DNA of 64,000 nucleotides from NCBI RefSeq assembly GCF_009192945.1, contig NZ_NSET01000022.1:62001-126000 (forward strand), read 5' to 3'. Numbering within the stretch: the stretch's first letter is position 1; every line of letters begins with the position of its first letter. The stretch comes from Xanthomonas maliensis. Lineage in GTDB: Bacteria; Pseudomonadota; Gammaproteobacteria; Xanthomonadales; Xanthomonadaceae. The notes below the pieces were generated by a model. It saw nothing but the letters and a program-made list of their open reading frames with translations. It was not told where the DNA came from and ran no database searches. Position numbers and translations under genes: made by a program. Shown piece by piece: positions 1 to 64,000 of this stretch.

Positions 1-1
1 C

Positions 2-829
2 ACGGTGCAGCAAACCTCAGAGGCGATTACAAACATCAACGGTACGCTCTCGGCCTACCACAACGTGAAGGTCCAGACGACGATCAACGGCAGGGCATAC
101 TTGGCTGGCATCGGTGTCGGTGTGGACGGCAGTGGCGGAGTGGCGCAGAGCGAAATCGTCATGCTGGCCGACAGGCTGGTGCTGCTGAATCAGACGGTAA
201 ACGGGAAGTACTTCTACCCCTTTGAGCTCGTCGGCGGTGTTGCCTACTTCAACGCCGCAATGATTCGCGACGGCACAATCACCAATGCGAAGATCGGCGA
301 GGAGATCAAGTCCCTCAACTACCTTTGGGATGGCGCCAACGGCATTTACCGTGGTTGGCGCATTGGCAAAGACGGCACCGCGCAGTTCGGCGGTGACGTT
401 GAAGTGCGTGGCGACGTGTCTGCGCGCAGCATCACCGGTTCCTTTGAAACCTCGACCGCTGTCAGCTGGAGCGGTTCGATCAGCAACGGTGGCGTCAGCC
501 CGGTATTCAGGTTGGATCCGCCGCTTAACGCCACGCAATCACATCGACCTGAGTTAGTGCTGGCCCTGCAACTGAAGACCGGCGACGGGCAGGACGCTAC
601 CAGCTGCACCATTACTCTGCAGCGGCAGAATCCGAACAACCCTGCCGAGTGGTGGAATATCACCAGTCGCGAGTACGCGATTTTTAAATTCACCAACGCG
701 TCTATGGCTTTTATGTATCTGGATGACTGGACTGCGGTCGCAAACAATTTCCGTTTCGTCATTCAGCAGATCAACGGTCAGACGATCAGCCTAACCAATA
801 TCAATGGCCGTATTCGCGGCGCTCGCTAA
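2..829 (+). CDS. Phage tail tip protein J, C-terminal part (partial)
   Basis: The reading frame is open to the left edge, so this is the C-terminal 275 residues of a longer protein. The sequence (NAAMIRDGTITNAKIG, then a GWRIGKDGTAQFGGDVEVRGDV-like stretch) is the pattern seen at the end of lambda-type host specificity protein J (DUF1983-containing tail tip proteins), where repeated beta-rich segments lead into receptor-binding parts. It is followed 9 bp later by the tail fibre gene, the usual order in siphovirus-like prophages. A GTG at position 5 could be read as a start, but the protein begins inside a domain, so it is treated as truncated by the window edge. The family assignment is by motif pattern. 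Confidence 0.8.
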   Translation, partial: TVQQTSEAITNINGTLSAYHNVKVQTTINGRAYLAGIGVGVDGSGGVAQSEIVMLADRLVLLNQTVNGKYFYPFELVGGVAYFNAAMIRDGTITNAKIGEEIKSLNYLWDGANGIYRGWRIGKDGTAQFGGDVEVRGDVSARSITGSFETSTAVSWSGSISNGGVSPVFRLDPPLNATQSHRPELVLALQLKTGDGQDATSCTITLQRQNPNNPAEWWNITSREYAIFKFTNASMAFMYLDDWTAVANNFRFVIQQINGQTISLTNINGRIRGAR

Positions 830-838
830 GGAAATCAT

Positions 839-3472
839 ATGGCTGACCCTGGCTATCTCAGTAATGCGGAGCTCGCAAACAAAGTCGTCGCGCTGGTGCA
901 GAAATACAACATTTTCACCGGCGAACAGGTCGAGTTCTTCACGACCGATCAGCCCACCGTATCGATCAGTGTCACAGATGGAAGCACAATCACGGTTCCA
1001 TCCCTCAGTGCCATTTTGGCCGGTGGCGGAAGCGGGGGCATTGCGATCTTTGAATCAGTCGCCGAGGGCGTCGCCGCCGTCGGCGACGCGCAGCTGTTCT
1101 TCGTTACCATGGACTCTGGAAGCTATCTCGGGCTGTACCGTAAGTCCGGCCTGATTGGTGAGGAGATCGGGCGCTATCCGAGTCGCGATGCGATCGACGC
1201 AACGGCTGTGCATGCAGACATAGGCTCGGCGGTTGCGCATGCCGATGCGGTCATGCTGACGCCATTCAACGAGTTCGATCTCGATACGGTGGCCCAAGTG
1301 GACACAGCTGGGCGCGGCTTCAATACCGTAATGGACGAGACCGTCAACAACGTGACGCTGGCCAACGCCAAGGCCAATTTTCATTTCACCGTGCGCGACG
1401 ACCTGGCTCGACTGATCGGTGTGCGCACCGTGTGCGTCTGGACGCAGTGGTTTTCGGTCTGCAGCAGTGTCGACGGCAAAAACCCCGGCGTCGTGCAGCC
1501 TGCAATCAACGCCGATATCGCCAGCAAGCTCTCCAGTTCGACGCAATGGAGCGTCGGTGGAGTGGTTGCCTCCGGCGCGCTGCAGCTGCAGGGGTATGCC
1601 GGCGGCACGCAGGATGACGGTGCGCAGGTGCGGGGGATGAAACATCTGCTCGATCGTGGCTACGAAGTGGGCTTTGTCCCGATCGTACTCGGGCGGGTCA
1701 GCGGCAGCGGCCTGGCCGAATCCCAGTCCCTCGTTTGGCGCGGCTTCTTCCACTGGACGAGCACCGAGCTGTTCTCGCCGTGGCTAGACAGCTACAAGGC
1801 CATGCATGCGCACTACATCGCGTTGTTTCGTGGGAACGGCATCACGCCGGCCTGGTGGTATCTGGCTTCGGAGTTCAGTGCGATCGAGAAGTCAGCGCCG
1901 GATGCGCAATGGGCAATGTGGGTGGCAGCCTGCGCGCAGATTGCGGCTGACGTGCGCGCCGCCTTCCCGGAGTGCCGCATAACCTATGCCGCCAACTACA
2001 CCGAGTATGGCGTGGGCACCGATTTCCGCGTCGATGCCATTTGGACGCAGCCTAATATCGACGAGGTCGGCATCGAGTGGTACTTCCGGTTAACCTCTGG
2101 CGTTACGGGTAGCGCTGAGAGCGTCGTCGCTGGCCTTGCGGCAGGCGAAGACATGGACTACACCTACAGCACGTCTGACAGCAACCAGCGCAAGCTGAGC
2201 GGCTCCAGTGGGCAAGGCAAGGCCAATGAGACGCGCACGCCCATCGATGCCAGCGCCGGTATCAAGAACACCGTCGGTTTCTGGCAGGGCGCGCACTACG
2301 TGTCGAAGCAGGCTGGATTTATCGCGCAGGCCAGCCCGCAGGCCGGCTACGGCCGCAGCTACGACCCATATGGCCTGCCTGGGATGACCGGCAACGGCGT
2401 GGTGGCAGTGGCGCCCGGCCTGGTCTACCCGGGCACTTCGGGCGCGCACTTCCCGCCGGCCGGCACAGCGACCTACCTGCAATGCGACGGCACCGCCGGC
2501 GCCGGCTATGGCTTGTTCAAGACACCGACGTTCAGCGGTGGATCGCAGAGCGAGTGGCGTCTCGAGCTGGACTTCCAGATCAGCGGCCCGCCCTCGGGCA
2601 ACTACGCGCGCGTGCTGCGCCTGGGCGGGGCGATCGAGATACTGATCGACGGATTCCTGGTGAAGCTCGGCGTCGGTCCAGACGGAAACCAGTATTTCGC
2701 CGACCTGGGCACGCTCAACACAGCGGCCCACACGCTCGCCGCTGTGATGAACCTGGCCAGCGGCGTGCTGACCGTCGTCTACGACGGGGTGACATCCCAG
2801 TACACGATCCCAGCCGCCCAACGGCCGGCGATCCCGTCCAGCGCTGATTTCTTCGTCGGCGGCTACAACGCCAACAGCAACCTCACTCCGATGCGGGCTC
2901 ACCGCCTGCAGCTGACCTTCGTGCGCGACGGCGTGCGCTGGGGCGGCACTTTCCACTTCGACGACACCTATGCGGGCGTGCGCACGGCCTGGGTGCCCAA
3001 GATGAAGAAGATCTCTGCCACCGAGCTAGGGTATGCGTCGATCGGCGGCACCTGCGTCGAGCCTAGCCAGTTCGTCTACGCGGACCTGGGCAGCTCGGCC
3101 ATGTCGTTGCCGGCGATCCTCAACAGCACCACGCGGACGATCTACCAATCATTCATTGCGAAGGGTTGGAAGCCAGCCGAGGTGTACGCATCCTACGGGA
3201 GCAGCTTCAACTACGCCCCGTTCGAGCAGTTCTATGCGCTGCGCGAAACGCTGCGCTACATGCAAGCCTTGCAGCAGCGGGGCATGCTCAAGTCGATCTG
3301 CTTGTACAACTTGGATGCGAGGCCGGCCGCAGCGATGGCCGCCACGCTTGGGGGCGCGCTCTATTACTCCGATGCACCGATGTCCGTCTTCGGGCACTCG
3401 CTCAACGGCAAGCTGGCGGGCGGCAGCACGCTTTATCACGACCGGATACTGCGGAACGGCTCGATTCTCTGA
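839..3472 (+). CDS. Prophage tail fibre with TIM-barrel-like and LamG-like domains
   Basis: This 877-residue protein follows tail protein J and has a good ribosome site (AAGGAA). Residues 1-90 look like a short phage attachment region. Residues about 190-480 contain blocks such as WYLASEFSAIEK, ITYAANYTEY and IDEVGIEWYF. They resemble the GTA_TIM barrel domain of gene-transfer-agent tail proteins, which is related to glycoside hydrolases. Residues about 560-710 are beta-rich with a LamG/concanavalin-like pattern (FADLGTLNTAAHTLAAVMN), suggesting carbohydrate binding. The C-terminal 160 residues are not recognised. The likely role is host polysaccharide recognition, perhaps cleavage, at the tail tip. 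Tail location is inferred from context; enzymatic activity is speculative. Confidence 0.7.
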   Translation: MADPGYLSNAELANKVVALVQKYNIFTGEQVEFFTTDQPTVSISVTDGSTITVPSLSAILAGGGSGGIAIFESVAEGVAAVGDAQLFFVTMDSGSYLGLYRKSGLIGEEIGRYPSRDAIDATAVHADIGSAVAHADAVMLTPFNEFDLDTVAQVDTAGRGFNTVMDETVNNVTLANAKANFHFTVRDDLARLIGVRTVCVWTQWFSVCSSVDGKNPGVVQPAINADIASKLSSSTQWSVGGVVASGALQLQGYAGGTQDDGAQVRGMKHLLDRGYEVGFVPIVLGRVSGSGLAESQSLVWRGFFHWTSTELFSPWLDSYKAMHAHYIALFRGNGITPAWWYLASEFSAIEKSAPDAQWAMWVAACAQIAADVRAAFPECRITYAANYTEYGVGTDFRVDAIWTQPNIDEVGIEWYFRLTSGVTGSAESVVAGLAAGEDMDYTYSTSDSNQRKLSGSSGQGKANETRTPIDASAGIKNTVGFWQGAHYVSKQAGFIAQASPQAGYGRSYDPYGLPGMTGNGVVAVAPGLVYPGTSGAHFPPAGTATYLQCDGTAGAGYGLFKTPTFSGGSQSEWRLELDFQISGPPSGNYARVLRLGGAIEILIDGFLVKLGVGPDGNQYFADLGTLNTAAHTLAAVMNLASGVLTVVYDGVTSQYTIPAAQRPAIPSSADFFVGGYNANSNLTPMRAHRLQLTFVRDGVRWGGTFHFDDTYAGVRTAWVPKMKKISATELGYASIGGTCVEPSQFVYADLGSSAMSLPAILNSTTRTIYQSFIAKGWKPAEVYASYGSSFNYAPFEQFYALRETLRYMQALQQRGMLKSICLYNLDARPAAAMAATLGGALYYSDAPMSVFGHSLNGKLAGGSTLYHDRILRNGSIL

Positions 3473-3774
3473 GGGATCGAGTCGGTAAATTCTGATACCG
3501 AGGTGCCCATATTTCTGATACCTTTCGCACTGCGGCAGGGCCATCCTAAACATGCCGGACGCGGAGCCACGATGGCTGCTCACCCGCGTGGCGCCTGAGC
3601 AGTGCCAGGCCGGCGTCAGTTGGCCATTCTCGGCGTTGCGCAGGCTAGCAGAGGCGCGTCGCGTGGCGGGTCTGGTGACGGTCCCTAATAGGCAACCAGC
3701 ACTGTGACACTGGTCCGGTAATGACGGACGAGCTGAACCATAATTTGGTCTTTTACACCTAGGGGAGTTGCGTC
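3473..3774. other. Intergenic gap after the tail fibre
   Basis: About 300 bp without a convincing gene. It holds two direct copies of TTCTGATACC and, just before 3775, a purine-rich ribosome site (AGGGGAG). No factor-independent terminator is evident after the tail fibre stop. Confidence 0.5.
3490..3522 (+). repeat. Two direct TTCTGATACC repeats, 23 bp apart
   Basis: Identical 10-mers lie at 3490-3499 and 3513-3522. The spacing is about two helical turns. They could be a remnant insertion sequence end with multiple terminal repeats, or a protein-binding site. The sequence alone does not decide. Confidence 0.4.
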
Positions 3775-4215
3775 ATGGAACGGTGCCCAACCCAGCCTTC
3801 TTGGTTTGCCTACTACAAGGAAAACATGGAGGCCCTAGGCCTCGCCGCGCCGGGCCTCTACGGCTCCGGCACTGCGATTGTGGGGAGTATCAGCGCCATG
3901 CTCACCTTGGCAGAGAAGATGGGGCCTAAGGTCACGGTGCTTGAGCTCGTCAACGCCGGCACCAAGGTGGAAATCGCTACGACGATCGGCACGCTGGGCG
4001 CTTCCTGGTATCTGGGCGCCGCGGTGGGGAGCGCCGCGGTGGCCACGGGCCGGACCCTGTCCTGCGGCACCAGCCTGGTCGACGTCCTGGCCTACTCCAG
4101 CCGCAATGGTCTGAGTAGCGACCGCGTCCGCAGCATCCTGATTGCCCACCCTGAGATCTACGATTACAAGCGCCCGGGTCGTCGTTACTACGCTTCCCTG
4201 GCAGCCGCGGCATGA
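3775..4215 (+). CDS. Small membrane protein of unknown function in the prophage end
   Basis: This 146-residue protein starts after a strong ribosome site. It has a hydrophobic stretch at about 30-48 and another at about 74-106 (rich in Gly, Ala and Ser), followed by a basic C-terminal tail with KRPGRRYY. I do not recognise the family. Its position between tail genes and integrase, and its overlap with a second small membrane protein (ATGA at 4212-4215), fit a late phage cassette such as lysis, superinfection exclusion or an accessory gene. There is no catalytic motif to separate these options. Confidence 0.6.
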   Translation: MERCPTQPSWFAYYKENMEALGLAAPGLYGSGTAIVGSISAMLTLAEKMGPKVTVLELVNAGTKVEIATTIGTLGASWYLGAAVGSAAVATGRTLSCGTSLVDVLAYSSRNGLSSDRVRSILIAHPEIYDYKRPGRRYYASLAAAA

Positions 4216-4415
4216 GCGGCAAGACGAAGGACGGAGCGCTGTTGCTGATTGTGGGCCTGGTGGTCTCGGCGATCGCCTGGGCAGCCTCCCACTACATGGG
4301 TGAGGCTGCGATCTGGGTCTGGTCGGGCCTGATGATCCTCGGTGCGATCCTGCACCAGTTCGAGAAGCGTCGTAAGGCCTCCAAGCGACCACCCAATGAT
4401 CAGGCTAGTCACTGA
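4212..4415 (+). CDS. Small two-helix membrane protein, unknown function
   Basis: This 67-residue protein starts inside the stop of the preceding gene (ATGA), so translation is probably coupled. After a short basic start (MSGKTKDG) it has a hydrophobic helix at about 9-26 (LLLIVGLVVSAIAWAA) and a second at about 35-50, then a strongly basic, charged tail (EKRRKASKRPP). Size and topology resemble class II holins or phage-encoded membrane accessory proteins, but no family motif is visible and the function is not assigned. Confidence 0.6.
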   Translation: MSGKTKDGALLLIVGLVVSAIAWAASHYMGEAAIWVWSGLMILGAILHQFEKRRKASKRPPNDQASH

Positions 4416-4640
4416 GTGACCGCAGCCCGGGAACCGTACTCTGCCCGAACCGAGACCGATGGGTGCGCAAGCCGATGCGCCTCAGCAGGGCCGAGCCTGC
4501 ACCGATCGTCGCAGCCGGTGCGACCGGCACCGGTAGGATGCTGGCATGCCCCAGACGGTCCCGACATGCCATCCAGATCCGCCCACCGTGCTGCCCTGCA
4601 GCGATCCAGAGAGCCCTCCGTCATTGCGCCCGAAGGCGTG

Positions 4641-4898
4641 ATGTTGCCGGACTTGCCTGCCGGCTTGCACTGGCTGAACCCTGTGGTGGGAGAAGCTACA
4701 GACCGGGGCCAGTGGGACTTGTTGCGCGTTGGCCCTGGCGGTGCGGATGTGGTTGCGAGTGTCCGACTCACCGAGTCTGGCCAGGCCGAGCTATCGCTGC
4801 GGATCCCCGGGAATGACTTGGTGCAGCCGCCAGCAATGCTGCCGATCGCTCATGCTTTCGAGGTGGCGGCCGAGTTTGGGCGCAAGCCGGCCAGGTAG
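4641..4898 (+). CDS. Small hypothetical protein next to the integrase
   Basis: An 85-residue frame starts with MLPDLPAGLHWL and has an alternating hydrophobic pattern (WDLLRVG, ADVVASVRL, AELSLRIPG) that looks like a small beta-rich fold. This makes it more credible than the other frames here. GAAGG lies a few bases upstream of the ATG at 4641. An alternative ATG at 4566 would add 25 low-quality residues. The 3' end overlaps the end of the convergent integrase gene by 49 bp. The family is not recognised; phage or island accessory gene is the best guess. Confidence 0.4.
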   Translation: MLPDLPAGLHWLNPVVGEATDRGQWDLLRVGPGGADVVASVRLTESGQAELSLRIPGNDLVQPPAMLPIAHAFEVAAEFGRKPAR

Positions 4899-6028
4899 TT
4901 GGCCCAAGCCTGCATCAATATCCGCCGCTTGTCGATGAGCGCACCGCGCCGGTAGGCGGCCTCAGCCTTGTTCCGTATGGCGTGCGCCAGCGCCATCTCT
5001 ACCACTTCGCCTGGGGTGTCCTGAGTCTCGGCGGCCCAGTCGCGAAAGCATGAGCGGAATCCGTGCACCGTGAAAGGCAGGCCGAAGCCCTTTGGGGCCG
5101 GCTTCTGCAGTAGGTAAAGCATGGTGTTCTCGGACATCGCGAAGGGCGGTAGCTTTCGATTCAGGCTCTGCAGGATCGCCACCGCTTCAGTAGACAATGG
5201 AACCACATGGTCGCGGGCTCCCTTCATTCGTGCCGCTGGGATGGACCAGATGCCGGCGGCCAGGTCGAACTCAGACCAGCTCGATCCGGTCACCTCTTCG
5301 GTACGCGCCGCCGTCAGGATCGTGAACTGCAGTGCGCGCCGGCTGCGCGCATCCCGCTCTCGCAGGCGTGCCATGAATGCCGGCGCATCGCAGTAGGGCA
5401 TCGCCGCATGGTGCTGAGGCTTGCGCACCTTGGCCGGCTTGGGAAGGAGGTTGTCGAGGTGCCCGCGCCAGCGCGCCGGGTTCTCGCCTTCGCGCCGGCC
5501 ATGCACTCGCGCCCAGTCCAGCACGCGCTCAATGCGTCCACGCACCCGCGAGGCTGTCTCGGTCTTCGTGTTCCAGATCGGGCGCAGGCATGCCATGACC
5601 GCCGCGGTATCGATCGCGCCGACCTGGGTGTCGCGCGGCGGCCCGTAGTCCTTCAGCGACTGCGTCCATTGCTCGGCCTGCGCATCGTTCTTCCAGCCTG
5701 ATCGCTGGCTGTCTATGAATGCGTCCGCGCACTCGCCGAACGTCATGCCGGTTGCCCGGGCCGATTGCCGCTCTGCGATTGGATCCTGGCCCGCGAGGAG
5801 CAAGCGGCGCTGCGCGAGCGCCAACTGCCGAGCATCCTGCAACGTCACCAGCGACGTCGAGCCGAGACCCATCTCGCGCAGGCGGCCAGCGCGCCGATAG
5901 CGCAGTACCCACGACTTGGCGCCGCTCGCTTTCACCAGCAGGTACAAGCCGCCGCCGTCGGCGTGATAGCCTTCTTTGGTAACGGTCTGCACGGTCCTGG
6001 CGCTTAGCCGGTTGATCGGCCTGGGCAT
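4850..6028 (-). CDS. Prophage tyrosine integrase (DUF4102-type)
   Basis: Site-specific recombinase expected to integrate and excise the element. From the ATG at 6028 it is 392 residues, normal for the P4/DUF4102 class. The N-terminus (INRLSARTV, then HADGGGLYLLV) is the typical arm-binding domain. The catalytic domain shows Arg242 (TAARTEEV), His322-x-x-Arg325 (HGFRS), His349 (ALAHAI) and nucleophile Tyr359 (AAYRRG), so the enzyme looks intact. An upstream ATG at 6064 would add MAKYGTKYGTLL, encoded by a 12-bp tandem repeat. I prefer 6028 because family members start near MPRxINRL. The tail genes to the left and the AT-richer cargo to the right put it at an element boundary. Confidence 0.92.
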   Translation of the reverse strand: MPRPINRLSARTVQTVTKEGYHADGGGLYLLVKASGAKSWVLRYRRAGRLREMGLGSTSLVTLQDARQLALAQRRLLLAGQDPIAERQSARATGMTFGECADAFIDSQRSGWKNDAQAEQWTQSLKDYGPPRDTQVGAIDTAAVMACLRPIWNTKTETASRVRGRIERVLDWARVHGRREGENPARWRGHLDNLLPKPAKVRKPQHHAAMPYCDAPAFMARLRERDARSRRALQFTILTAARTEEVTGSSWSEFDLAAGIWSIPAARMKGARDHVVPLSTEAVAILQSLNRKLPPFAMSENTMLYLLQKPAPKGFGLPFTVHGFRSCFRDWAAETQDTPGEVVEMALAHAIRNKAEAAYRRGALIDKRRILMQAWANYLAGLRPNSAATSKA

Positions 6029-6035
6029 CAGGAGC

Positions 6036-6058
6036 GTCCCATACTTTGTCCCATACTT
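6036..6058. repeat. Tandem GTCCCATACTT repeat in front of the integrase
   Basis: GTCCCATACTT occurs at 6036-6046 and again at 6048-6058, a 12-bp period just upstream of the preferred integrase start. It could be an integrase arm-type or regulatory site, or part of the attachment region. If translation starts at 6064, it would encode a repeated KYGT. Confidence 0.5.
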
Positions 6059-6072
6059 CGCCATGCGATTGG

Positions 6073-6152
6073 GTGAGACAAGATGGTATGGGGTGGTTGT
6101 CTCACAGCCTGATACGCCTAGGTCTTGGGAAGGCATGAGGCTAGGTGAGACA
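6073..6152. repeat. GTGAGACA repeats (direct and inverted) upstream of the integrase
   Basis: GTGAGACAA at 6073-6081 and TTGTCTCAC at 6097-6105 form a perfect 9-bp inverted repeat. A further direct GTGAGACA lies at 6145-6152, and a shorter GTGAGAC at 6419-6425. Such clustering in front of an integrase suggests operator, excisionase or integrase arm sites. The binding protein is unknown. Confidence 0.5.
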
Positions 6153-6713
6153 GCAATATCGGCCACTCTCTCCGCCATATCTATACGCCATTGAACCCGC
6201 TAAGCAGTTGATTTGCAAAACCATTGGTTGGTGCCATCCGGCTTGGCGTACTGTCTCCTAAGTCATCCGCTTGCCGCCAGTCGTTTATAGATTATTTTCT
6301 AATGAAATAATAATTCCAGGTGATGTGCGCCTTAGTAAACGATGATCCCCAGGTCGCGATTCGTTCGGTCCCGGGTCCTTGCTCCCAGTTACTTCGTTAC
6401 TTATCCCGCCTCACTGAAGTGAGACGCATTTTTAGCCGATATATTCACGCTCGCAGTACAGATGGGGTAACGAATGGCTTATCCAGACGATGAATGATTG
6501 CCGTTTCCTAGTAGCCGCCGTCGCAAAACCTGCAGGAAGACCGGGGGCGGCAACTAGCCATCTCAGACGCTGCTGCCGTCTGGTAGCGGGGAGGAAGATT
6601 TGGTTTTTTACTCTAGGTTAGCGGTGGCTAATCGGCCGTCGCCGCGCTAGTCAGTTGCCGGTAGTCTTGCTAACCTTCCGGCGCAGCTATCTGAATTCAA
6701 AGGGGAGGCAATC

Positions 6714-7982
6714 TTGCGTACGTTAGAAGTTCACTCTTTTTCCTGTATCGATACCGCACTACTGGAATTGACGCCGCTCACCGTCATTATCGGTCCGCAA
6801 GCCAGTGGCAAAAGCGTTATATGCAAGCTATTCTACTTCTTCAATCGATTTCCTTTGCTAATTCCTGGTTGGGTGGGTGACGGAAGCTCCGCAGCTGAAA
6901 TAAAAGAGCGCCTGATCGAAGAGTTTTTGCAGTGGTTTCCCCCATCGACTTGGGGGACAAAGAAATTCGCAATTAAGTTTAAAACTGGCCAATATTCGAT
7001 AAATGTTGATCGGGGACGTAAGGCGAGAAACGGGCAGTATAGTTGCAAAATTGAGCTTTCTGAGCCTTTTGAAAGGTTAATTGAGGCAACGGTTGAAACC
7101 TATATCAAGGCCAAGAAGCAACATGTTGCTGGTCAGGAGCAGTTTGACGTTCACTGGAGCCTGTTCGACTCCCTTAGAAAGGGAGTGGAGGCTGCGTTTG
7201 GTGCGGATCTCCCTGAGGAGCCTCTTTATATCCCGGCTGGTAGGTCATTCTTCACGAGCGTGGGGAAGATTGTGACCGCCTTCGATGATCAAACGATGCT
7301 GGATCCCGTTGTCCATAACTTCGGTAGGTTGGTTACTGCGCTCCGCGAAGGTAGCTTCTACAGAGACGCAAAAAGTCAGCTCCTTCGGAAGATTGAAGAG
7401 CTAATGGGCGGTAAAATGGTGCAAGAGCGAAACAAGCAGTACTTTGCCACGGATGACGGTCGCAATATTCCCTTGAGTGCGCTTTCCTCAGGTCAGCAAG
7501 AGTTGCTCCCATTGCTAGATGCTCTTGGTTTTGCTCTTTGGAAGGAGGGGCCGGCGCTGGTGTTTATTGAAGAGCCTGAGGCTCATTTGTTCCCGGATGC
7601 GCAAACATCGCTTGTTGAGATGTTTGCTCGAATTAGTGAGTCTCGAAAGCGTAAGGTTGGCTCTAAGGGGGCGATCTCAAGGAAAATTGTTCTTACAACC
7701 CATAGCCCTTATGTCCTGGCAAAGATTAATACGCTCATAAAGGCGGGCCAGCTTGCAGAGTCGTTGCCTGCTCAAGCACGCAAATTATTGGATTCGATTG
7801 TACCTGCTGACGCGCGAATAGCGCCTAGGCAGGCTACAGCATACGCTATTCAAAACCGGACACTTGTGCCTATCATGGATGAATACGGTCTTATCAATGC
7901 GGACTATATCGACGAGGTATCTGAGAGGACAGGCATTGAGTTTAGTGACCTTTTGGACTTGGAGGCTCGCTATGTCCGCTAA
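6714..7982 (+). CDS. SMC/ABC-like AAA ATPase (OLD/PtuA-like), probable defence protein
   Basis: This 422-residue ATPase starts at TTG with a strong GGGGAGG site 6 bp upstream. Walker A is GPQASGKS at 27-34. The signature-like LSSGQQELLPLL is near 257-268, Walker B FIEEPEAHLFP near 284-294 and the switch TTHSPY near 328-333. This order defines the AAA_15/AAA_21 ATPases that partner nucleases in phage defence (OLD, Septu PtuA, PARIS AriA). No TOPRIM domain follows; only about 85 residues come after the switch motif, ending in an acidic segment. The stop overlaps the downstream small gene by 11 bp, so the two are probably a functional pair. The AT-richer codon use differs from the host genes. 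Function is inferred from family and context. Confidence 0.85.
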   Translation: MRTLEVHSFSCIDTALLELTPLTVIIGPQASGKSVICKLFYFFNRFPLLIPGWVGDGSSAAEIKERLIEEFLQWFPPSTWGTKKFAIKFKTGQYSINVDRGRKARNGQYSCKIELSEPFERLIEATVETYIKAKKQHVAGQEQFDVHWSLFDSLRKGVEAAFGADLPEEPLYIPAGRSFFTSVGKIVTAFDDQTMLDPVVHNFGRLVTALREGSFYRDAKSQLLRKIEELMGGKMVQERNKQYFATDDGRNIPLSALSSGQQELLPLLDALGFALWKEGPALVFIEEPEAHLFPDAQTSLVEMFARISESRKRKVGSKGAISRKIVLTTHSPYVLAKINTLIKAGQLAESLPAQARKLLDSIVPADARIAPRQATAYAIQNRTLVPIMDEYGLINADYIDEVSERTGIEFSDLLDLEARYVR

Positions 7983-8418
7983 TGCTTGTGCGCCCCATCG
8001 AGAGGTTACAAATGTTTCTAAAGTTAAAGTTGTTGAGAATGGCAAGTCTGCGGTTTTCTTGAACCCTAAGAAGAAGAAATTTTTCATAACTCGAGTTGAC
8101 GGTGGAGTTGTCAAGCACGAGCTTGCAGCCGATTATGTCGTCACGCAGCACGAGGTCGGAAGTCTAATCGTTGAGCTCAAAGGAAAGGAGGTCGGGCGTG
8201 CCGTTGAGCAAGTTGTCGCAACTGCGGAGTTGCTCAAGAAGTGCAGCGGTAGCCTAGGCACGCAAAAGGTAAGTGCTCTGGTAGTGTGTACTCGCGTGCC
8301 GCGGCAGGATTCAAGGTCACTTCGTCTTCAAAACGCTTTTCAGCAAAAGCACCGCGCGCGACTAAGGATTGTAGCGTCAAACGTTGAGCATAACTTCGCA
8401 GCCCTGTTCGGAGCGTGA
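7972..8418 (+). CDS. Small predicted PD-(D/E)XK nuclease partner of the ATPase
   Basis: A 148-residue protein starting at the ATG inside the end of the ATPase gene; a longer frame from 7864 would be an artefact of overlap. It contains Asp54 (AADYVV), then Glu68-x-Lys70 (LIVELKG) and Gln80 (AVEQ) at the start of a helix. This D...ExK...Q arrangement after beta strands is the hallmark of small PD-(D/E)XK nucleases of the Holliday-junction-resolvase-like type. Translation coupling with the ATPase suggests a toxin/effector plus sensor arrangement. I do not recognise a named family. It could also be a non-catalytic relative, but the key residues are all present. Confidence 0.65.
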   Translation: MSANACAPHREVTNVSKVKVVENGKSAVFLNPKKKKFFITRVDGGVVKHELAADYVVTQHEVGSLIVELKGKEVGRAVEQVVATAELLKKCSGSLGTQKVSALVVCTRVPRQDSRSLRLQNAFQQKHRARLRIVASNVEHNFAALFGA

Positions 8419-8562
8419 TGTTTCGGGATCGCCAGCACTTGGTGGCGCTGCGCTCGTACTCATGCTTACTAGCTCCAGGGCATCGTAGTCAATGGCGCTG
8501 ACTCAGCGTCCGCTTACCGACTGAAAACTTCCGTGGTCAACTTGATGAAGGGGTACTAACAG

Positions 8563-8919
8563 ATGCCGTCTGAAAAAGTCGCTAAGATCTTGCGTAAACG
8601 GGGACTTGCCGAGGCGGATATCCTCTCAATGACAGATCAACAAGCATGGGACCATGTGTACGCCACCGCTCCACCGAAGCGTGAGAAGGGGCTGGAGATT
8701 TGCTTCACCGGCTTCACTGATGCCGAAAAATCAGAATTGGCAGAGATGGCCAAGAGCAACGGATTGACGGTGGTGACTAAGGTAACCAAGGATTGCTGGA
8801 TCTTGTGTGCCGGTGCTGCTGCCGGTGCGAAAAAGATCGAAGAGGCAACTCAGCGCAATGTTCGAATTTTAGAGCGTCATCAATTTGAAAAATTCTTGTC
8901 GACGGGCGAATGGAACTGA
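8563..8919 (+). CDS. Stand-alone BRCT-domain protein
   Basis: This 118-residue protein has an N-terminal helical part (EKVAKILRKRGL, about 1-40). A single BRCT-like domain follows at about 45-115: LEICFTGF, then a helix, LTVVTKVTKDCWILCAG, then KKIEEATQRNVRILERHQFEKFL. BRCT domains bind phosphopeptides or DNA ends and are usually fused to NAD-dependent ligase or exonuclease domains. Here there is no partner domain. It lies 144 bp after the ATPase-nuclease pair in the same AT-richer stretch and may be cargo of the same island. Whether it acts with the pair is unknown. Confidence 0.75.
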   Translation: MPSEKVAKILRKRGLAEADILSMTDQQAWDHVYATAPPKREKGLEICFTGFTDAEKSELAEMAKSNGLTVVTKVTKDCWILCAGAAAGAKKIEEATQRNVRILERHQFEKFLSTGEWN

Positions 8920-8931
8920 TCGCCCCATGCT

Positions 8932-8963
8932 GCATGATTGCTTTCATGCTTGCTATGATTTTT
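8932..8963 (+). terminator. Hairpin with T run after the BRCT gene
   Basis: GCATGA and TCATGC form a perfect 6-bp stem at 8932-8949 with a 6-base loop. A TTTTT run follows at 8959-8963 after a short spacer. It lies between convergent genes. The stem is short and the T run is offset, so this is only a weak candidate. Confidence 0.35.
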
Positions 8964-9078
8964 CAATTTAGAGGTTCTGATTCCGTTCGGATGATGCTTC
9001 GGCTGTTCCATTTTGCTGGGTAATGATCGGCTCGATGAATAGTGCATGGCCTATTGAGTTCAATACTACAAAGCAGCT

Positions 9079-11082
9079 TTATTTGTAGAGGTTGAGGTAC
9101 GAATCCCACAGGTCCTTGAGGAAGCTCTTGTCGGGTTTTGTTTCGATCTTTTGCATCGGGCGGCTGTTCATGTAGTGCTTGGCGAGGACCAGGGAGCCGT
9201 AGGCGCCTTCGAGGGCGCTTTCGGCCATGCTGTCGTGCATGTACTTCAGGAAGCCGGGGTAGAGCGATTCGACTTCGGGTTGGCGCTTGCCGGGGTTGTT
9301 CCAGATCCAGTACAGGGCCTGTCCCTGTGGGTCGGAGACGAAGATGTTCGGGGCGACTTCGCCGTCCAGCTGCTTCTTGGCCTGTTCCATGGTGAAGGTG
9401 TCGACCGAGCGCGCATTGCGCTCCAGGTAGCGCAATTCGGATGCGAGCTTGTCGTAGCGCCCCTTGGCCGCCGGATACTTGGGGGCGCTGGTCAGCCATG
9501 AGCCGGTCTGCTCGGTGGCGGTCGTGCCGAACTGTTCGTACCACATCCGCAGCCACTGGATGTAGATGATCATGTGGCCCTTCATTTGCCCTTGTATATC
9601 CTTGGGCAAAGTTTTTACCACTATCGGCTCAGGCGGAACGAAGCACTGCGTTTGCTGATCAGTCGTGCGCCGGTCAGGAGGGGCGTAACTGCAGACATAA
9701 GGAAGATTGAGCCGGATTATTTCAGGGGTTATTTCCTGTGTGCTCTCAACAAGGCTCGTTACAGCGTTTCGATAATTTCTCTGAAATATTTTAACCTCTT
9801 CGCTAATTTCAAATCTCGCGTATAGGTCGGGGCTATCTGCTTTCATGTTCTGAAAGCTTGACATTGGAATGCCTGCGCCATAAGCCTTGTTATACATTAA
9901 CTGCAATGGGTAACGTGCAAGCCCATCAAGTACACCTGTATCTTCCGCGCCTGCGCCGCCGCCTACATCAACCTGACTTCCAGGGAACAAAATTTCCTGG
10001 CGACTTCCTGTTCCTGTCTGATTTCCTCCGATAATGGTCAATGGCTTGTAAAAGCGAAGTTCGTGCGCAGCAGCGTAATGCACGCAACGCTCCACTTCTT
10101 TGAGGAGCTTCATCTCCGAGGAAACTTTGTTACTGAGAGGGATGAAGCCGGTCAGTAGGTTGTCGTCGTAACGATTTGCGACGCAATCGAACAATCCCAT
10201 AAAGCGGATCTTTACCTCCACACCTTCATAGTTGCCTCCTCGACAAATATCGTCGATAAGCATCTTGCTGAAGGCCAACGCGATTCCGCCTCCCATGTCG
10301 TAGCCGAAAATTGCTACATTAATTCGATGCACCGGTAGCTTACGCTTTGCCAGTGCAAAAGCGGCCTTGAAGTCGGTTTCTGCCGACTTCAATCTTGTAT
10401 CTACCCCCGTATTGAAGAGTGCTGCACTCAACGCCGAGTCACGTATCAGGCCTACACTCTCCGCAGCGTATCCTGCTGTGTTCTTTGCAACAGCCGCTCC
10501 TGCCTCCTTGGCTGCTCGCCACGGATGCTTGACGACATCTCGCCATAGGGCACGCCATTCTTTCCGAAGTGTTTTCCAACCCTCCTTCGCTACGGTCGTT
10601 ACGGGCTTCTGGATGGTCCTGGCGATCTTGCGGCCTTGCTTTTTCGCGCGTTCGGCTAATTGATTTGCTGTCCAGGCTGCGCGGCTAGCATAGGATTTGT
10701 CGCTCAAACGCTCGCTTTCTTTCCAAACATCCATCACCGCGCCTTTAGCGGTGTCCTTGGGAGTAGATGCAACCTTGTCTTTGAGCTCTTTTTCAGCTTT
10801 TCCACCCAGTGCTTCTGTCAATGCTTCAGTCTCAGGGTCGTACTCAGCACCAAGGCCTGGATAATAGAAGGCTCTAGCGCCTTTTGCCGTATCTTCGATC
10901 AACGCTGCATGGATTTTTGCAATATTGCTGGCAACGCCATATTTATCTGAAAAGCCAAAGCCATCGAAACAAAACGTCGTCCAAAGCACTTGTTGGCATG
11001 CTGGGCAGCGCTGCTCTGCTTCAACCTTTGTGCGGTCAAGCGAAGCGGCTCTATATTCAGAATTTATATCTTGGCTACTCAT
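9079..11082 (-). CDS. T6SS Tle/DUF2235-like effector with altered catalytic motif
   Basis: From the ATG at 11082 (one base after the upstream stop) this is 667 residues. The order CFDGFG (near 40), LGAEYDP-type motif, FGYDMGGG (259-266), MGLFDCVA (near 298) and FPGSQVDVGGG (near 367-377) matches the Tle1/DUF2235 alpha/beta-hydrolase phospholipase effectors. A lysine- and tryptophan-rich helical insert lies at about 120-215. The nucleophile elbow reads G-Y-D-M-G, with Asp262 where family members usually have Ser. The usual H-S-D-V-G-G-G reads Q-V-D-V-G-G-G. Position after vgrG, a DUF4123 adaptor and lipoproteins indicates a VgrG-delivered effector. Whether it is still a lipase is open: an Asp nucleophile, another substrate, or a binding-only toxin are possible. 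Confidence 0.8.
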   Translation of the reverse strand: MSSQDINSEYRAASLDRTKVEAEQRCPACQQVLWTTFCFDGFGFSDKYGVASNIAKIHAALIEDTAKGARAFYYPGLGAEYDPETEALTEALGGKAEKELKDKVASTPKDTAKGAVMDVWKESERLSDKSYASRAAWTANQLAERAKKQGRKIARTIQKPVTTVAKEGWKTLRKEWRALWRDVVKHPWRAAKEAGAAVAKNTAGYAAESVGLIRDSALSAALFNTGVDTRLKSAETDFKAAFALAKRKLPVHRINVAIFGYDMGGGIALAFSKMLIDDICRGGNYEGVEVKIRFMGLFDCVANRYDDNLLTGFIPLSNKVSSEMKLLKEVERCVHYAAAHELRFYKPLTIIGGNQTGTGSRQEILFPGSQVDVGGGAGAEDTGVLDGLARYPLQLMYNKAYGAGIPMSSFQNMKADSPDLYARFEISEEVKIFQRNYRNAVTSLVESTQEITPEIIRLNLPYVCSYAPPDRRTTDQQTQCFVPPEPIVVKTLPKDIQGQMKGHMIIYIQWLRMWYEQFGTTATEQTGSWLTSAPKYPAAKGRYDKLASELRYLERNARSVDTFTMEQAKKQLDGEVAPNIFVSDPQGQALYWIWNNPGKRQPEVESLYPGFLKYMHDSMAESALEGAYGSLVLAKHYMNSRPMQKIETKPDKSFLKDLWDSYLNLYK

Positions 11083-11083
11083 G

Positions 11084-11596
11084 CTATCGATCTCGATTCG
11101 CAGTTGGGGGGAGTTCATCAGCCCCCATGTCATCGACCCACTGAAGTGATGCCGTTCCATCTCTGCGGAAATAAACTCTGAAATAGCGTGATTTACTTGA
11201 CTCAGGCTGAGGGATTTTTACGCGGATCGTGTGCTCCTCTGGCTTTATATTGGCATCGTACTCAGCTCTGGTCCGTTCGAATCTCCAGTAGAGATTTACT
11301 TCTTTTCCGGGCGTAACTTTGCAGCCACAGGAAAATTTTCCGCCGCCGCCCCATGGATATCCTTCTGATCGCTTCGGAGGATTGCCGAAACAGCCAGACT
11401 TTGCTTCGCTGTCCAGCCAGAATTGATAAATCTGTCTGTCGTACTCATTATATCCTGAAACGCATACCGTTCTCGATTGCGAAAATCCGTCGGTGCATCC
11501 CGCTATCATTGTGGCTGAGATGAAGGCGATGGGCCCTGCGGTTCTTTTGAGTAAATTTTTGAGGTGGAAATACTTTTTATTAGTGCTGTGCATCAT
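11084..11596 (-). CDS. Lipoprotein, copy 1 of a five-gene tandem family (probable immunity protein)
   Basis: This 170-residue copy lies directly before the effector gene. A start at 11596 (or 11593) gives a signal sequence ending in the lipobox MIAGC at about residue 30-34. The mature part has SGYNEYDRQIYQFW, a WGGGGKFSCGC block, IRVKIPQPES and DGTASLQWVDDMGADELPP, shared with the other four copies. The pattern resembles DUF3304 lipoproteins found beside T6SS lipase genes. Periplasmic lipoproteins encoded next to Tle effectors commonly act as Tli-type immunity proteins; here that is inference. Its start overlaps copy 2 by 14-17 bp, a looser junction than those between the other copies. Confidence 0.8.
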   Translation of the reverse strand: MMHSTNKKYFHLKNLLKRTAGPIAFISATMIAGCTDGFSQSRTVCVSGYNEYDRQIYQFWLDSEAKSGCFGNPPKRSEGYPWGGGGKFSCGCKVTPGKEVNLYWRFERTRAEYDANIKPEEHTIRVKIPQPESSKSRYFRVYFRRDGTASLQWVDDMGADELPPTANRDR

Positions 11597-12059
11597 TTTT
11601 ATCCTGTTTTTTAGTCGGAGGAAGCTCGTCAGCTCCCATATCATCGACCCATTGCAGCGATGCGGTCCCGTTCCTGCGGAAGTACACCCTGAGATAGCGC
11701 GATGTGCGGGACTCAGGCTGAGGGATTTTTACGCGAATCGTATGTTCTTCCGGCGTGGCATTGGCATCGTATTCGGCCTTGGTCCGTTCGAATCGCCAAT
11801 AGAGGTTAACCTCTTTACCTGGGGTGACATTGCAGCCGCACGAGAACGCGCCGCCGCCGCCCCAGGGGTATGGATTCTCCCTGCGAGGCGGGTTGCCAAA
11901 ACATCCGGATTTTGCTTCGTTGTCCAGCCAGAATTCATGGATATGCCGTTCGTACTCGTTATAGCCGGTGACGCAGACTGTTTTCGAGTGCGAGCCATCG
12001 ACGGTGCAGCCCGCTAGAAGCACAAGCGCAATGCATGGAAGGGAGGTTTTTACGCTCAT
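11580..12059 (-). CDS. Lipoprotein, copy 2 of the tandem family
   Basis: A 159-residue lipoprotein with a compact signal peptide and lipobox LLAGC at 14-18. The mature domain repeats the family landmarks: TGYNEYERHIHEFW, WGGGGAFSCGC, EEHTIRVKIPQPES and NGTASLQWVDDMGADELPP. It is most like copy 1 in the segment ending IKPEEH/TPEEH. It starts in a 4-bp ATGA overlap with copy 3, consistent with one transcript. It probably resides in the periplasm and is a candidate immunity protein; each copy may match a different effector allele. Confidence 0.8.
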   Translation of the reverse strand: MSVKTSLPCIALVLLAGCTVDGSHSKTVCVTGYNEYERHIHEFWLDNEAKSGCFGNPPRRENPYPWGGGGAFSCGCNVTPGKEVNLYWRFERTKAEYDANATPEEHTIRVKIPQPESRTSRYLRVYFRRNGTASLQWVDDMGADELPPTKKQDKNDAQH

Positions 12060-12538
12060 GGTGCATTCCCCCGCTGGCCCACGCGCTGATCCGTCGGTGC
12101 AAGCTCATCAGCGCCCATGTCATTGACCCATTGCAGCGATACGGTTCCATTGTTCCTAAAGTAGATTCGGAAATAGCGTGAGGTGGCCGATTGCGGTTGC
12201 GGGATTTTGACCCGGACAGAGTGCTGCTCCGGTGGCTTGCCGGCATAGAAGTCCTGTTTGGGCAATACGAAGGTCCACTCCAGGTTGACTGTCCGGCCAG
12301 GGGTGACGCTACAACCGCACGAGAATTTGCCGCCTCCGCCCCAGTTCTGCCCGGGAGCACGCCCGGAAGGATTTCCGAAGCAGCCAGCCTTGGATTCGTT
12401 GTCCAACCAGAACTCGTGAATCTTTCTGTCGTATTCGTTGTAGCCGGTGACGCAGACGGTCCTGGCGTGCGATAGCCCGTTCGAGCAGCCTGCCAGTCCC
12501 GCAACGGCGGCCACCGCTACGACTCTGGAAAGATTCAT
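12056..12538 (-). CDS. Lipoprotein, copy 3 of the tandem family
   Basis: A 160-residue lipoprotein, lipobox GLAGC at 14-18. It keeps GYNEYDRKIHEFW, WGGGGKFSCGC and DMGADELAPT. The most diverged segment relative to its neighbours is TFVLPKQDFYAGKPPEQHS, where the others have an Arg/Glu-rich FERTxAEYDA stretch. That segment may carry partner specificity. ATGA overlaps join it to copies 2 and 4. Periplasmic immunity is the likely role, inferred from context. Confidence 0.8.
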   Translation of the reverse strand: MNLSRVVAVAAVAGLAGCSNGLSHARTVCVTGYNEYDRKIHEFWLDNESKAGCFGNPSGRAPGQNWGGGGKFSCGCSVTPGRTVNLEWTFVLPKQDFYAGKPPEQHSVRVKIPQPQSATSRYFRIYFRNNGTVSLQWVNDMGADELAPTDQRVGQRGNAP

Positions 12539-13074
12539 GGCAATTCTCCCGAGCGAGGCATGATGGCCGGTTGGGCTGTCGGGTTGGGCGTTGGCTGTAC
12601 GGATGCACTCGGGTTCCGTACGTCTGGCGTCGGCGCTAGCTCGTCCGCTCCCATGTCATCGACCCACTGCAGTGATGTGGTCCCGTTCTTGCGGAAGTAG
12701 ACCCTGAAGTATCGAGAGCGACTGGATTCCGGCTGCGGGATTTTGACCCGAATGGTGTGCTCTTCTGGCTTCAAGCCGGCGTCATATTCCTGCCTGGTTT
12801 GCTCGAAGGTCCATTGCAGATCGACGACTTTGCCCGGAGTGACGTTGCAGCCGCAGGCGAATTTTCCTCCGCCTCCCCATGGATTTCCATCGGATCGCCC
12901 AGGGGGATTTCCGAAGCATCCGGATTTTGCTTCGCTATCCAGCCAGAATCTGTAGATCTGCCTTTCGTACTCGTTGTAGCCAGTAACGCAGACGGTTCTT
13001 GCCTGCGGCAGACCGTTCGTACAGCCCGCAAGTAGCGCAATGGTGGCGCCAGCCACGACGTGCAACGGCTTCAT
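12535..13074 (-). CDS. Lipoprotein, copy 4 of the tandem family
   Basis: A 179-residue lipoprotein with signal sequence MKPLHVVAGATIALLAGC and the family core GYNEYERQIYRFW, WGGGGKFACGC and GTTSLQWVDDMGADELAPT. It carries a longer Pro-rich C-terminal tail (about 25 residues, TPNPTAQPAIMP) than copies 1-3. The tail ends where the next gene begins and may be a flexible extension or drift. Overlap with copy 5 is 4 bp. Same inferred periplasmic immunity role. Confidence 0.8.
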   Translation of the reverse strand: MKPLHVVAGATIALLAGCTNGLPQARTVCVTGYNEYERQIYRFWLDSEAKSGCFGNPPGRSDGNPWGGGGKFACGCNVTPGKVVDLQWTFEQTRQEYDAGLKPEEHTIRVKIPQPESSRSRYFRVYFRKNGTTSLQWVDDMGADELAPTPDVRNPSASVQPTPNPTAQPAIMPRSGELP

Positions 13075-13736
13075 GGTGCCGCTCCTGGGCGAGGCCTGGG
13101 GGCGTGCTGGACTGTCAGTGCTGGCGCTGGCTGTGCGGGCGACTCCGGCGCTTGCTTGTCCGGTGTTGGGGGGAGTTCGTCCACTCCCATGTCATCGACC
13201 CATTGCAGCGAGGCGGTGCCGTTCTTGCGGAAGTACACCCGCAGATAGCGCGAGCTGCGCGATTCGGGCTGGGGAATCGTCACCTTGAGGGCAAATTCTT
13301 GCGCCTTTTTGCCGGCGTCGAAGTCCTCGACCGATTGGACGAAGGACCATTGCAGCGTCACCGATTTGCCTGGAGTCACCTTGCAGCCGCAGGCGAATTT
13401 TGCGCCGCCTCCCCATGGATCTCCATCGGATCTGCCAGGAGGATTGCCGAAGCATCCGGACTTCGACTCGTTATCCAGCCAGAACTCATGGATCTGCTTT
13501 TCATATTCGTTGTAGCCGCTCACGCACACGGTCCTCGAGTGCGACAGGCCATCCTTGCAGCCAGTCAGCAGTGCAAGCAAGGCGAGGAGTCCATACCTGA
13601 TGCAGGTCGTGGCGGTCTTGGAGTGGCGATGGCGGGGGCGTGCGGTTGTGGCTGCGAGCGCGCGGCGAGTGACCGGCCATGCTGCGGCGCGCATGTCGCT
13701 CGTCTGCTGAGGCGGAGTGGAGATACGACACGGCAT
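13071..13736 (-). CDS. Lipoprotein, copy 5 of the tandem family
   Basis: The first copy of the array in transcription order, 221 residues from the ATG at 13736, which lies 4 bp after the adaptor stop. The lipobox LLTGC is preceded by an unusually long N-terminal stretch rich in Arg and Thr. An internal ATG at 13694 is an alternative, and no closer start exists. The core shows GYNEYEKQIHEFW, WGGGAKFACGC and DMGVDELPPT (Val instead of Ala), so it is the most diverged at the family signature. The Pro/Ala-rich tail of about 30 residues resembles that of copy 4. Likely periplasmic immunity lipoprotein. Confidence 0.75.
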   Translation of the reverse strand: MPCRISTPPQQTSDMRAAAWPVTRRALAATTARPRHRHSKTATTCIRYGLLALLALLTGCKDGLSHSRTVCVSGYNEYEKQIHEFWLDNESKSGCFGNPPGRSDGDPWGGGAKFACGCKVTPGKSVTLQWSFVQSVEDFDAGKKAQEFALKVTIPQPESRSSRYLRVYFRKNGTASLQWVDDMGVDELPPTPDKQAPESPAQPAPALTVQHAPRPRPGAAP

Positions 13737-13740
13737 GCGC

Positions 13741-14616
13741 TCACTCCTCCGTCGCCGGGGCGGCGTCTGCCCAGTCGTACAGGTGCCCGCAGAGGGCATC
13801 GACATCGTCGCGATAGGCGTGCACGCGGTCGGCCAGTTGCGTCTGCCAGGCGCTGTCGAAGGCTTTCGCGATCATGGCGGCCGCGCAGCGGTAGAGGGTC
13901 GCTTCGTCGTCCAGGTCGGCGTTGTGCAGTAGCTGCCTGAGCAGCGACAGTTTGTGCCAGGTCTGGAAAGGATCGGCATCGGCGGGGAGGGCGCCATTGC
14001 GGCGCAAGTCTGCGGCAATGCGGTCTTCCAGACCCAAGCTGTCCAGTTGCTGCAATTGCGCTGCGTTCAAGCTCACGCGTGTTGCGGTCGGTGTGGGAAG
14101 AGTATCGGTGGCCGGGCGCAGCGTCTGCACTTGCCCCTGGCGATCGATCAGCATCCAGTGCTGCGCGCAGCCGAGGACGTTGGCGAGTGCGCGCGCCTCC
14201 AGGACCTGCGGAAGCCGTTGCAGCACCGTCGCGTCGTAGAACCGCAGCAGGCCGCGTTTGCCGCCTGGCAGGGTCACGTCGGCGCGCTTGGCGAGGGCGG
14301 TGGTCAGTGCGGCGATCGGCAACGGACTGACCAAGGCGGTGAAGGCGAACGGCCGGCGCGGTAGGTGCCGGTTCAATAATGCATCGACCCAGGCGGCCTC
14401 GTAGTCCATCAGCAGGGCGCACACGGCGGGATCGATGCTTTCCGGATGATCGCGCAGCACGTTGTGGACGCGCTGTTCGGCGATCATTGCTTTCCATGGC
14501 ATCACGTTGATGGGCAACTGGGCGGCGTCCACCAGCAGGAACACGCCGCTGTCGTGCCGATGCCGGTGCGCGGCGAGCGAGGCGTCCCATCCGGCGAACA
14601 GTGGCGTCATCGGCAT
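13741..14616 (-). CDS. DUF4123 T6SS effector adaptor (Tap/TEC type)
   Basis: DUF4123 proteins load a cognate effector onto VgrG before firing and are not themselves exported. From the ATG at 14616, which shares one base with the vgrG stop, the protein is 291 residues. Features of the family are the early [10 protein letters not shown] strand, [20 protein letters not shown], then [17 protein letters not shown] and a helical C-terminal half ending in WADAAP. A longer frame to 14736 overlaps vgrG and is rejected. Its place directly after vgrG and before the lipoproteins and effector is the standard effector-module order, so the effector at 9079-11082 is probably its client. Confidence 0.88.
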
Positions 14617-17369
14617 CACCCGCGCGAGGCCACGGCTTCGTGCCGGGAGGCGAGGTCGCGCATGCATTCCAGGCAGACCGGCTTGTCTGCGGCGGGCAGT
14701 TGCACGCGGGTGGTGAAGCCCTGCGGCCCCAACCACTCCCGCTTGCCGCCCTTGAACTCCACCTTGCCCGGTGCGCCGAGTTCGATGTTGTCGCCTTCCA
14801 GCCGCAGGTAGGCGCCGGCGGCGGTGGCCAGCAGGTGCTTGGTCGGCGCCGACAAGGCGATGTCGGCGGTGGTGCTGACGATGCGCACCTGCGTCTTGGC
14901 CGCCAGGGAGGCGGCGTTCTTGTGCGCGCGTGCGCTGACCGTGCCTTGCGCGGCGTGCAGGGCGATGCCGGTTTCCTGATTCGGGCTGCCGGCGGCGGCC
15001 TGGCTGCCCTGGGTATACAGCACCAGCCCGCCGGCCACCGCCAGCACCAGGTGGCCCTGGCTCAGCCAGTTCAGTGCGCTACCGGCCAGCAGCGTGGTCT
15101 GGGTGCCCGACACCCACACCTGGTCGGCGGGGGTCAGGCTCATCACGCCGGCCTGGCCACTGCCCAGCAGCACCGGGGCGCTCCAGCCGGGCACCTCGCC
15201 GGCGCCACCGCCGATCTCGCCGGCCGCGCTGCCGCTGTGGGTGGCCTGCAGGTGCTCCTGCAAGGTCTTCAGGCCGTCCTGGGTCGGCAGCGCGTCCGGT
15301 TCGCTCGGTAGGCCCGCCTGCTGGGTGCGGGCGGCGTCGTTGAGGCTCTTGAGCAGGTCGCTGCCCTGCTGCAGCTGGCTCAGCGCGCCAGTGGCGGCCA
15401 GTTGCGTGTTGCCCGGTTCGCTGGTCAGCAGCAGGCCTTGGCCGGCGCGCAGGGCGCCGGCGGCCTGGCTGGACAGCTCGGCGCCGAAGCCGCGCTCGTC
15501 CTGGCGGAGGTTGTCGGCGCCGCCCTTCAGATGGCCCAGCGTCAGCGTGCTGGCATGTTGGGTGGTGGACAGCTGGGCGCGGCCCTGGCCGGGGGTGTCG
15601 TCCAGCCGCAGTTGTTGGTAGCCGCCGGTGCCGGACTGGCTCTGCGCCAGCGCCTGGCTCTTGAAGCCGGTGAACACCGCGCCGTGGTCGTTGCCGTCGA
15701 ACCAGGCCGGCGCATTGCCGGTGGCGCCGGCACCGCCGCCGCCGAGTTGGTTGTGCGCGGCGTTGTCCTGGCCGCGGCCGTTGTACAGCGCACCGACCAC
15801 CACCGGGCGGTCGATGTCGCCTTCCAGGAAACCGACCAGCACTTCCTGGCCCTGGCGCGGCAGCACCACGCCGCCCCAGTTGTCGCCGGCCCAGGGCGTC
15901 ATCACCCGCACCCAGGTCCAGGCCTGACCGGTGCCGGGGGCGTTGTCCTCGCCGCTGGGGTGGGCCTGCCCGCCGCTGGCATTGCCGCCGCGCTGCCAGG
16001 GGAATTGCACCTTGATGCGGTGGTCGCGGTCGGACTGCAGCGGCTCGCCGTCGCTGACCACGATGGCACTCAGCGTGCCGGTCACGGTCGGCTTGGGATG
16101 CAGGCGGGCGCCGTGGCCGTCTTCGGTCTGCGGGCGGTAGGTCAGCGTCTGCGGCAGCGCCAGCAGCCGGTTGTCGTAGAAGTCGCTCTCGGCCGGCAGC
16201 GGGGTGTCGGTGTCGGCCAGTCCGCGCAGCGCCGGCGGCAAGGCCACGCCCGGGGCGGCGTGCGGGCCGAGCAATTGCTCCAGCGCATCGAACACCTCGG
16301 CGCCGAGGTTGTTGCGTGCGGCATGCGCGACTTGCAGGCACAGGAACTGCGCATCGGCGTCCACGCCCGGATGCTGGCTGAGCGCAAAGCGGGTGCCGGG
16401 GGCGGCGCGGCGCCAGTGGCCGGCGGCGTGGATCAACTGGCTGCGCACGCGCTGCGCATCCAGATGTTGTTGCGCGCGGCGCTGGCCCTGGGCGCGGTCC
16501 ACCCAGCCGTACGGGCCGCTGGTGTCGGCATCCTCGGCGGCGATGCCGTCAGTCGCATTGGCCTCGGCACTGGCCGGGCGCAGGTCCAGGCTGCGGTAGT
16601 CCCAGCTGGCGCGCGCCAGCTTGGCCGTGCAGGCGCGGCGCATGATCGCCCATTGCTGCAGGCTGTCCTCGCGCTCGCTGGCATCGGCGCGGTGATAGCG
16701 CACGCTGCCGATCGCCGGGGCGGCATCCACCTGGTCGGCCAGCACCAGGGTGTGGCTGCCCAGCCGCTCGGACGCCGCATCGCCGCTGTGTTCGAACCAG
16801 AAGTAGATGCCTTCCTCGGCCAGCAAGCGCTGCACGAAGGCCAGGTCGGTCTCCTGGTATTGCGTGGTCAGGCTGCGCTTGGGATAGAGGCTGGCATCGG
16901 CCAGCGACCAGCGCCAGGCGGCCGTCACCGCACCCTGGTCGGCGTAGTCGGAGAACACGCTCTCGACGATTTCCACCACGCTCATGTCGTGGAAGACGTA
17001 GCTGTCCACGCGCTGGCCCAGCAGCGCCAGCCACGGTTCCACCGTCAAGCGGTAGCCCGCCAGGCCGCCATTGCTGCCGACCTGCGCGATGGCGGTGACG
17101 TGGCCATGGAACGGTCGCAGCTCGGTGCGCGAGTCGGCGGTGAGCAACTCCAGCAACACCGGCTTGCCCAGCGCCTGTGCCAACGGCAGACCGGCGTCGG
17201 TGGACAGCGCAGTGATCTCGAAGCGGAACCCGCCGCCGTCGATGCGCTCGGTGCCGGCAAAACGCTCGGCCACCAGACGCTCGCCCCCGAAGGGTGTGTG
17301 CAAGCGCAGCAAGCGCTCCTGCTGGCCCGGCGCGGCCAGGGCGGACAACACGGTGGCGACCAGATCCAT
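14616..17369 (-). CDS. vgrG: Type VI secretion spike protein VgrG (TssI)
   Basis: VgrG trimers form the tip of the T6SS tube and carry effectors. The 917-residue length and order are typical. A gp27-like N-terminal half includes [28 protein letters not shown] and [18 protein letters not shown] gp5-like OB region follows near residues 400-530 ([52 protein letters not shown]). Next comes the DUF2345 needle region, ending in [11 protein letters not shown]. No extra enzymatic C-terminal domain is visible, so cargo is likely attached through the DUF4123 adaptor downstream. No structural T6SS genes (tssB, tssC, hcp) lie in this window, so this is an orphan vgrG island using an apparatus encoded elsewhere. 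Confidence 0.95.
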
Positions 17370-17603
17370 GGAGGCTCCTTGGCTGCAACGAGAGTGTGGC
17401 CGCCATGCCGAGCAGGGCGGCGTGCTGCCGGGCAGACGCGACCGGGCGAGTCCGCAGTCTACACGGTGTCAGTAGCGCTGACATCGTGCGGCGGCGTGCA
17501 GCGGGAGATGCATCACTCTTCCGCATGCTCCGCGCTATGCCCGGATTTGCATGCGCCTCATCGGATAGCGGTTAGTGTCGTTGCGCATGGTCAGGAGGAC
17601 ACG

Positions 17604-18191
17604 ATGGTCCAGGTCGAACACAACGATACGCAGCTTTCAGATGGCGATGCGCCGACGCTGTGGACGATCGGGCATTCCACGCGGACGTGGGAGGACTTCG
17701 TTGCGTTGTTGCGTGCGCATGGCTTGGCGAGGTTGATCGATGTGCGGCGGTTTCCGGGGTCGCGGCGCTATCCGTGGTTTGCCAGCGCTACGATGGCGTC
17801 GGCGCTGGCAGCGGAGGGGGTCGGGTATCTGTGGTTGCCGTCGTTGGGCGGGCGGCGCAAGCCGCAGCCGGGCTCGCCCAATGGAGCGTGGCGCACCGCG
17901 GCGTTTCAGGGCTATGCCGATCATCTGACCAGTGCGGCGTTTGCGCAGGGTTTTGCCCAGGTGCAGGCAGCGGCAGCACGCACACGCACGGTGGTGATGT
18001 GCGCCGAGGCGCTGTGGTGGCAATGCCATCGGCGCTTGATCGCCGATCTGTGGACGCATCGCGGCGGGGCGGTGGTGCATGTGATGGGTGATGCCGCCAC
18101 CCAGGTGCATCCGTTGCATCCCCAAGCGCGTGCGCGCGGGCCGGATCTGATCTATCCGCCGCTGCAGGAAGGGCTGTTTCCGTCGCAATAG
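17604..18191 (+). CDS. DUF488 family protein
   Basis: A 195-residue protein starting 5 bases after a perfect AGGAGG. Family landmarks are TIGHSTRTWEDFVALL, LIDVRRFPGSRRYPWF, the GGRRKP loop and the VMCAEALWWQCHRRLIAD segment, where family members keep a CxE...CHR pair of cysteines. The biochemical role of DUF488 is not settled; some members occur near oxidative or metal-stress genes. It faces away from vgrG across a 234-bp gap and stands alone here. Confidence 0.85.
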   Translation: MVQVEHNDTQLSDGDAPTLWTIGHSTRTWEDFVALLRAHGLARLIDVRRFPGSRRYPWFASATMASALAAEGVGYLWLPSLGGRRKPQPGSPNGAWRTAAFQGYADHLTSAAFAQGFAQVQAAAARTRTVVMCAEALWWQCHRRLIADLWTHRGGAVVHVMGDAATQVHPLHPQARARGPDLIYPPLQEGLFPSQ

Positions 18192-18585
18192 TGCGTCGCT
18201 GACGATGCTGCCGGTGCTTGCTCAGGCTGCGCTGCGGGGGCGCGCGTTCGATTTGAACAGGGCTGGCGACCGCTGCGGTTGTGCAACGTCGCACGGGTGA
18301 TGGCGCGTTGGCACCAACGAGCACGACCGTAACGCGCACGGCTTTACGCGTCATCGCCAAGATCGGCCGACGTCGCCTGCCGGCTGGACGTGGCCGGAGT
18401 CAGGCCAGATGATAGCGACCTGGGGTCGCTGGCTGTGCAGGGGGCAGGCCGCGGCGGGTTGGGGCGTCTAGCGATTGGATCTGGATGGGGACACGTGTGA
18501 TTGCTGACATGGCTGCCGTGGCGACGGTGGCAAGGCCTGGCCGCAGGCTGCCGGGGCGTGAGGCTGCACGCAAAGGACGGCGGCG
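18192..18585. other. Gap with no recognised gene
   Basis: About 390 bp between two plus-strand genes. Frames on both strands here give Arg/Pro-rich low-complexity translations typical of GC-rich shadows. No clear terminator or regulatory motif was seen; the promoter of the hybrid kinase is expected here. Confidence 0.5.
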
Positions 18586-21477
18586 ATGAGCGCAGTGCTC
18601 TACGGCGACAGCGCGATGGCGCAGGCAACGCGCATGCACGACTGGGCGAGCACGCCGGTCGGGCCGATCGCGCAGTGGCCGGCGGCGCTGCGGCATGCGG
18701 TCAATCTGCTGCTCAATTCGCCCGAAAGCATGTACCTGGTCTGGGGCGAGTCGCTGACCTTCTTCTACAACGATGCGTACGCGCCGATCCTGGGACCGCG
18801 TGGCAAGCAGGCGCTCGGCGCGCCGTTGCGAGTGTTGTGGGCCGATGCCTTCGAGGCCGTGCGGGCGCCGATCGAAGCGGCCTTCGCCGGGCGCGCGTCG
18901 CGCTTCGAGGAACTGCCGGTCGGCATGAACCGCTATGGCACGCCGGAACAGACCTGGTGGACGTTTTCGTTCTCGCCGGTGTACCTGGACGATGGTCGGG
19001 TCGGCGGGGCGTTCTGCGTGACCAACGAGGTCACCGATCGCAAGCTGGCGCAGCTGCGGCTGGCCGACGAGCACGAGCGCTTGATCCGATTGTTCGAGCA
19101 GGCGCCGATGTTCATGGCCTTTCTGAGCGGCCCGCAGCACCGGGTGGAGTTCGTCAATCCCCGGTATTCGCGCCTGATCGGGCATCGCGAGGTCATCGGC
19201 AAGCCACTCGGCGAAGCAGTGCCGGAAGCGCGCGCGCAAGGACTGTTGCAGCCGCTGGACGAGGTCTATCGCTCCGGGCGTGCCTATACCGCCAATGCGC
19301 TGGCTTACCGCATGCAGGTCACGCCGGATGGGCCGATCGAGCAGCGTTTGCTGGATCTGGTCTACCAGCCGATCGCCGGTGCCGACGGCACGATCTCCGG
19401 CGTCTTCGTGCAGGGCCTGGACATCACCGACCGCATCAGCCTGGAGCATGCGGTGCGCGCGGCGGAGATGCGCAACCGGCAGATCCTCGACAGCGTGATG
19501 GACTACGCCATCATCGCCACCGATCTGCAAGGCCTGGTGACTGCCTGGAACGAGGGCGCGCGCCGCACGCTGGGATGGACCGAGGCCGACATGCTCGGGC
19601 AGACGCTGGAGCGCATCTTTACCCCGGAAGATGTGGCCAACGGGCAGATGCGGCGCGAGGCGGCAGCGGCGCTGGAAAGCGGCAGCGGGCTCGACGAACG
19701 CTGGCATCTGCGGCGCTCCGGCGAGCGCTTCTGGTCGCGCGGTTCGATGATGGTGCTGCGCGAGGAAAACGGCACCGCGATCGGCTTCGTCAAGGTGCTG
19801 CGCGATCGCACCGCCGAACGTGCGGCCGGCGAGGCGTTGCGCAAGAGCGAGCGTCGGCTCGATGCATTGGTGCGCGCGTCCACGCAATCGCTGTTCTCGG
19901 CCAGCGCCGATTGGAGCGTGCTGCGGCCGGAACTGGGCGAATCCGACGATGGCGCCGTGGCGCAGGCCGATCCGCAGTGGCAGCAGCAGGTGCATCCGGA
20001 CGATCGCGCGCAGCTGCAGCACGCCATTGCCACGGCCATCGCTGCAGTGACGAGCCTGGACGTGGAATACCGTGTGCTCGACGAACACGGACAGCTGGGC
20101 TGGCGACTGTTGCGCGCCGTGCCGCTGCGCGATACCCAGGGCGCCATCGTCGAATGGTTCGGCGCGGCCACCGACATCACCGACACGCGCCAGGCCGAGC
20201 AGCAGTTGCGGCAATTGACCGAGACGCTGGAAGAACGCGTGCGCGAGCGCAGCGCGGCCTTGTTGCTGGCCGAAGAGAAATTGCGCCAGAGCCAGAAGAT
20301 GGAGGCGGTGGGACAGCTCACCGGCGGGCTGGCGCACGACTTCAACAACCTGTTGACGTCGATCAGCGTGGCGCTGGAATTGCTGCAGACGCGGGTGGAC
20401 ATGGGACGCTACGACCGGCTCGAGCGCTACGTGGACATGGCGCAGGCCAGCGCGGCGCGCGCCGCTGCGCTGACCCAGCGCTTGCTCGCGTTCTCGCGTC
20501 GGCAGACGCTGGCGCCGACGGCAGTGGAGGTGGAGGCCCTGGTGGCGGGCATGCGCGAGATCATCGCGCGCACGCTGGGACCTGCGATCGACCTGCAGCT
20601 GCGTCCTGCGCCCGACGCCTGGCAGGTGTTGGTGGATGCGCCGCAGCTGGAAAATGCGCTGCTCAATCTGTGCATCAATGCGCGCGATGCCATGCCCGAG
20701 GGCGGCAGCCTGACCATCGGCATCGTCAATACCGCGCTGGCAGGTGCGGCCGCGCAGCAACTGGAACTGCCGCCGGGCGACTACGTCTGCCTGAGCGTGC
20801 AGGACACCGGCACCGGCATGAGCGCCGAGCTGCAGGACAAGGTGTTCGAACCGTTCTTCACCACCAAGCCGATCGGGCAGGGCACCGGCCTGGGCTTGTC
20901 GATGATCTATGGATTCACCCGGCAATCCGGCGGACATGTGCGCATCGCGTCCGCGCTTGGTGTGGGCACCACGATGACGCTGTACCTGCCGCGATTCTGC
21001 GGCGCGCTCACGGCAGTGGCGGTGGAGGCATCCGAGCAGGCAACGCCGACGCTGGCGGCGCAACCACGCACCGTGTTGCTGGTGGAGGACGAAGCGGCGA
21101 TCCGCATCCTGGTGTCGGAAGTGCTGCGCGAGGCCGGCTACCGGGTGATCGAAACGGCCGAAGGCAACGCGGCGGTGGAATGGCTGCGGTCTGCCGAGCC
21201 GATCGACCTGTTGGTGACCGATGTCGGCCTGACCGGTGGCTTGAACGGACGCCAGGTGGCCGATGCCGGGCGCCAGCACCGGCCCAGCCTGCCGGTGCTG
21301 TTCGTCACCGGTTACGCGGCCAGCGCTGCGGTCGGCGCCGGCCAGCTGGAGGATGGGATGGAAGTGCTGACCAAGCCGTTCCCGGCGGCCGAGCTGGAGC
21401 GCCGCGTGGGCCAACTGCTGGCGCGACACCCCACTGTCACGGCGAGCCGCAGCGACGCGTCGACGTTCGCGGGCTAG
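18586..21477 (+). CDS. Cytoplasmic PAS-rich hybrid sensor histidine kinase
   Basis: 963 residues with no signal peptide or membrane helix, so it senses a cytoplasmic cue. About four PAS-like domains occupy residues 30-545; the third contains GLVTAWNEGARRTLGWTEADMLGQ. A short coiled coil (about 545-575) leads to the HisKA box with phospho-acceptor His584 (LAHDFNNLL). A HATPase domain follows (N box NLCINARDAMPEGG, DTGTGMS, TGLGLSMIYGF). The C-terminal receiver has acidic VEDE and phospho-acceptor Asp879 (LVTDVGL), then a KPF lysine. The built-in receiver suggests a phosphorelay, but no response regulator or Hpt gene is adjacent. Its stop codon overlaps the stop of convergent ccmI. Confidence 0.93.
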   Translation: MSAVLYGDSAMAQATRMHDWASTPVGPIAQWPAALRHAVNLLLNSPESMYLVWGESLTFFYNDAYAPILGPRGKQALGAPLRVLWADAFEAVRAPIEAAFAGRASRFEELPVGMNRYGTPEQTWWTFSFSPVYLDDGRVGGAFCVTNEVTDRKLAQLRLADEHERLIRLFEQAPMFMAFLSGPQHRVEFVNPRYSRLIGHREVIGKPLGEAVPEARAQGLLQPLDEVYRSGRAYTANALAYRMQVTPDGPIEQRLLDLVYQPIAGADGTISGVFVQGLDITDRISLEHAVRAAEMRNRQILDSVMDYAIIATDLQGLVTAWNEGARRTLGWTEADMLGQTLERIFTPEDVANGQMRREAAAALESGSGLDERWHLRRSGERFWSRGSMMVLREENGTAIGFVKVLRDRTAERAAGEALRKSERRLDALVRASTQSLFSASADWSVLRPELGESDDGAVAQADPQWQQQVHPDDRAQLQHAIATAIAAVTSLDVEYRVLDEHGQLGWRLLRAVPLRDTQGAIVEWFGAATDITDTRQAEQQLRQLTETLEERVRERSAALLLAEEKLRQSQKMEAVGQLTGGLAHDFNNLLTSISVALELLQTRVDMGRYDRLERYVDMAQASAARAAALTQRLLAFSRRQTLAPTAVEVEALVAGMREIIARTLGPAIDLQLRPAPDAWQVLVDAPQLENALLNLCINARDAMPEGGSLTIGIVNTALAGAAAQQLELPPGDYVCLSVQDTGTGMSAELQDKVFEPFFTTKPIGQGTGLGLSMIYGFTRQSGGHVRIASALGVGTTMTLYLPRFCGALTAVAVEASEQATPTLAAQPRTVLLVEDEAAIRILVSEVLREAGYRVIETAEGNAAVEWLRSAEPIDLLVTDVGLTGGLNGRQVADAGRQHRPSLPVLFVTGYAASAAVGAGQLEDGMEVLTKPFPAAELERRVGQLLARHPTVTASRSDASTFAG

Positions 21478-22142
21478 CGCGGCGCGTTGCCGGCCAGGCG
21501 CGCATTGGCCAGCGCTTCGGCCGTGGCGATCCTCTCGGCCACCGCCTGCTGCATCGGCGAGCCGGAGTCCAGCAGCGCGTGCAGGTGGGTCCAGTGCATG
21601 CGCGCGGCTTGGTAGTCCTGCTGCTGGAAATCGCTGATGCCCAGCAGCCACAGCCCGCGCTGGTTGTCCGGCTCGCGCGCGACCACCTGCTGCAGGCGCG
21701 CACGCGCGGCGGTATCGATGGCGAAGTCGGCATGCGTGGCCATGTCGGCGGCCACCCAGCCGACGATGGCGGCGCTGGTGTCCGGTGCGATCTGCAGTGC
21801 GTGGGCATAGGCCGCACGCGCCTGTTCGGGATGCTGCTGCTCCTCGGCTTGCTTGGCCTCGGCCATCCAGTGATCCAGGACCTGCGTCGGCTGCGTGTCC
21901 TGCGCAGGCGGGGCGGTCTGCGGCAGCGGCGCGAGCACCGGGGAGGGCGGGTGCGTTGCCGCCGCGATCGCCGTCGGCGTACCCACCAGGCGATACAGGC
22001 CGGCCGTGGCCACTGGCACCGCCAGCGCGAGCAAGACCGGCAGCGCCAGTCCGCGGTTGCGGTGACGGCGCAGCAGCGGCAGCACCAGCATCGCCACGGC
22101 AGCGATCACCATCGCGCCGGCCAGCAACAGAAAGCCCATCAT
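21474..22142 (-). CDS. ccmI: CcmI-like cytochrome c biogenesis TPR protein
   Basis: CcmI is the apocytochrome chaperone of the haem ligation complex. The 222-residue protein has two N-terminal membrane helices (GFLLLAGAMVIAAVAMLVLP and LPVLLALAVPVATAGLY) separated by a short basic loop. A Pro-rich linker and TPR-like helices follow at about 90-215 (EQARAAYAHALQIAPD, RLQQVVAREPDNQRGLWLLG). It is the last gene of the ccm series, and its start overlaps the ccmH stop. It is shorter than classical CcmI (about 400 residues), with a reduced TPR part. Confidence 0.85.
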   Translation of the reverse strand: MMGFLLLAGAMVIAAVAMLVLPLLRRHRNRGLALPVLLALAVPVATAGLYRLVGTPTAIAAATHPPSPVLAPLPQTAPPAQDTQPTQVLDHWMAEAKQAEEQQHPEQARAAYAHALQIAPDTSAAIVGWVAADMATHADFAIDTAARARLQQVVAREPDNQRGLWLLGISDFQQQDYQAARMHWTHLHALLDSGSPMQQAVAERIATAEALANARLAGNAPR

Positions 22143-22612
22143 CACCAATCCTCGTCGGCAGTCGCCGGTGGTGCCCCGGCATGTGTGGTCGTCGCGTGCG
22201 CGCGCCGGCGCACGGTGCGCGCAACCAGCCAGCCGCCCGCGGTCAGCAGCAACGCCGGGCCGAACCACAGCAGCCAGGTGCGTGGGGTCACCGGCGGGTC
22301 GTAGAGCACGAAGTCCGAATAACGCTCGACCAGGTACTGTTTGATCTGCGCGTCGCTGCGGCCGGCCTGCAGTTGCGCGAACACCTGCCGGCGCAGATCG
22401 CGCGCGAGGGTGGCGTCCGAGTCGGCCAGGCTCTCGTTCTGGCACACCAGGCACCGCAGTTGCGCGATCAAACGTTGGTAGCGCAGTTCCTGTGCATGGT
22501 CGCGAAACGGGAGTGGGTCGACCGCCTGTGCCAGCACCGGTGCCGACAGCAGCAGGCCGAGCAACAGGATCAACAGCAGCCGCAGTTGCCTGCACCAGCG
22601 CCAGCGGCTCAT
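22142..22612 (-). CDS. ccmH: Cytochrome c maturation protein CcmH
   Basis: A membrane-anchored thiol-disulfide protein that reduces apocytochrome CXXCH for haem ligation. At 156 residues it has a cleavable signal sequence (to about VLAQA), the redox motif LRCLVCQNESLADSDA with Cys54 and Cys57, the family block YSDFVLYDPP, and a C-terminal membrane helix (TWLLWFGPALLLTAGGWLVA). The start is the ATG at 22612, overlapping ccmG. Confidence 0.95.
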   Translation of the reverse strand: MSRWRWCRQLRLLLILLLGLLLSAPVLAQAVDPLPFRDHAQELRYQRLIAQLRCLVCQNESLADSDATLARDLRRQVFAQLQAGRSDAQIKQYLVERYSDFVLYDPPVTPRTWLLWFGPALLLTAGGWLVARTVRRRAHATTTHAGAPPATADEDW

Positions 22613-23151
22613 GGTGCGTCCTCGCGCAACGCGGCGATGGCCGGTCGCAGTTCCTGCGCAATCACCGCCGGCGTCAACACGCCGATGTGCTTGTAGCGAA
22701 TCACGCCGTGGGCATCGATCAGGAAGCTTTCCGGCGCGCCATAGACGCCGAAGTCGAGTGCGGTCTGCCCACCTTCGTCGGCCACGATCAGGTGATAGGG
22801 ATTGCCCAGCCGCTGCAGCCAGGCGCGCGCCTCGTCCGGGGCGTCCTTGTAGTTGTAGCCGATCAGCGGCACGCCCAGCTGCGGTGCCTGCGCAAGCAAC
22901 ACCGGATGCTCCTCGGCACAGGCGGCGCACCAACTGCCGAACACATTGAGCAGGTAGGGATGGCCGAGCAACTGCGTGCGGGTCACGCGGTGGCCGGGCG
23001 CATCCAGACGCGGCAGGTCGAACGCCGGTGCCGGCTTGCCGATCAGCGGCGAGGGAATGTCGCGTGGGTTGTGCTGGGCATTCCAGTACAGGCCAGTGCC
23101 GAACAGCGCGGCCAGCAGCAGAAACCCCAGCAGCGGCAGCAGGCGCTTCAT
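22609..23151 (-). CDS. ccmG: Thiol:disulfide interchange protein CcmG/DsbE
   Basis: Periplasmic thioredoxin-like reductant for cytochrome c maturation. The 180-residue protein has an N-terminal membrane anchor (LLPLLGFLLLAALFG), the IGKPAPAFDLP entry strand and the active site W74-C-A-A-C78 (commonly WCxxC with Pro in related proteins). GYNYKD and the cis-Pro-type GAPESFLIDAHG segment identify the DsbE branch. ATGA overlaps link it to ccmF and ccmH. Confidence 0.96.
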   Translation of the reverse strand: MKRLLPLLGFLLLAALFGTGLYWNAQHNPRDIPSPLIGKPAPAFDLPRLDAPGHRVTRTQLLGHPYLLNVFGSWCAACAEEHPVLLAQAPQLGVPLIGYNYKDAPDEARAWLQRLGNPYHLIVADEGGQTALDFGVYGAPESFLIDAHGVIRYKHIGVLTPAVIAQELRPAIAALREDAP

Positions 23152-25130
23152 CCCTGCGCTCCCTCGGCAAGCGTGCCGCCGCTCGCCGCTGTGGTGGTGA
23201 GCGCTGCAGCCGACGGCGCGCGGAAGCGGCGCGCGGTGGCGCTGACGAACCCACCCAGCATCATCAGCAGGCCACCGGCCCAGATCCAGCGGATGAAAGG
23301 CTTGTAGTAGAGCCGCAAGGTCCAGTCGTATTCGATGTGCTGGTCGTCCAGCGGTGCGCCCAGCGCGACATACAGATCGCGGGTGATGCCGGGGTCGATC
23401 GCCGATTCGGTCTGGATCCGCTCGCTGCTGTACAGGCGCTTCTGCGGATGCAGTACGGCGATGGGGGTGCCGTCGCGGCTGACTTCCACGCGGCCCTCTT
23501 CGGCCTTCCAGTTCGGCCCATCGATCAACTGCACGCCGTCGAAACGGAATTGGTAGTCGGCGATCTGCGCGCTCTGGCCGGGCGACAGCCGCACGTCGCG
23601 CTCCACCGACAGGCTCTCGGATACCAGCACGCCGGCGACGAAGACCGCCACGCCGGCATGGGCGATCAGCATGCCGGCCATTTCCGCCGGATAGCGGCGT
23701 CCGGCGGGCAGCGTGCGCCACCGCTGCCAGGCGTAGAGCGCGGTTCCGGTCGCGACCCAGGCCGCGACGCCGATGCCGGCGATCGCGCGCGCCTGGCCGT
23801 CGGCCAAGAGGCTGGCGACCAGGGCGCAGGCGATCGCGGCGATGCCCGCGCGGGCACCCAGCGCCTGCAACGGCATCGCGTCGGCGCTGCCCCAGCGCAG
23901 ATAGGGACCGAACGGCAACAGCAGTACCACCGGCGCCATCAACAGCGGAAACAGCAAGCCGAAATACGGCGAGCCGACCGAGACCTTGCCCAGGCCGAGG
24001 CTGTCGGCAGCCAACGGGAACAGCGTGCCGAGCAACACCATCGCGGCGGCCACCGTCAGCAACAGATTGCCGATCAGGATGCCGGTCTCGCGCGAGACGG
24101 TGGCGAAGGGCTTGCCGCTGGCGATCGTCGGCGCCCGCAGCGCGTACAGCAGCAGCGCCCCCCCGACCACCGCGACCATGAACGTGAGGATGTACAGCCC
24201 GCGCCGCGGATCGGCGGCGAACGCATGCACCGAGGTCAGCACACCCGAGCGGACCAGGAAGGTGCCGAGCAGCGACAGCGAGAAGGCCAGGATCGACAGC
24301 AGGATGGTCCACGCGCGCAGGCTGCCGCGTTTTTCGGTGACGGCCTGGCTATGGATCAATGCGGTGCCGACCAGCCAGGGCATGAAGCTGGCGTTTTCCA
24401 CCGGATCCCAGAACCACCAGCCGCCCCAGCCCAGCTCCGCGTACGCCCACCAGCTGCCGGCGACGATGCCGGCGGTGAGAAAGGCCCAGGCCACATTGGT
24501 CCACGGCCGCGCCCAGCGTACCCAGGCCTGTTCCAGCTCGCCGCCGAGCAGGCCGGCGATGGCGAAGGCGAATGCCACCGAGAAGCCGACATAGCCGGTG
24601 TACAGCACCGGCGGATGGAAGGTCATGCCCGGATCCTGCAGCACCGGATTGAGCTCGGTGCCATCGAACGGAATCGGCCACAGCCGCTCGAACGGATTGG
24701 AGGTCAGCAGCACGAAGGCGAGAAAGCCGGCCGAGAGTAGTCCCAGCACCGCCAGCACGCGCGCGGCAAACACCTGTGGCAGGTGGCGGCTGCCGGCGGC
24801 CAGCAGCAGCGTCCAGCCGGCCAGCAGCACGATCCACAGCAGCAGCGAGCCCTCGTGCGCTCCCCACACCGCAGCGATGCGGTAGTACCAGGGCAGGGCG
24901 TGGTTGGCGTTGGCGGCGACGTAGCGCAGCGAGAAATCCAGCTGCAGCAGCGACCAGGCGAGCAAGCCGAACGCCAGCGCGCTGAAGACCGCCTGGCCGG
25001 TCGCGGCCGGGCGTGCCACTGCCATCAGCGCGGCATTGCCACGCCAAGCGCCCACCAGCGGCAACACGCCTTGCAGCAGCGCCAGCAGCAGCGCCAGGAT
25101 CAGCGCGATCTGGCCGAGTTCGGCCGTCAT
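23148..25130 (-). CDS. ccmF: Haem lyase subunit CcmF
   Basis: Core membrane enzyme of system I that attaches haem to apocytochrome c. The ATG at 25130 (MTAELGQIALILALL) gives 660 residues, the normal size; a longer frame adds non-homologous sequence. The haem-handling WWD motif appears as GWGGWWFWDPVENASFMPWL, with multiple membrane helices and conserved blocks such as PFERLWPIPFDGTELNP and HPPVLYTGYVGF. A periplasmic domain lies near the C-terminus before the last helix. A 76-bp gap separates it from ccmE upstream. Confidence 0.96.
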   Translation of the reverse strand: MTAELGQIALILALLLALLQGVLPLVGAWRGNAALMAVARPAATGQAVFSALAFGLLAWSLLQLDFSLRYVAANANHALPWYYRIAAVWGAHEGSLLLWIVLLAGWTLLLAAGSRHLPQVFAARVLAVLGLLSAGFLAFVLLTSNPFERLWPIPFDGTELNPVLQDPGMTFHPPVLYTGYVGFSVAFAFAIAGLLGGELEQAWVRWARPWTNVAWAFLTAGIVAGSWWAYAELGWGGWWFWDPVENASFMPWLVGTALIHSQAVTEKRGSLRAWTILLSILAFSLSLLGTFLVRSGVLTSVHAFAADPRRGLYILTFMVAVVGGALLLYALRAPTIASGKPFATVSRETGILIGNLLLTVAAAMVLLGTLFPLAADSLGLGKVSVGSPYFGLLFPLLMAPVVLLLPFGPYLRWGSADAMPLQALGARAGIAAIACALVASLLADGQARAIAGIGVAAWVATGTALYAWQRWRTLPAGRRYPAEMAGMLIAHAGVAVFVAGVLVSESLSVERDVRLSPGQSAQIADYQFRFDGVQLIDGPNWKAEEGRVEVSRDGTPIAVLHPQKRLYSSERIQTESAIDPGITRDLYVALGAPLDDQHIEYDWTLRLYYKPFIRWIWAGGLLMMLGGFVSATARRFRAPSAAALTTTAASGGTLAEGAQG

Positions 25131-25206
25131 GGCAGCGGCCGGGTGAGCAGGGCAGGAAGCATCGGCAAGCGCAGCGATGCCGACGGAAAACCACGCAATC
25201 CAGTCA

Positions 25207-25674
25207 TCAACGCGATACCGGCGGCACGGCGGTGGTGGCCAGTCGCTTGCCGGCGTGGCCTTCGGCCATCGCGTCCTTGAGTTCCTTCGGCATGTAGGTC
25301 TCGTCGTGCTTGGCCAGCACCTCGGTGGCGAGGAAACGGCCATTGTGCAGATGACCGCTGGCGATCACCGATTGGTTGTCGCGGAACAGGTCCGGCAGGA
25401 TGCCGGTGTACTCGACCTGGGTGGCGGCGTGTTTGTCGATGACGGTGAAATGCACGGTCAGGCTGTCGCGGGCGCGCTGGATCGAGCCGGCCTTGACCAT
25501 GCCGCCGAGGCGGAATTGTCGATAGCCGGCAGCCTCGCCGGCCTGCAGCTGGCTAGGCGTGAACAGGTAGCTCATGTTCCGCTGCAGCGCCAGCACGATC
25601 AGCGTCACGGCCAGCGCAGCGGCGGCCAGTACCGCCAGCACCCACCACAAGCGGCGACTGCGGGTGGCGTTCAT
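25207..25674 (-). CDS. ccmE: Haem chaperone CcmE
   Basis: Periplasmic carrier that binds haem covalently and hands it to CcmF. The 155-residue protein has an N-terminal membrane anchor, [11 protein letters not shown] and [12 protein letters not shown] strands, and the haem-binding [10 protein letters not shown] with His123 and Tyr127. A short disordered tail follows. The ATG at 25674 overlaps ccmD; the longer frame upstream is the ccmD shadow. Confidence 0.96.
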
Positions 25675-25874
25675 GGCGCTTCGCGCTCCAGGGCGGCAGC
25701 GACGTGCTGTGGTCGATGCGGCGTGTGACGACGCAGGCGTCCGCGCAGTTCGCGCGCCAGCCGGCGCCGACGCAGCCACGGCGTCAGCAGATCGATCAGC
25801 AGCACCAGCACGAACAGTGCATAGGCGGTCCATACGTAGTGGCCGTAGCCACCCATCGCCAGCCAGCTGCTCAT
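25671..25874 (-). CDS. ccmD: Haem exporter accessory protein CcmD
   Basis: A small membrane protein that helps release holo-CcmE from the CcmC complex. It is 67 residues with the family start [20 protein letters not shown], one membrane helix ([14 protein letters not shown]) and a strongly basic tail ([15 protein letters not shown]). ATGA-type overlaps join it to both neighbours. Confidence 0.92.
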
Positions 25875-26629
25875 GCGCTGCGCTCCGCCAGCACGCTGCG
25901 GCGCACCCACTCCTTGCCGCTATCCACCGCCAGCAAGTCCACCCGCACGCGCCCGCACAGGCTGGCCAGGTAGTAGCACTTGGTCGCCAGCAGCATGGTC
26001 AGCAGCGGCCACAGCATGTCTGCGCTCATCTTGGAGGGGCCGAGCAGACGCACCGTCGAGCCTTGGTGCAAGGTGTTCCACCACACCACCGAGTAATGCA
26101 CGATCGGCAGATTGACCAGGCCCACCAAGGCGAGCAGTCCCGCTGCGCGCATCGCCTGGCGACGGTCTTCCACCGCGTGGTACAGGCCAAGTACGCCCAG
26201 ATACAGGAACAGCAGCAACAGCTCGGACGTCAGCCGGGCATCCCAGGTCCACCAGGTGCCCCACATCGGCTTGCCCCAGAGCGAGCCGGTGCACAGGGTG
26301 ATGAAGGTGAACGCCGCGCCGATCGGTGCCGAGGCCATCGTGACCACTTCGGCCAGCTTGATCCGCCACACCAGCGCAATGAAGGCCGACACGCCCATCG
26401 CCGCATAGATGAAAAGACTCATCCAGGCACTGGGCACGTGGATGAAGATGATGCGGTAGGCATCGTGCTGCTGGTAATCCGGCGGTGCCACCACCAAGCC
26501 GCCATAGAGCGCAAGCGCGCCGCTCAGTACGGCCAGCGCCAGCGCCCAGGGCTGCACGATGCCGGCAACGCGATGGGCGATCGGCGGCGAGCTGAGTTTG
26601 TGCAACCACAAGGGAATCCACTGCGCCAT
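25871..26629 (-). CDS. ccmC: Haem-handling protein CcmC
   Basis: CcmC loads haem onto CcmE. The 252-residue protein has six membrane helices and the WWD motif [14 protein letters not shown], with flanking conserved His residues (HVPSAW and [17 protein letters not shown]). The ATG at 26629 lies 10 bp after the subtilase stop, so it is probably read from the upstream sigma-factor operon. The usual upstream genes ccmA and ccmB are absent here; if the cell has them, they lie elsewhere. Confidence 0.96.
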
Positions 26630-26639
26630 GGCGTCTTCC

Positions 26640-27974
26640 TCAGTTGGCGTGCTTGGCCGCCGGCAGCAGCGCATCGACCGCGGCGCCGGCGTTGACCTGC
26701 AGCTGGCCGTCCGAGAGCTTGCTGGTCCGTTGCAGCAGGTCGCGCAGATTGGCTGCGTCCAGCGAGGGCGACAACGACAGCAGCAACGCGATCATGCCGC
26801 TGACATGCGCGGTGGCCATCGAGGAGCCCGAGCTGAAGTCATAACGACCGTTCGGTTGCGTGGTCAGGATGTCCTTGCCGGGGGCACTCAGTACGCCGGG
26901 CAGCGGCGGCGAGCTGCAGGTGCTGCGGACCACCAGCACGCCGGGAACATCGTTGGGGAAGCCATCGCGCCGGCCATCGGGCGGCAAGGCGGCCACCACG
27001 ATGCGTCCCTGTTTGACCAGTTGCAGCAGCATCTTCTGCAGCAAGGGATCGGAAGGGCCGCCCAAGCTCAGGTTGATCACTTTCGCCGAGCTGGTATTGA
27101 TCGCCGCCAGCGCCTTGGCCAGGGTGAAGGTATTGCAGCGTGCGGCGCCAGCGCCGGCGCTGCCAGCAGGGGCGTACCAGCAGGCCTTGTAGACGTTGAG
27201 CACGGCCTTGGGCGCCATGCCGACGATGCCCTGATGATTGTTGCTGCCGGCAGCGATGATGCCGGCGACCTCGGTGCCGTGCGCGTCGCTGCTGGTCGTG
27301 CTGGGCGTGGCATCGACCAGGTCGTGCATTTCGTGGATGCGCGACTGCAGGTCCGGGTGCTGGGTATCCACGCCGGTGTCGACCATCGCCACCACCACGC
27401 CGCGTCCCTGGGTCACGGTTTGCGCGGTTGCGGCGTCGGTGGAGACGAAGCCGCGTTGCAGATCCACGTAGGGATCGTTGTAGCGCGACAGCGGCGTGGT
27501 CTTGGGGGTCGCGTCGGAGGAGAACACGGTGAATTCCTGCAACGGCTGCACCAGCTCGACGCCCTCGTCCTGCGCCAGCGCCTTGACGATGTCCTCGCGT
27601 GGCACGTCGGGCGGTGGCTGCAGCACCGCGCAGTACAGGCCCAGCGAGGTGATCGGCCAGGCGGACACTTCGCGCAGGCGATAGCGTCGCTTCAGCGCAT
27701 CCACACGCGCGGCGGCCTGTTGCCCGGCGCCATAGTAGGAGGAGGCATAGCCGAGCAGGCTGGAGCCGGCGCGCGGCGGCGGCGCGGTCAGCGGGTTCGC
27801 CACCGCCAGCAGGATGTCGCGGCGGCTGTCGGGCACGGGCGTGCCGTCGGTCAGCGGTGGCGCGTCGGCAGGCGGCTGTGGCGTCGCCGGCGGTGCTGCC
27901 AGCACCGCGGCGGGCACGCCGGCAAGCAGGACCACAGTCGCCGCCAGCAGGCGGAAGGTGCGCATGCGGCTCAT
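26640..27974 (-). CDS. Secreted S8 family serine peptidase (subtilase) with atypical oxyanion site
   Basis: 444 residues with a signal peptide ending near VLAAPPA and a propeptide-like region at about 50-150 (VDALKRRYRL, then EDIVKALAQDEGVELVQP). The catalytic triad is complete: Asp199 (VAMVDTGVD), His232 (AHGTEVAGI) and Ser385 (SGSSMATAH). The usual oxyanion-hole AAGN segment reads VVAALPPDG here, so the conserved Asn appears to be missing, and the common Pro after SMAT is Ala. The gene overlaps the anti-sigma gene by 4 bp. A role in cleaving the anti-sigma factor or envelope proteins is suggested by context but not shown. Confidence 0.88.
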   Translation of the reverse strand: MSRMRTFRLLAATVVLLAGVPAAVLAAPPATPQPPADAPPLTDGTPVPDSRRDILLAVANPLTAPPPRAGSSLLGYASSYYGAGQQAAARVDALKRRYRLREVSAWPITSLGLYCAVLQPPPDVPREDIVKALAQDEGVELVQPLQEFTVFSSDATPKTTPLSRYNDPYVDLQRGFVSTDAATAQTVTQGRGVVVAMVDTGVDTQHPDLQSRIHEMHDLVDATPSTTSSDAHGTEVAGIIAAGSNNHQGIVGMAPKAVLNVYKACWYAPAGSAGAGAARCNTFTLAKALAAINTSSAKVINLSLGGPSDPLLQKMLLQLVKQGRIVVAALPPDGRRDGFPNDVPGVLVVRSTCSSPPLPGVLSAPGKDILTTQPNGRYDFSSGSSMATAHVSGMIALLLSLSPSLDAANLRDLLQRTSKLSDGQLQVNAGAAVDALLPAAKHAN

Positions 27975-28636
27975 GGGGCGCCGATGACCTCGGCCATCCG
28001 GATGCCCGGCGTGGCACGCAGTTGTTGCACGGTCTGCTGCGGCTGGCCGGCGTCGTCTGCCGGTGCCGGCAGCAAGGTGTAGGCCCCCATCGCATTGGGG
28101 CCTCCGACCACCTGCAGGTGGTGGTCATGCAGCAGGCGATCCCAGTCGGCCAGCGTCATGCCGGCATCCGGCACCACGCGCAGCGCACCAGCCGGTGCGG
28201 CATTGCGGGCGGTGTCGCTGCTGAGCGTGCGGTACGCGTCCGTTGGCGCGTTGTTGGGGCCGGCCAGTTTGACGCCCATGACGCCCAGCCCGATCGCCTG
28301 CACCAGTGCGGCGGCGGCCAGTGCGCGCAGGGTCCAACTGCCGGTCCGGCGGACGCGCGGCGCCGGCGACTGGGTGTCGGCCTGCGCGGGTGCATCCAGA
28401 CGGCCGAGCAGGCGCTGCAGGCCGATTTCGGCATTCGGGGTGACCGCCGGCGGCAAGGTCAGCGCACGCCGCAGGCGATTCTGCTGGGCGAACTCCGCAC
28501 TGCAGGCAGGGCACTTGGCCACATGGCCGATGAGCCAGGTGGACTCTTCTTCGGTGGCATGGTTCAGCAGCACCGAGGGCATCAGCTCCCAGGCGTGCGA
28601 GCATTCCTTGCCCGGCGCGATGAAGAACGTCTTCAT
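27971..28636 (-). CDS. Zinc-finger anti-sigma factor with periplasmic C-terminal domain
   Basis: A 221-residue predicted partner of the adjacent ECF sigma factor. The N-terminal cytoplasmic part carries the ZAS signature His38-x3-Cys42-x2-Cys45 (GHVAKCPACSAEF). A membrane helix lies at about 103-126. The periplasmic part ends in a compact domain (about 150-219: AGMTLADWDRLLHDHHLQVVGG, then TVQQLRATPGIRMAEVIG). That alternation resembles the small ferredoxin-like inhibitor/propeptide folds of subtilases, matching the peptidase encoded next. Start at the ATG 28636 overlaps the sigma gene stop. Confidence 0.85.
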   Translation of the reverse strand: MKTFFIAPGKECSHAWELMPSVLLNHATEEESTWLIGHVAKCPACSAEFAQQNRLRRALTLPPAVTPNAEIGLQRLLGRLDAPAQADTQSPAPRVRRTGSWTLRALAAAALVQAIGLGVMGVKLAGPNNAPTDAYRTLSSDTARNAAPAGALRVVPDAGMTLADWDRLLHDHHLQVVGGPNAMGAYTLLPAPADDAGQPQQTVQQLRATPGIRMAEVIGAP

Positions 28637-29232
28637 TGCATCGTCTCCGTCAATGGGGCGCTGCCGGCCAGGCCGGGCAGCACGTTGCGTAGTTTGACCC
28701 GCGCATGGAACAGGCGGGCTTTGATGGTGCCGAGCGGGCACTGCATGATGTCGGCCACTTCCTCGAGCTTGTGGCCGACGCCGTAGACCAGCTCGACGAC
28801 CAGGCGCTGATCCGGCGATAGCCGTTCCATGCCCTTGTCCAGCCAGTCGCGCAGTTCGCGGTCCTCGTTGTCGTCGCAACTGGGCGCGTGGTCCTCAACC
28901 TCGGCGTTGTCGTCGATCGCCTCGCCGTCGTGCTGGCGCAGGCATTTCAGTCCGCAGCGGTAGGCGATGCCCATGATCCAGGTCGAGACCTGGGAGTCGC
29001 CGCGGAAATCGCCGGCCTTCTGCCAGGCGATCCAGAAACAGTCGTTGATCGCCTCCTCGATGATGTCCGGGCGCCGGGTCAGCCGCGACAGGAAGCGGCA
29101 CAGCCTCCCGTGATAGCTGCGATACATGCTGGCCAGCGCGTCACGATCGCCCGCCGCCATGCGCCGCAACAGCATGCGGTCGGTGGCGTCACCCAGAAGG
29201 TCGTGGTCGGTCATTTGCTCGGATTGAGACAT
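28633..29232 (-). CDS. ECF RNA polymerase sigma factor
   Basis: 199 residues, normal for an extracytoplasmic-function sigma factor. Region 2 includes YRSYHGRLCRFLSRLTRRPDI and FRGDSQVSTWIMGIAYR. An acidic linker (AEVEDHAPSCDDNEDRE) follows, then region 4 with LSPDQRLVVELVYGVGHKLEEVADI and GTIKARLFHARVKLR. It overlaps its anti-sigma gene by 4 bp, so the two products are probably made in balance. Upstream is an outer-membrane protein gene 45 bp away, which leaves little room for a separate promoter unless it lies inside that gene or in the gap. Confidence 0.93.
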   Translation of the reverse strand: MSQSEQMTDHDLLGDATDRMLLRRMAAGDRDALASMYRSYHGRLCRFLSRLTRRPDIIEEAINDCFWIAWQKAGDFRGDSQVSTWIMGIAYRCGLKCLRQHDGEAIDDNAEVEDHAPSCDDNEDRELRDWLDKGMERLSPDQRLVVELVYGVGHKLEEVADIMQCPLGTIKARLFHARVKLRNVLPGLAGSAPLTETMQ

Positions 29233-29277
29233 GGGACGGCCGTCTGTGCCGCATTGGCGGAAAAAGGTTGCAACGGA

Positions 29278-29997
29278 TCAGAACGTGTAGCTGAGCAGGC
29301 CCAGCCAGGGAGTGTCGGTCAGCCCGCCAGACCCCCGCGGGATGCCGTCACCGCCAGCGATGACGACCCGGTCCACTTCCACGCTCCAGTGCGCGCGCCG
29401 CCAGCGCAGGCCGGCCTGGCCATAGCGATAGCGGCCGGAGCCGGCCATGTCATAGGCCAGCATGGGGAAATCCGAGCTGCCCGCGCCCAGCGCGAGCGCC
29501 AATCCATGCCGGAGCGGCAGGTTGGCGGTCACATCCACGGCCACCCGCCAACGCGAATCGCGGTTGTTCGGGTAGTTGAAGGTGGAGACCGAGGCGGTCA
29601 CCAAGTCACGGTAGGACCAGGCCAGGCTGGCTTCCTGGCGGTTGAAGGCGCGGGCGTCGCGATCGGCGGGATAGCCGTAGTACAGCGCACTGGCCTGGAA
29701 TTGCCAGCGATCGTCCAGCATCCAGGAGCGCGCTCCCTGCACCGTGAAGGCGGCCAGATCGCCCGCTGCGGACGGTTGCCACGCGGCCGAGGCGGAGACC
29801 GACCAGCCGGGCGCCGGCAACCAGTAACCAGCGCCCTGCACCGTGAGCCTGTTGGGCGCGATGGCGACGCCGCGGTCGATCAGCTGCGATGTGACGGAGA
29901 CCGCGCCACCGACGGTGGCGGCGTTGGCGGCGAGCGGCGCCAATGCCAGCAACAGGCAGGCGCTGTACTGCTGCAGTTGGCGAAACGGTGCGGACAT
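29278..29997 (-). CDS. Putative outer-membrane beta-barrel protein
   Basis: A 239-residue protein with a signal peptide ending ANAA. Alternating beta segments follow with frequent aromatic residues, ending in the outer-membrane-type terminus LLSYTF. The start TVGGAVSVTSQLIDRGVAI resembles small TorF-like/TIGR02001-type porins. The function is not known. The ATG at 29997 is preferred over a longer frame because the signal peptide begins there. It precedes the ECF sigma gene in the same direction and could be an envelope target or co-transcribed gene of that regulatory unit. Confidence 0.75.
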   Translation of the reverse strand: MSAPFRQLQQYSACLLLALAPLAANAATVGGAVSVTSQLIDRGVAIAPNRLTVQGAGYWLPAPGWSVSASAAWQPSAAGDLAAFTVQGARSWMLDDRWQFQASALYYGYPADRDARAFNRQEASLAWSYRDLVTASVSTFNYPNNRDSRWRVAVDVTANLPLRHGLALALGAGSSDFPMLAYDMAGSGRYRYGQAGLRWRRAHWSVEVDRVVIAGGDGIPRGSGGLTDTPWLGLLSYTF

Positions 29998-30311
29998 GGA
30001 CGATCCGCGCGGATGAGACCGCTCGTCGCCAGGACCGTGTCGTGCGACGCCTGCGTCACGCAGCGCAGGACGACCACGCACCGATGCGTCTGGTCGGGCT
30101 TGCACGAGGAGGGCAGGGGGCGTCGGTAACAAAGGCAACGGTCGGCTCGGTGGGCAGGCGATCCTGCCCGGGACCGATGCGGTGGACGGCCAGGGCGCGG
30201 ATGTTTCGTCCGTATACGCGAAGCCGCCGCCGGCGCCAATGCGTTGCGGCGGCGGGTTGCCGCGTGGCCTCGTGGGTGAAACAGCCAGTGCAGGTCGGGT
30301 GAGAGCCGTGG
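29998..30311. other. Intergenic region with a GC hairpin
   Basis: About 310 bp with no convincing gene. CCGCCGC at 30224-30230 and GCGGCGG at 30246-30252 can pair, about 60 bp past the cytochrome c stop on the minus strand. No U-rich tail follows, so termination is uncertain. The promoter of the outer-membrane protein gene at 29997 should be here. Confidence 0.45.
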
Positions 30312-30701
30312 TCAGTGCAGGGTATTGAGGTAGGCGATCAGGGCGTCGAGCTCCTTCGGGTCCTCGCCCAGGCCGTCGTACTTCATCTTGGTGCCCGGCA
30401 GCGCGCTGGAGGACTTCTGCGACAGGTAGATCTTGAGCTGGGCCGGCGTCCAGGTCCAGTGGCTGCCCTTCAGTGCGTCCGAATAGGTGTAGTCCGGCAC
30501 GCTGGCGGCTGGCCGACCGACGACACCGAACAACGACGGGCCCTTCTTGTTCTTGCCCTTGGTGGGGCTATGGCAGTCGGCGCATTCGGACAGGAACGTG
30601 CTGCTGCCGTCGGCGGCATGCGCCGACGGCGACAACAGGGCGCCGGCCAACAGCAGGCCGGCCAGCGGAGCGCACAACAGGATCTTGCGGGATGCAGTCA
30701 T
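30312..30701 (-). CDS. Periplasmic class I cytochrome c
   Basis: 129 residues with a Sec signal peptide ending in AHAA and one haem site C40-A-D-C43-H44. KGPSLFGVVGRPA and the distal ligand Met106 in PGTKMKYDG complete the standard cytochrome c fold (YSDALKGSHWTW, ELDALIAYLNTL). It should shuttle electrons in the periplasm. It is the third gene after a cytochrome b561 and a CXXCH-bearing outer-membrane barrel in the same direction, suggesting a short electron-transfer chain. The ATG at 30701 places the start correctly before the signal sequence. Confidence 0.93.
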   Translation of the reverse strand: MTASRKILLCAPLAGLLLAGALLSPSAHAADGSSTFLSECADCHSPTKGKNKKGPSLFGVVGRPAASVPDYTYSDALKGSHWTWTPAQLKIYLSQKSSSALPGTKMKYDGLGEDPKELDALIAYLNTLH

Positions 30702-30725
30702 GGGAAGTCCGTACACGGGCAGGGA

Positions 30726-32078
30726 TCAGAACGCCAGGTTGACCGACAGCGAGAAGCTGTCCAGGTCGCGCGGATTGGTGATGGGATTGCCGCCACCGAA
30801 GACATTGCTGGTGGCGCCGTTGAACTTGTCGAAGCGGAACCAGCCGGCGGACAGGCGCAGGTTGGCGATCGAGGTGTAGGTGCCGTCCTTGCCGAACGGT
30901 GTCCAGTACACCAGGATCAGGTTGCTGGTGGTGTCGGGGATGCCGTAGGGCAGGTAGCGCGCGGCATCGAACGAACCGCTGTTGATCATGTGCGCGGCCA
31001 GCACGCCGTAGCTCTGCTTGAAGGCATATTTCATGCTGATGGTCTGATCGCGCACGCTGCCGTGGGTGAGGGTCGGCAGGGTCGGATCGGACGGGGTCAG
31101 CGGATTGCCGTAGCGGCGACGCTCGTAGACGTTGACATACGACAGCGCCAGGGTGTGCTCGCGGTTGCCAAGGAACTCATAGGTCACGTCGTAGCCAAGA
31201 TCGGTGAGCGTATCGCTCGGGCCACCGGCGCGCGGCTGCCGGTCGGTGGTGAGCGCGGTCAGGCCGACCGAGAAGAACTGGCGCTTCAAATCCTTCATGT
31301 AGGCCAGGCGCGCATAGCCGGTGTCGCTGAGCTTGCCCGGATCGCCGTTGACCGGCCAGCCGAAGCGGTCCTGCATCGACGGCGACAGCGCGCTGTAGCT
31401 GCCGACCTCGCCATACCAGTTGCGGTCGTACAGTCCGTAGACGCTGGCACCGATGACACGGTTGGACAACGAAGACGAACTGAGCACGCTGGACGCACCG
31501 CCGGTGGAGGCGGGGGTCAGCGTGGAGGCGTTGGGCAGCACGTGCACCGGATCGGATATGCCCGGGTTGTTGTTGACGCTCACGCCGAGCATCGCGTCCT
31601 TGCCGGCCAGTTGGAACGGCTTGCTGACGAAGCGCAGATCCACATCGTCCAGGCGGGTGTCGAACTTGCCCTTGCCGGTGTTGTTGGAGCGGATCTTGGA
31701 GTAGGCACCGATGTTGTCGTTGACCCGTCCGGCCAGGTACAGATCCGCTTCGCTCAGGCGCGACGTGCTATCGCCGCGATTGGGATTGTTGTGCGTCCAG
31801 GTCACCTGCCCGGACGCCGGGATCTTGGTGCCGTTGCCGTCGGTGTCGGTGAAACCGCTCAGTTTGAAACGCATGCCGTAGGGCGTGAGCGTGGGGCCGT
31901 AGGAGCCGATGTGACAGTCTGCGCACGACGAGCCGGTCTGGCGGGCGAAGGCGGGGATCGCCTGCGCCTGCGTGCTGGCCAGCAACAACAAGGGACCGGT
32001 GACGCACAACAGCGAGGTCAGCGAGGCGGCGCGGGAATGGCTTGCAGGCGGCGCGACGGAGGGGCGGGAAGCAGTCAT
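30726..32078 (-). CDS. Outer-membrane beta-barrel with an N-terminal c-type haem motif
   Basis: 450 residues with a signal peptide to about AQA. A single haem site C52-A-D-C55-H56 follows (SSCADCHIGSYGPTL), then a long array of amphipathic beta strands with aromatic girdles ending in LSVNLAF, a typical barrel C-terminus. YGMRFKLSGFTDTDG lies between the haem site and the barrel. The combination suggests a barrel that positions one haem at the outer membrane. The protein is encoded between cytochrome b561 and a soluble cytochrome c (24 bp before the latter). Assignment to a named porin-cytochrome class is not possible from sequence alone. Confidence 0.8.
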   Translation of the reverse strand: MTASRPSVAPPASHSRAASLTSLLCVTGPLLLLASTQAQAIPAFARQTGSSCADCHIGSYGPTLTPYGMRFKLSGFTDTDGNGTKIPASGQVTWTHNNPNRGDSTSRLSEADLYLAGRVNDNIGAYSKIRSNNTGKGKFDTRLDDVDLRFVSKPFQLAGKDAMLGVSVNNNPGISDPVHVLPNASTLTPASTGGASSVLSSSSLSNRVIGASVYGLYDRNWYGEVGSYSALSPSMQDRFGWPVNGDPGKLSDTGYARLAYMKDLKRQFFSVGLTALTTDRQPRAGGPSDTLTDLGYDVTYEFLGNREHTLALSYVNVYERRRYGNPLTPSDPTLPTLTHGSVRDQTISMKYAFKQSYGVLAAHMINSGSFDAARYLPYGIPDTTSNLILVYWTPFGKDGTYTSIANLRLSAGWFRFDKFNGATSNVFGGGNPITNPRDLDSFSLSVNLAF

Positions 32079-32136
32079 GGAATGTCCTTGTTCGATGCGG
32101 CGAAAACAACGATGGGGCGGGCGGCGCGATGCAGGG

Positions 32137-32760
32137 TCATCGGCCAGTCTTTGCAGGCAGTACGCGACGCAGCAGGCCATCGCGCAGGACCAGGTGATGA
32201 AACAGTGCGGCGCCGATATGCAGAACGACCAGCGCCAGCAGCGCCCAGGCGGCATTGAGGTGCCAGGCGCCCAGGGTGTCGGCCAGGTCGGCGTCCGGAG
32301 CGACCCATGCCGGGAGAGTCAGGCCGAACAGGTCGACCGGTTTGCCGTAGGCATTGCTCAGCGCCCAGCCGATCAACGGCATGGCGACCATCAGCGCGTA
32401 CAGCCCCAGATGGATTGCGCCGGCCGCCAGACGTAGCGGCAGCGCTGCCGGTGGACCTGGCGGCAGTCGACGCAGCCGGATGCGTAGCGCAACCCGCAGG
32501 CAGACCAGCACCAGCACGAACAGGCCGAAGTGACGGTGGCCTTCCAACAACCACTGCTTGAGCGCGCGACCATCGAGCTCGAGCCGGAGCAGGATCAGGG
32601 TGGCGGCCAGCGCCAGGCAGACCACGCTCAGCCAGTGCACCACCACGAGCGGGCGCGGCAGCGGACGCACGGACGGCGATGCCGATGCAGCGGAATCCGC
32701 AGGCGCCGCCGCGATTGTCCGCGGAGGCAGGCCGTCGGGGGCGGGGGAGGAAGCATGCAT
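32137..32760 (-). CDS. Cytochrome b561 family membrane protein
   Basis: 207 residues with four membrane helices and haem-ligand histidines at His42 (VVHWLS), His75/His77 (EGHRHFG) and in the last helices (GAWHLN and VVLHIGAALFHH). The family transfers electrons between quinols or periplasmic donors and cytochromes. A Pro/Ala-rich 30-residue N-terminal extension precedes helix 1. It begins the minus-strand series and is divergent from fdtA across a 258-bp gap that probably holds both promoters. Confidence 0.9.
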   Translation of the reverse strand: MHASSPAPDGLPPRTIAAAPADSAASASPSVRPLPRPLVVVHWLSVVCLALAATLILLRLELDGRALKQWLLEGHRHFGLFVLVLVCLRVALRIRLRRLPPGPPAALPLRLAAGAIHLGLYALMVAMPLIGWALSNAYGKPVDLFGLTLPAWVAPDADLADTLGAWHLNAAWALLALVVLHIGAALFHHLVLRDGLLRRVLPAKTGR

Positions 32761-33018
32761 CGGATCGGTGTCCTCTCGATGGTCGTTGGTTCCGGCGCAG
32801 CGCATCGCGACATCCGGGCCTTGCTGTCCACGTTGGCCGGGCGGAGGCCAAGTGGCTATGCAGGCATGGGTGCGGTGATCCCGGCAAAAGGTTGCGTCGA
32901 TCGTCGGTGGCAGGGCGCGCACACCCGTCGTCGTGGGTGCGATCGGGCGCAACCTTTCCTGCAGCGGTCCGCACTCAGGCATGTCGTACCACCTACCGTC
33001 AGCGTCGACGCCCGGAAC

Positions 33019-33435
33019 ATGGCCATCCAACGCATCAAGCTGCACACCCACGGCGACCATCGCGGCCTGCTCGTTTCCCTGGAGCAGGAGCGCAACGTAC
33101 CGTTCGAGATTCGTCGCGTGTATTACCTGTTCGGTACCCATCAGGGCGTGCATCGCGGGCAACATGCGCATCGCCGACTCAACCAGTTGGCGGTGGCCCT
33201 GCATGGCTCGGTAACCCTGTTGCTGGACGAGGGCGCAGGTCCCAGCGAGGTGGTGCTGGACGATCCGGCGCACGGGGTGCTGCTCGGGCGCATGGTCTGG
33301 CGCGATCTCTACGACTTCAGCCCCGACTGCGTGCTGATGGTGCTGGCCGACCAGCACTACGACCCGGACGATTACATTGCCGATTACGACGAATTCCTGT
33401 CCGAAGTACGCGGCATCAGCAGGTTGGAGGCATGA
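33019..33435 (+). CDS. fdtA: FdtA/QdtA-type dTDP-4-oxo-6-deoxyhexose 3,4-ketoisomerase
   Basis: A small cupin (138 residues) that moves the keto group from C4 to C3 of dTDP-4-oxo-6-deoxyglucose, the first committed step towards 3-amino-3,6-dideoxyhexoses. The family HxH lies at His49/His51 (GQHAHRRLNQ), preceded by VYYLFGTHQGVHRG and followed by LHGSVTLLLDEG. It starts the polysaccharide cluster. Its stop overlaps the next start (ATGA). Whether the product is the galacto (Fdt) or gluco (Qdt) isomer cannot be read from sequence. The dTDP-sugar precursor genes rmlA and rmlB are not in the window. Confidence 0.88.
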   Translation: MAIQRIKLHTHGDHRGLLVSLEQERNVPFEIRRVYYLFGTHQGVHRGQHAHRRLNQLAVALHGSVTLLLDEGAGPSEVVLDDPAHGVLLGRMVWRDLYDFSPDCVLMVLADQHYDPDDYIADYDEFLSEVRGISRLEA

Positions 33436-34103
33436 GCGTGCGTACCCCGTTGGTGATCGTCGGTGCCGGCGAATTCGCCCAGATCGCCTGCGAGTATTTC
33501 CGCCACGATAGTCGCTACGAGGTGGTCGCCTTCAGCGTGGAGCGCGATTTCCTGCGCGAGCCCGAGCTGGCGGCGTTGCCGGTCGTGCCCTACGAGACCT
33601 TGGAGCAGCAGTTTCCGCCCGGCAGTTGCGAGGTGTTCGTGGCCATCCCGGCCACCGGGCTCAATCGCTTGCGCATGCGCTTCTACCTCGACGTGGTCGC
33701 GCGCGGCTACCGCTGCGCCAGCTACGTCAGCTCGCGTGCCTTCGTCTGGCGCAACGCGCAGATCGGCGCCAATTGCTTCATCTTCGAGAACAACGTGGTG
33801 CAGCCGTTCACCCGCATCGGCGACAACTGCATTCTATGGAGCGGCAATCACATCGGGCATCGCAGCGTGGTCCACGATCACGTGTTCATTGCCTCGCATG
33901 CCGTGGTGTCGGGTTACTGCGAGATCGGCGCGCGTAGCTTCATCGGCGTCAACGCCACCTTCAACGACAAGGTGCGGGTGGCGGCGGACAACGTGATCGG
34001 TGCCGGTGCGCTGGTCACCCGCGACACCGAGCCGGAGCGCATCTACGTCGGCTCGCCTGCGCGCGTGGTGGCCGGCAAGTCCAGCCTCGAGGTCGAGCTG
34101 TGA
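33432..34103 (+). CDS. PglD/NeuD-like sugar N-acyltransferase
   Basis: 223 residues with an N-terminal Rossmann-like PglD region (LVIVGAGEFAQIACEYF) and a C-terminal left-handed beta helix of hexapeptide repeats (IGANCFIFENNVVQPFTRIGD-type rungs). RIYVGSPARVVAG, typical of these acetyltransferases, closes it. In this cluster it most likely acetylates the 3-amino group made by the DegT-type aminotransferase, giving a Fuc3NAc or Qui3NAc donor. ATGA overlap at the start and a GTG overlap at the end keep it in the operon. Confidence 0.85.
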   Translation: MSVRTPLVIVGAGEFAQIACEYFRHDSRYEVVAFSVERDFLREPELAALPVVPYETLEQQFPPGSCEVFVAIPATGLNRLRMRFYLDVVARGYRCASYVSSRAFVWRNAQIGANCFIFENNVVQPFTRIGDNCILWSGNHIGHRSVVHDHVFIASHAVVSGYCEIGARSFIGVNATFNDKVRVAADNVIGAGALVTRDTEPERIYVGSPARVVAGKSSLEVEL

Positions 34104-35059
34104 GGGCGTTCGTCTGGCAAAAGCGCGGCTTGGTATTCGACGTCGCTCGCGATGGCGTCGGTGGCTGGATGCAGCATGCGGCGCTGACGCCCACGCCGTA
34201 TCGCTACGACGCGCAGACCTTGCGGATCTATGCAGGCTTCCGCGATGCGCTAGGCGTCAGCCGGATCGGCTATGTCGACGTGCGCGCCGACGCGCCGAAC
34301 CAGGTGGTGCGTGTCAGCCAACGGCCGGTGCTGGACATCGGTCGCGACGGCTGTTTCGACGACAACGGCATGATCCTGGGCGATGTCGTGCAGGGTCCGG
34401 ATGGTCTCTATCTGTTCTACGTCGGCTTCCAACAGGTCGCCAAGGCGAAGTTCCTGGCCTTCAGCGGCTTGGCGGTGTCCAGCGACGGTGGCGATAGTTT
34501 TCGGCGCGTGCAGGACACGCCGCTGCTGGATCGTGCGCCCGGCCGCAGCACCATTGCCGCGGTGCACTCGGCCCGTTACGAGCAAGGGCGCTGGCGGCTT
34601 TGGTACGCGGTCGGCGACGACTGGGAGTCGATCGGCGGGACGCCGTTCCCGCGTTACCACATCCGCTACGTCGAGACCGCCGACCTGGGCGCGATTCCTC
34701 GCCAGGATCAGCTCTGCCTGCGTCCGCAGGGCAACGAATACCGCATCGGTCGCCCGCGTGTCTATCGCCTGCAGCAGCAGTACCTGATGTACTTCACCCG
34801 CGGCGATACCCAGGGCGGCTATGTGCCTGGGCTGGCGACCAGCGCCGATGGCCTGCACTGGCAGCGTGACGATGCGGCGTTGGGAATCGGCTTGTCGCCT
34901 AGCGGCTGGGATGCGCGCACGCTGTGCTATCCGGCGCTGATCCAGCAGGACGAACGCCTGCTGATGTTCTACAACGGTAATGCAATGGGACGCGATGGCT
35001 TCGGCCTGGCCGAGGCCGCATTGCCCGACGGCCTGCGGGGACACCATGTTCTCGATTAG
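34100..35059 (+). CDS. Five-bladed beta-propeller (GH43/GH32-like) protein
   Basis: 319 residues starting at GTG in overlap with the previous gene. No signal peptide is seen. Repeated motifs (GPDGLYLFYVGFQ, GLAVSSDGGDSFRR, WRLWYAVGDDW, QYLMYFTRGDTQGGY, ERLLMFYNGNAMGRDGFGLAEA) are the blades of cytoplasmic glycosidase-like propellers often annotated as glycosylases in O-antigen clusters. The actual reaction is unknown. Possible roles are sugar modification or a phosphorylase-like step. The gene ends 14 bp inside the next gene. Confidence 0.7.
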   Translation: MRAFVWQKRGLVFDVARDGVGGWMQHAALTPTPYRYDAQTLRIYAGFRDALGVSRIGYVDVRADAPNQVVRVSQRPVLDIGRDGCFDDNGMILGDVVQGPDGLYLFYVGFQQVAKAKFLAFSGLAVSSDGGDSFRRVQDTPLLDRAPGRSTIAAVHSARYEQGRWRLWYAVGDDWESIGGTPFPRYHIRYVETADLGAIPRQDQLCLRPQGNEYRIGRPRVYRLQQQYLMYFTRGDTQGGYVPGLATSADGLHWQRDDAALGIGLSPSGWDARTLCYPALIQQDERLLMFYNGNAMGRDGFGLAEAALPDGLRGHHVLD

Positions 35060-35978
35060 GCCCTACCAGCCGACGGATGCGGCGGCCTGGGACACCCTGG
35101 TCGCCAACTCGCGCAACGGCACCTTGCTGCACCGGCGTGGTTACATGGACTATCACGCCGAGCGCTTCGTCGATGCCTCGTTGCTGATCCTGCGCGATGG
35201 GCAACTGGTGGCCGTGCTTCCGGCCAGTCGCCAGGACGACTGCGTGACCAGCCATGCCGGCCTGACCTATGGCGGCTTGTTGTCGTCGATGGCGTTACGC
35301 GCCAGCGCCACCCTGACTGCCTTCGAGGCGATCGCCGCGCATTACCGGGCGCAAGGCGTGCGCGAACTGCTGTACAAGCCAGTGCCGCACATCTTTCAGG
35401 CCTATCCGGCCGAGGAAGACCTGTATGCGCTGCACCGGCTGGGAGCAAGCGTGTGCCGGCGCGACCTGTCCTCGGTCATCCCGCTGCACAAGCCGTTTTT
35501 GTTCAGCGGCGAGCGGCGGCGCTCGATCGCCAAGGCGCGCCAGGCCGGCATCCAGGTCGGGATCGGCACTTCGTTGGAGCGCTTCCATCGCTTGCTGACC
35601 GAGGTTCTGCAACGGCATGCGACCGTGCCTACCCACCGCCTGGACGAGCTGCAATTGCTGCAGCGGCGTTTTCCGCAGCAGATCGTCCTGCACCAGGCGT
35701 GCGTCGATGACCAGCTGTTGGCAGCCACGCTGGTGCTGGACCTTGGCCAGGTGGTGCATACGCAATACCTTGCGGTCTCCGAAGCGGGGCGGCGCGCCGA
35801 TGCGCTCAGTGTCCTATTGGCCGACCTGATCACCGATGTCTATGCCCATCGGCAGTACTTCAGCTTCGGCATCTCCACCGAGCAGGGCGGACGCGTGCTC
35901 AATGCCGGCCTGGTAGAGCAGAAGGAGCGCTTCGGCGCGCGCGCGGTCGTACAGGACTTTTACCAATGGACCTTGTAA
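35046..35978 (+). CDS. GNAT/FemAB-like acyltransferase
   Basis: 310 residues resembling two-domain GNAT (FemAB-type) acyltransferases. An N-terminal half (FSIRPYQPTDAAAWDTLV, RNGTLLHRRGYMDYH) and a C-terminal half (AATLVLDLGQVVHTQYLAVSEAG, then ADLITDVYAH) are separated by a basic helical segment (RRRSIAKARQAG). Such proteins in polysaccharide clusters may add acyl or amino-acid groups to the sugar donor. It overlaps both neighbours. The substrate is not known. Confidence 0.75.
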   Translation: MFSIRPYQPTDAAAWDTLVANSRNGTLLHRRGYMDYHAERFVDASLLILRDGQLVAVLPASRQDDCVTSHAGLTYGGLLSSMALRASATLTAFEAIAAHYRAQGVRELLYKPVPHIFQAYPAEEDLYALHRLGASVCRRDLSSVIPLHKPFLFSGERRRSIAKARQAGIQVGIGTSLERFHRLLTEVLQRHATVPTHRLDELQLLQRRFPQQIVLHQACVDDQLLAATLVLDLGQVVHTQYLAVSEAGRRADALSVLLADLITDVYAHRQYFSFGISTEQGGRVLNAGLVEQKERFGARAVVQDFYQWTL

Positions 35979-37114
35979 TGAATGTCGCACTCGATGCGGC
36001 CATGGACGTGCCGTTCCTGGATCTGCGCGCGGTCAATGCGCGCTACGCCGACGAGCTGAAGGCAGCGGCGGCACGGGTGATCGACTCTGGCTGGTACGTT
36101 CTGGGTCACGAGCTGGCGGCCTTCGAAACGGAATTCGCCGCGCATTGCGGCACCGCGCATGCGGTCGGCGTGGGCAACGGCCTGGACGCGCTGTCGTTGA
36201 TCCTGCGTGGCTATCGCGAACTTGGGATACTGCGCGAAGGCGACGAGATCATCGTGCCAGCCAACACCTTCATCGCGACCTTCCTGGCCATCAGCCAGAA
36301 CCAGTTGGTGCTGGTGCCCGTAGAGCCGGATTCACGCACCTTCAACCTGGATCCGCGCGCGGTGGAGAAGGCCATCGGGCCACGCACGCGGGCCATCATG
36401 GCCGTGCATCTGTATGGCCAGCTGGCCGACATGGATGCATTGCGGACCCTGGCCCATCGCTACGGCCTGCTGTTGCTGGAAGATGCTGCGCAGGCACATG
36501 GTGCCACCATGCGCGGCCGGCGCGCCGGTGCGTTGGGCGATGCGGCGGCTTTCAGTTTTTTCCCGACCAAGAATCTGGGGGCGCTCGGCGACGGCGGCGC
36601 GGTGGTGACCTCCGATGCGCGCTTGGTCGAACGGATACGGGCGCTGCGCAACTATGGCTCGGAAGTGAAGTACCAGCACCTCTACCAGGGCGTGAATTCC
36701 CGCCTGGATGAGCTGCAGGCGGCGATGCTGCGGGTCAAGCTGCGCCATCTCGATACGGACATCGACCGCCGCCGTGCGGTGGCGTGGCGCTATCTGCAAG
36801 GGATCGATCACCCGCTGATCCAGCTGCCATCGGTGCGTGCCGACGAGCAACACGTGTGGCACCTGTTCGTGCTGCGCAGCCCGCGCCGCGACGCGCTGCA
36901 GCGGCATCTGCAACGCTGGGGCATCCATACCCAGATCCACTATCCGGTGGCGCCGCATCTGCAACCGGCCTACGCGGCACTGGGCAACACCCATCTGCCG
37001 CTCAGCGAACAGCTGCACCGCGAGGTGCTGAGCCTGCCGATCGGGCCGGCGCTGCCGCCGCGCGCGGTCGACCACGTGATCGCAGCCTGCCAGGCATTCG
37101 GTGAGGACGCGTGA
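35966..37114 (+). CDS. DegT/DnrJ/EryC1/StrS (FdtB-like) sugar aminotransferase
   Basis: A 382-residue PLP enzyme expected to transaminate the 3-keto sugar produced by the FdtA-like enzyme. Landmarks are PFLDLRAVN, GVGNGLDAL, VPANTFIAT, the cofactor-binding LLEDAAQAHGA (Asp173) and the Schiff-base Lys202 in SFFPTKNLGALGDGG. The C-terminal IHTQIHYPVAPHLQPAY is standard. An in-frame start 12 bp upstream of the previous stop makes a short overlap. An internal ATG five codons in is also possible. Confidence 0.93.
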   Translation: MDLVMNVALDAAMDVPFLDLRAVNARYADELKAAAARVIDSGWYVLGHELAAFETEFAAHCGTAHAVGVGNGLDALSLILRGYRELGILREGDEIIVPANTFIATFLAISQNQLVLVPVEPDSRTFNLDPRAVEKAIGPRTRAIMAVHLYGQLADMDALRTLAHRYGLLLLEDAAQAHGATMRGRRAGALGDAAAFSFFPTKNLGALGDGGAVVTSDARLVERIRALRNYGSEVKYQHLYQGVNSRLDELQAAMLRVKLRHLDTDIDRRRAVAWRYLQGIDHPLIQLPSVRADEQHVWHLFVLRSPRRDALQRHLQRWGIHTQIHYPVAPHLQPAYAALGNTHLPLSEQLHREVLSLPIGPALPPRAVDHVIAACQAFGEDA

Positions 37115-38364
37115 ATCTACTGCGCAGCAGCGCCTATACCGGGGTGGCGACACTGGCGAAGCTGCTGGCGGCCCTGGTGGTGGTCAAGCTAGTGGCGGTG
37201 TTCGCCGGGCCGCAAGGCATCGGCAGGCTTGGACAGTTCCTCAGCTTGATGTCGTTGCTGGCGGTGCTGGCCGGTGGCGGTATCGGGTCGGGCGTCATCA
37301 AGTACGTTGCCCAATACCGCCAGGACGCGCAGGCGTTGGCGCGCCTGCTTGGGGCCGCGCTGTGGTACGCCGCGTGCGCCTGCGGCGTGGTGGCGGTGCT
37401 GGCGGTGGTGTTCAGTGCACCGCTGGCGACGCGCCTGCTCGGCGACGTCGCCTATCGCCCGCTGATCTGCGTGCTCGCGGCGGCGCAGCTGGGGATCGCC
37501 TTGGTCAACCACGTGCTGGCGGTGGTGAATGGCTTCATGGACGTGCGCCGACTGGCCTTCATCCAGGTGGTGGGCGCGTTGTTGAACGTGCTGCTGGTCG
37601 CCGCGCTGGCGGCGCGTCTGCAACTGGCGGGCGCGTTGCTCGCCTTGGTGCTGGGGCAGGTGGCGTGGTTGCTGGTCGCCATCCCGGCGTTGCGGCGTAG
37701 CCCATACTTCCGTCCGGCAATGCTGCGTCTGCGCTACGACGCCGAGATGACACGCCGGCTCGCGGCCTTCTCGTTGATGACGCTGACCTCCACCTTGGTG
37801 CCACAGCTGGTGGCGATCCTGGTCCGCGATCATCTGGCCGCGCAGTTTGGCTGGCAGCAGGTCGGCTATTGGCAGGCGGTCAGCCGCGTATCCGACGCCT
37901 ACCTGCTGTTCTTTACCACCGCGATCAACGTCTACTACCTGCCAAAGCTGGCCAGCATCAGCGACCGCACCGCCCTGGTGGCAGAACTGCGCGCGGCCTA
38001 TCGGCGGGTGCTGCCGGCGGTGCTGGTGATGGCGGTGGCAGTCTATCTGTGCCGCGACTGGGTGACCTGGTTGCTTTTCGATAGCAGCTTCGACGCGGCC
38101 GCGCCGCTGTACGCCCCGCAACTGCTGGGCGATGTCGTCAAGATCGCCGCGTTCGTGCTGTCCTACGTGATGCTGGCCAAGGCGATGAGCCGGCTGTTCA
38201 TCCTGTCCGAGTGTGCGTTTGCCACCAGCTACCTGGTGCTGGTCTATCTGTTCACGGCGCACTACGGCGTGATCGGTGCGATGTACGCCTTCGTCGCCAA
38301 CTACGTCGCCTACCTGGCGTTCAACCTGCTGGTGGTGCGGCAGTACCTGAGGTCATGCGCATGA
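37111..38364 (+). CDS. wzx: O-antigen/polysaccharide flippase (Wzx type)
   Basis: 417 residues, GTG start in ATG-style overlap with the aminotransferase stop. About twelve membrane helices are visible, with family segments near the start (GPQGIGRLGQFLSLMSLLAVL, GGIGSGVIKYVAQYR) that match WzxE/O-antigen translocases. It should flip lipid-linked repeat units across the inner membrane. Its neighbours are a GT2 glycosyltransferase and the polymerase, as expected for a Wzx/Wzy pathway. Confidence 0.9.
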   Translation: MNLLRSSAYTGVATLAKLLAALVVVKLVAVFAGPQGIGRLGQFLSLMSLLAVLAGGGIGSGVIKYVAQYRQDAQALARLLGAALWYAACACGVVAVLAVVFSAPLATRLLGDVAYRPLICVLAAAQLGIALVNHVLAVVNGFMDVRRLAFIQVVGALLNVLLVAALAARLQLAGALLALVLGQVAWLLVAIPALRRSPYFRPAMLRLRYDAEMTRRLAAFSLMTLTSTLVPQLVAILVRDHLAAQFGWQQVGYWQAVSRVSDAYLLFFTTAINVYYLPKLASISDRTALVAELRAAYRRVLPAVLVMAVAVYLCRDWVTWLLFDSSFDAAAPLYAPQLLGDVVKIAAFVLSYVMLAKAMSRLFILSECAFATSYLVLVYLFTAHYGVIGAMYAFVANYVAYLAFNLLVVRQYLRSCA

Positions 38365-39311
38365 GCGCTGCCGGCGCAGACCGTGGCCGCGCGCGCTGGC
38401 CGCTGGTGTCGGTGCTGATCCCGGCGTTCAACCATGCCCGCTTTGTCGAACGCTGCCTGGACAGCGTGCTGGAGGATCCTTATCCGAGCAAGGAGATCGT
38501 GATCATCGATGACGGCTCCAGCGACGATACCGGTGCGCGCATCGCCCACTGGATTGCCAACCACGGGCAGCAAATCGCGGTGCAGTTCGTGCAGCGGGAA
38601 AATCGCGGTGTGGCGGCCACGCTCAACGAACTGGTGTTGCACGCGCGCGGCGACTTCCTGCGGCTGGGCGCCAGCGACGACTACTTGCTCCCCGGCGGAC
38701 TGGACGCGCAGGTCCGCTACCTGCGTGCGCATCCGCACAAGCTGGCGGTGATCGGCGATGCCTGCGTGGTCGATCAGCATGGGCGCCTGCTGCACGCCAG
38801 CGCGATGCGCGACCTGCACAGGGTGAAGGTCGATCGCTACCGTTCCGACACCGGCATCCGCGTGGCGGTGATCCGCCATTGGGCCGTCAGCGGCGCGGTG
38901 ACGTTGTTGCGTCGCGGTGCGGTCGATGCGCAGCAGGGGTGGGATGCGACGCTGCGGATCGAGGATTGGGATTTTTTCCTGCGCCTGGTCGCACGCGATG
39001 CGCTGGGGTTCCTCGACCTGCCGGTCTGCGCCTATCGTCTGCACGGCCACAATCTCAGCAAGACCGCCGATGTGCCCGTGCGCATCGCCAATCTCTCCGA
39101 GTCCCGCCGGGTGGCGCTGCGGTGCATGCCCTTGTTCCCGCCGCACGAGCGGCGGTTGCTGCGGGCGCAAGCGCATTACATCGCTGCCAAGGTTGGGTTC
39201 CTGCAGCGGCGGCCCGATCGCGTGGCACTGCATCTGCTGGCGTACGCGTGGCTTTCGCTGCCGGCCAGGGCGCGCCGGCAGCCGGTGCCTGCGCTGGTGG
39301 ATCCAGCATGA
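38361..39311 (+). CDS. GT2 family glycosyltransferase
   Basis: 316 residues, GT-A fold. The start block WPLVSVLIPAFNHARFVERCLDSV, the nucleotide-site EIVIIDDGSSDDTG and the DxD-like LGASDDYLLPGG are typical. WDATLRIEDWDFFLRLV carries the acid/base ED. A C-terminal helical part follows. It adds a sugar to the lipid-linked repeat unit; the donor cannot be deduced. ATGA overlaps connect it to wzx and the polymerase. Confidence 0.92.
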   Translation: MSAAGADRGRARWPLVSVLIPAFNHARFVERCLDSVLEDPYPSKEIVIIDDGSSDDTGARIAHWIANHGQQIAVQFVQRENRGVAATLNELVLHARGDFLRLGASDDYLLPGGLDAQVRYLRAHPHKLAVIGDACVVDQHGRLLHASAMRDLHRVKVDRYRSDTGIRVAVIRHWAVSGAVTLLRRGAVDAQQGWDATLRIEDWDFFLRLVARDALGFLDLPVCAYRLHGHNLSKTADVPVRIANLSESRRVALRCMPLFPPHERRLLRAQAHYIAAKVGFLQRRPDRVALHLLAYAWLSLPARARRQPVPALVDPA

Positions 39312-40450
39312 ACGCGCTGCTGCGCTGGCCAGCCAGCTACCTGGCCGTCCCAATCCTGCTCAGCTGCGCACTGACGCTGCTGACCTACACACTGCCGGCG
39401 GGCTATACCGTGGGCATCCTGGTGCTGATGCTTGGCGGCGGTATCGCCATCGCAATGGACACGCTGCTGCGTCTGCGGCTGCCGCCGCAACAGCGCTTCC
39501 GCCAGCAGCGCTATGCCGGGACCCGTGAGGCCTTCGTCGCGCTGGCGCTCGCGCTGGTGGTCGTGCTGTTCTGCTTGATCGACGTGCTGGCGTTTCCGAT
39601 CCCGCTGTTCAGCGATCCATCGTCGTACGCCACCCTCAGTCCCGCGCGTGCGCATGTGCGGCACGTGTCCAATATGTGCTGGATCCTGCCGCCGATCGCC
39701 TTGCTGTGCGTGCGCCACCGCTCGCTGCGGCTCGCCATGGTGCTGCTGGGGTTCGTGTTCCCGGTGGTGGTGATCGACCGCAATCGCATCTTTGCCGGGT
39801 TGTTCTCCTTCGTGGTGGTGCTGCTCTGGCGGCGCGCTCCGGACAGGCCGCTGCCCTGGAAGGCGATCGGCGCACTGACTGCGGCCGGCGCGGCGGTATT
39901 TTCCCTGCTCGGGGCATTGCGTTCCGGTTCGCTGGCGACGGTGGCGCTGCCCTTTGGAGCGTTCTATCGCGCCATGCCACAGGGGGTGCAGTGGCTACTG
40001 CTGTATGTCAGCGCCGGTCCCTACAATTTTGGCGCGATGCTGGCCAAGTCCTACGTCAACGCCAGTTTCCTTGTCAATCAACTGGTGCCCTTCAGCGGCT
40101 CGATCGCCACCGCCGGTACCGGCATCCCGTTGGATGCGCCCAACATCAACGTCGGTACCGAATTCTTTCCATTCCTGATGGCCTGGGGCGCGCCCGGTGC
40201 CCTGCTGGCAATGCTGGCGCTGTATGCGCTGCTGCTGTGGAGCGTTCGCCGGCTGCAGGTTTCGCTGTCGATCTTCCATGTGCTGATCTTCCTGCGGCTT
40301 GCCTATGCCTGCGTGATGTCGCCATTCGCGCCGCAAGCCTTCACCTGGACCAACTTCGGCTTTATCGCGCTCTGTCTGCTGCTGCATGCCGGCAGTGGCT
40401 TGCTGCCGAACCGCCAGAGTGCCGTCCCCACTGGCACGACCCCGTGCTGA
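39308..40450 (+). CDS. wzy: Wzy-like polysaccharide polymerase
   Basis: A 380-residue, very hydrophobic protein with about ten membrane helices and a periplasmic loop around residues 210-290 containing GPYNFGAMLAKSYVNASF and AGTGIPLDAPNINVGTEFFPF. Wzy proteins share little sequence. Identity rests on topology, the conserved-looking loop and the position between a Wzx-type flippase and a chain-length regulator. It may also be described as an oligosaccharide repeat-unit polymerase. Confidence 0.75.
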   Translation: MNALLRWPASYLAVPILLSCALTLLTYTLPAGYTVGILVLMLGGGIAIAMDTLLRLRLPPQQRFRQQRYAGTREAFVALALALVVVLFCLIDVLAFPIPLFSDPSSYATLSPARAHVRHVSNMCWILPPIALLCVRHRSLRLAMVLLGFVFPVVVIDRNRIFAGLFSFVVVLLWRRAPDRPLPWKAIGALTAAGAAVFSLLGALRSGSLATVALPFGAFYRAMPQGVQWLLLYVSAGPYNFGAMLAKSYVNASFLVNQLVPFSGSIATAGTGIPLDAPNINVGTEFFPFLMAWGAPGALLAMLALYALLLWSVRRLQVSLSIFHVLIFLRLAYACVMSPFAPQAFTWTNFGFIALCLLLHAGSGLLPNRQSAVPTGTTPC

Positions 40451-40481
40451 CCCTCTTCCACACTTTGCAGAACGCGACCGC

Positions 40482-41330
40482 ATGAACGACGAAGACGAAA
40501 TCTACCTGATCGATCTATGGCGGATCGTGTGTCGGGAATGGCGCTGGTCGTTGGCCACCGTGGTGTTGGTGCTGGGCGCGACCCTGGTGTTCAGCCGGGT
40601 CGCGCGGCCGCAATGGGAGGCCAGTGCCTCGATCCAGGTGGGTGAGATCGGGCCGACGCCTGCGGGGCGCGATCCGAAAGTCGAGCCCTTCCAGCGCGTC
40701 ATCGATCGCATGAAGACGCGATTGTTTCAGGATGCGGTGCTCGAGCAGGCGGGTATCGATCTGCGTAGCCATGCTGCAGCGCTGTACCGCAGTAGCTTGA
40801 AGCCGGATCCGGATCCCTATGCGAACCTGATCGGCGTGAGCATCCGTGCCGACTCGTCTGCGCAGGCGCGGGCGTTGGCGAATGCCACGGTGCAGCAGCT
40901 GCAGCGTTTGCATGGACAGACCACCGCCGAGGCACTGGCACAGGCGCGGCAGCGTCTGCGCGGCCTGGAGGACGACCTGCGGATCGCCATTGCCAACCGT
41001 GATCGCCTGCAGCAGCAGGTGGAATCGGCGAACGGAGCGGCAGGTACGCAGGCGCAGGTACTGGCGGCTGTGTTGCTGAGCGACACCGTCACCACGATTC
41101 GTACATTGCAGAGCGAGCGCGATGATCTGCTGGCCCGCTTCGGCGCGCGCTATACCTACCAGACCTCGCTGGCCTGGCCGCTTTATGTGCCCGATCGCCC
41201 TGCATTTCCGAATCCGCTCATGCTGTGGGCGGGCGGGGGACTGGGAGCGCTGGCTCTGGCGCTGCTGGCGGCGGTGCTGCGCAACGCCTTGCGACGTTGG
41301 TCGACGCGTCACGCTCGCAGCGCGGCGTGA
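40482..41330 (+). CDS. wzz: Polysaccharide chain-length determinant (Wzz family)
   Basis: 282 residues with an N-terminal membrane helix (WSLATVVLVLGATLVFS), a long periplasmic alpha-helical coiled region (about 140-200, QARQRLRGLEDDLRIAIANRDRLQQ) and a second helix near the C-terminus (LMLWAGGGLGALALALLAAV). This is the polysaccharide co-polymerase layout without a cytoplasmic tyrosine kinase. It controls chain length together with the preceding Wzy. It ends the tight part of the operon; 130 bp follow before the next gene. Confidence 0.88.
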   Translation: MNDEDEIYLIDLWRIVCREWRWSLATVVLVLGATLVFSRVARPQWEASASIQVGEIGPTPAGRDPKVEPFQRVIDRMKTRLFQDAVLEQAGIDLRSHAAALYRSSLKPDPDPYANLIGVSIRADSSAQARALANATVQQLQRLHGQTTAEALAQARQRLRGLEDDLRIAIANRDRLQQQVESANGAAGTQAQVLAAVLLSDTVTTIRTLQSERDDLLARFGARYTYQTSLAWPLYVPDRPAFPNPLMLWAGGGLGALALALLAAVLRNALRRWSTRHARSAA

Positions 41331-41460
41331 AAGAAAGAGGTGCTGCTCGCGGCGCAACCAAACTCCCGCCCGCCCGCACTCACCGACTGACGACGCGCTG
41401 TGGCCGGGCCGGAATGCGTGCCAGGCGACTTGGTCTAGACAATGCTGGAGAGGAGAGGGC

Positions 41461-42309
41461 ATGGCGGTGGTGAAACAACGGGCAGGCGGGCAGATCGCTC
41501 CGGCGCAGTTGCTGGAGACGCAGCGCGCCTTCGACAGCGTGGCCGCCGACTACGATGGTCCACGCGGCAACAATGCCCTGATCCAGCGCATGCGCGGTAC
41601 CCTCTGGCAGACCGTGTCCCGCGCGTTGCCGGAGGGCGCGCGGCTGGTGGACCTTGGCTGCGGTACCGGCCTGGACGCGGCCGAGTTCGCGCGGCGCGGC
41701 TATCGCGTGCTCGCCACCGACTGGTCGCCGGCCATGGTCGAACGCACCCGCCAGCGAGCCGCCGCGCAGGGACTGGGCGATCGCCTGCAGGCCGCGCATA
41801 TGGGTATCCAGCAGCTGGCGCAACTCGACGCCAGCCACGATGGCAGCTTCGACGGCATGTACTCCAACTTCGGGCCGCTGAACTGCGCGCCTGACCTGCC
41901 GGCGGTGGCGGCCGAGTGCGCACGTCTGCTGCGCCCCGGCGGCTGTCTGGTGTTTTCGGTGATCGGGCGGATCTGCCCGTGGGAATTGGCGTATTACACC
42001 CTGCGCGGACGCTTCAAGCGGGCGGCGGTGCGTGCCGCACGCGGCGCCACGGCGGTCGGCATGAACGGCCATACCATCTGGACCTGGTACCACCTGCCGC
42101 GCGAGTTCCATCGCGCCTTCAGCGACCACTTCGTGCTGGAGCGCTACCAGGCGTTGAGCCTGTTCCTGCCGCCGCCGTATCTGGTCGACCTGTACGAGCG
42201 CCATCCCACACTGTCCGCCGCGCTCGGGTGGTGCGATGATCGGATGGGTGACTGGCCACTGTTACGCGATATGGGCGACCATTTTCTGATCGTGATGCGC
42301 AAGCGCTGA
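41461..42309 (+). CDS. Class I SAM-dependent methyltransferase (first)
   Basis: 282 residues after a strong AGGAGAGG site, which suggests a new translation start for the second module. Motif I is RLVDLGCGTGLDAAEFARRG, with post-motif LATDWSPAMVERTRQRA and GCLVFSVIG. A C-terminal lid contains TIWTWYHLPREFHRAF. The substrate is not known; sugar or lipid-linked intermediate methylation is the likely use in a glycan cluster. Its stop shares a base with the amidohydrolase start (TGATG). Confidence 0.85.
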   Translation: MAVVKQRAGGQIAPAQLLETQRAFDSVAADYDGPRGNNALIQRMRGTLWQTVSRALPEGARLVDLGCGTGLDAAEFARRGYRVLATDWSPAMVERTRQRAAAQGLGDRLQAAHMGIQQLAQLDASHDGSFDGMYSNFGPLNCAPDLPAVAAECARLLRPGGCLVFSVIGRICPWELAYYTLRGRFKRAAVRAARGATAVGMNGHTIWTWYHLPREFHRAFSDHFVLERYQALSLFLPPPYLVDLYERHPTLSAALGWCDDRMGDWPLLRDMGDHFLIVMRKR

Positions 42310-43532
42310 TGGGCGAGGCCGTGGCCACCGCTGAGTTCACGCTGTCTGGCGCGCGTACCATCGCGCCGGCGGGAACCTCCGTGGCGCCGCTGAGCATTCG
42401 CGCAGGCTGCGTTGGCGGCACCCCTGGCACGGGGACCCAGCACATCGACCTGCGCGGCCACGTGCTGGCGCCCGGCCTGATCAATGCGCACGAGCACCTG
42501 CAGATCAACGCGGTGTCGCCGTTGCCGCAGAGCGCGGCCTTCCCCAACAGTTATGCTTGGATCGAGGCATTCCAGAGCCACTTCCGGCAACCGGCGGTGG
42601 CCGCCGCGCTGGCACAGCCAAAGTCGCTGCGGCTGCAACAGGGCGCACTGAAGAATGTGCTCGCCGGTGTCACCTGCGTGGCGCAGCACGATCCCTGGCA
42701 TGCGGCACTGGAGGCGCCGGAGTTTCCGGTGGCGTTGCTGCGCGACTTCGGCTGGGCTTACGCGCTCGGTGGGCCAGCCTATGGCCCGCCGGTACGGGCC
42801 AGTTTCGATGCGACGCCGTCGACCCGGCCGTGGATGATCCATCTGGCCGAGGGCACCGACACGGTGGCCGCCGGCGAACTGGCGGCGCTGGACGCGCTCG
42901 GTTGCCTGGCCGCCAATACCGTGCTGATCCACGGGGTGGGCCTGGGCGAACAGGATGTGGAGCGGGTGATCGCGCGTGGCGCGGCCGTGGTGTGGTGCCC
43001 GGCCAGCAATCTCGCCCTGCTCGGGCGCACGCTCGATCCCTGGCGCCTGTGCATGGCCGGGCGGCTGGCGCTGGGCAGCGACTCGCGCATCAGTGGCGGG
43101 CGTGATCTGCTGGAGGATCTGCAGCTGGCAGCGGCCAGTGGGCTGGCGGCGGATCTGGTGCTGGCGTTGGCCACGACCCAGGCGGCGCGCATTCTCGGCC
43201 TGGCGCCGCGCGGCAGCCTGGCGCCCGGCGCGCCAGCCGACCTGCTGGTGGTACGCGACCGCGGCGGCGACCCGGCTGCCAGCGTGGTGGGGTGCGCGCG
43301 TGCCGATCTGCGCGCAGTGGTGCGCGATGGTCGGCCGCGCATCGCCGATGGCGATTTCGCCCCCTGGTTTGCCGCCGCCGGCATCGAGACCGTGCCGGTG
43401 TTGCTCGATGGTCGTCCCAAGCTGCTGGACGCCACGCTGGCCGACCCCGCGGTGCTGGCGCTGGAACCGGGACTCGAGCGTTTGGCCGCGGTGCCTGCGC
43501 ACGCGGTGGCGGATTGCGAGGTGCTGCCATGA
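42309..43532 (+). CDS. Metal-dependent amidohydrolase family protein
   Basis: 407 residues of the amidohydrolase/cytosine-deaminase superfamily. The composite beta domain leads into the metal site His61-x-His63 (LINAHEHLQ). Further metal or catalytic residues follow in WMIHLAEG, NTVLIHGVG and LALGSDSRIS (Asp). The C-terminal ARILGLAPRGSLAPGAPADLLVV is typical. Such an enzyme is unusual in a polysaccharide operon. It could deaminate or hydrolyse a small molecule or sugar amide linked to the product. TGATG at its start and ATGA at its end tie it firmly to its neighbours. Confidence 0.88.
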   Translation: MGEAVATAEFTLSGARTIAPAGTSVAPLSIRAGCVGGTPGTGTQHIDLRGHVLAPGLINAHEHLQINAVSPLPQSAAFPNSYAWIEAFQSHFRQPAVAAALAQPKSLRLQQGALKNVLAGVTCVAQHDPWHAALEAPEFPVALLRDFGWAYALGGPAYGPPVRASFDATPSTRPWMIHLAEGTDTVAAGELAALDALGCLAANTVLIHGVGLGEQDVERVIARGAAVVWCPASNLALLGRTLDPWRLCMAGRLALGSDSRISGGRDLLEDLQLAAASGLAADLVLALATTQAARILGLAPRGSLAPGAPADLLVVRDRGGDPAASVVGCARADLRAVVRDGRPRIADGDFAPWFAAAGIETVPVLLDGRPKLLDATLADPAVLALEPGLERLAAVPAHAVADCEVLP

Positions 43533-44227
43533 GCCGTACGCCGGTGCTCGACCCCGCAGCGGCCTACGCTTTGTGGGCCGACAGCTATCCGCCGCACGCA
43601 CACAACCCGCTGATGATGGCCGAGGAGCGGGCGATGCTGACGCTGCTGCCGCGGCAACTGCGCGGCCTGCAGGTGCTGGATGCCGGCTGTGGCAGCGGTC
43701 GTTACATGCAGCATGCGTTGCGCCGCGGTGCGGCGCGCGTGTTGGGCGTGGATCTGTCGTTGCCGATGTTGCAGCGGGCACAGAGCGAACTGGAACGCGA
43801 CTGGCCGACCCGGCGCTTCGCGCTGCAGCAAGGAAGCCTGGATGCGCTGCCGCTGGACGCTGGCGTCGCCGACATCACTGTCAGCGCACTGGTGATCGGT
43901 CATCTGTCACGGCTGCAGCCGACGCTGGCAGAGCTGGCGCGGGTCACTCGCGTCGGTGGCATCGTACTGTGCAGCGATGTGCATCCGGTCGGCGCCACCT
44001 TGGGCTGGGAGCGCGGCTTCAAGGCGCACGGTCGTCGTTACGCGGTGCGGCATACCATCCACTCCAACAGCCAGTGGCGGGCAGCCTGCGATGCGGTGGG
44101 CTTGATGATCGAGGTACAGGCCGAGCCAATGCTCGATCCGGCCGACATCCCGCAGGGTGCGCGTTTCGATCCGGCCGCATTGCAGCTGCCAGTGGCCTTG
44201 GTGCTGCGGATGCGGCGGGTCGCATGA
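43529..44227 (+). CDS. Class I SAM-dependent methyltransferase (second)
   Basis: 232 residues of the Methyltransf_11 type. Motif I is LQVLDAGCGSGRYMQHALRRG, then VLGVDLSLPMLQRAQ, LDALPLDAGVADITVSALVIGHL and a ubiE-like RVGGIVLCSDVHP. It is shorter than the first methyltransferase and of another subfamily, so two different sites may be methylated. ATGA overlap with the amidohydrolase. The next start codon lies inside its stop. Confidence 0.87.
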   Translation: MSRTPVLDPAAAYALWADSYPPHAHNPLMMAEERAMLTLLPRQLRGLQVLDAGCGSGRYMQHALRRGAARVLGVDLSLPMLQRAQSELERDWPTRRFALQQGSLDALPLDAGVADITVSALVIGHLSRLQPTLAELARVTRVGGIVLCSDVHPVGATLGWERGFKAHGRRYAVRHTIHSNSQWRAACDAVGLMIEVQAEPMLDPADIPQGARFDPAALQLPVALVLRMRRVA

Positions 44228-44385
44228 GGCGGACCGTGGTCGTGGGCAAGGCCGTGCGCGCCATCTACCGACCCACGCGCGATGCAGGGATCCGGCCTGC
44301 CGGTGTTGCAGCTGCGGCGCAAGGCGACGGCGCCGGGGTGGTGCACGGCGCACACACGCGCACGCGGCAACGGGGCGACGCATGA
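44224..44385 (+). CDS. Small 53-residue ORF coupled to both neighbours
   Basis: The frame starts with ATG inside the stop of the methyltransferase gene and stops inside the start of the next glycosyltransferase (ATGA at both ends). This is the same junction style as the verified genes here. The product begins MRRTVVVGKAVRAIYRPTRD, has a Gly/Ala-rich middle (GVAAAAQGDGAGVV) and an Arg-rich end (HTRTRQRGDA). It has no cysteine and no membrane helix. If it is not coding, the operon would contain its only 150-bp hole in this stretch. It could be a small peptide substrate, a regulator, a decayed gene or chance. No family recognised. Confidence 0.4.
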   Translation: MRRTVVVGKAVRAIYRPTRDAGIRPAGVAAAAQGDGAGVVHGAHTRTRQRGDA

Positions 44386-45512
44386 GCCTGCATGTCGCCC
44401 AGCTCAACCTGGTGCCGGCGCCGCACGACTGGGATGCCGAGCAAGTGCTGTCGCAGTGGCCATCGCTGGCCACGATCGCCGACAGCGTCAGCAGTGCCGG
44501 CATCCGCGTCTCGGTGATCCAGGTTGCGCGCTGGCAGCGCACGCTGCACCGCGCTGGCGTGGACTACCACTTTCTCGATCCGGGCCCACGCGGCACGCGT
44601 GTACGTGCGCGTCGGCTGGGCGCACTGCTGCAGCAGCTTGGCGCCGATCTAGTGCATGTGCATGGTCTGGAATTCGCAGGCGATGCGCGCCGGCTGCGGC
44701 GGTGGCTGCCGCGCGTGCGGATCCTGCTGCAGGATCACGCCAACCGCCTGCCGCGCTGGTGGACGCGGCCGCTGTGGCGTTGGCGGCTGGCGGCGGCCGA
44801 CGGGGTCGCCTTCACCACCTTGGCGTTGGCGCGGCCATTCCAGCGCGCCGGGTTGTTGCAGGGCCGCACGCAGTTGTTCGCGATTCCCGAATCCAGCAGT
44901 CGCTTCAGCCCTGGCGACCAGGCGCAGGCACGTGCGCAGACGCAGATCGGCGGAAGCCCGTGCGTGCTGTGGATCGGCCATCTCAGCGCGGGCAAGGACC
45001 CGCTGTGCGTGCTGGACGCGGTGGCGATGGCTGCCGCGCGCGCGCCGGAGCTGCAACTGTGGTGCGTGTTCGCCCAGGCACCGTTGCGTGTGGAAGTGGA
45101 ACAGCGCATCCGCGACGACCCACGTCTGGCCACGCGGGTGCATTTGCTCGGCAAGGCGGATCACGCACAGGTGCAAACGCTGTTGCGTGCAGCCGATCTG
45201 TTCGTCTCCGCCAGCCATGGCGAGAGCTGCGGCTACGCAGCGTTGGAGGCGCTGGCCTGTGGCACCTTGCCGGTGTTGACCGACATCCCTGCATTTCGGG
45301 CGCTCAGCGCCGACGGGGCAATGGGCCTGTTGTGGCCGGTCGGCGACGCGGCGCAGCTCGCCGAGCGATTGCTGGCGTGTGTGCGCCAGCGGCCGTCGCG
45401 GGCGCAGGTCCGCGCGCATTTCGATGCACACCTGTCGTTGCCGGCGGTGGGCGCGCAGTGGCGTGCGGCCTATCACGCGCTGCTGGCCGCTGCGCCGGAG
45501 CCGGTGCGATGA
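44382..45512 (+). CDS. GT4 family glycosyltransferase (first)
   Basis: 376 residues, GT-B fold. The N-terminal acceptor domain contains LVHVHGLEFAGDARRL. The C-terminal nucleotide-sugar domain has VLWIGHLSAGKDPLCVLDAV, RVHLLGKADHAQVQTLLRAADLFVSASHGESCGYAALEALACGTLPV. The E-x7-E-like SHGESCGYAALEAL motif is intact. The acceptor and donor are not known. Starts in ATGA overlap with the small ORF. Confidence 0.9.
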   Translation: MSLHVAQLNLVPAPHDWDAEQVLSQWPSLATIADSVSSAGIRVSVIQVARWQRTLHRAGVDYHFLDPGPRGTRVRARRLGALLQQLGADLVHVHGLEFAGDARRLRRWLPRVRILLQDHANRLPRWWTRPLWRWRLAAADGVAFTTLALARPFQRAGLLQGRTQLFAIPESSSRFSPGDQAQARAQTQIGGSPCVLWIGHLSAGKDPLCVLDAVAMAAARAPELQLWCVFAQAPLRVEVEQRIRDDPRLATRVHLLGKADHAQVQTLLRAADLFVSASHGESCGYAALEALACGTLPVLTDIPAFRALSADGAMGLLWPVGDAAQLAERLLACVRQRPSRAQVRAHFDAHLSLPAVGAQWRAAYHALLAAAPEPVR

Positions 45513-46609
45513 AACTGGCGCTGGTGCTGCCCGGGGGAGTGGATCGTAGTGGCGAATATCGGGTGATTCCGGTGTTCCTGAGCTTGATCGAGGGATTGGC
45601 GCGCCAGCACGAGGTGCATGTGTTCGTGCTGCATCAGGAGCCGGAACCGGCGACCTGGCCGTTGCGTGGCGCCACCATCCACAATGTCGGCCGAACCCGC
45701 ACGCGATTGCGTGCCATCGCCGCCGTGCGCGCAGAACATCGCCGTGCGCCGTTCGACGCCATCCAGGCGCTGTTTTCCGGTTACTGCAGCCTGGTGGCGG
45801 TGACAGCGGCACGCCTGTTGCGGCGGCCCAGCGTGGTGCACATCGCCGGCGGTGAACTGGTTGCCTTGCATGCCATCGGTTACGGCGGTCGGCGAACCTG
45901 GCGGGCACGCTTGCGCGAGGCAGTGACGTTGCGCCTGGCCGATGCGGTCACGGCCGCCAGTAGCCCGATTGTCGATGCGCTGCAGGCGTTAGGCATCCAG
46001 GCGCAGCGAATTCCGTTGGGGGTGGATCTACGCGCGTGGCCGGTGGCTGCGCCACGTGCGCGTGGCCCCGGCCCGTCTCGCCTGTTGCACGTCGCCAGCC
46101 TCAATCCGGTCAAGGACCAGACCACCTTGTTGCGCGCGTTGGCCGCGCTCAAGCGTGCCGGCGTGGCGTTCTCGATCGATCTGGTCGGCGTGGATACGCT
46201 GGACGGCGCGATCCATCGGCTGGTGCAACACCTCGGGCTGGACGAGCAGGTGCGCCTGTTGGGTTTCAAGACCCAGCGCGAATTGCGTCCATTGATGCTG
46301 GAGGCCGATCTGCTGGTGATGTCCTCGCTGCACGAGGCCGGACCGATGGTGCTGCTGGAAGCGGCGGTGGTGGGCGTGCCCACGGTCGGGACGGCGGTCG
46401 GCCACTTGGTGGAATGGGCGCCAGCGGCCGCGTTGGCGGTGGCGCCTGGCGATTGGGCGGCGCTGGCCGAAGCGATCCGGCAAGTGCTCGGCGACGAAGA
46501 ATTGCGCCTGCGCCTGGCGTGGACCGCGCAATGCCGTGCGCTGCGCGAGGATGCCGACGTCACCGTGCGTCTGTTCGAGAGCGTGTACGCGCGACTCGGC
46601 AGCCGCTGA
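45509..46609 (+). CDS. GT4 family glycosyltransferase (second)
   Basis: 366 residues of the GT4 GT-B fold, starting in the stop of the previous glycosyltransferase. Family features are IAGGELVALHAIGYGG in the N-terminal domain and LLHVASLNPVKDQTTLLRAL, VRLLGFKTQRELRPLMLEADLLVMSS and LHEAGPMVLLEAAVVGVPTVGT in the C-terminal domain. It is the last plus-strand gene before the convergent nucleotidyltransferase. Together with the first GT4 and the GT2, at least three transferases are available for a repeat unit. Confidence 0.9.
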   Translation: MKLALVLPGGVDRSGEYRVIPVFLSLIEGLARQHEVHVFVLHQEPEPATWPLRGATIHNVGRTRTRLRAIAAVRAEHRRAPFDAIQALFSGYCSLVAVTAARLLRRPSVVHIAGGELVALHAIGYGGRRTWRARLREAVTLRLADAVTAASSPIVDALQALGIQAQRIPLGVDLRAWPVAAPRARGPGPSRLLHVASLNPVKDQTTLLRALAALKRAGVAFSIDLVGVDTLDGAIHRLVQHLGLDEQVRLLGFKTQRELRPLMLEADLLVMSSLHEAGPMVLLEAAVVGVPTVGTAVGHLVEWAPAAALAVAPGDWAALAEAIRQVLGDEELRLRLAWTAQCRALREDADVTVRLFESVYARLGSR

Positions 46610-46713
46610 GCGCCGCGCCGCCGACGCGCGATGGTGCGATCGCACGGGTGTGCGCGTGGCGATCAGCTATCGTGCGCCCGGATCGCACCGTCGGCGCGAC
46701 TGCGCCGCCGGCA

Positions 46714-47931
46714 TCAGCCAAGCAGCAGATAGTGATCCAGCGCGGCACGCACGACATAGAGCATGTCGGTACGCGGGACCGGCCGGGTCAGTCGGGTCAT
46801 CAGGCGCCGCGACTGGCTCTGCCGCACCCAGGGCTGGTCCTGCAGCCAGCGTTGCGTCCGCAACATGTCGGCGCGTTCCTGGCGACTCTCTGCATTGGGG
46901 ACCAAGCGGTTGCCGACATAGCGCTTCGCATCGGCCAGCGTGCGCGACCAGCCCAGGCCGGGCAGGGCCGACAGCCAGAGACGCGAGCACGATGCCGATG
47001 TCAACGAATGCCGCGCCGCCAGCAGCCGCAGCCAGGGCGGGCAGTCGGCACGCAGCCGTGCGATCACCTCCGCCGGCACCGCGGCGCGGTAGTAGCGCTG
47101 CAGCAGCAATAATGGCGGCAATGCCCACCATGCATTCGGCGCAGCGGTGTCCTCCCATAACACCTCCCAATCGCGCCGTCCCATACGGGTGGAGAGCAGG
47201 GCGAGATCGTGCAGATGCATCAGCCGGATCGTGCGATGGCAGATGCCGCCGGCCGCGTGCAGCAGCAGATGGCACATCAGCGCACCGATGGACGGGTAGG
47301 GGTTCAGGCCGGGCTGCGGATGTTCAGGCAGGATGCGCGCGGTGATGTCGATGGTTTCCACGGGCAGCCGCTCCCGGATGCGGGTATGCAGCTCGATGTT
47401 GATCGGCGCATCGCGGTGCTCGCCCAAGCCGTCCACCACGACGGCGTGCTGCGGCGTGAAGGTCTGGTGCTTCCATTGCGTGAAGGACGCCACATAGCCA
47501 AGCTCGCACAACAACGCCGCCGTGGCCTCGGCATCCTGCGGCTCGACCAGCAGGTCGAGATCGGCCATCGGCCGATCGCCGGGGAGATACACGCCCAGCC
47601 GATGCAGCGCCGTGCCCTTCAGGCCGGTCAGCGCGATGCCGGTACGGCGGGCGGCGGCGTCGATCGCGGTCAGCAACACGGCAATCCGCCGATGCCGATC
47701 CTCGACGTGGCCGCGCTGCGTCTGCAGGAAGTCGCTCCACTGCCGGTCCTGCCAGAGCGAAGTGCGGTGCAGCAGCGGCGACACGCCATGCGCGGCGGCG
47801 GTTGCTGCTGCCAGCTGCCATTGCAGCGGGTCCCAGTTCGGTGCGCTCGCGCTGGGGCGGGCCAGTTCGTTGACCAAACATTCGGTGGCGGTCTGCAGGC
47901 CGCGTTTGAGCGTACGCAAGGAAGGTGACAT
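46714..47931 (-). CDS. NTP_transf_5-like nucleotidyltransferase family protein
   Basis: 405 residues. The core has ALTGLKGTALHRLGVYLPGDRPMADLDLLV, where the GDRPMADLDLLV metal-binding Asp pair (D-x-D) marks the nucleotidyltransferase fold. GYVASFTQWKHQTF and INIELHTRIRERLP follow, then a helical C-terminal half (LLLHAAGGICHRTIRLMHLHDLALL). This family is often encoded beside HprK-like kinases and ABC exporters in peptide and exopolysaccharide clusters, which is the setting here. The reaction is unknown. It is convergent with the GT4 gene and follows the radical SAM gene. Confidence 0.85.
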   Translation of the reverse strand: MSPSLRTLKRGLQTATECLVNELARPSASAPNWDPLQWQLAAATAAAHGVSPLLHRTSLWQDRQWSDFLQTQRGHVEDRHRRIAVLLTAIDAAARRTGIALTGLKGTALHRLGVYLPGDRPMADLDLLVEPQDAEATAALLCELGYVASFTQWKHQTFTPQHAVVVDGLGEHRDAPINIELHTRIRERLPVETIDITARILPEHPQPGLNPYPSIGALMCHLLLHAAGGICHRTIRLMHLHDLALLSTRMGRRDWEVLWEDTAAPNAWWALPPLLLLQRYYRAAVPAEVIARLRADCPPWLRLLAARHSLTSASCSRLWLSALPGLGWSRTLADAKRYVGNRLVPNAESRQERADMLRTQRWLQDQPWVRQSQSRRLMTRLTRPVPRTDMLYVVRAALDHYLLLG

Positions 47932-47987
47932 GTGCGGATCTGCGAAAGCGGGAGGGAGCGGCAGCCTGATCGCTGCCGCCGGTGAGT

Positions 47988-49475
47988 TCAGCCGACCAGC
48001 ACGCTGGTCAGCGCGCGGGCGGGACGTGGGGTGGGTGCCGTCAGTGGCGCGGTGCGATGCTGGCGTTCGTTGGCCAGCAAGGCCTGCCACCGCAGTTCCA
48101 GCGCCTGCGATTGGCGTGTGAATGTCGCGGCATCCAGCGTGGCAGCGGCTTGCTGCAGATCGACCTGGGTGTGCAACAGATCGCGCACGCTGCGATAGAA
48201 GGCCGAGTCGTAGGCGCCATGGAACATCATCGCCAGGTCGTCGCTGTCCTGCCAATGCGTCTTGCCGCCCAATTGGTTTTTCACCTGTTCGTAGAACTTG
48301 GTGCCGGGTAGCGGGTAGGACACGCTGACGCCGATGATGTCGGGCCGCGCCTGGGTGACCAGGTCGCGGGTGGCGAGGATGTCGTCCAACTCCTCGCCCA
48401 GGTAGCCGAGCTGGATGAAGAAGCCGACCCGGATGCCCCGCGCGCCCAGGCGCTGGCGCGCGGCAATCACGTCCTCGACCAGGGTGCCCTTGTTCATGGC
48501 GTCGAGGATGCGCTGGCTGCCGCTTTCCGCCCCCAGCCAGGCCTCGGTGCAACCGGCGCGCGCCAGCGCGGCGGCCATGCGGTCGCTGGCCAGGTCGGCG
48601 CGGGTCTGGATGGTGAAAGGGACTGCGCCATCGGCCACGCTGACGCGCGCGGCAAACGCCTCGACCCAGTCGATGTGGAAGCCGAAGATGTCGTCGGCCA
48701 TCCAGATATGGTCCGGTTGGAAGTTGCGCTTCAGATGGATCATCTCGTCGGCGACTTCATGCGCTTCGCGGCGTTTGTAGTGATTGCCCCAGATCGGCTT
48801 GGCGCACCAGTTGCAGCGGAACGGACAACCCCGCGAGGCGGCCATGTTCAGGCTGAAATGGCCGTGGCGCTGGCGCCAGAATGCACGGTAGCGCGGCATG
48901 TCCAGCAAGTCCCAGGCCGGTGCATCCTGCAGGCGTGCATCTGGCGGCCGCGCGCCGCGGTGCGCGCGGGGTCCACTCGTCGCGGTGGCGATGTCGGCGA
49001 CGTCGGCCAGCCAGTTGGCGCGATCGCAGGTTGGGGTTTCTTCCAGCCGCCCGACCAACTCCAGCAGCGGCGCGATGCCTTCGCCGATCAAGACCGCATC
49101 GGCACCGGCGGCCAGGAACGGCGCGGGATCATCGGAGGCATCCGAGCCGGCGACCAGCACGCGGCTACCGGCCGCGCGCGCCTGCGCGATCATCTGGCAG
49201 GCCGCCTCGCGCATGCGGTTGAGGCACATCTTGGTCAGGAAATTGAAGTTGTCCTCGTAGAACACCACCAGCTCCGGTTGCGCGGCGCGCAAGGCCGGGC
49301 CGTAGTCCTCCACGCCGTCGGCGAGCATGGCGTCGAACACGTGCAGCGCATGGCCGCGTCCGCGCAACAACGCCGCCACCTGCAGCGTCGCCAGCGGCGG
49401 ATAGGGCTTGCCGCGCTCCCACTGCTTCGGGTCGTAACGCAGGAAATAGGAGTGACTGACCTGGATCGTGAGCAT
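47988..49475 (-). CDS. B12-binding domain radical SAM protein
   Basis: 495 residues. The N-terminal cobalamin-binding-like domain (about 1-160; SHSYFLRYDPKQWERG and LVVFYEDNFNFLTK, then VLVAGSDASDDP) leads to the radical SAM core with Cys217-x3-Cys221-x2-Cys224 (RGCPFRCNWC). WLGAESGSQRILDAMNKG and VSYPLPGTKFYEQ are typical of the BchE/hopanoid-methylase-like class. Likely chemistry is methylation of an unactivated carbon or a ring rearrangement. The ATG at 49475 is supported by homology to the usual start of the domain. It is divergent from the kinase gene across about 240 bp. Confidence 0.9.
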   Translation of the reverse strand: MLTIQVSHSYFLRYDPKQWERGKPYPPLATLQVAALLRGRGHALHVFDAMLADGVEDYGPALRAAQPELVVFYEDNFNFLTKMCLNRMREAACQMIAQARAAGSRVLVAGSDASDDPAPFLAAGADAVLIGEGIAPLLELVGRLEETPTCDRANWLADVADIATATSGPRAHRGARPPDARLQDAPAWDLLDMPRYRAFWRQRHGHFSLNMAASRGCPFRCNWCAKPIWGNHYKRREAHEVADEMIHLKRNFQPDHIWMADDIFGFHIDWVEAFAARVSVADGAVPFTIQTRADLASDRMAAALARAGCTEAWLGAESGSQRILDAMNKGTLVEDVIAARQRLGARGIRVGFFIQLGYLGEELDDILATRDLVTQARPDIIGVSVSYPLPGTKFYEQVKNQLGGKTHWQDSDDLAMMFHGAYDSAFYRSVRDLLHTQVDLQQAAATLDAATFTRQSQALELRWQALLANERQHRTAPLTAPTPRPARALTSVLVG

Positions 49476-49713
49476 CTGCACAAGGGTCTCGTTCTGTCGT
49501 AGATGGCGTCGTGGCACGACGCGGCATCTGCTGTCTTCGGCTTGGCAGTAGGTGCCACCACGGTCCGCTTTGGTTGCCTGCGTGGATGCGCTGTGTCCTG
49601 CCCGCGTCGCGCGAACGCGTGCAACCTTTGCCGGCGATGCGCGCACACACGGCCTCCATCGCCGCGAAAGATCTGAGCAACACATGCCGCATTCGGCCGC
49701 ATTGGCGGACGTC

Positions 49714-50730
49714 ATGACAGCACTGAGCGCCGTTCCCGTTCAGAACACGTCCGCCGACGCATTCGGCGAGCGCCGGGCCCGGCGCGGCAGCGTGTGTTAC
49801 GAGGTGCTCGGTGCCCGCTTTCGTTTCCACAGCGACAGTCCGGCGCTGTTGGCGCTGGTGGATGCGGCCTATGCGCGCCTGCCAGCGCATCGGCTGGCAG
49901 GCGCGCCGGAGTTCCATCTCACCCTGGACCTGCTGCCGCGGGCGGCACCTCACCCCGTGGCGGTTCCGCCACCGGTTCGTACGCACGCCTCGGGCGGATT
50001 GCTGTGCGGGGTCATGGATGCCCGCAACTATCTGATGCTGTCGGTGGACGCGCGCCACGCAATGGTGGTGGTATCGGAGGACATGCTCACGCACGCCTAC
50101 TACGTGCGTTACGAACTGATCGAGTTTGCGGTGTTCCTGTTGGCGGCACGGGCGATGACGCTGGTGCCGCTGCATGCGGCCTGCGTCGGCCGGCAGGGAC
50201 GTGCGGCGTTGCTGCTCGGTGCCAGCGGCGCCGGCAAGTCGACCCTGGCATTGCATGCGATGTTGCAGGGCTGGGAGTTCATCGCCGAGGACGGTGTGTT
50301 GGTCGCCGCCGACAGCCTGCTGGCGACCGGCGTGGCCAACTTCCTGCACCTGCGTGCCGAAACGCTTTCCTGGGTGCAGGCCGATGTGCGCGCCTGGCTG
50401 GCCGCTGCCCCGGTCATCCAGCGGCGTAGTGGCGTGCGCAAGTTCGAGATCGATATCCGCGGTGGTCAGGCCTGTCTGGCACCTTCGCCAAGTCGACTGG
50501 TCGCGGTGGTGTTTCTATCGCCGCAGGCGGTCGATGGCGATCGCCCACGGTTGCGGCCGCTGCCTGCCGCGGTCGTGGCGCAACGTCTGGCCGACGATCA
50601 GCCCTACGCCGCGGGCCAGCCGGGGTGGCGGGAGTTTCTGGCCAAGGTGCAGGCATTGGGCGCGTTCGAACTGCACCGTGGCCCACATCCGTCCGACGCC
50701 TTGGACGTGTTGCGAGGGCTGCTGGAATGA
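49714..50730 (+). CDS. HPr kinase-like (HprK-related) protein
   Basis: 338 residues. The N-terminal half (about 25-150) is a small alpha/beta domain. The C-terminal half has VPLHAACVGRQGRAALLLGASGAGKST with Walker A at 169-177, and then FIAEDGVLV, as in HprK/P kinases. Such kinases occur beside nucleotidyltransferases and ABC transporters in lasso-peptide and exopolysaccharide clusters, where some phosphorylate a peptide. An alternative ATG at 49684 would add ten residues. It is followed by an ABC exporter gene in the same direction. Confidence 0.87.
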   Translation: MTALSAVPVQNTSADAFGERRARRGSVCYEVLGARFRFHSDSPALLALVDAAYARLPAHRLAGAPEFHLTLDLLPRAAPHPVAVPPPVRTHASGGLLCGVMDARNYLMLSVDARHAMVVVSEDMLTHAYYVRYELIEFAVFLLAARAMTLVPLHAACVGRQGRAALLLGASGAGKSTLALHAMLQGWEFIAEDGVLVAADSLLATGVANFLHLRAETLSWVQADVRAWLAAAPVIQRRSGVRKFEIDIRGGQACLAPSPSRLVAVVFLSPQAVDGDRPRLRPLPAAVVAQRLADDQPYAAGQPGWREFLAKVQALGAFELHRGPHPSDALDVLRGLLE

Positions 50731-50773
50731 GTCGGCTGCGCTACCTGGCCACGCCAGCGCGATTGCAGCGGCG

Positions 50774-52522
50774 ATGCGACGGGCATCCACGGGCGCACCG
50801 GTGCAGGTGAACGCGATCAACCCGCGCACGTTGCCTTGGCGAAGCCTGCGATCGCTGTTGCGCGATTTTGGAGCGACGCTGGAACGCGCCGACCTTGGCC
50901 GCATCGGCCTGTATGTCGGCGTTTCGCTGGCAGGTGCCGTGGCTGCGGGTCTGGCGGCAGTGAGCCTGGTGCCGTTGGTGCAGTCGGCGGCGACGCTGCG
51001 CGTGGCCGGTGTGCAGCTGGCGTTGCCGGGCGGATTGCCTGCGCAGGTCGCGCTGTTCGCGCTGGCGAGTGGGGTGTTTGCGCTATCGCGTTGGTACGCG
51101 GCCCGACTGGCCGCGCAACTGAGCAGTGCCTATGCGCTGGCCTTGCGTCGTCGCGTGCATGCGGCCTTGCTGGATGCGCCGTTGTCGGCCCTGGCCGATG
51201 CCAGCTCGGCGGAGATCGCCAACGTGCTGACCTACAACGTGGAGATCGCCACCCAGGGGTTCAGCGCCCTGCTGCAGCTGGCGGTCGCCGCCATCACCGC
51301 CTTGGTGAGCCTGGTGCTGGCGTTGTTGATCGCGCCGGCGCTGGTATTTGCGGTGCCGCTGCTCGCGGTGCTGGGCTGGTGGGGCGCGCGCAGTTCCAGT
51401 GGGCGCACACAGGCACGTATCAGTCGTGCCTACGTGGCAGACATGACGCAGCTGTTCTGGTTGAGCGAAGACTTTCCGCGTCGTTTGCGCCATGTGCGTT
51501 CGTTCCAACGCGAGCCTAGCGAGCGCGCCGCATACGCGCAGATGTCCGCACGGCTGGCCGACGGTTACGCACAGCAACAGGCACTGGTGGCCGACAGCCG
51601 GCTGCTGCTCGAAGTGGGGGCGGCCGCAGCCATCGTCGCCATCCTGGTGCTGGCCAATCTCTGGCAGGGCGGCGAGCGCGCCGCCTTGATCGCGGTGAGC
51701 CTGCTGCTGGGCCGGCTATTGCCTTATCTGGTCACCACGCGTCAGAGCGTGCAGCAGTTGAGCGCCGCGTGGCCAGCATTGCAGCTGTGGCAACGCCACG
51801 TTGCCCTGGCGGCGCCGCCGTCGCCGCGCGATCCGGCGCCGCCGCCGTTACCGGCGCCGGTGCGGATCCAGCGCTTGGTGTTGGGCGCACCGTTGTCGGC
51901 CTTGCAGATCCCGCCGATCACCTTGGCGCCGGGGACCATCACCCTGATCGTCGGCGCATCCGGGGTCGGCAAGAGCAGTCTGATGGACGTGCTGTCGGGA
52001 CAGGTCGCGCCGGTGGCGCTGTCCGCGACCCTGGCCGGGCGGCCTCTGGACGCGAGCGACTATGCCCGCCTGGTCGGTGGCTGCGGCTATCTCGGTCAGG
52101 GCGTGCGTCCCTGGCAACACCGCGTGCGCGACTGCCTCGCGTGGGCGGCGCCGGAGGCCAGTCCTGCACGGATGTGGGCCGTGCTGGACGATGTCGGCCT
52201 GGGCGCCCGTCTGCGCAGCGATGGGGCAGGGCTGGACACCACGCTCAATGGCAGCGAGGGGCGCCTGTCCGGTGGCGAGCTGCAACGCTTGCTGCTCGCC
52301 CAGGTGTTGCTGCGTCGCCCGCCGTTGGCGCTGCTGGATGAAGCGACCAGCGCGCTGGATGCGGCCTCGGAACAACAGGTCCTGCAGGTGTTGCGTCTGC
52401 GCCTGCCGCTGACGGCCCTGGTCGTGGTGTCGCATCGCACCAGCCTGGCGGGCATCGCCGATCAGACCGTGACCCTGGCGGTCGCATCGCCGAGTGCGCG
52501 ACGCGCCAACGTGGCCGAGTGA
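50774..52522 (+). CDS. ABC exporter (membrane and ATPase domains fused)
   Basis: 582 residues from the ATG at 50774; GTG codons at 50801 and 50807 are alternatives. The N-terminal half has about six membrane helices, including SLAGAVAAGLAAVSLVPLVQ and LLQLAVAAITALVSLVLALL, as in exporter-type ABC proteins. The ATPase half has Walker A GASGVGKSS, the signature LSGGELQRLLLAQVLL, Walker B ALLDEATSALD and the switch VVSHRT. It probably exports the product of this module. Its short coupling helix/ATPase linker is rich in Pro (RDPAPPPLPAP). It lies 43 bp after the kinase. Confidence 0.93.
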   Translation: MRRASTGAPVQVNAINPRTLPWRSLRSLLRDFGATLERADLGRIGLYVGVSLAGAVAAGLAAVSLVPLVQSAATLRVAGVQLALPGGLPAQVALFALASGVFALSRWYAARLAAQLSSAYALALRRRVHAALLDAPLSALADASSAEIANVLTYNVEIATQGFSALLQLAVAAITALVSLVLALLIAPALVFAVPLLAVLGWWGARSSSGRTQARISRAYVADMTQLFWLSEDFPRRLRHVRSFQREPSERAAYAQMSARLADGYAQQQALVADSRLLLEVGAAAAIVAILVLANLWQGGERAALIAVSLLLGRLLPYLVTTRQSVQQLSAAWPALQLWQRHVALAAPPSPRDPAPPPLPAPVRIQRLVLGAPLSALQIPPITLAPGTITLIVGASGVGKSSLMDVLSGQVAPVALSATLAGRPLDASDYARLVGGCGYLGQGVRPWQHRVRDCLAWAAPEASPARMWAVLDDVGLGARLRSDGAGLDTTLNGSEGRLSGGELQRLLLAQVLLRRPPLALLDEATSALDAASEQQVLQVLRLRLPLTALVVVSHRTSLAGIADQTVTLAVASPSARRANVAE

Positions 52523-52558
52523 CGCGATCGGCGGGCGTGTCGGCGCGACACCTGCACG

Positions 52559-53974
52559 TCAGTGCGCGATCTCTTCCAGCGCCCGATGACGCGTCGGCGG
52601 CCCGAACAGCGCGATCACGGCGGCCACGATGGCCATGCTGATGGCGATGAAGGCAAGCACCCCGGTGCTGCCGACATGCGCGAGCAAGGCGCCGATCAGG
52701 ATGCTGCTGAACGCCGTGGAGAGTCGGCTGCAGGAATAGCACAGCCCGACCGCGCGTGCGCGTAGCGCCGTTGGAAACAGCTCGGCCTGATAGCCGTGGT
52801 AGGCGAAGCTCATCCAGGCATTGCAGAACGCGATCAGCGCACCGCAGACGATCCAGCCGGCCGGTTGATGCTGCAGGGCGAACAACACCCCGCAGAGCAT
52901 CGCGCCCACCGCCGAGGCGGTGACCTGCCACTTGTTCTCCCAACGCTTGGCCAGCGGCAACAACAGCAACGGCGCCAACGGGTACGCCAGCGAAATGGCG
53001 AACGAATACCCCAGGCTCTTGGTCACTGTCGTGCCTTGCGCGGCAATCAGCGCCGGCAACCAGTTGCCGAAGCCATAGAATCCCATCGCCTGGAACACGT
53101 GGAAGACCACCAGCATCGCCATGCGGCGACGATAGGGCGGACGTACCAGCGCGGCCATGGTCGATGGCGTGGTCGCCGTGGCCTCCGGCACCAACGGTTG
53201 CGGCGCCGGCAGCGGCGCGCCGACATCGCGGCTGCAGGCGGCTTCCAATCGGGCCAGGACTGCATCGGCGTCGGCATGGCGTCCCTGTGCGGCCAGCCAG
53301 CGTGCCGATTCGGGCAGCCGGCTGCGCAGCCACCAGATCGCCAGTGCGAATACACCGCTCAGCAGCACCACCCAGCGCCAACCACTGAGCCCGAGTAGCG
53401 GGTGCGGCACCAGCAGCCAGGCGGTCAGCGCGACCCCCGGCACGGCCAGGAATTGCAGGAAGAAGGCCACCGCAAAGGCGGATCCGCGCATGTGCCGTGG
53501 CACCAGTTCGGACAGATAGGTGTCGATGGTGACCAGTTCAACGCCCAGGCCGATGCCCACGATGAGCCGCCAGCCAATCACGCCGACGGCGCTGTCCTGC
53601 AGGCCCATGATCACGGTCGCGGCGGTGTACCAGACCAGGGCGAAGGTGAAGACCGGTCGCCGACCGAAACGATCGGTAAACGGACTGAACAAGGCGGCGC
53701 CGATGAACAAGCCGAGGAAGGTCGAGGTTGCGAAGGCCGCTTGGTCGGCGATGCCGAACACGCCCTGGTCGCCCGCGGCGAAGATCCCGTCGTGCAGCAG
53801 CCCCGGGCTGATGTAGGCGGTCTGGAACAAATCATACAGCTCGAAGAAGCCACCCAGCGCCACCAGGATCACCAGCCGCCAGAGGGTCGCGCTCGCCGGC
53901 AGGCGGTCGATGCGGGCCGCAATCCATGCCGGTGTGGAGGCGGAAGCAGAAGGCGCAGACGCGGTGGCGATCAT
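52559..53974 (-). CDS. MFS transporter, sugar/aromatic-acid type
   Basis: 471 residues with twelve membrane helices. Markers are the A-motif region GAALFSPFTDRFGRRPVF, the second repeat RLIVGIGLGVELVTIDTYLSE and LPESARWLAAQGR. The AELFPTALRARAVG motif of sugar porters and aromatic-acid symporters is in the C-terminal half. The substrate is not known. It is convergent with the ABC exporter (36-bp gap) and divergent from the oxidoreductase gene (258 bp). It is probably outside the biosynthetic module. Confidence 0.9.
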   Translation of the reverse strand: MIATASAPSASASTPAWIAARIDRLPASATLWRLVILVALGGFFELYDLFQTAYISPGLLHDGIFAAGDQGVFGIADQAAFATSTFLGLFIGAALFSPFTDRFGRRPVFTFALVWYTAATVIMGLQDSAVGVIGWRLIVGIGLGVELVTIDTYLSELVPRHMRGSAFAVAFFLQFLAVPGVALTAWLLVPHPLLGLSGWRWVVLLSGVFALAIWWLRSRLPESARWLAAQGRHADADAVLARLEAACSRDVGAPLPAPQPLVPEATATTPSTMAALVRPPYRRRMAMLVVFHVFQAMGFYGFGNWLPALIAAQGTTVTKSLGYSFAISLAYPLAPLLLLPLAKRWENKWQVTASAVGAMLCGVLFALQHQPAGWIVCGALIAFCNAWMSFAYHGYQAELFPTALRARAVGLCYSCSRLSTAFSSILIGALLAHVGSTGVLAFIAISMAIVAAVIALFGPPTRHRALEEIAH

Positions 53975-54232
53975 GGCAGCAGCGCAGCAGTGGAGGCCGG
54001 CACAGCTTAGGCATCCCGGGGTCGAATGCCGTCGCTTCGCTTCGCCGCCCGCGCGGCCGATTCGTGCCAGACGGTCCGCCGGCGGGCACTTGCGGCGCGC
54101 GGGATGGCCGTCATGGCAGGCCCGGTGTTCGCCTGCTGGGATACTGTAATCCTGTGTTGCGCCCCTTGATGTGCTGGCAAACCGCGCCGACCAGCCCCAT
54201 GTCGACAGCATCTTCTTCGATGGGACCGCGCG

Positions 54233-55234
54233 ATGACGCCGATTTCCGTACTCGACCTCGCACCGGTGTGCGAGGGCAGCGATACCACCCAGGCGTTCGC
54301 CAATATGCTCGACCTGGCACAGCATGCCGAACGGTGGGGGTACCAGCGTTATTGGTTGGCCGAGCACCACAACATGCCGGGCATCGCCAGCGCGGCCACT
54401 GCCGTGTTGATCGGTCATGTGGCCGGCGGCACCAACACCATCCGCGTCGGTGCCGGCGGCATCATGCTGCCCAATCACGCACCGCTGCAGGTGGCCGAGC
54501 AATTCGGCACGCTGGCCTCGCTGTATCCACAGCGCATCGACCTGGGGCTGGGCCGCGCACCCGGTACCGATCAGCCCACCGCACGCGCGTTGCGCCGTTA
54601 TTTCGATAGCGCCGACCAGTTTCCGCAGGATGTGGCGGAGTTGTTGCGCTATTTCGCCCCGGCAGTGCCCGGGCAGTTGGTGCAGGCGGTACCCGGCGCC
54701 GGCTTGAGCGTGCCGGTGTGGCTGTTGGGCTCGAGTCTGTTCAGTGCGCGTCTGGCCGCCGCAATGGGGTTGTCGTTCGCTTTCGCCTCGCATTTCGCGC
54801 CCGATGTGATGGACGAGGCAGTGGCGATCTACCGTCGCGAGTTCCGCCCGTCGGTGCATCTGGATAAGCCGCGCGCGATGCTGGCGCTCAACGTGATCGC
54901 CGCCGACAGCGAGGCAGAAGCCAAGCGCCTGTTCACCACCCAGCAACAGAGTTTCGTCAACCTGCGTCGCGGCCGTCCGGGCAAGATCCCGCCGCCGATC
55001 GACGATATCGAGGCGTTCTGGCAGCCGCACGAACGTGCGGGTGTGGAGCGTGCATTGGCCTGCACCGTGTTGGGCGATGCCGAGCAGGTGGCGCAAGGCG
55101 TGGCCGACTTCGTCGCACGCCATCGTCCCGACGAATTGCTGTTCACCGCCAACATCTACGACCATGTCGCGCGCTTGCGCTCGTTTCAACTTGCCGCCGA
55201 GGCCTGCCAACAGACGGAACTGAGCCCTGCGTGA
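54233..55234 (+). CDS. Luciferase-like (LLM) flavin-dependent oxidoreductase
   Basis: 333 residues. The TIM-barrel family start [14 protein letters not shown], then [29 protein letters not shown] and [14 protein letters not shown] are the MsnO8/YhbW-like group of bacterial luciferase homologues. [18 protein letters not shown] lies in the C-terminal half. No signal peptide, so cytoplasmic. The oxidised substrate is not known. The gene stands alone, followed by a PNPOx-like gene 66 bp later. Confidence 0.93.
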
Positions 55235-55300
55235 TTCACGGGCTCTTGCGCGGCGATCGGCTCAGATGCATGCATTCCAACGGAGTCGAGAGGTAACAGC

Positions 55301-55801
55301 ATGCAGGACGAGCAGCGCAGCGACAGCATCCGCCAACTGGCCGAGCTGATCCGTGGCGTGGAGGTGGCGATGTTCACCACCGTGTCCGCCGATGGCCGGC
55401 TGGTGAGCCGTCCGCTGGGCACGCAGGAAGTGGAGTTCGATGGCGATCTGTGGTTCGCCACTGCCGCCGACAGCCCCAAGGTCGCCGAGATTGCCGCCGA
55501 TCCACGCGTCAATGTGGCCTATGCATCGCCGGCGAAGAATACCTACGTGTCGGTCGCCGGCACCGCTCGTGTTGTCGACGACCGTGCCAAGATCGCTGCG
55601 TTGTGGTCGCCAGCGATGAAGCTGTTCTTCCCCGGCGGCAAGGACGATCCGAATCTGCGTCTGATCCATGTGCGCGCTGAATCGGCCGAGTACTGGGATG
55701 GCCCGGGCGGACTGCTGGGCAAGGCCTTGTATTTCGTCATGACCGCCGTCACCGACGATCCCGGCAGCCTGTCGGACAACCGCATCGTCGATCTGAAGTA
55801 A
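55301..55801 (+). CDS. Pyridoxamine 5'-phosphate oxidase-like (general stress protein 26) family
   Basis: 166 residues with an AGAGG site and ATG at 55301. The split-barrel flavin-binding sequence is clear: ELIRGVEVAMFTTVSADGRLVSRPLG, DLWFATAADSPKVAEI and VNVAYASPAKNTYVSVAGTARVV. C-terminal AEYWDGPGGLLGKALYF fits the stress-protein 26 subgroup, whose members bind flavin or F420-like cofactors; physiological substrates are not known. Possibly co-transcribed with the upstream oxidoreductase. Confidence 0.9.
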   Translation: MQDEQRSDSIRQLAELIRGVEVAMFTTVSADGRLVSRPLGTQEVEFDGDLWFATAADSPKVAEIAADPRVNVAYASPAKNTYVSVAGTARVVDDRAKIAALWSPAMKLFFPGGKDDPNLRLIHVRAESAEYWDGPGGLLGKALYFVMTAVTDDPGSLSDNRIVDLK

Positions 55802-55826
55802 GCCGAAGGTTGGCCCGCTGTCGCGC

Positions 55827-56501
55827 TCAGCGCCAGGCGGCGGGCCACCACTCGCGGATCAGGTCCAGCAACTGATCGGACGTCACCCCGAACACCGCCA
55901 CCGATGCCAGCCCCGCGGTCCAGGCGGCCAACAACAGCGCGCCATCGCGTTCGAGCAAGGCCAGAGCGAACACCAGCAGGATCAGGCCGAACAGATAATT
56001 GGTGAACGGAATCGGCAGGGTCAGCAGGATACCCACCGACACCAGCAGCACGCCGGTGAACATCTGCGCTGGCAGGCGGTCGAGCAAGCCGGGCAAACGT
56101 GGCTTGAGCACGCGATCCAGCCGTTGCAACGTCGGCGCCAGCTTGGCGACGAAACGCTGGCCGGTGCTGCGACGCGGCCCACGCTCGCCAATCATGCGCG
56201 GGACCCAGGGCTTGCGCAGTCCGCACAACAACTGCAGGCCGATCAGAATCGTCAGCGGGCCGCTGATCCCGCCGGCCACGCCAGGGATGGGGATAAAGGC
56301 CGGCAGGATCGCCAGGAACAGAAACACGCCGAACGCGCTCTGCTGCAGGTCGGCAAGAATGTCGCGCACGCGCAGCACCTGCTCCGGATCGCCATCGGCG
56401 AAAGCCGCCAGCAGACTGCGGATGCCTTCGTTGCGGTAGCGCATGCGCGCCTGATCGTCCGGACCGGAGCGGTGTTGCCCGCTCTCATCCGACGATGTCA
56501 T
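55827..56501 (-). CDS. ExoD family exopolysaccharide synthesis protein
   Basis: 224 residues with membrane helices and the family pattern RYRNEGIRSLLAAFADGD, DILADLQQSAFGVFLFLAILPAFIPIPG and GPLTILIGLQLLCG, as in ExoD. ExoD was described in rhizobia as affecting exopolysaccharide production and alkaline tolerance; its molecular role is unclear. Start at the ATG 56501 overlaps the end of the upstream CorC-like gene by 17 bp, so the two are probably co-transcribed. Confidence 0.88.
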   Translation of the reverse strand: MTSSDESGQHRSGPDDQARMRYRNEGIRSLLAAFADGDPEQVLRVRDILADLQQSAFGVFLFLAILPAFIPIPGVAGGISGPLTILIGLQLLCGLRKPWVPRMIGERGPRRSTGQRFVAKLAPTLQRLDRVLKPRLPGLLDRLPAQMFTGVLLVSVGILLTLPIPFTNYLFGLILLVFALALLERDGALLLAAWTAGLASVAVFGVTSDQLLDLIREWWPAAWR

Positions 56502-57825
56502 CACTGTCCTCGTCGCCGATCCGGCGCAGCAGCAGCTTGTCCACGCGCGCACCATCGAGATCGACGATCTCGATGCGCCAGCCGGCCCAGTCGAAGAATT
56601 CGCCGGCCTGCGGAATACGCCCGAAGTAATAGATGCACAGTCCAGCCAGCGTGTGGTAATCGCCGTCCTCGGCGTCGGGCAGTTCAGCGGCCAGTACCTC
56701 GCGCAGCTCTTCCACCGGCAGCGAGCCATCGATCAGCAGCGAGCCGTCGGCGCGGGTCACCACCAGCGCGTCTTCGTCGGGATTGTCCACCGACTGCAGC
56801 CGGCCGACCACCGCGCCCATCAGGTCGCTGAGCGTCACCAGGCCGCGGATCTCGCCGTACTCGTCGACCACCAGTGCCATCGACTGCTGTTCCTCGCGGA
56901 AGATCTCCAGCAATTTCATCGCATGGGTCGATTCGGATACGAACAAGGTGTCGCGCAATTGCTGGAACAGCTGCGCGCCGTGACCGTCCATTCGCGTGAC
57001 CAGCGACTTGACCTCCAGCACGCCGGCGATGTCCTGGTCGCTGCCGCGATACACCGGGTAGCGCGAGAACTCGTGCTCACGCATCACTTGCAGGTTGCGC
57101 TCCGGCTCGGCGTTGGCGTCCAGCCAGGCGATGCGGTTGCGCGGGGTCATCAGGCTGTCGGCAGTGCGGTCGCCCAGGCGCATCACCCGGTTCATCATGT
57201 CGCGTTCGTGGGCGTCGATCACGCCGGCCTCGTGGCTTTCGGCCACCAGCATGCGGATTTCTTCTTCGGTCACCGACGCCGATTCGTCCTTGCCCAGGCC
57301 CAGCATCCGCAGTACCAGCCGGGTCGAATGCGATAGCACCCAGACCCCGGGCGCAGCGATCTTGGCCAGCCAGCCCATCGGCATCGCCACGAAGCTGGCA
57401 ATACTTTCCGAGCGGGTCAGGGCAAGGCGTTTGGGTACCAGTTCGCCGAAGATCAGCGTCAGGAAGGTGATCAGCACGATCGCCAGGGTCTTGCCGATCA
57501 ACTGCGACCATGGTTGCGGGGCGCCGAACAGCGCGACGCCGCCTGCCAGCGCCGGGAACAGCGCCTGCAGCTTGATCGCGATCGCCTCGCCGATGGCGTC
57601 GCCACCGAACACGCCGGTCAGGATGCCGATCGCGGTGATGCCGATCTGCACGGTGGACAGGAAGTGCTCGGGGTTCTCCGCCAGCGCCAGCGCCTTGCCC
57701 GCGCGCGCGCTGGACTGCGCCATCTGCTTGAGCCGGCTCTTGCGCGAGGTCATCAACGACATCTCCGACATGGCGAAGAAGCCGTTCAACACGATGAGGG
57801 CGATGACGATCAGGAACTCAACCAC
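56485..57825 (-). CDS. CNNM/HlyC/CorC-type transporter-associated protein
   Basis: 446 residues starting at GTG. An N-terminal CNNM domain of about four membrane helices (FLIVIALIVLNGFFAMSEMSLM, QIGITAIGILTGVFGGDAIGE) is followed by paired CBS domains at about 215-330. A C-terminal CorC_HlyC (transporter-associated) domain follows, GRIPQAGEFFDWAGWRIEIVD. Members act in magnesium/cobalt homeostasis or cation efflux; the name haemolysin is historical. It is divergent from the phosphate transport genes. Confidence 0.94.
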   Translation of the reverse strand: MVEFLIVIALIVLNGFFAMSEMSLMTSRKSRLKQMAQSSARAGKALALAENPEHFLSTVQIGITAIGILTGVFGGDAIGEAIAIKLQALFPALAGGVALFGAPQPWSQLIGKTLAIVLITFLTLIFGELVPKRLALTRSESIASFVAMPMGWLAKIAAPGVWVLSHSTRLVLRMLGLGKDESASVTEEEIRMLVAESHEAGVIDAHERDMMNRVMRLGDRTADSLMTPRNRIAWLDANAEPERNLQVMREHEFSRYPVYRGSDQDIAGVLEVKSLVTRMDGHGAQLFQQLRDTLFVSESTHAMKLLEIFREEQQSMALVVDEYGEIRGLVTLSDLMGAVVGRLQSVDNPDEDALVVTRADGSLLIDGSLPVEELREVLAAELPDAEDGDYHTLAGLCIYYFGRIPQAGEFFDWAGWRIEIVDLDGARVDKLLLRRIGDEDSDDIVG

Positions 57826-58031
57826 GGGCGTCTTCCCCGGTCAGTGAAGGGGAGGGCGGTGTGGAGCCTGGGTGGCCTGGGCGCGCAGGAGCGGGCCGCC
57901 GGCAGGGGGATAAGGGGGCGTCTTCCATAGGATGCGCCCGTAGGCGCGCTGGCATGGTAGCAAACCGGCAGCGTCGGTGGAGCCGGGACATGCGGGTGTG
58001 AAGGCGGTCGAGGTCGCCGATATACCCAGAG

Positions 58032-58049
58032 GGGTCATGCAACGGTCAT
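58032..58049 (+). promoter_or_regulatory. Pho-box-like direct repeat upstream of the DUF47-pit genes
   Basis: GGGTCAT at 58032-58038 and CGGTCAT at 58043-58049 are separated by 4 bp, an 11-bp period as in PhoB sites (consensus CTGTCAT, 4-bp spacer, CTGTCAT). Each half matches five of seven positions. It lies 50-70 bp before the ATG of the DUF47 gene. CATAAT at 58047-58052 could be a -10 element overlapped by the second half, which would favour repression; this is uncertain. Confidence 0.45.
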
Positions 58050-58099
58050 AATTCGCCCCTGGTGCCGTCTCTCCCTCGACGGCAGGAAGTTGTCCACCC

Positions 58100-58726
58100 A
58101 TGTTCTCGTTGCAGACCATCTTCGGCTCCGGCAAGCAGTTCTATGCGCTTCTGAACGAGGCGGCACAGGCCGCCTACGACAGCACCAAGGCGTTGCACGC
58201 CATGATGCGCGAGTCCGACCGCCAACCCGCCCTGGACGCCTTCAAGCTGGCCCGCCTGCGCGAGCGCGCCGCTTCCGACAAGATCGGTCAGGCGCTGGTG
58301 GACAGTTTCATGACCCCGATCGAGCGCGAGGACATCGAGGCGCTGGGGTCGGCGCTGTACAAGATTCCCAAGCAGGTCGAGAAGTTCGCCGACCGCTACT
58401 CGCTGGCCACCCAGCATCTGGAGCACATCGACTTCGCCCCGCGCGCGGCGATGCTGGAACAGGCCGCCGCGGTCGTGGTGGAGATGGTCAACGACCTGCC
58501 GAACATGCACATCGACCGCATGACCGCGCTCAACGACAAGCTGCGCATGCTGGAGAACGAGGCCGACCGGCTGATGCTGGAGCTATACCGCGACATCTAT
58601 TCCGGCCGTCTGGACAACCTGCAGATGTTCCTGCTGAAGGAGTTCTTCGAAATCCTGGAGAAGGCCATCGACCGCTGCCGCGAGGCCGGCGTGGTGGTCT
58701 ACCAGATCGTGCTGAAGAACAGCTGA
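58100..58726 (+). CDS. DUF47 family PhoU-like Pit accessory protein
   Basis: 208 residues, all-helical, with the family pattern FSLQTIFGSGKQFYALLNEAAQAAYDS and YRDIYSGRLDNLQMFLLKEFFEILEKAIDRCREAG. The metal-binding acidic patches typical of PhoU-like proteins are present (for example DALGSALYK and KIGQALVDSF neighbours). It is the usual partner of Pit phosphate transporters, probably gating or regulating uptake. Ten bases separate it from pit. A Pho-box-like repeat precedes it. Confidence 0.93.
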   Translation: MFSLQTIFGSGKQFYALLNEAAQAAYDSTKALHAMMRESDRQPALDAFKLARLRERAASDKIGQALVDSFMTPIEREDIEALGSALYKIPKQVEKFADRYSLATQHLEHIDFAPRAAMLEQAAAVVVEMVNDLPNMHIDRMTALNDKLRMLENEADRLMLELYRDIYSGRLDNLQMFLLKEFFEILEKAIDRCREAGVVVYQIVLKNS

Positions 58727-58735
58727 GGTTCGCGC

Positions 58736-59863
58736 GTGCTGACTCTTGTCCTGGTGGTGATCCTGGCCGCGTTGGTGTTCGAGTTCATCAACGGCTTCCA
58801 CGATACCGCCAACTCCATCGCCACCGTGGTGGCGACCAAGGTGCTGTCACCCGGTTGGGCGGTGATGCTGGCCGCCGGCATGAACCTGGTCGGCGCCTTG
58901 ACCGGTACCGCGGTGGCGCTGACCATCGCCTCGGGGCTGCTCAATACCGAGGTCGTCGAGGTCACTCCGCAGGTGATCCTGTGTGCCCTGCTGGGCGGCA
59001 TCATCTGGAACCTGATCACCTGGTGGAAGGGCTTGCCCTCGTCGTCCTCGCACGCGTTGATCGGCGGGCTGTGCGGTGCCGGGCTGGCGGCGGCGCAGAA
59101 CAATTGGCATGCGCTGATCTGGTCGGAGAACATCGGCAACTGGGCCAAGAACAAGGGCCTGCTGTGGAAGGTGTTCGTGCCGATGATCACCTCGCCGATC
59201 GCCGGCTTCGTGCTCGGCATCGCGGTGATGTTGCTGTTGTGGGCGATCATCGCCGGCATGGCCCGGCTCGGCGGCCCGATCGGCCGATTGGCGCGGCCGC
59301 GGTGGGTCAATGCCTTCTTCGGCAAGGCGCAGATCGCCTCTGCCGCCTACATGGGCTATGCGCACGGCCACAACGACGCGCAGAAGACCATGGGCATCAT
59401 CGCCATGACGCTGATCGGCGCGCAGTCGGCCGGCGTGCTGGACGATCTGCCCGGCTGGCTGGCGTTCCTGCGCCCGGGCGCGGGCCTGGCGGCCGGCGAC
59501 GGTATCCCGATGTGGATCGTGCTGACCTGCGCGGTGGTGATGGCGGCGGGGACGGCCTCGGGCGGCTGGAAGATCATCAAGACCCTTGGCCACAAGATGG
59601 TCAAGCTGCATCCCATCCACGGCTTTGCTGCCGAGACCAGTTCGGCCACCGTGCTGACCCTGGCCGCGCACTTCGGCATGCCGGTATCGACCACCCACAG
59701 CATCTCCACCGCCATCATGGGCGTGGGCTTTGCGAAGAATCCCCGTTCGCTGCGTTTCGGCGTGATCGAGCGGATCGTCTGGGCCTGGATCCTGACCATC
59801 CCGGCGGCCGGCGGGGTGGCCTACCTGATCCTGCGCGGATTCGAGTTGCTGGGCTGGAGCTGA
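58736..59863 (+). CDS. pit: Low-affinity inorganic phosphate transporter Pit
   Basis: 375 residues, GTG start. About ten membrane helices. The inverted Pit repeats are visible: FINGFHDTANSIATVVATKVLSP in the first half and GYAHGHNDAQKTMGIIAMTLI in the second. PVSTTHSISTAIMG and SSSSHALIGGLCGAG are further family marks. It carries metal-phosphate with protons. Co-transcribed with the DUF47 gene. The shorter length compared with E. coli PitA (about 500) is normal for DUF47-linked Pits. Confidence 0.95.
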   Translation: MLTLVLVVILAALVFEFINGFHDTANSIATVVATKVLSPGWAVMLAAGMNLVGALTGTAVALTIASGLLNTEVVEVTPQVILCALLGGIIWNLITWWKGLPSSSSHALIGGLCGAGLAAAQNNWHALIWSENIGNWAKNKGLLWKVFVPMITSPIAGFVLGIAVMLLLWAIIAGMARLGGPIGRLARPRWVNAFFGKAQIASAAYMGYAHGHNDAQKTMGIIAMTLIGAQSAGVLDDLPGWLAFLRPGAGLAAGDGIPMWIVLTCAVVMAAGTASGGWKIIKTLGHKMVKLHPIHGFAAETSSATVLTLAAHFGMPVSTTHSISTAIMGVGFAKNPRSLRFGVIERIVWAWILTIPAAGGVAYLILRGFELLGWS

Positions 59864-59971
59864 GACGATGTCGCGACGCGGTCACGCGTGGCGATCATGC
59901 TGCGGTGCTGTTGCGCAAGGGATCTGCCGTTACCGGGGTCGTCTGCGCGTGATACGTAGAGACCTTGTTCG

Positions 59972-60733
59972 ATGATGCTTGCGCTGGTGTGCGTATTGTT
60001 CGGGTTCGCCTGGTGGATCGATCGGCGCGGACTGCGGCGGTTTTCCCGCGTATTGGGCGGCATCAGTCTGCTCCTGGTGTTTGCGGTCGGCTGCGGCCCG
60101 CTGCCGATGTGGATGCTGCAACACCTGCAGCGCACCGGGGTCAACGATTTCGACGGCTGGGGCGCGCGCAACGTCATCGTGCTGTTGGGCGCTGGCACCG
60201 TGCGCCCGGAGGGACGTGACGCCGTCGCCGAAGCCAATCTGTTCGCGTATGGCCGCATCATCGAAGCGGCACGGCTCTATCGGCAGTGCCGGCATCGCAG
60301 CGGCGATTGCAAGATCGAAATCAGCGGTGGCGATGCGCGCGGCCTCGGGATGTCCGAGGCGATGGTCTACCAGCGCGTGTTGATCGGGCTGGGGATCGAC
60401 CGGGCGGATCTGATCATGGAGCCGTCCAGCATGAATACCTGGCAGAACGCGCAGTTCAGCCAGCCGCTGCTGCGGGCGTACCGACCCGACCGCATCGTGC
60501 TGGTGTCCTCGGCCACCCATCTGCGTCGCGCCGAACTGTACTTCCGGCATTTCGGCATCGACGCGGTGCCGGTGCGCGCCGATTGGCTGACCGCTTCCTG
60601 GTCGATCCTGCCGCAGAGCTACAACTTCACCCTGGCCGATGTCGCCTTGCACGAGTACCTGGGCATCGCACGCTACCGCTTCTATCAGTGGATGGGCTGG
60701 AACGTGAAGGCGGTCGAACCCGGCGCACCCTGA
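59972..60733 (+). CDS. YdcF/ElyC-like DUF218 membrane protein
   Basis: 253 residues. Two N-terminal membrane helices (LALVCVLFGFAWWI and VLGGISLLLVFAVG) anchor a periplasmic or cytoplasmic DUF218 domain with ARNVIVLLGAGTVRPEG, KIEISGGDARGLGMSEA, IIMEPSSMNTWQNA-like and VLVSSATHLRRAELYF segments. ElyC-type members act in envelope glycan biogenesis (lipid carrier). A second in-frame ATG three bases downstream is an equal start. Convergent with the peptidase gene. Confidence 0.88.
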   Translation: MMLALVCVLFGFAWWIDRRGLRRFSRVLGGISLLLVFAVGCGPLPMWMLQHLQRTGVNDFDGWGARNVIVLLGAGTVRPEGRDAVAEANLFAYGRIIEAARLYRQCRHRSGDCKIEISGGDARGLGMSEAMVYQRVLIGLGIDRADLIMEPSSMNTWQNAQFSQPLLRAYRPDRIVLVSSATHLRRAELYFRHFGIDAVPVRADWLTASWSILPQSYNFTLADVALHEYLGIARYRFYQWMGWNVKAVEPGAP

Positions 60734-60751
60734 GCGCCGGGGTGATGCGCC

Positions 60752-60775
60752 GCAGCGCCGCACTGGCGGCGCTGC
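60752..60775. terminator. Hairpin between convergent genes (bidirectional terminator candidate)
   Basis: GCAGCGCCG (60752-60760) and CGGCGCTGC (60767-60775) are a perfect 9-bp inverted repeat with a 6-base loop, 18 bp after the ydcF-like stop and 18 bp before the peptidase stop. No T run follows on either strand, so factor-independent termination is uncertain. Confidence 0.45.
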
Positions 60776-60793
60776 CCACCTCGCTCGGTTCGC

Positions 60794-62305
60794 TCAGCGG
60801 ATCTCGTACATCGCCTTGACGTCGTCGCGGAACGCGGCCTGGCTGTCGGGGCGGTTGTAGAACATGTGGCCGCCCGGATATTCGCGCACCTGCACCCGAT
60901 CCGGATCCTTGCCCATCGAGGGCATCTGGTCGACGGTCAGCACCGAACCCATGAACGGGCAGGAGAGATCGTTCCAGCCATGTGCGATCAGCACGCGCAG
61001 TCGGGGATCGATGGCGACCGCCTGGCGCAGCTGGGTCACCGAGCCCTTGCGCAGTTCATCGTTCCAGTCCCACAGTTTGTTGACGTCGTAATTCAGCGCC
61101 TGGTAGCGCGCATCCACTTTCCAGCCCACCACGCGGGTGACGAAGTCCACCATCGCGGTGGTGGTCGGCGCGATGATGCTGTCCAGCAACGGGTCGTTGG
61201 CGCGTTGCTCGGGATCGTTGGGGAACGGATCGAACGCGGTGACGTTGGAGTCGTAGCGGCTGCCGAGCTCACCCTTGTCGCGGAATACTTCGCGCAGATA
61301 GGACTGGGTTTCCAGCCGGCCGCCGGCGCGCCGGACATAGGCCGGATCCAGGCCGGTCATGCGGGTGACCTGTTGCAGCATCGCCTCGGTCGCCTGCGGA
61401 TCGGAGCGGCCCTTCATCAGCGCGACCACGTAGTCGCCACGGGTGTAGTCCACCACCTTCCGCATTTCGGTGGCGCTGAGGTGGCCCTGGCGTTCGAGAT
61501 GCGCGGCAGCGATCGAGGGCAGGGTCATCATCCACGCCATCGGCGATACGTCGCTGTTGTCGTCCAGCGTGGGCGACAGGTAGGGCGATACCAGCACCAC
61601 ACCATTCATCGCCACCCCTAGCCGCGTTTGCAGATAGTGGGTGATGCGCGGACCGCGGAAGCCGCCGTAGCTTTCGCCAACCAGATATTTGCGCGACTGC
61701 AGTCGGCGATGTTTCAGCAGCCAGTCGTAGATCACCCGCGACAGATATTCGATGTCGGCCTGCGGGTTGTAGAACTGCTTCTTGGCCTGGTCATCGTCGA
61801 CCAGCGAGCGGCTGAAGCCGGTGCCGATCGGATCGATGAACACCAGGTCGGTGAAATCCAGCCAGGTGCCCGGATTGTCGTGCAGGGTCGCCGGTGCCGA
61901 GGCGCTGTCGCCTTCTGAGCCAAATGCGACCACCTTCGGCCCGATCGCGCCCAGATTGAGGTAGACCGACGCCGCGCCCGGGCCGCCATTGAGGGCGAAG
62001 GTCACCGGCCGGTCCTTGCCGTCGACGGTATAGGCGGTAAAGACCACGTCGCCCAGCGATTTGCCATGGTCGTCGCGGACCGGCAGCGCGCCAACGGTGG
62101 CGGTATAGGAAAGGCTGCGTCCGGCCACCCGGGTGCTCTGGCGCACGCTGGCATCGGCTGGCAACGGTGCCGGCTTGGCGGCATCGCCGCTATCGGACTT
62201 GGAAGAAGACGCCTGGTTGGCGGCGGGCGCGTCGCCGGCGATGGCCAGCGCCGGGACGGTCAGCAGGACGCAGGCCAGCAGGCTGGCACGCAGGAACGTG
62301 GGCAT
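60794..62305 (-). CDS. Secreted S10 family serine carboxypeptidase-like protein
   Basis: 503 residues with a Sec signal peptide (SLLACVLLTVPALAIAG). The alpha/beta-hydrolase peptidase has LNGGPGAASVYLNLGAIGP, the active Ser212 in GESYGGFRGPR and the C-terminal His in YPGGHMFYNRP; an Asp lies in between. Bacterial S10 members are periplasmic or extracellular carboxypeptidases, commonly of unknown substrate in Xanthomonadaceae. The 20-residue low-complexity Ser/Ala/Lys region after the signal is a linker. It sits alone, convergent to ydcF. Confidence 0.92.
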   Translation of the reverse strand: MPTFLRASLLACVLLTVPALAIAGDAPAANQASSSKSDSGDAAKPAPLPADASVRQSTRVAGRSLSYTATVGALPVRDDHGKSLGDVVFTAYTVDGKDRPVTFALNGGPGAASVYLNLGAIGPKVVAFGSEGDSASAPATLHDNPGTWLDFTDLVFIDPIGTGFSRSLVDDDQAKKQFYNPQADIEYLSRVIYDWLLKHRRLQSRKYLVGESYGGFRGPRITHYLQTRLGVAMNGVVLVSPYLSPTLDDNSDVSPMAWMMTLPSIAAAHLERQGHLSATEMRKVVDYTRGDYVVALMKGRSDPQATEAMLQQVTRMTGLDPAYVRRAGGRLETQSYLREVFRDKGELGSRYDSNVTAFDPFPNDPEQRANDPLLDSIIAPTTTAMVDFVTRVVGWKVDARYQALNYDVNKLWDWNDELRKGSVTQLRQAVAIDPRLRVLIAHGWNDLSCPFMGSVLTVDQMPSMGKDPDRVQVREYPGGHMFYNRPDSQAAFRDDVKAMYEIR

Positions 62306-62420
62306 GGCATCGACAGGTGGCGGACGGAACCACCGATGCTACGGCGCCGCTCGCGGTCGCTGGATGTGCAAAAAGGCATGCCGCTGCGCCGGCGCGAACC
62401 GGGCTGCCGACCCACGCGCA

Positions 62421-62446
62421 CCCGGCGGCGCAGCCGCGCCACCGGG
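62421..62446 (-). terminator. Strong hairpin downstream of parE
   Basis: On the minus strand CCCGGTGGCGC pairs with GCGCCGCCGGG (11 pairs including one G:U) around a 4-base loop, 11 bp after the parE stop. There is no immediate U run; a TTTTT lies about 50 bp further on. It is likely a transcription terminator or 3'-end stabilising element. Confidence 0.5.
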
Positions 62447-62457
62447 CCACTGCCGGC

Positions 62458-64000
62458 TCAGACCTCCAGTGAAGCGAGGTCGCCCTTGGCTTCCAGCCAT
62501 TGCTTGCGATCGCCGGCGCGCTTCTTGGCCAGCAACATGTCCATCAACGAGCGGGTCTGCTCGCCATCGTCGATGGTCAACTGCACCAGGCGGCGGGTGT
62601 CAGGGTGGATGGTGGACTCGCGCAACTGCTGCGGATTCATCTCGCCCAGGCCCTTGAAGCGGGTCACGCTGAGCTGGCCCTTGATCTTCTCGCGGGCGAT
62701 CTTGTCCAGCAGGGTGGTCTTCTCTTCTTCGTCCAACGCGTAGAACACCTGCTTGCCCACGTCCACGCGGAACAGCGGCGGCATCGCCACGAACACGTGG
62801 CCGGCGGCCACCAGCGCGGGGAAGTGCTTGAGGAACAGCGCCGTCAGCAACGTGGCGATATGCAGTCCGTCGGAGTCGGCGTCGGCCAGCACCACCACCT
62901 TGCCGTAGCGCAGGCCGCTGATGTCGTCCTTGCCCGGGTCGCAGCCGATCGCGATCGCCAGGTTATGCACCTCCTCGGAGGCCAGCACGCTGCCCGAGGC
63001 CACTTCCCAGGTGTTGAGGATCTTGCCGCGCAACGGCAGGATCGCCTGGAAATCCTTGTCGCGCGCCTGCTTGGCGCTGCCGCCGGCCGAGTCGCCTTCT
63101 ACCAGGAACAGCTCGGTGCGCGAGAGATCCTGGCTGATGCAGTCGGCCAGCTTGCCGGGCAGGGCCGGGCCTTGGGTGACCTTCTTGCGAACGATCTGTT
63201 TTTCGGTCTTCAGCCGCGCGCTGGCACGGTCGATGGCGATCTGCGCGATCTTCTCGCCGATCTCCACGTTCTGATTGAGGTAAAGGCTGAAAGCGTCGTG
63301 CGCGGCGCCTTCGATGAAGCCGGCAGCCTGGCGCGAAGACAGGCGTTCCTTGGTCTGACCGGAGAACTGCGGGTCGGTCATCTTCAGGCTGAGCACGAAG
63401 GTGACGCGGTCCCAGACGTCTTCCGGCGCCAGCTTGACGCCGCGCGGCAGCAGGTTGCGGAAGTCGCAGAATTCGCGCAGCGCATCGGTCAGGCCCGAAC
63501 GCAGGCCGTTGACGTGGGTGCCGTGCTGGGCGGTGGGAATCAGGTTGACGTAGCTTTCCTGGACCAGCTCGCCTTCCGGCACCCAGGCCGCCGCCCAGTC
63601 CACCACCTCGGTGTCCTTCTTCAGGCTGCCGACGAACAACTCGGCCGGCAGCAGTTCGCGCTCGGCCATTTCGCCCTTCAGGTAGTCGCGTAGGCCGTCT
63701 TCGAAGTACCAGCTGTCCTGTTCGCCGGTGGCCTCGTCGTGCAGCTTGACGGTCAGGCCGGGGCACAGCACCGCCTTGGCGCGCAGCAGGTGGCGCAGCG
63801 CACGGACGTTGAATTTGGGGGTGTCGAAATACTTGGGGTCGGCCCAGAACCGCAGCCGCGTGCCGGTGTTCTTCTTGCCGACGGTGCCGACCACTTCCAG
63901 CTTGGACGCGGCATGGCCGTCGCGGAATTCCATGCGGTGCTCGCTGCCTTCGCGCTTGATGAACAGCTCGACCTTGGTCGACAGCGCATTGACCACGCTC
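62458..64000 (-). CDS. parE: DNA topoisomerase IV subunit B, C-terminal part (partial)
   Basis: The reading frame is open to the right edge, so the N-terminal ATP-binding part (about 115 residues of a normal 630) is missing. Visible landmarks are the TOPRIM block LFLVEGDSAGGSAKQARD, LRGKILNTWE and the metal-binding DADSDGLHIATLLTALF. RFKGLGEMNPQQLRESTIHPDTRRLVQL and the C-terminal MDMLLAKKRAGDRKQWLE follow. These, and the total size, fit ParE rather than GyrB. It decatenates chromosomes with ParC, which is not in the window. Confidence 0.95.
   Translation of the reverse strand, partial: SVVNALSTKVELFIKREGSEHRMEFRDGHAASKLEVVGTVGKKNTGTRLRFWADPKYFDTPKFNVRALRHLLRAKAVLCPGLTVKLHDEATGEQDSWYFEDGLRDYLKGEMAERELLPAELFVGSLKKDTEVVDWAAAWVPEGELVQESYVNLIPTAQHGTHVNGLRSGLTDALREFCDFRNLLPRGVKLAPEDVWDRVTFVLSLKMTDPQFSGQTKERLSSRQAAGFIEGAAHDAFSLYLNQNVEIGEKIAQIAIDRASARLKTEKQIVRKKVTQGPALPGKLADCISQDLSRTELFLVEGDSAGGSAKQARDKDFQAILPLRGKILNTWEVASGSVLASEEVHNLAIAIGCDPGKDDISGLRYGKVVVLADADSDGLHIATLLTALFLKHFPALVAAGHVFVAMPPLFRVDVGKQVFYALDEEEKTTLLDKIAREKIKGQLSVTRFKGLGEMNPQQLRESTIHPDTRRLVQLTIDDGEQTRSLMDMLLAKKRAGDRKQWLEAKGDLASLEV

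Follow-up and report, generated by a model that had tools for sequence, protein, structure and literature searches.

The question raised by two overlapping genes of Xanthomonas maliensis, at positions 6714–8418 of the window (the whole 64,000-nucleotide stretch of DNA that was analysed), is whether together they form a defence system against phages and, if so, of what sort. A first-pass annotation had proposed a two-gene defence system pairing an SMC/ABC-like ATPase with a small PD-(D/E)XK nuclease, a combination for which it could name no known counterpart. Our analysis makes it likely that the two genes protect against phages in the manner of WonAB, through a sensor ATPase which, coupled to a PD-(D/E)XK-type effector, brings about abortive infection. 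The proposed class of function is thus probable, but the kind is already known, experimentally for one likely relative (WonAB) and as an unpublished database candidate (PDC-M29).

Two overlapping genes and their predicted products

The upstream gene (6714–7982, + strand) encodes an ABC/OLD-type ATPase of 422 residues and begins with TTG, the same start as that of the relative in loci L020 and L125; a likely ribosome-binding site, AAGGGGAGG (6700–6708, +), can be read from the sequence 5 nt before it. On the same strand lie the Walker A motif GPQASGKS (residues 27–34, 6792–6815), the ABC signature-like LSSGQQE (residues 257–263, 7482–7502), the Walker B motif VFIEEPE (residues 283–289, 7560–7580) and the switch or H-loop TTHSPY (residues 328–333, 7695–7712). 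Residues K33, R177, S258, S259, G260, Q262, E287 and H330 are invariant in all 28 distinct pairs that were compared. The nearest folds to the predicted ATPase structure, whose longest helices span 23 residues, are PtuA of Septu and AriA of PARIS, and assignment of the protein to the ABC/SMC-type ATPases of the PtuA/AriA fold class is supported at the level of the model.

The downstream gene (7972–8418, +; ATG start at 7972) overlaps the first by 11 bp and encodes a predicted PD-(D/E)XK nuclease of 148 residues and 16.1 kDa. Its likely ribosome-binding site, a GGAGG read from the sequence at 7961–7965 (+), falls inside the final stretch of the ATPase gene, an arrangement suggestive of coupled translation. 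The predicted metal-binding D54 (codon 8131–8133, +) and the predicted catalytic E-x-K motif, E68-L69-K70 (8173–8181, +), are conserved in 28/28 pairs, as is a further aspartate, D43 (8098–8100, +), 11 residues before D54; Q80 (8209–8211, +), in the helix that follows the strand bearing E-x-K, and P110 are each kept in 27 of the 28. The presence of a second invariant aspartate could point to a modified active site. The open reading frames, their overlap and the motifs of both proteins were placed correctly in the first-pass annotation, and the residues that it had singled out prove to be under constraint, with no loss of D54, E68, K70 or Q80 as a set among homologues.

The structure model of the small protein (pLDDT 85.5) places D54, E68, K70 and Q80 as in a PD-(D/E)XK core. 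Comparison of the model with that core gave compatible but middling scores, so that the predicted nuclease fold gains support while a fold lacking the core is made only unlikely. Foldseek by itself did not settle the fold, and neither Pfam nor NCBIfam returned a significant family. A sequence search of solved structures at E up to 10 recovered only ribosomal S15a proteins (best E 0.21), which we regard as chance matches, and the alignment profile A4 of the small protein matched none of the solved structures. When the protein was compared by profile with two families, YraN and MmcB, MmcB scored best, though profile probabilities were low; the accompanying column-shuffle test used 27 of 30 YraN and 19 of 20 MmcB loci, and global alignment within it yielded nothing useful. 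Exclusion of families by the VIA-align lists extends to those that the lists contain. Taken with the invariant residues, the model is consistent with a protein that would act as a nuclease.

Conservation of the pair among bacteria and phages

When the small protein, alignments of it, the relative in locus L016 or the PDC-M29B model served as query, 17 distinct loci besides the window were recovered. The ATPase gene lies directly upstream of the small gene on the same strand in 18/18 distinct pairs, with junctions from −53 to +2 bp when gene starts are chosen mechanically. Among 199 relatives searched, the small protein occurs in three genomes, that of the window and two that belong to its family but to different genera, and a search for the ATPase at 1e-15 recovered these three and no others, so that the expectation of linkage in relatives was borne out. 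Occurrence is otherwise sparse: one of 50,697 phage records contains the small protein, and alignment A4 found solely the window's own genome among 274 genomes of the class. Plasmids gave no match to the small protein of the window or of L014, nor to the ATPase at 1e-20; viral contigs gave none to the small protein of the window or of L016. In 398 genomes of the phylum, the PDC-M29B model found one true pair (L005) and one unrelated YraN protein (L006); at 0.001 in the genome search it missed the window's own small gene.

A scan that began from the ATPase identified 45 viral loci, 16 of them with an ATPase at E ≤ 1e-60, and the small protein lies downstream in 14 of these 16; in the other 29 loci the ATPase is weaker (E > 1e-60) and nothing matches the small protein. 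Two of the loci, L125 and L129, match by construction, since L018 and L020 had contributed to the ATPase profile. In the remaining two of the 16, L141 (3089–4984) and L143 (3086–4992), the downstream gene encodes instead a protein of 197 and 202 residues, respectively, of other sequence but with E-x-K and Q patterns; exchange of effectors within the ATPase family is possible. In one of the 14 (L135, 3992–5702) the ATPase reading frame ends early, at 366 residues, and the small gene follows about 190 bp further on; this copy is possibly decayed or affected by a sequencing error.

The 28 distinct pairs comprise the window and 27 others, with identities to the window of 22–43% for the ATPase and 15–44% for the small protein. 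They leave out the YraN locus L006, the repeats L002 and L003 (of L007 and L009), L125 (of L020) and L129 (of L018), the loci L134 and L136, which are nearly identical to L133, and the interrupted L135. Across these pairs the distance matrices of ATPase and small protein are strongly correlated (r = 0.873; 5000 permutations all fell below this, reaching 0.341 at most), as would be the case if the two proteins travel together.

The two genes stay side by side whether the copy is chromosomal, on a plasmid or in one of the unrelated prophages. Named hosts include Chiayiivirga, Stenotrophomonas, [Pseudomonas] boreopolis, Pseudoxanthomonas, Sphingomonas, Methylobacterium, Rhizobium, an acidobacterial MAG and Bacteroides, the Chiayiivirga and boreopolis pairs being the same sequences as those of two genomes from the family to which the window belongs; plasmid copies occur in Bacteroides and Muribaculaceae. 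Several viral contigs that are unrelated to one another carry the pair among phage genes: beside a P22-like portal gene in L020 (where the other four neighbours scanned matched no named family), amid head genes of Mu-like type in L018, and elsewhere near genes for a baseplate protein (L126), an integrase (L128), a repressor (L131), a replication-nicking protein (L133), transposases (L132, L133), a methyltransferase (L138) or a terminase (L140), with neighbours in L127 and L130 matching phage families of unknown function. Several chromosomal copies stand near ordinary cellular genes (SRP54, pyruvate dehydrogenase E1, a UvrB/helicase-domain protein). On a Bacteroides finegoldii plasmid (L021, 3656–5360) the pair sits within a glycosyltransferase cluster, and in Chiayiivirga flava a 602-residue protein with an Mrr_cat nuclease domain is encoded about 1.9 kb behind the pair (L007, 8332–10140, +).

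A variable region beyond a presumed prophage

The locus is AT-richer than what follows, as had been noted earlier, with a GC content of 0.50–0.51 over 6001–9000 against 0.63–0.74 from 14 kb onward. The prophage integrase gene that adjoins the pair (4850–6178, −) was read previously as a sign of a mobile locus. Its position next to the pair is confirmed, but it is the last gene before a 15-bp copy of the 3′ end of tRNA-Ser(TGA), at 6163–6177, where the integrase gene has its 5′ end; this copy is the likely attR of the neighbouring prophage and not part of the system. The tRNA gene lies at 25230–25319 of the contig, and it is its last 15 bases (25305–25319) that recur in the window. These two copies are likely attL and attR of an element of about 42.9 kb inserted in tRNA-Ser(TGA), to which the integrase most likely belongs and which ends before the pair. 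As the att copy lies between the two, the pair falls outside the presumed prophage, which was rejected as its carrier.

In all 15 stretches examined from relatives, the 15-bp core is present as a single copy, at their tRNA. Sequence corresponding to the window from 18601 on follows the same tRNA, 2.8–14.1 kb behind it, in five of these stretches, and the other ten have no match to it within the fetched length. The pair, a BRCT gene and lipase- and VgrG-like genes therefore lie in a region which, judged from these comparisons, is variable between tRNA-Ser and the conserved sequence. An older element at this tRNA could have brought the pair in; positions 1–19000 of the window hold no second copy of the att core or of its last 9 bases.

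The BRCT gene (8563–8919, +) encodes 118 residues with a BRCT domain (6.4e-9) and matches PDC-S48, a PADLOC candidate, at its C-terminus (6.4e-11). It was considered as a third component and rejected, there being no relative at 0.01 among the open reading frames of the 27 other loci. Further on (9079–17369, −) are a lipase-like reading frame, tandem paralogous lipoprotein reading frames (11084–13805) and a VgrG-like one, which by eye resemble a type VI secretion effector whose immunity genes have been duplicated.

Relation to known systems and mode of action

WonAB, described in 2025, consists of an ABC ATPase and a 16.1-kDa PD-(D/E)xK protein from the Vibrio cholerae WASA-1 prophage, for which anti-phage activity is reported (PMC12137116, PMC12409358). 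According to the first of these reports, infection is aborted by a stop in translation, and defence needs both genes, residues K34, R182, E300 and H333 of WonA, and K71 of WonB; ATPase mutants of WonA also lose WonB protein (PMC12137116). The same source places WonAB in a larger family, as yet uncharacterised, that pairs ABC-ATPase sensors with nuclease effectors, and refers to 'OLD-ABC ATPase + Novel REase', a class defined earlier in silico (Krishnan et al. 2020). With these, the PDC-M29A/B candidate and some Lamassu effectors already described, the earlier statement that no system could be named does not stand.

The window pair resembles WonAB in being a two-gene operon for an ATPase and a predicted nuclease on mobile or variable DNA, with a putative PD-(D/E)xK effector of the same mass (16.1 kDa) whose E-x-K lysine, K70, is close in number to the required K71 of WonB. 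Residues K33, R177, E287 (or E286) and H330 of the ATPase are likely motif counterparts of the four required in WonA. The host lineage differs, and the comparison covered residue numbers and mass; for this reason we file the pair as probably a new, divergent member of the kind that joins an ABC ATPase to a separate PD-(D/E)XK effector, and not as WonAB proper. The viral pair L133 has a small protein of 145 residues, 16.1 kDa and K71, a mass and lysine position like those of WonB, but its ATPase does not agree with WonA at every landmark and it is not claimed as WonAB; it shares with the window 28% identity in the ATPase and 35% over 66 residues of the small protein.

In PADLOC-DB the ATPase matches PDC-M29A (4.7e-23), second to the AriA model (1.2e-25), and the small protein matches PDC-M29B weakly (9.4e-5); the two matches fall on adjacent genes and were judged independently of PADLOC's own cut-offs. 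The AriA match looks generic, as the PADLOC AriA models (373 and 304 positions) are nearly equal in length to Pfam AAA_15 and AAA_21 (374 and 304). Locus L005 matches PDC-M29 far better (ATPase to PDC-M29A, 5.3e-123; locus to PDC-M29B, 2.4e-41), but its proteins are only 25% (ATPase) and 15% (small protein) identical to those of the window. PDC systems are described as unpublished PADLOC candidates (PMC11811056), and the name PDC-M29 was not found in the literature searched.

Other systems with related ATPases differ in their partners. For Septu and the retron I-A effectors, PtuB is reported to be an HNH nuclease (PMC11555353); the small protein matched no HNH family at E ≤ 1 in Pfam, PADLOC or NCBIfam, its invariant residues being D and E-x-K, and Septu was rejected. 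PARIS was likewise rejected, since its AriB is a DUF4435/TOPRIM protein and the window pair has no match to DUF4435 (PF14491) at E ≤ 1 in Pfam. Lamassu also has an SMC/Rad50-like ATPase and, in some types, a PD-(D/E)XK effector (PMC10586767), but LmuB as described there has about 650 residues with coiled coils and is usually accompanied by LmuC; the shorter ATPase, its short model helices and the two-gene layout argue against membership. The ATPase also matches PD-T4-4_A (4.9e-15), and the one PADLOC match of the small protein is PDC-M29B. A retron was considered and rejected: no reverse transcriptase was seen by eye among the open reading frames near the pair, and 4400–14000 has no Rfam match.

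We propose that the ATPase, as sensor, and the small nuclease, as effector, are translated together and form one complex that would be silent in uninfected cells. A trigger supplied by infection would cause an ATP-dependent rearrangement of the ATPase and license the nuclease, which would then cut nucleic acid and stop growth before phage is made. Retron-Eco7 PtuAB is reported to deplete tRNA-Tyr and Septu PtuAB to cut DNA (PMC11555353), so the target cannot be read from the ATPase class. By analogy with WonB, whose overproduction is toxic only together with WonA and stops translation with genomic DNA left intact (PMC12137116), host tRNA or rRNA is weakly favoured over DNA.

That the ATPase instead places the nuclease on DNA at its ends or on other structures of phage DNA, so that phage DNA is cut without suicide of the host, seems to us unlikely: with WonAB, phage DNA replication is reported to continue with a 2.7-fold defect and genomic DNA is intact (PMC12137116), although this concerns another member. 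The compact operon with its overlap would also suit a toxin–antitoxin pair in which the ATPase merely restrains a toxic nuclease, and in PARIS an AriA hexamer is reported to hold AriB and release it upon binding of a phage protein (PMC12409363). Yet WonB is reported as harmless without WonA, implying that WonA is required for activity (PMC12137116), deletion of either PARIS gene was non-toxic and abolished defence (PMC9122126), and the catalytic motifs of the ATPase are invariant over the 28 pairs, which leaves such restraint alone improbable. Still somewhat less credible is a role outside defence, in a mobile element or in repair, for instance as an MmcB-related nuclease of recombination or repair; the better profile score of MmcB, a DNA-repair family according to Pfam, and the copies near cellular genes speak for it, against which stand the patchy occurrence (3 of 199 relatives), the presence among genes of phages of differing types, the defence ATPases as nearest folds, and the matches, one of them weak, to both PDC-M29 models.

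Licensing of the effector by its sensor ATPase in abortive infection is thus the reading that we prefer. A broader extension of it is doubtful but conceivable, namely that one PtuA/AriA-class ATPase sensor serves several unlike E-x-K effectors (the 16-kDa protein and the larger ones of L141 and L143), and that the small PD-(D/E)XK protein is an RNase disabling host translation. If a PD-(D/E)XK enzyme does cut tRNA or rRNA under the control of an ABC ATPase, this would be unusual chemistry for the fold. If, as we think, the pairs belong to the WonAB family, that family would reach across proteobacteria, an acidobacterial MAG, Bacteroidota, plasmids and unrelated viral contigs. The collected pairs provide invariant candidate catalytic residues and, in the window, a compact member (about 1.7 kb) suited to tests in laboratory E. 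coli, and they make testable the question of what a PD-(D/E)XK effector of this ABC-ATPase class cuts.
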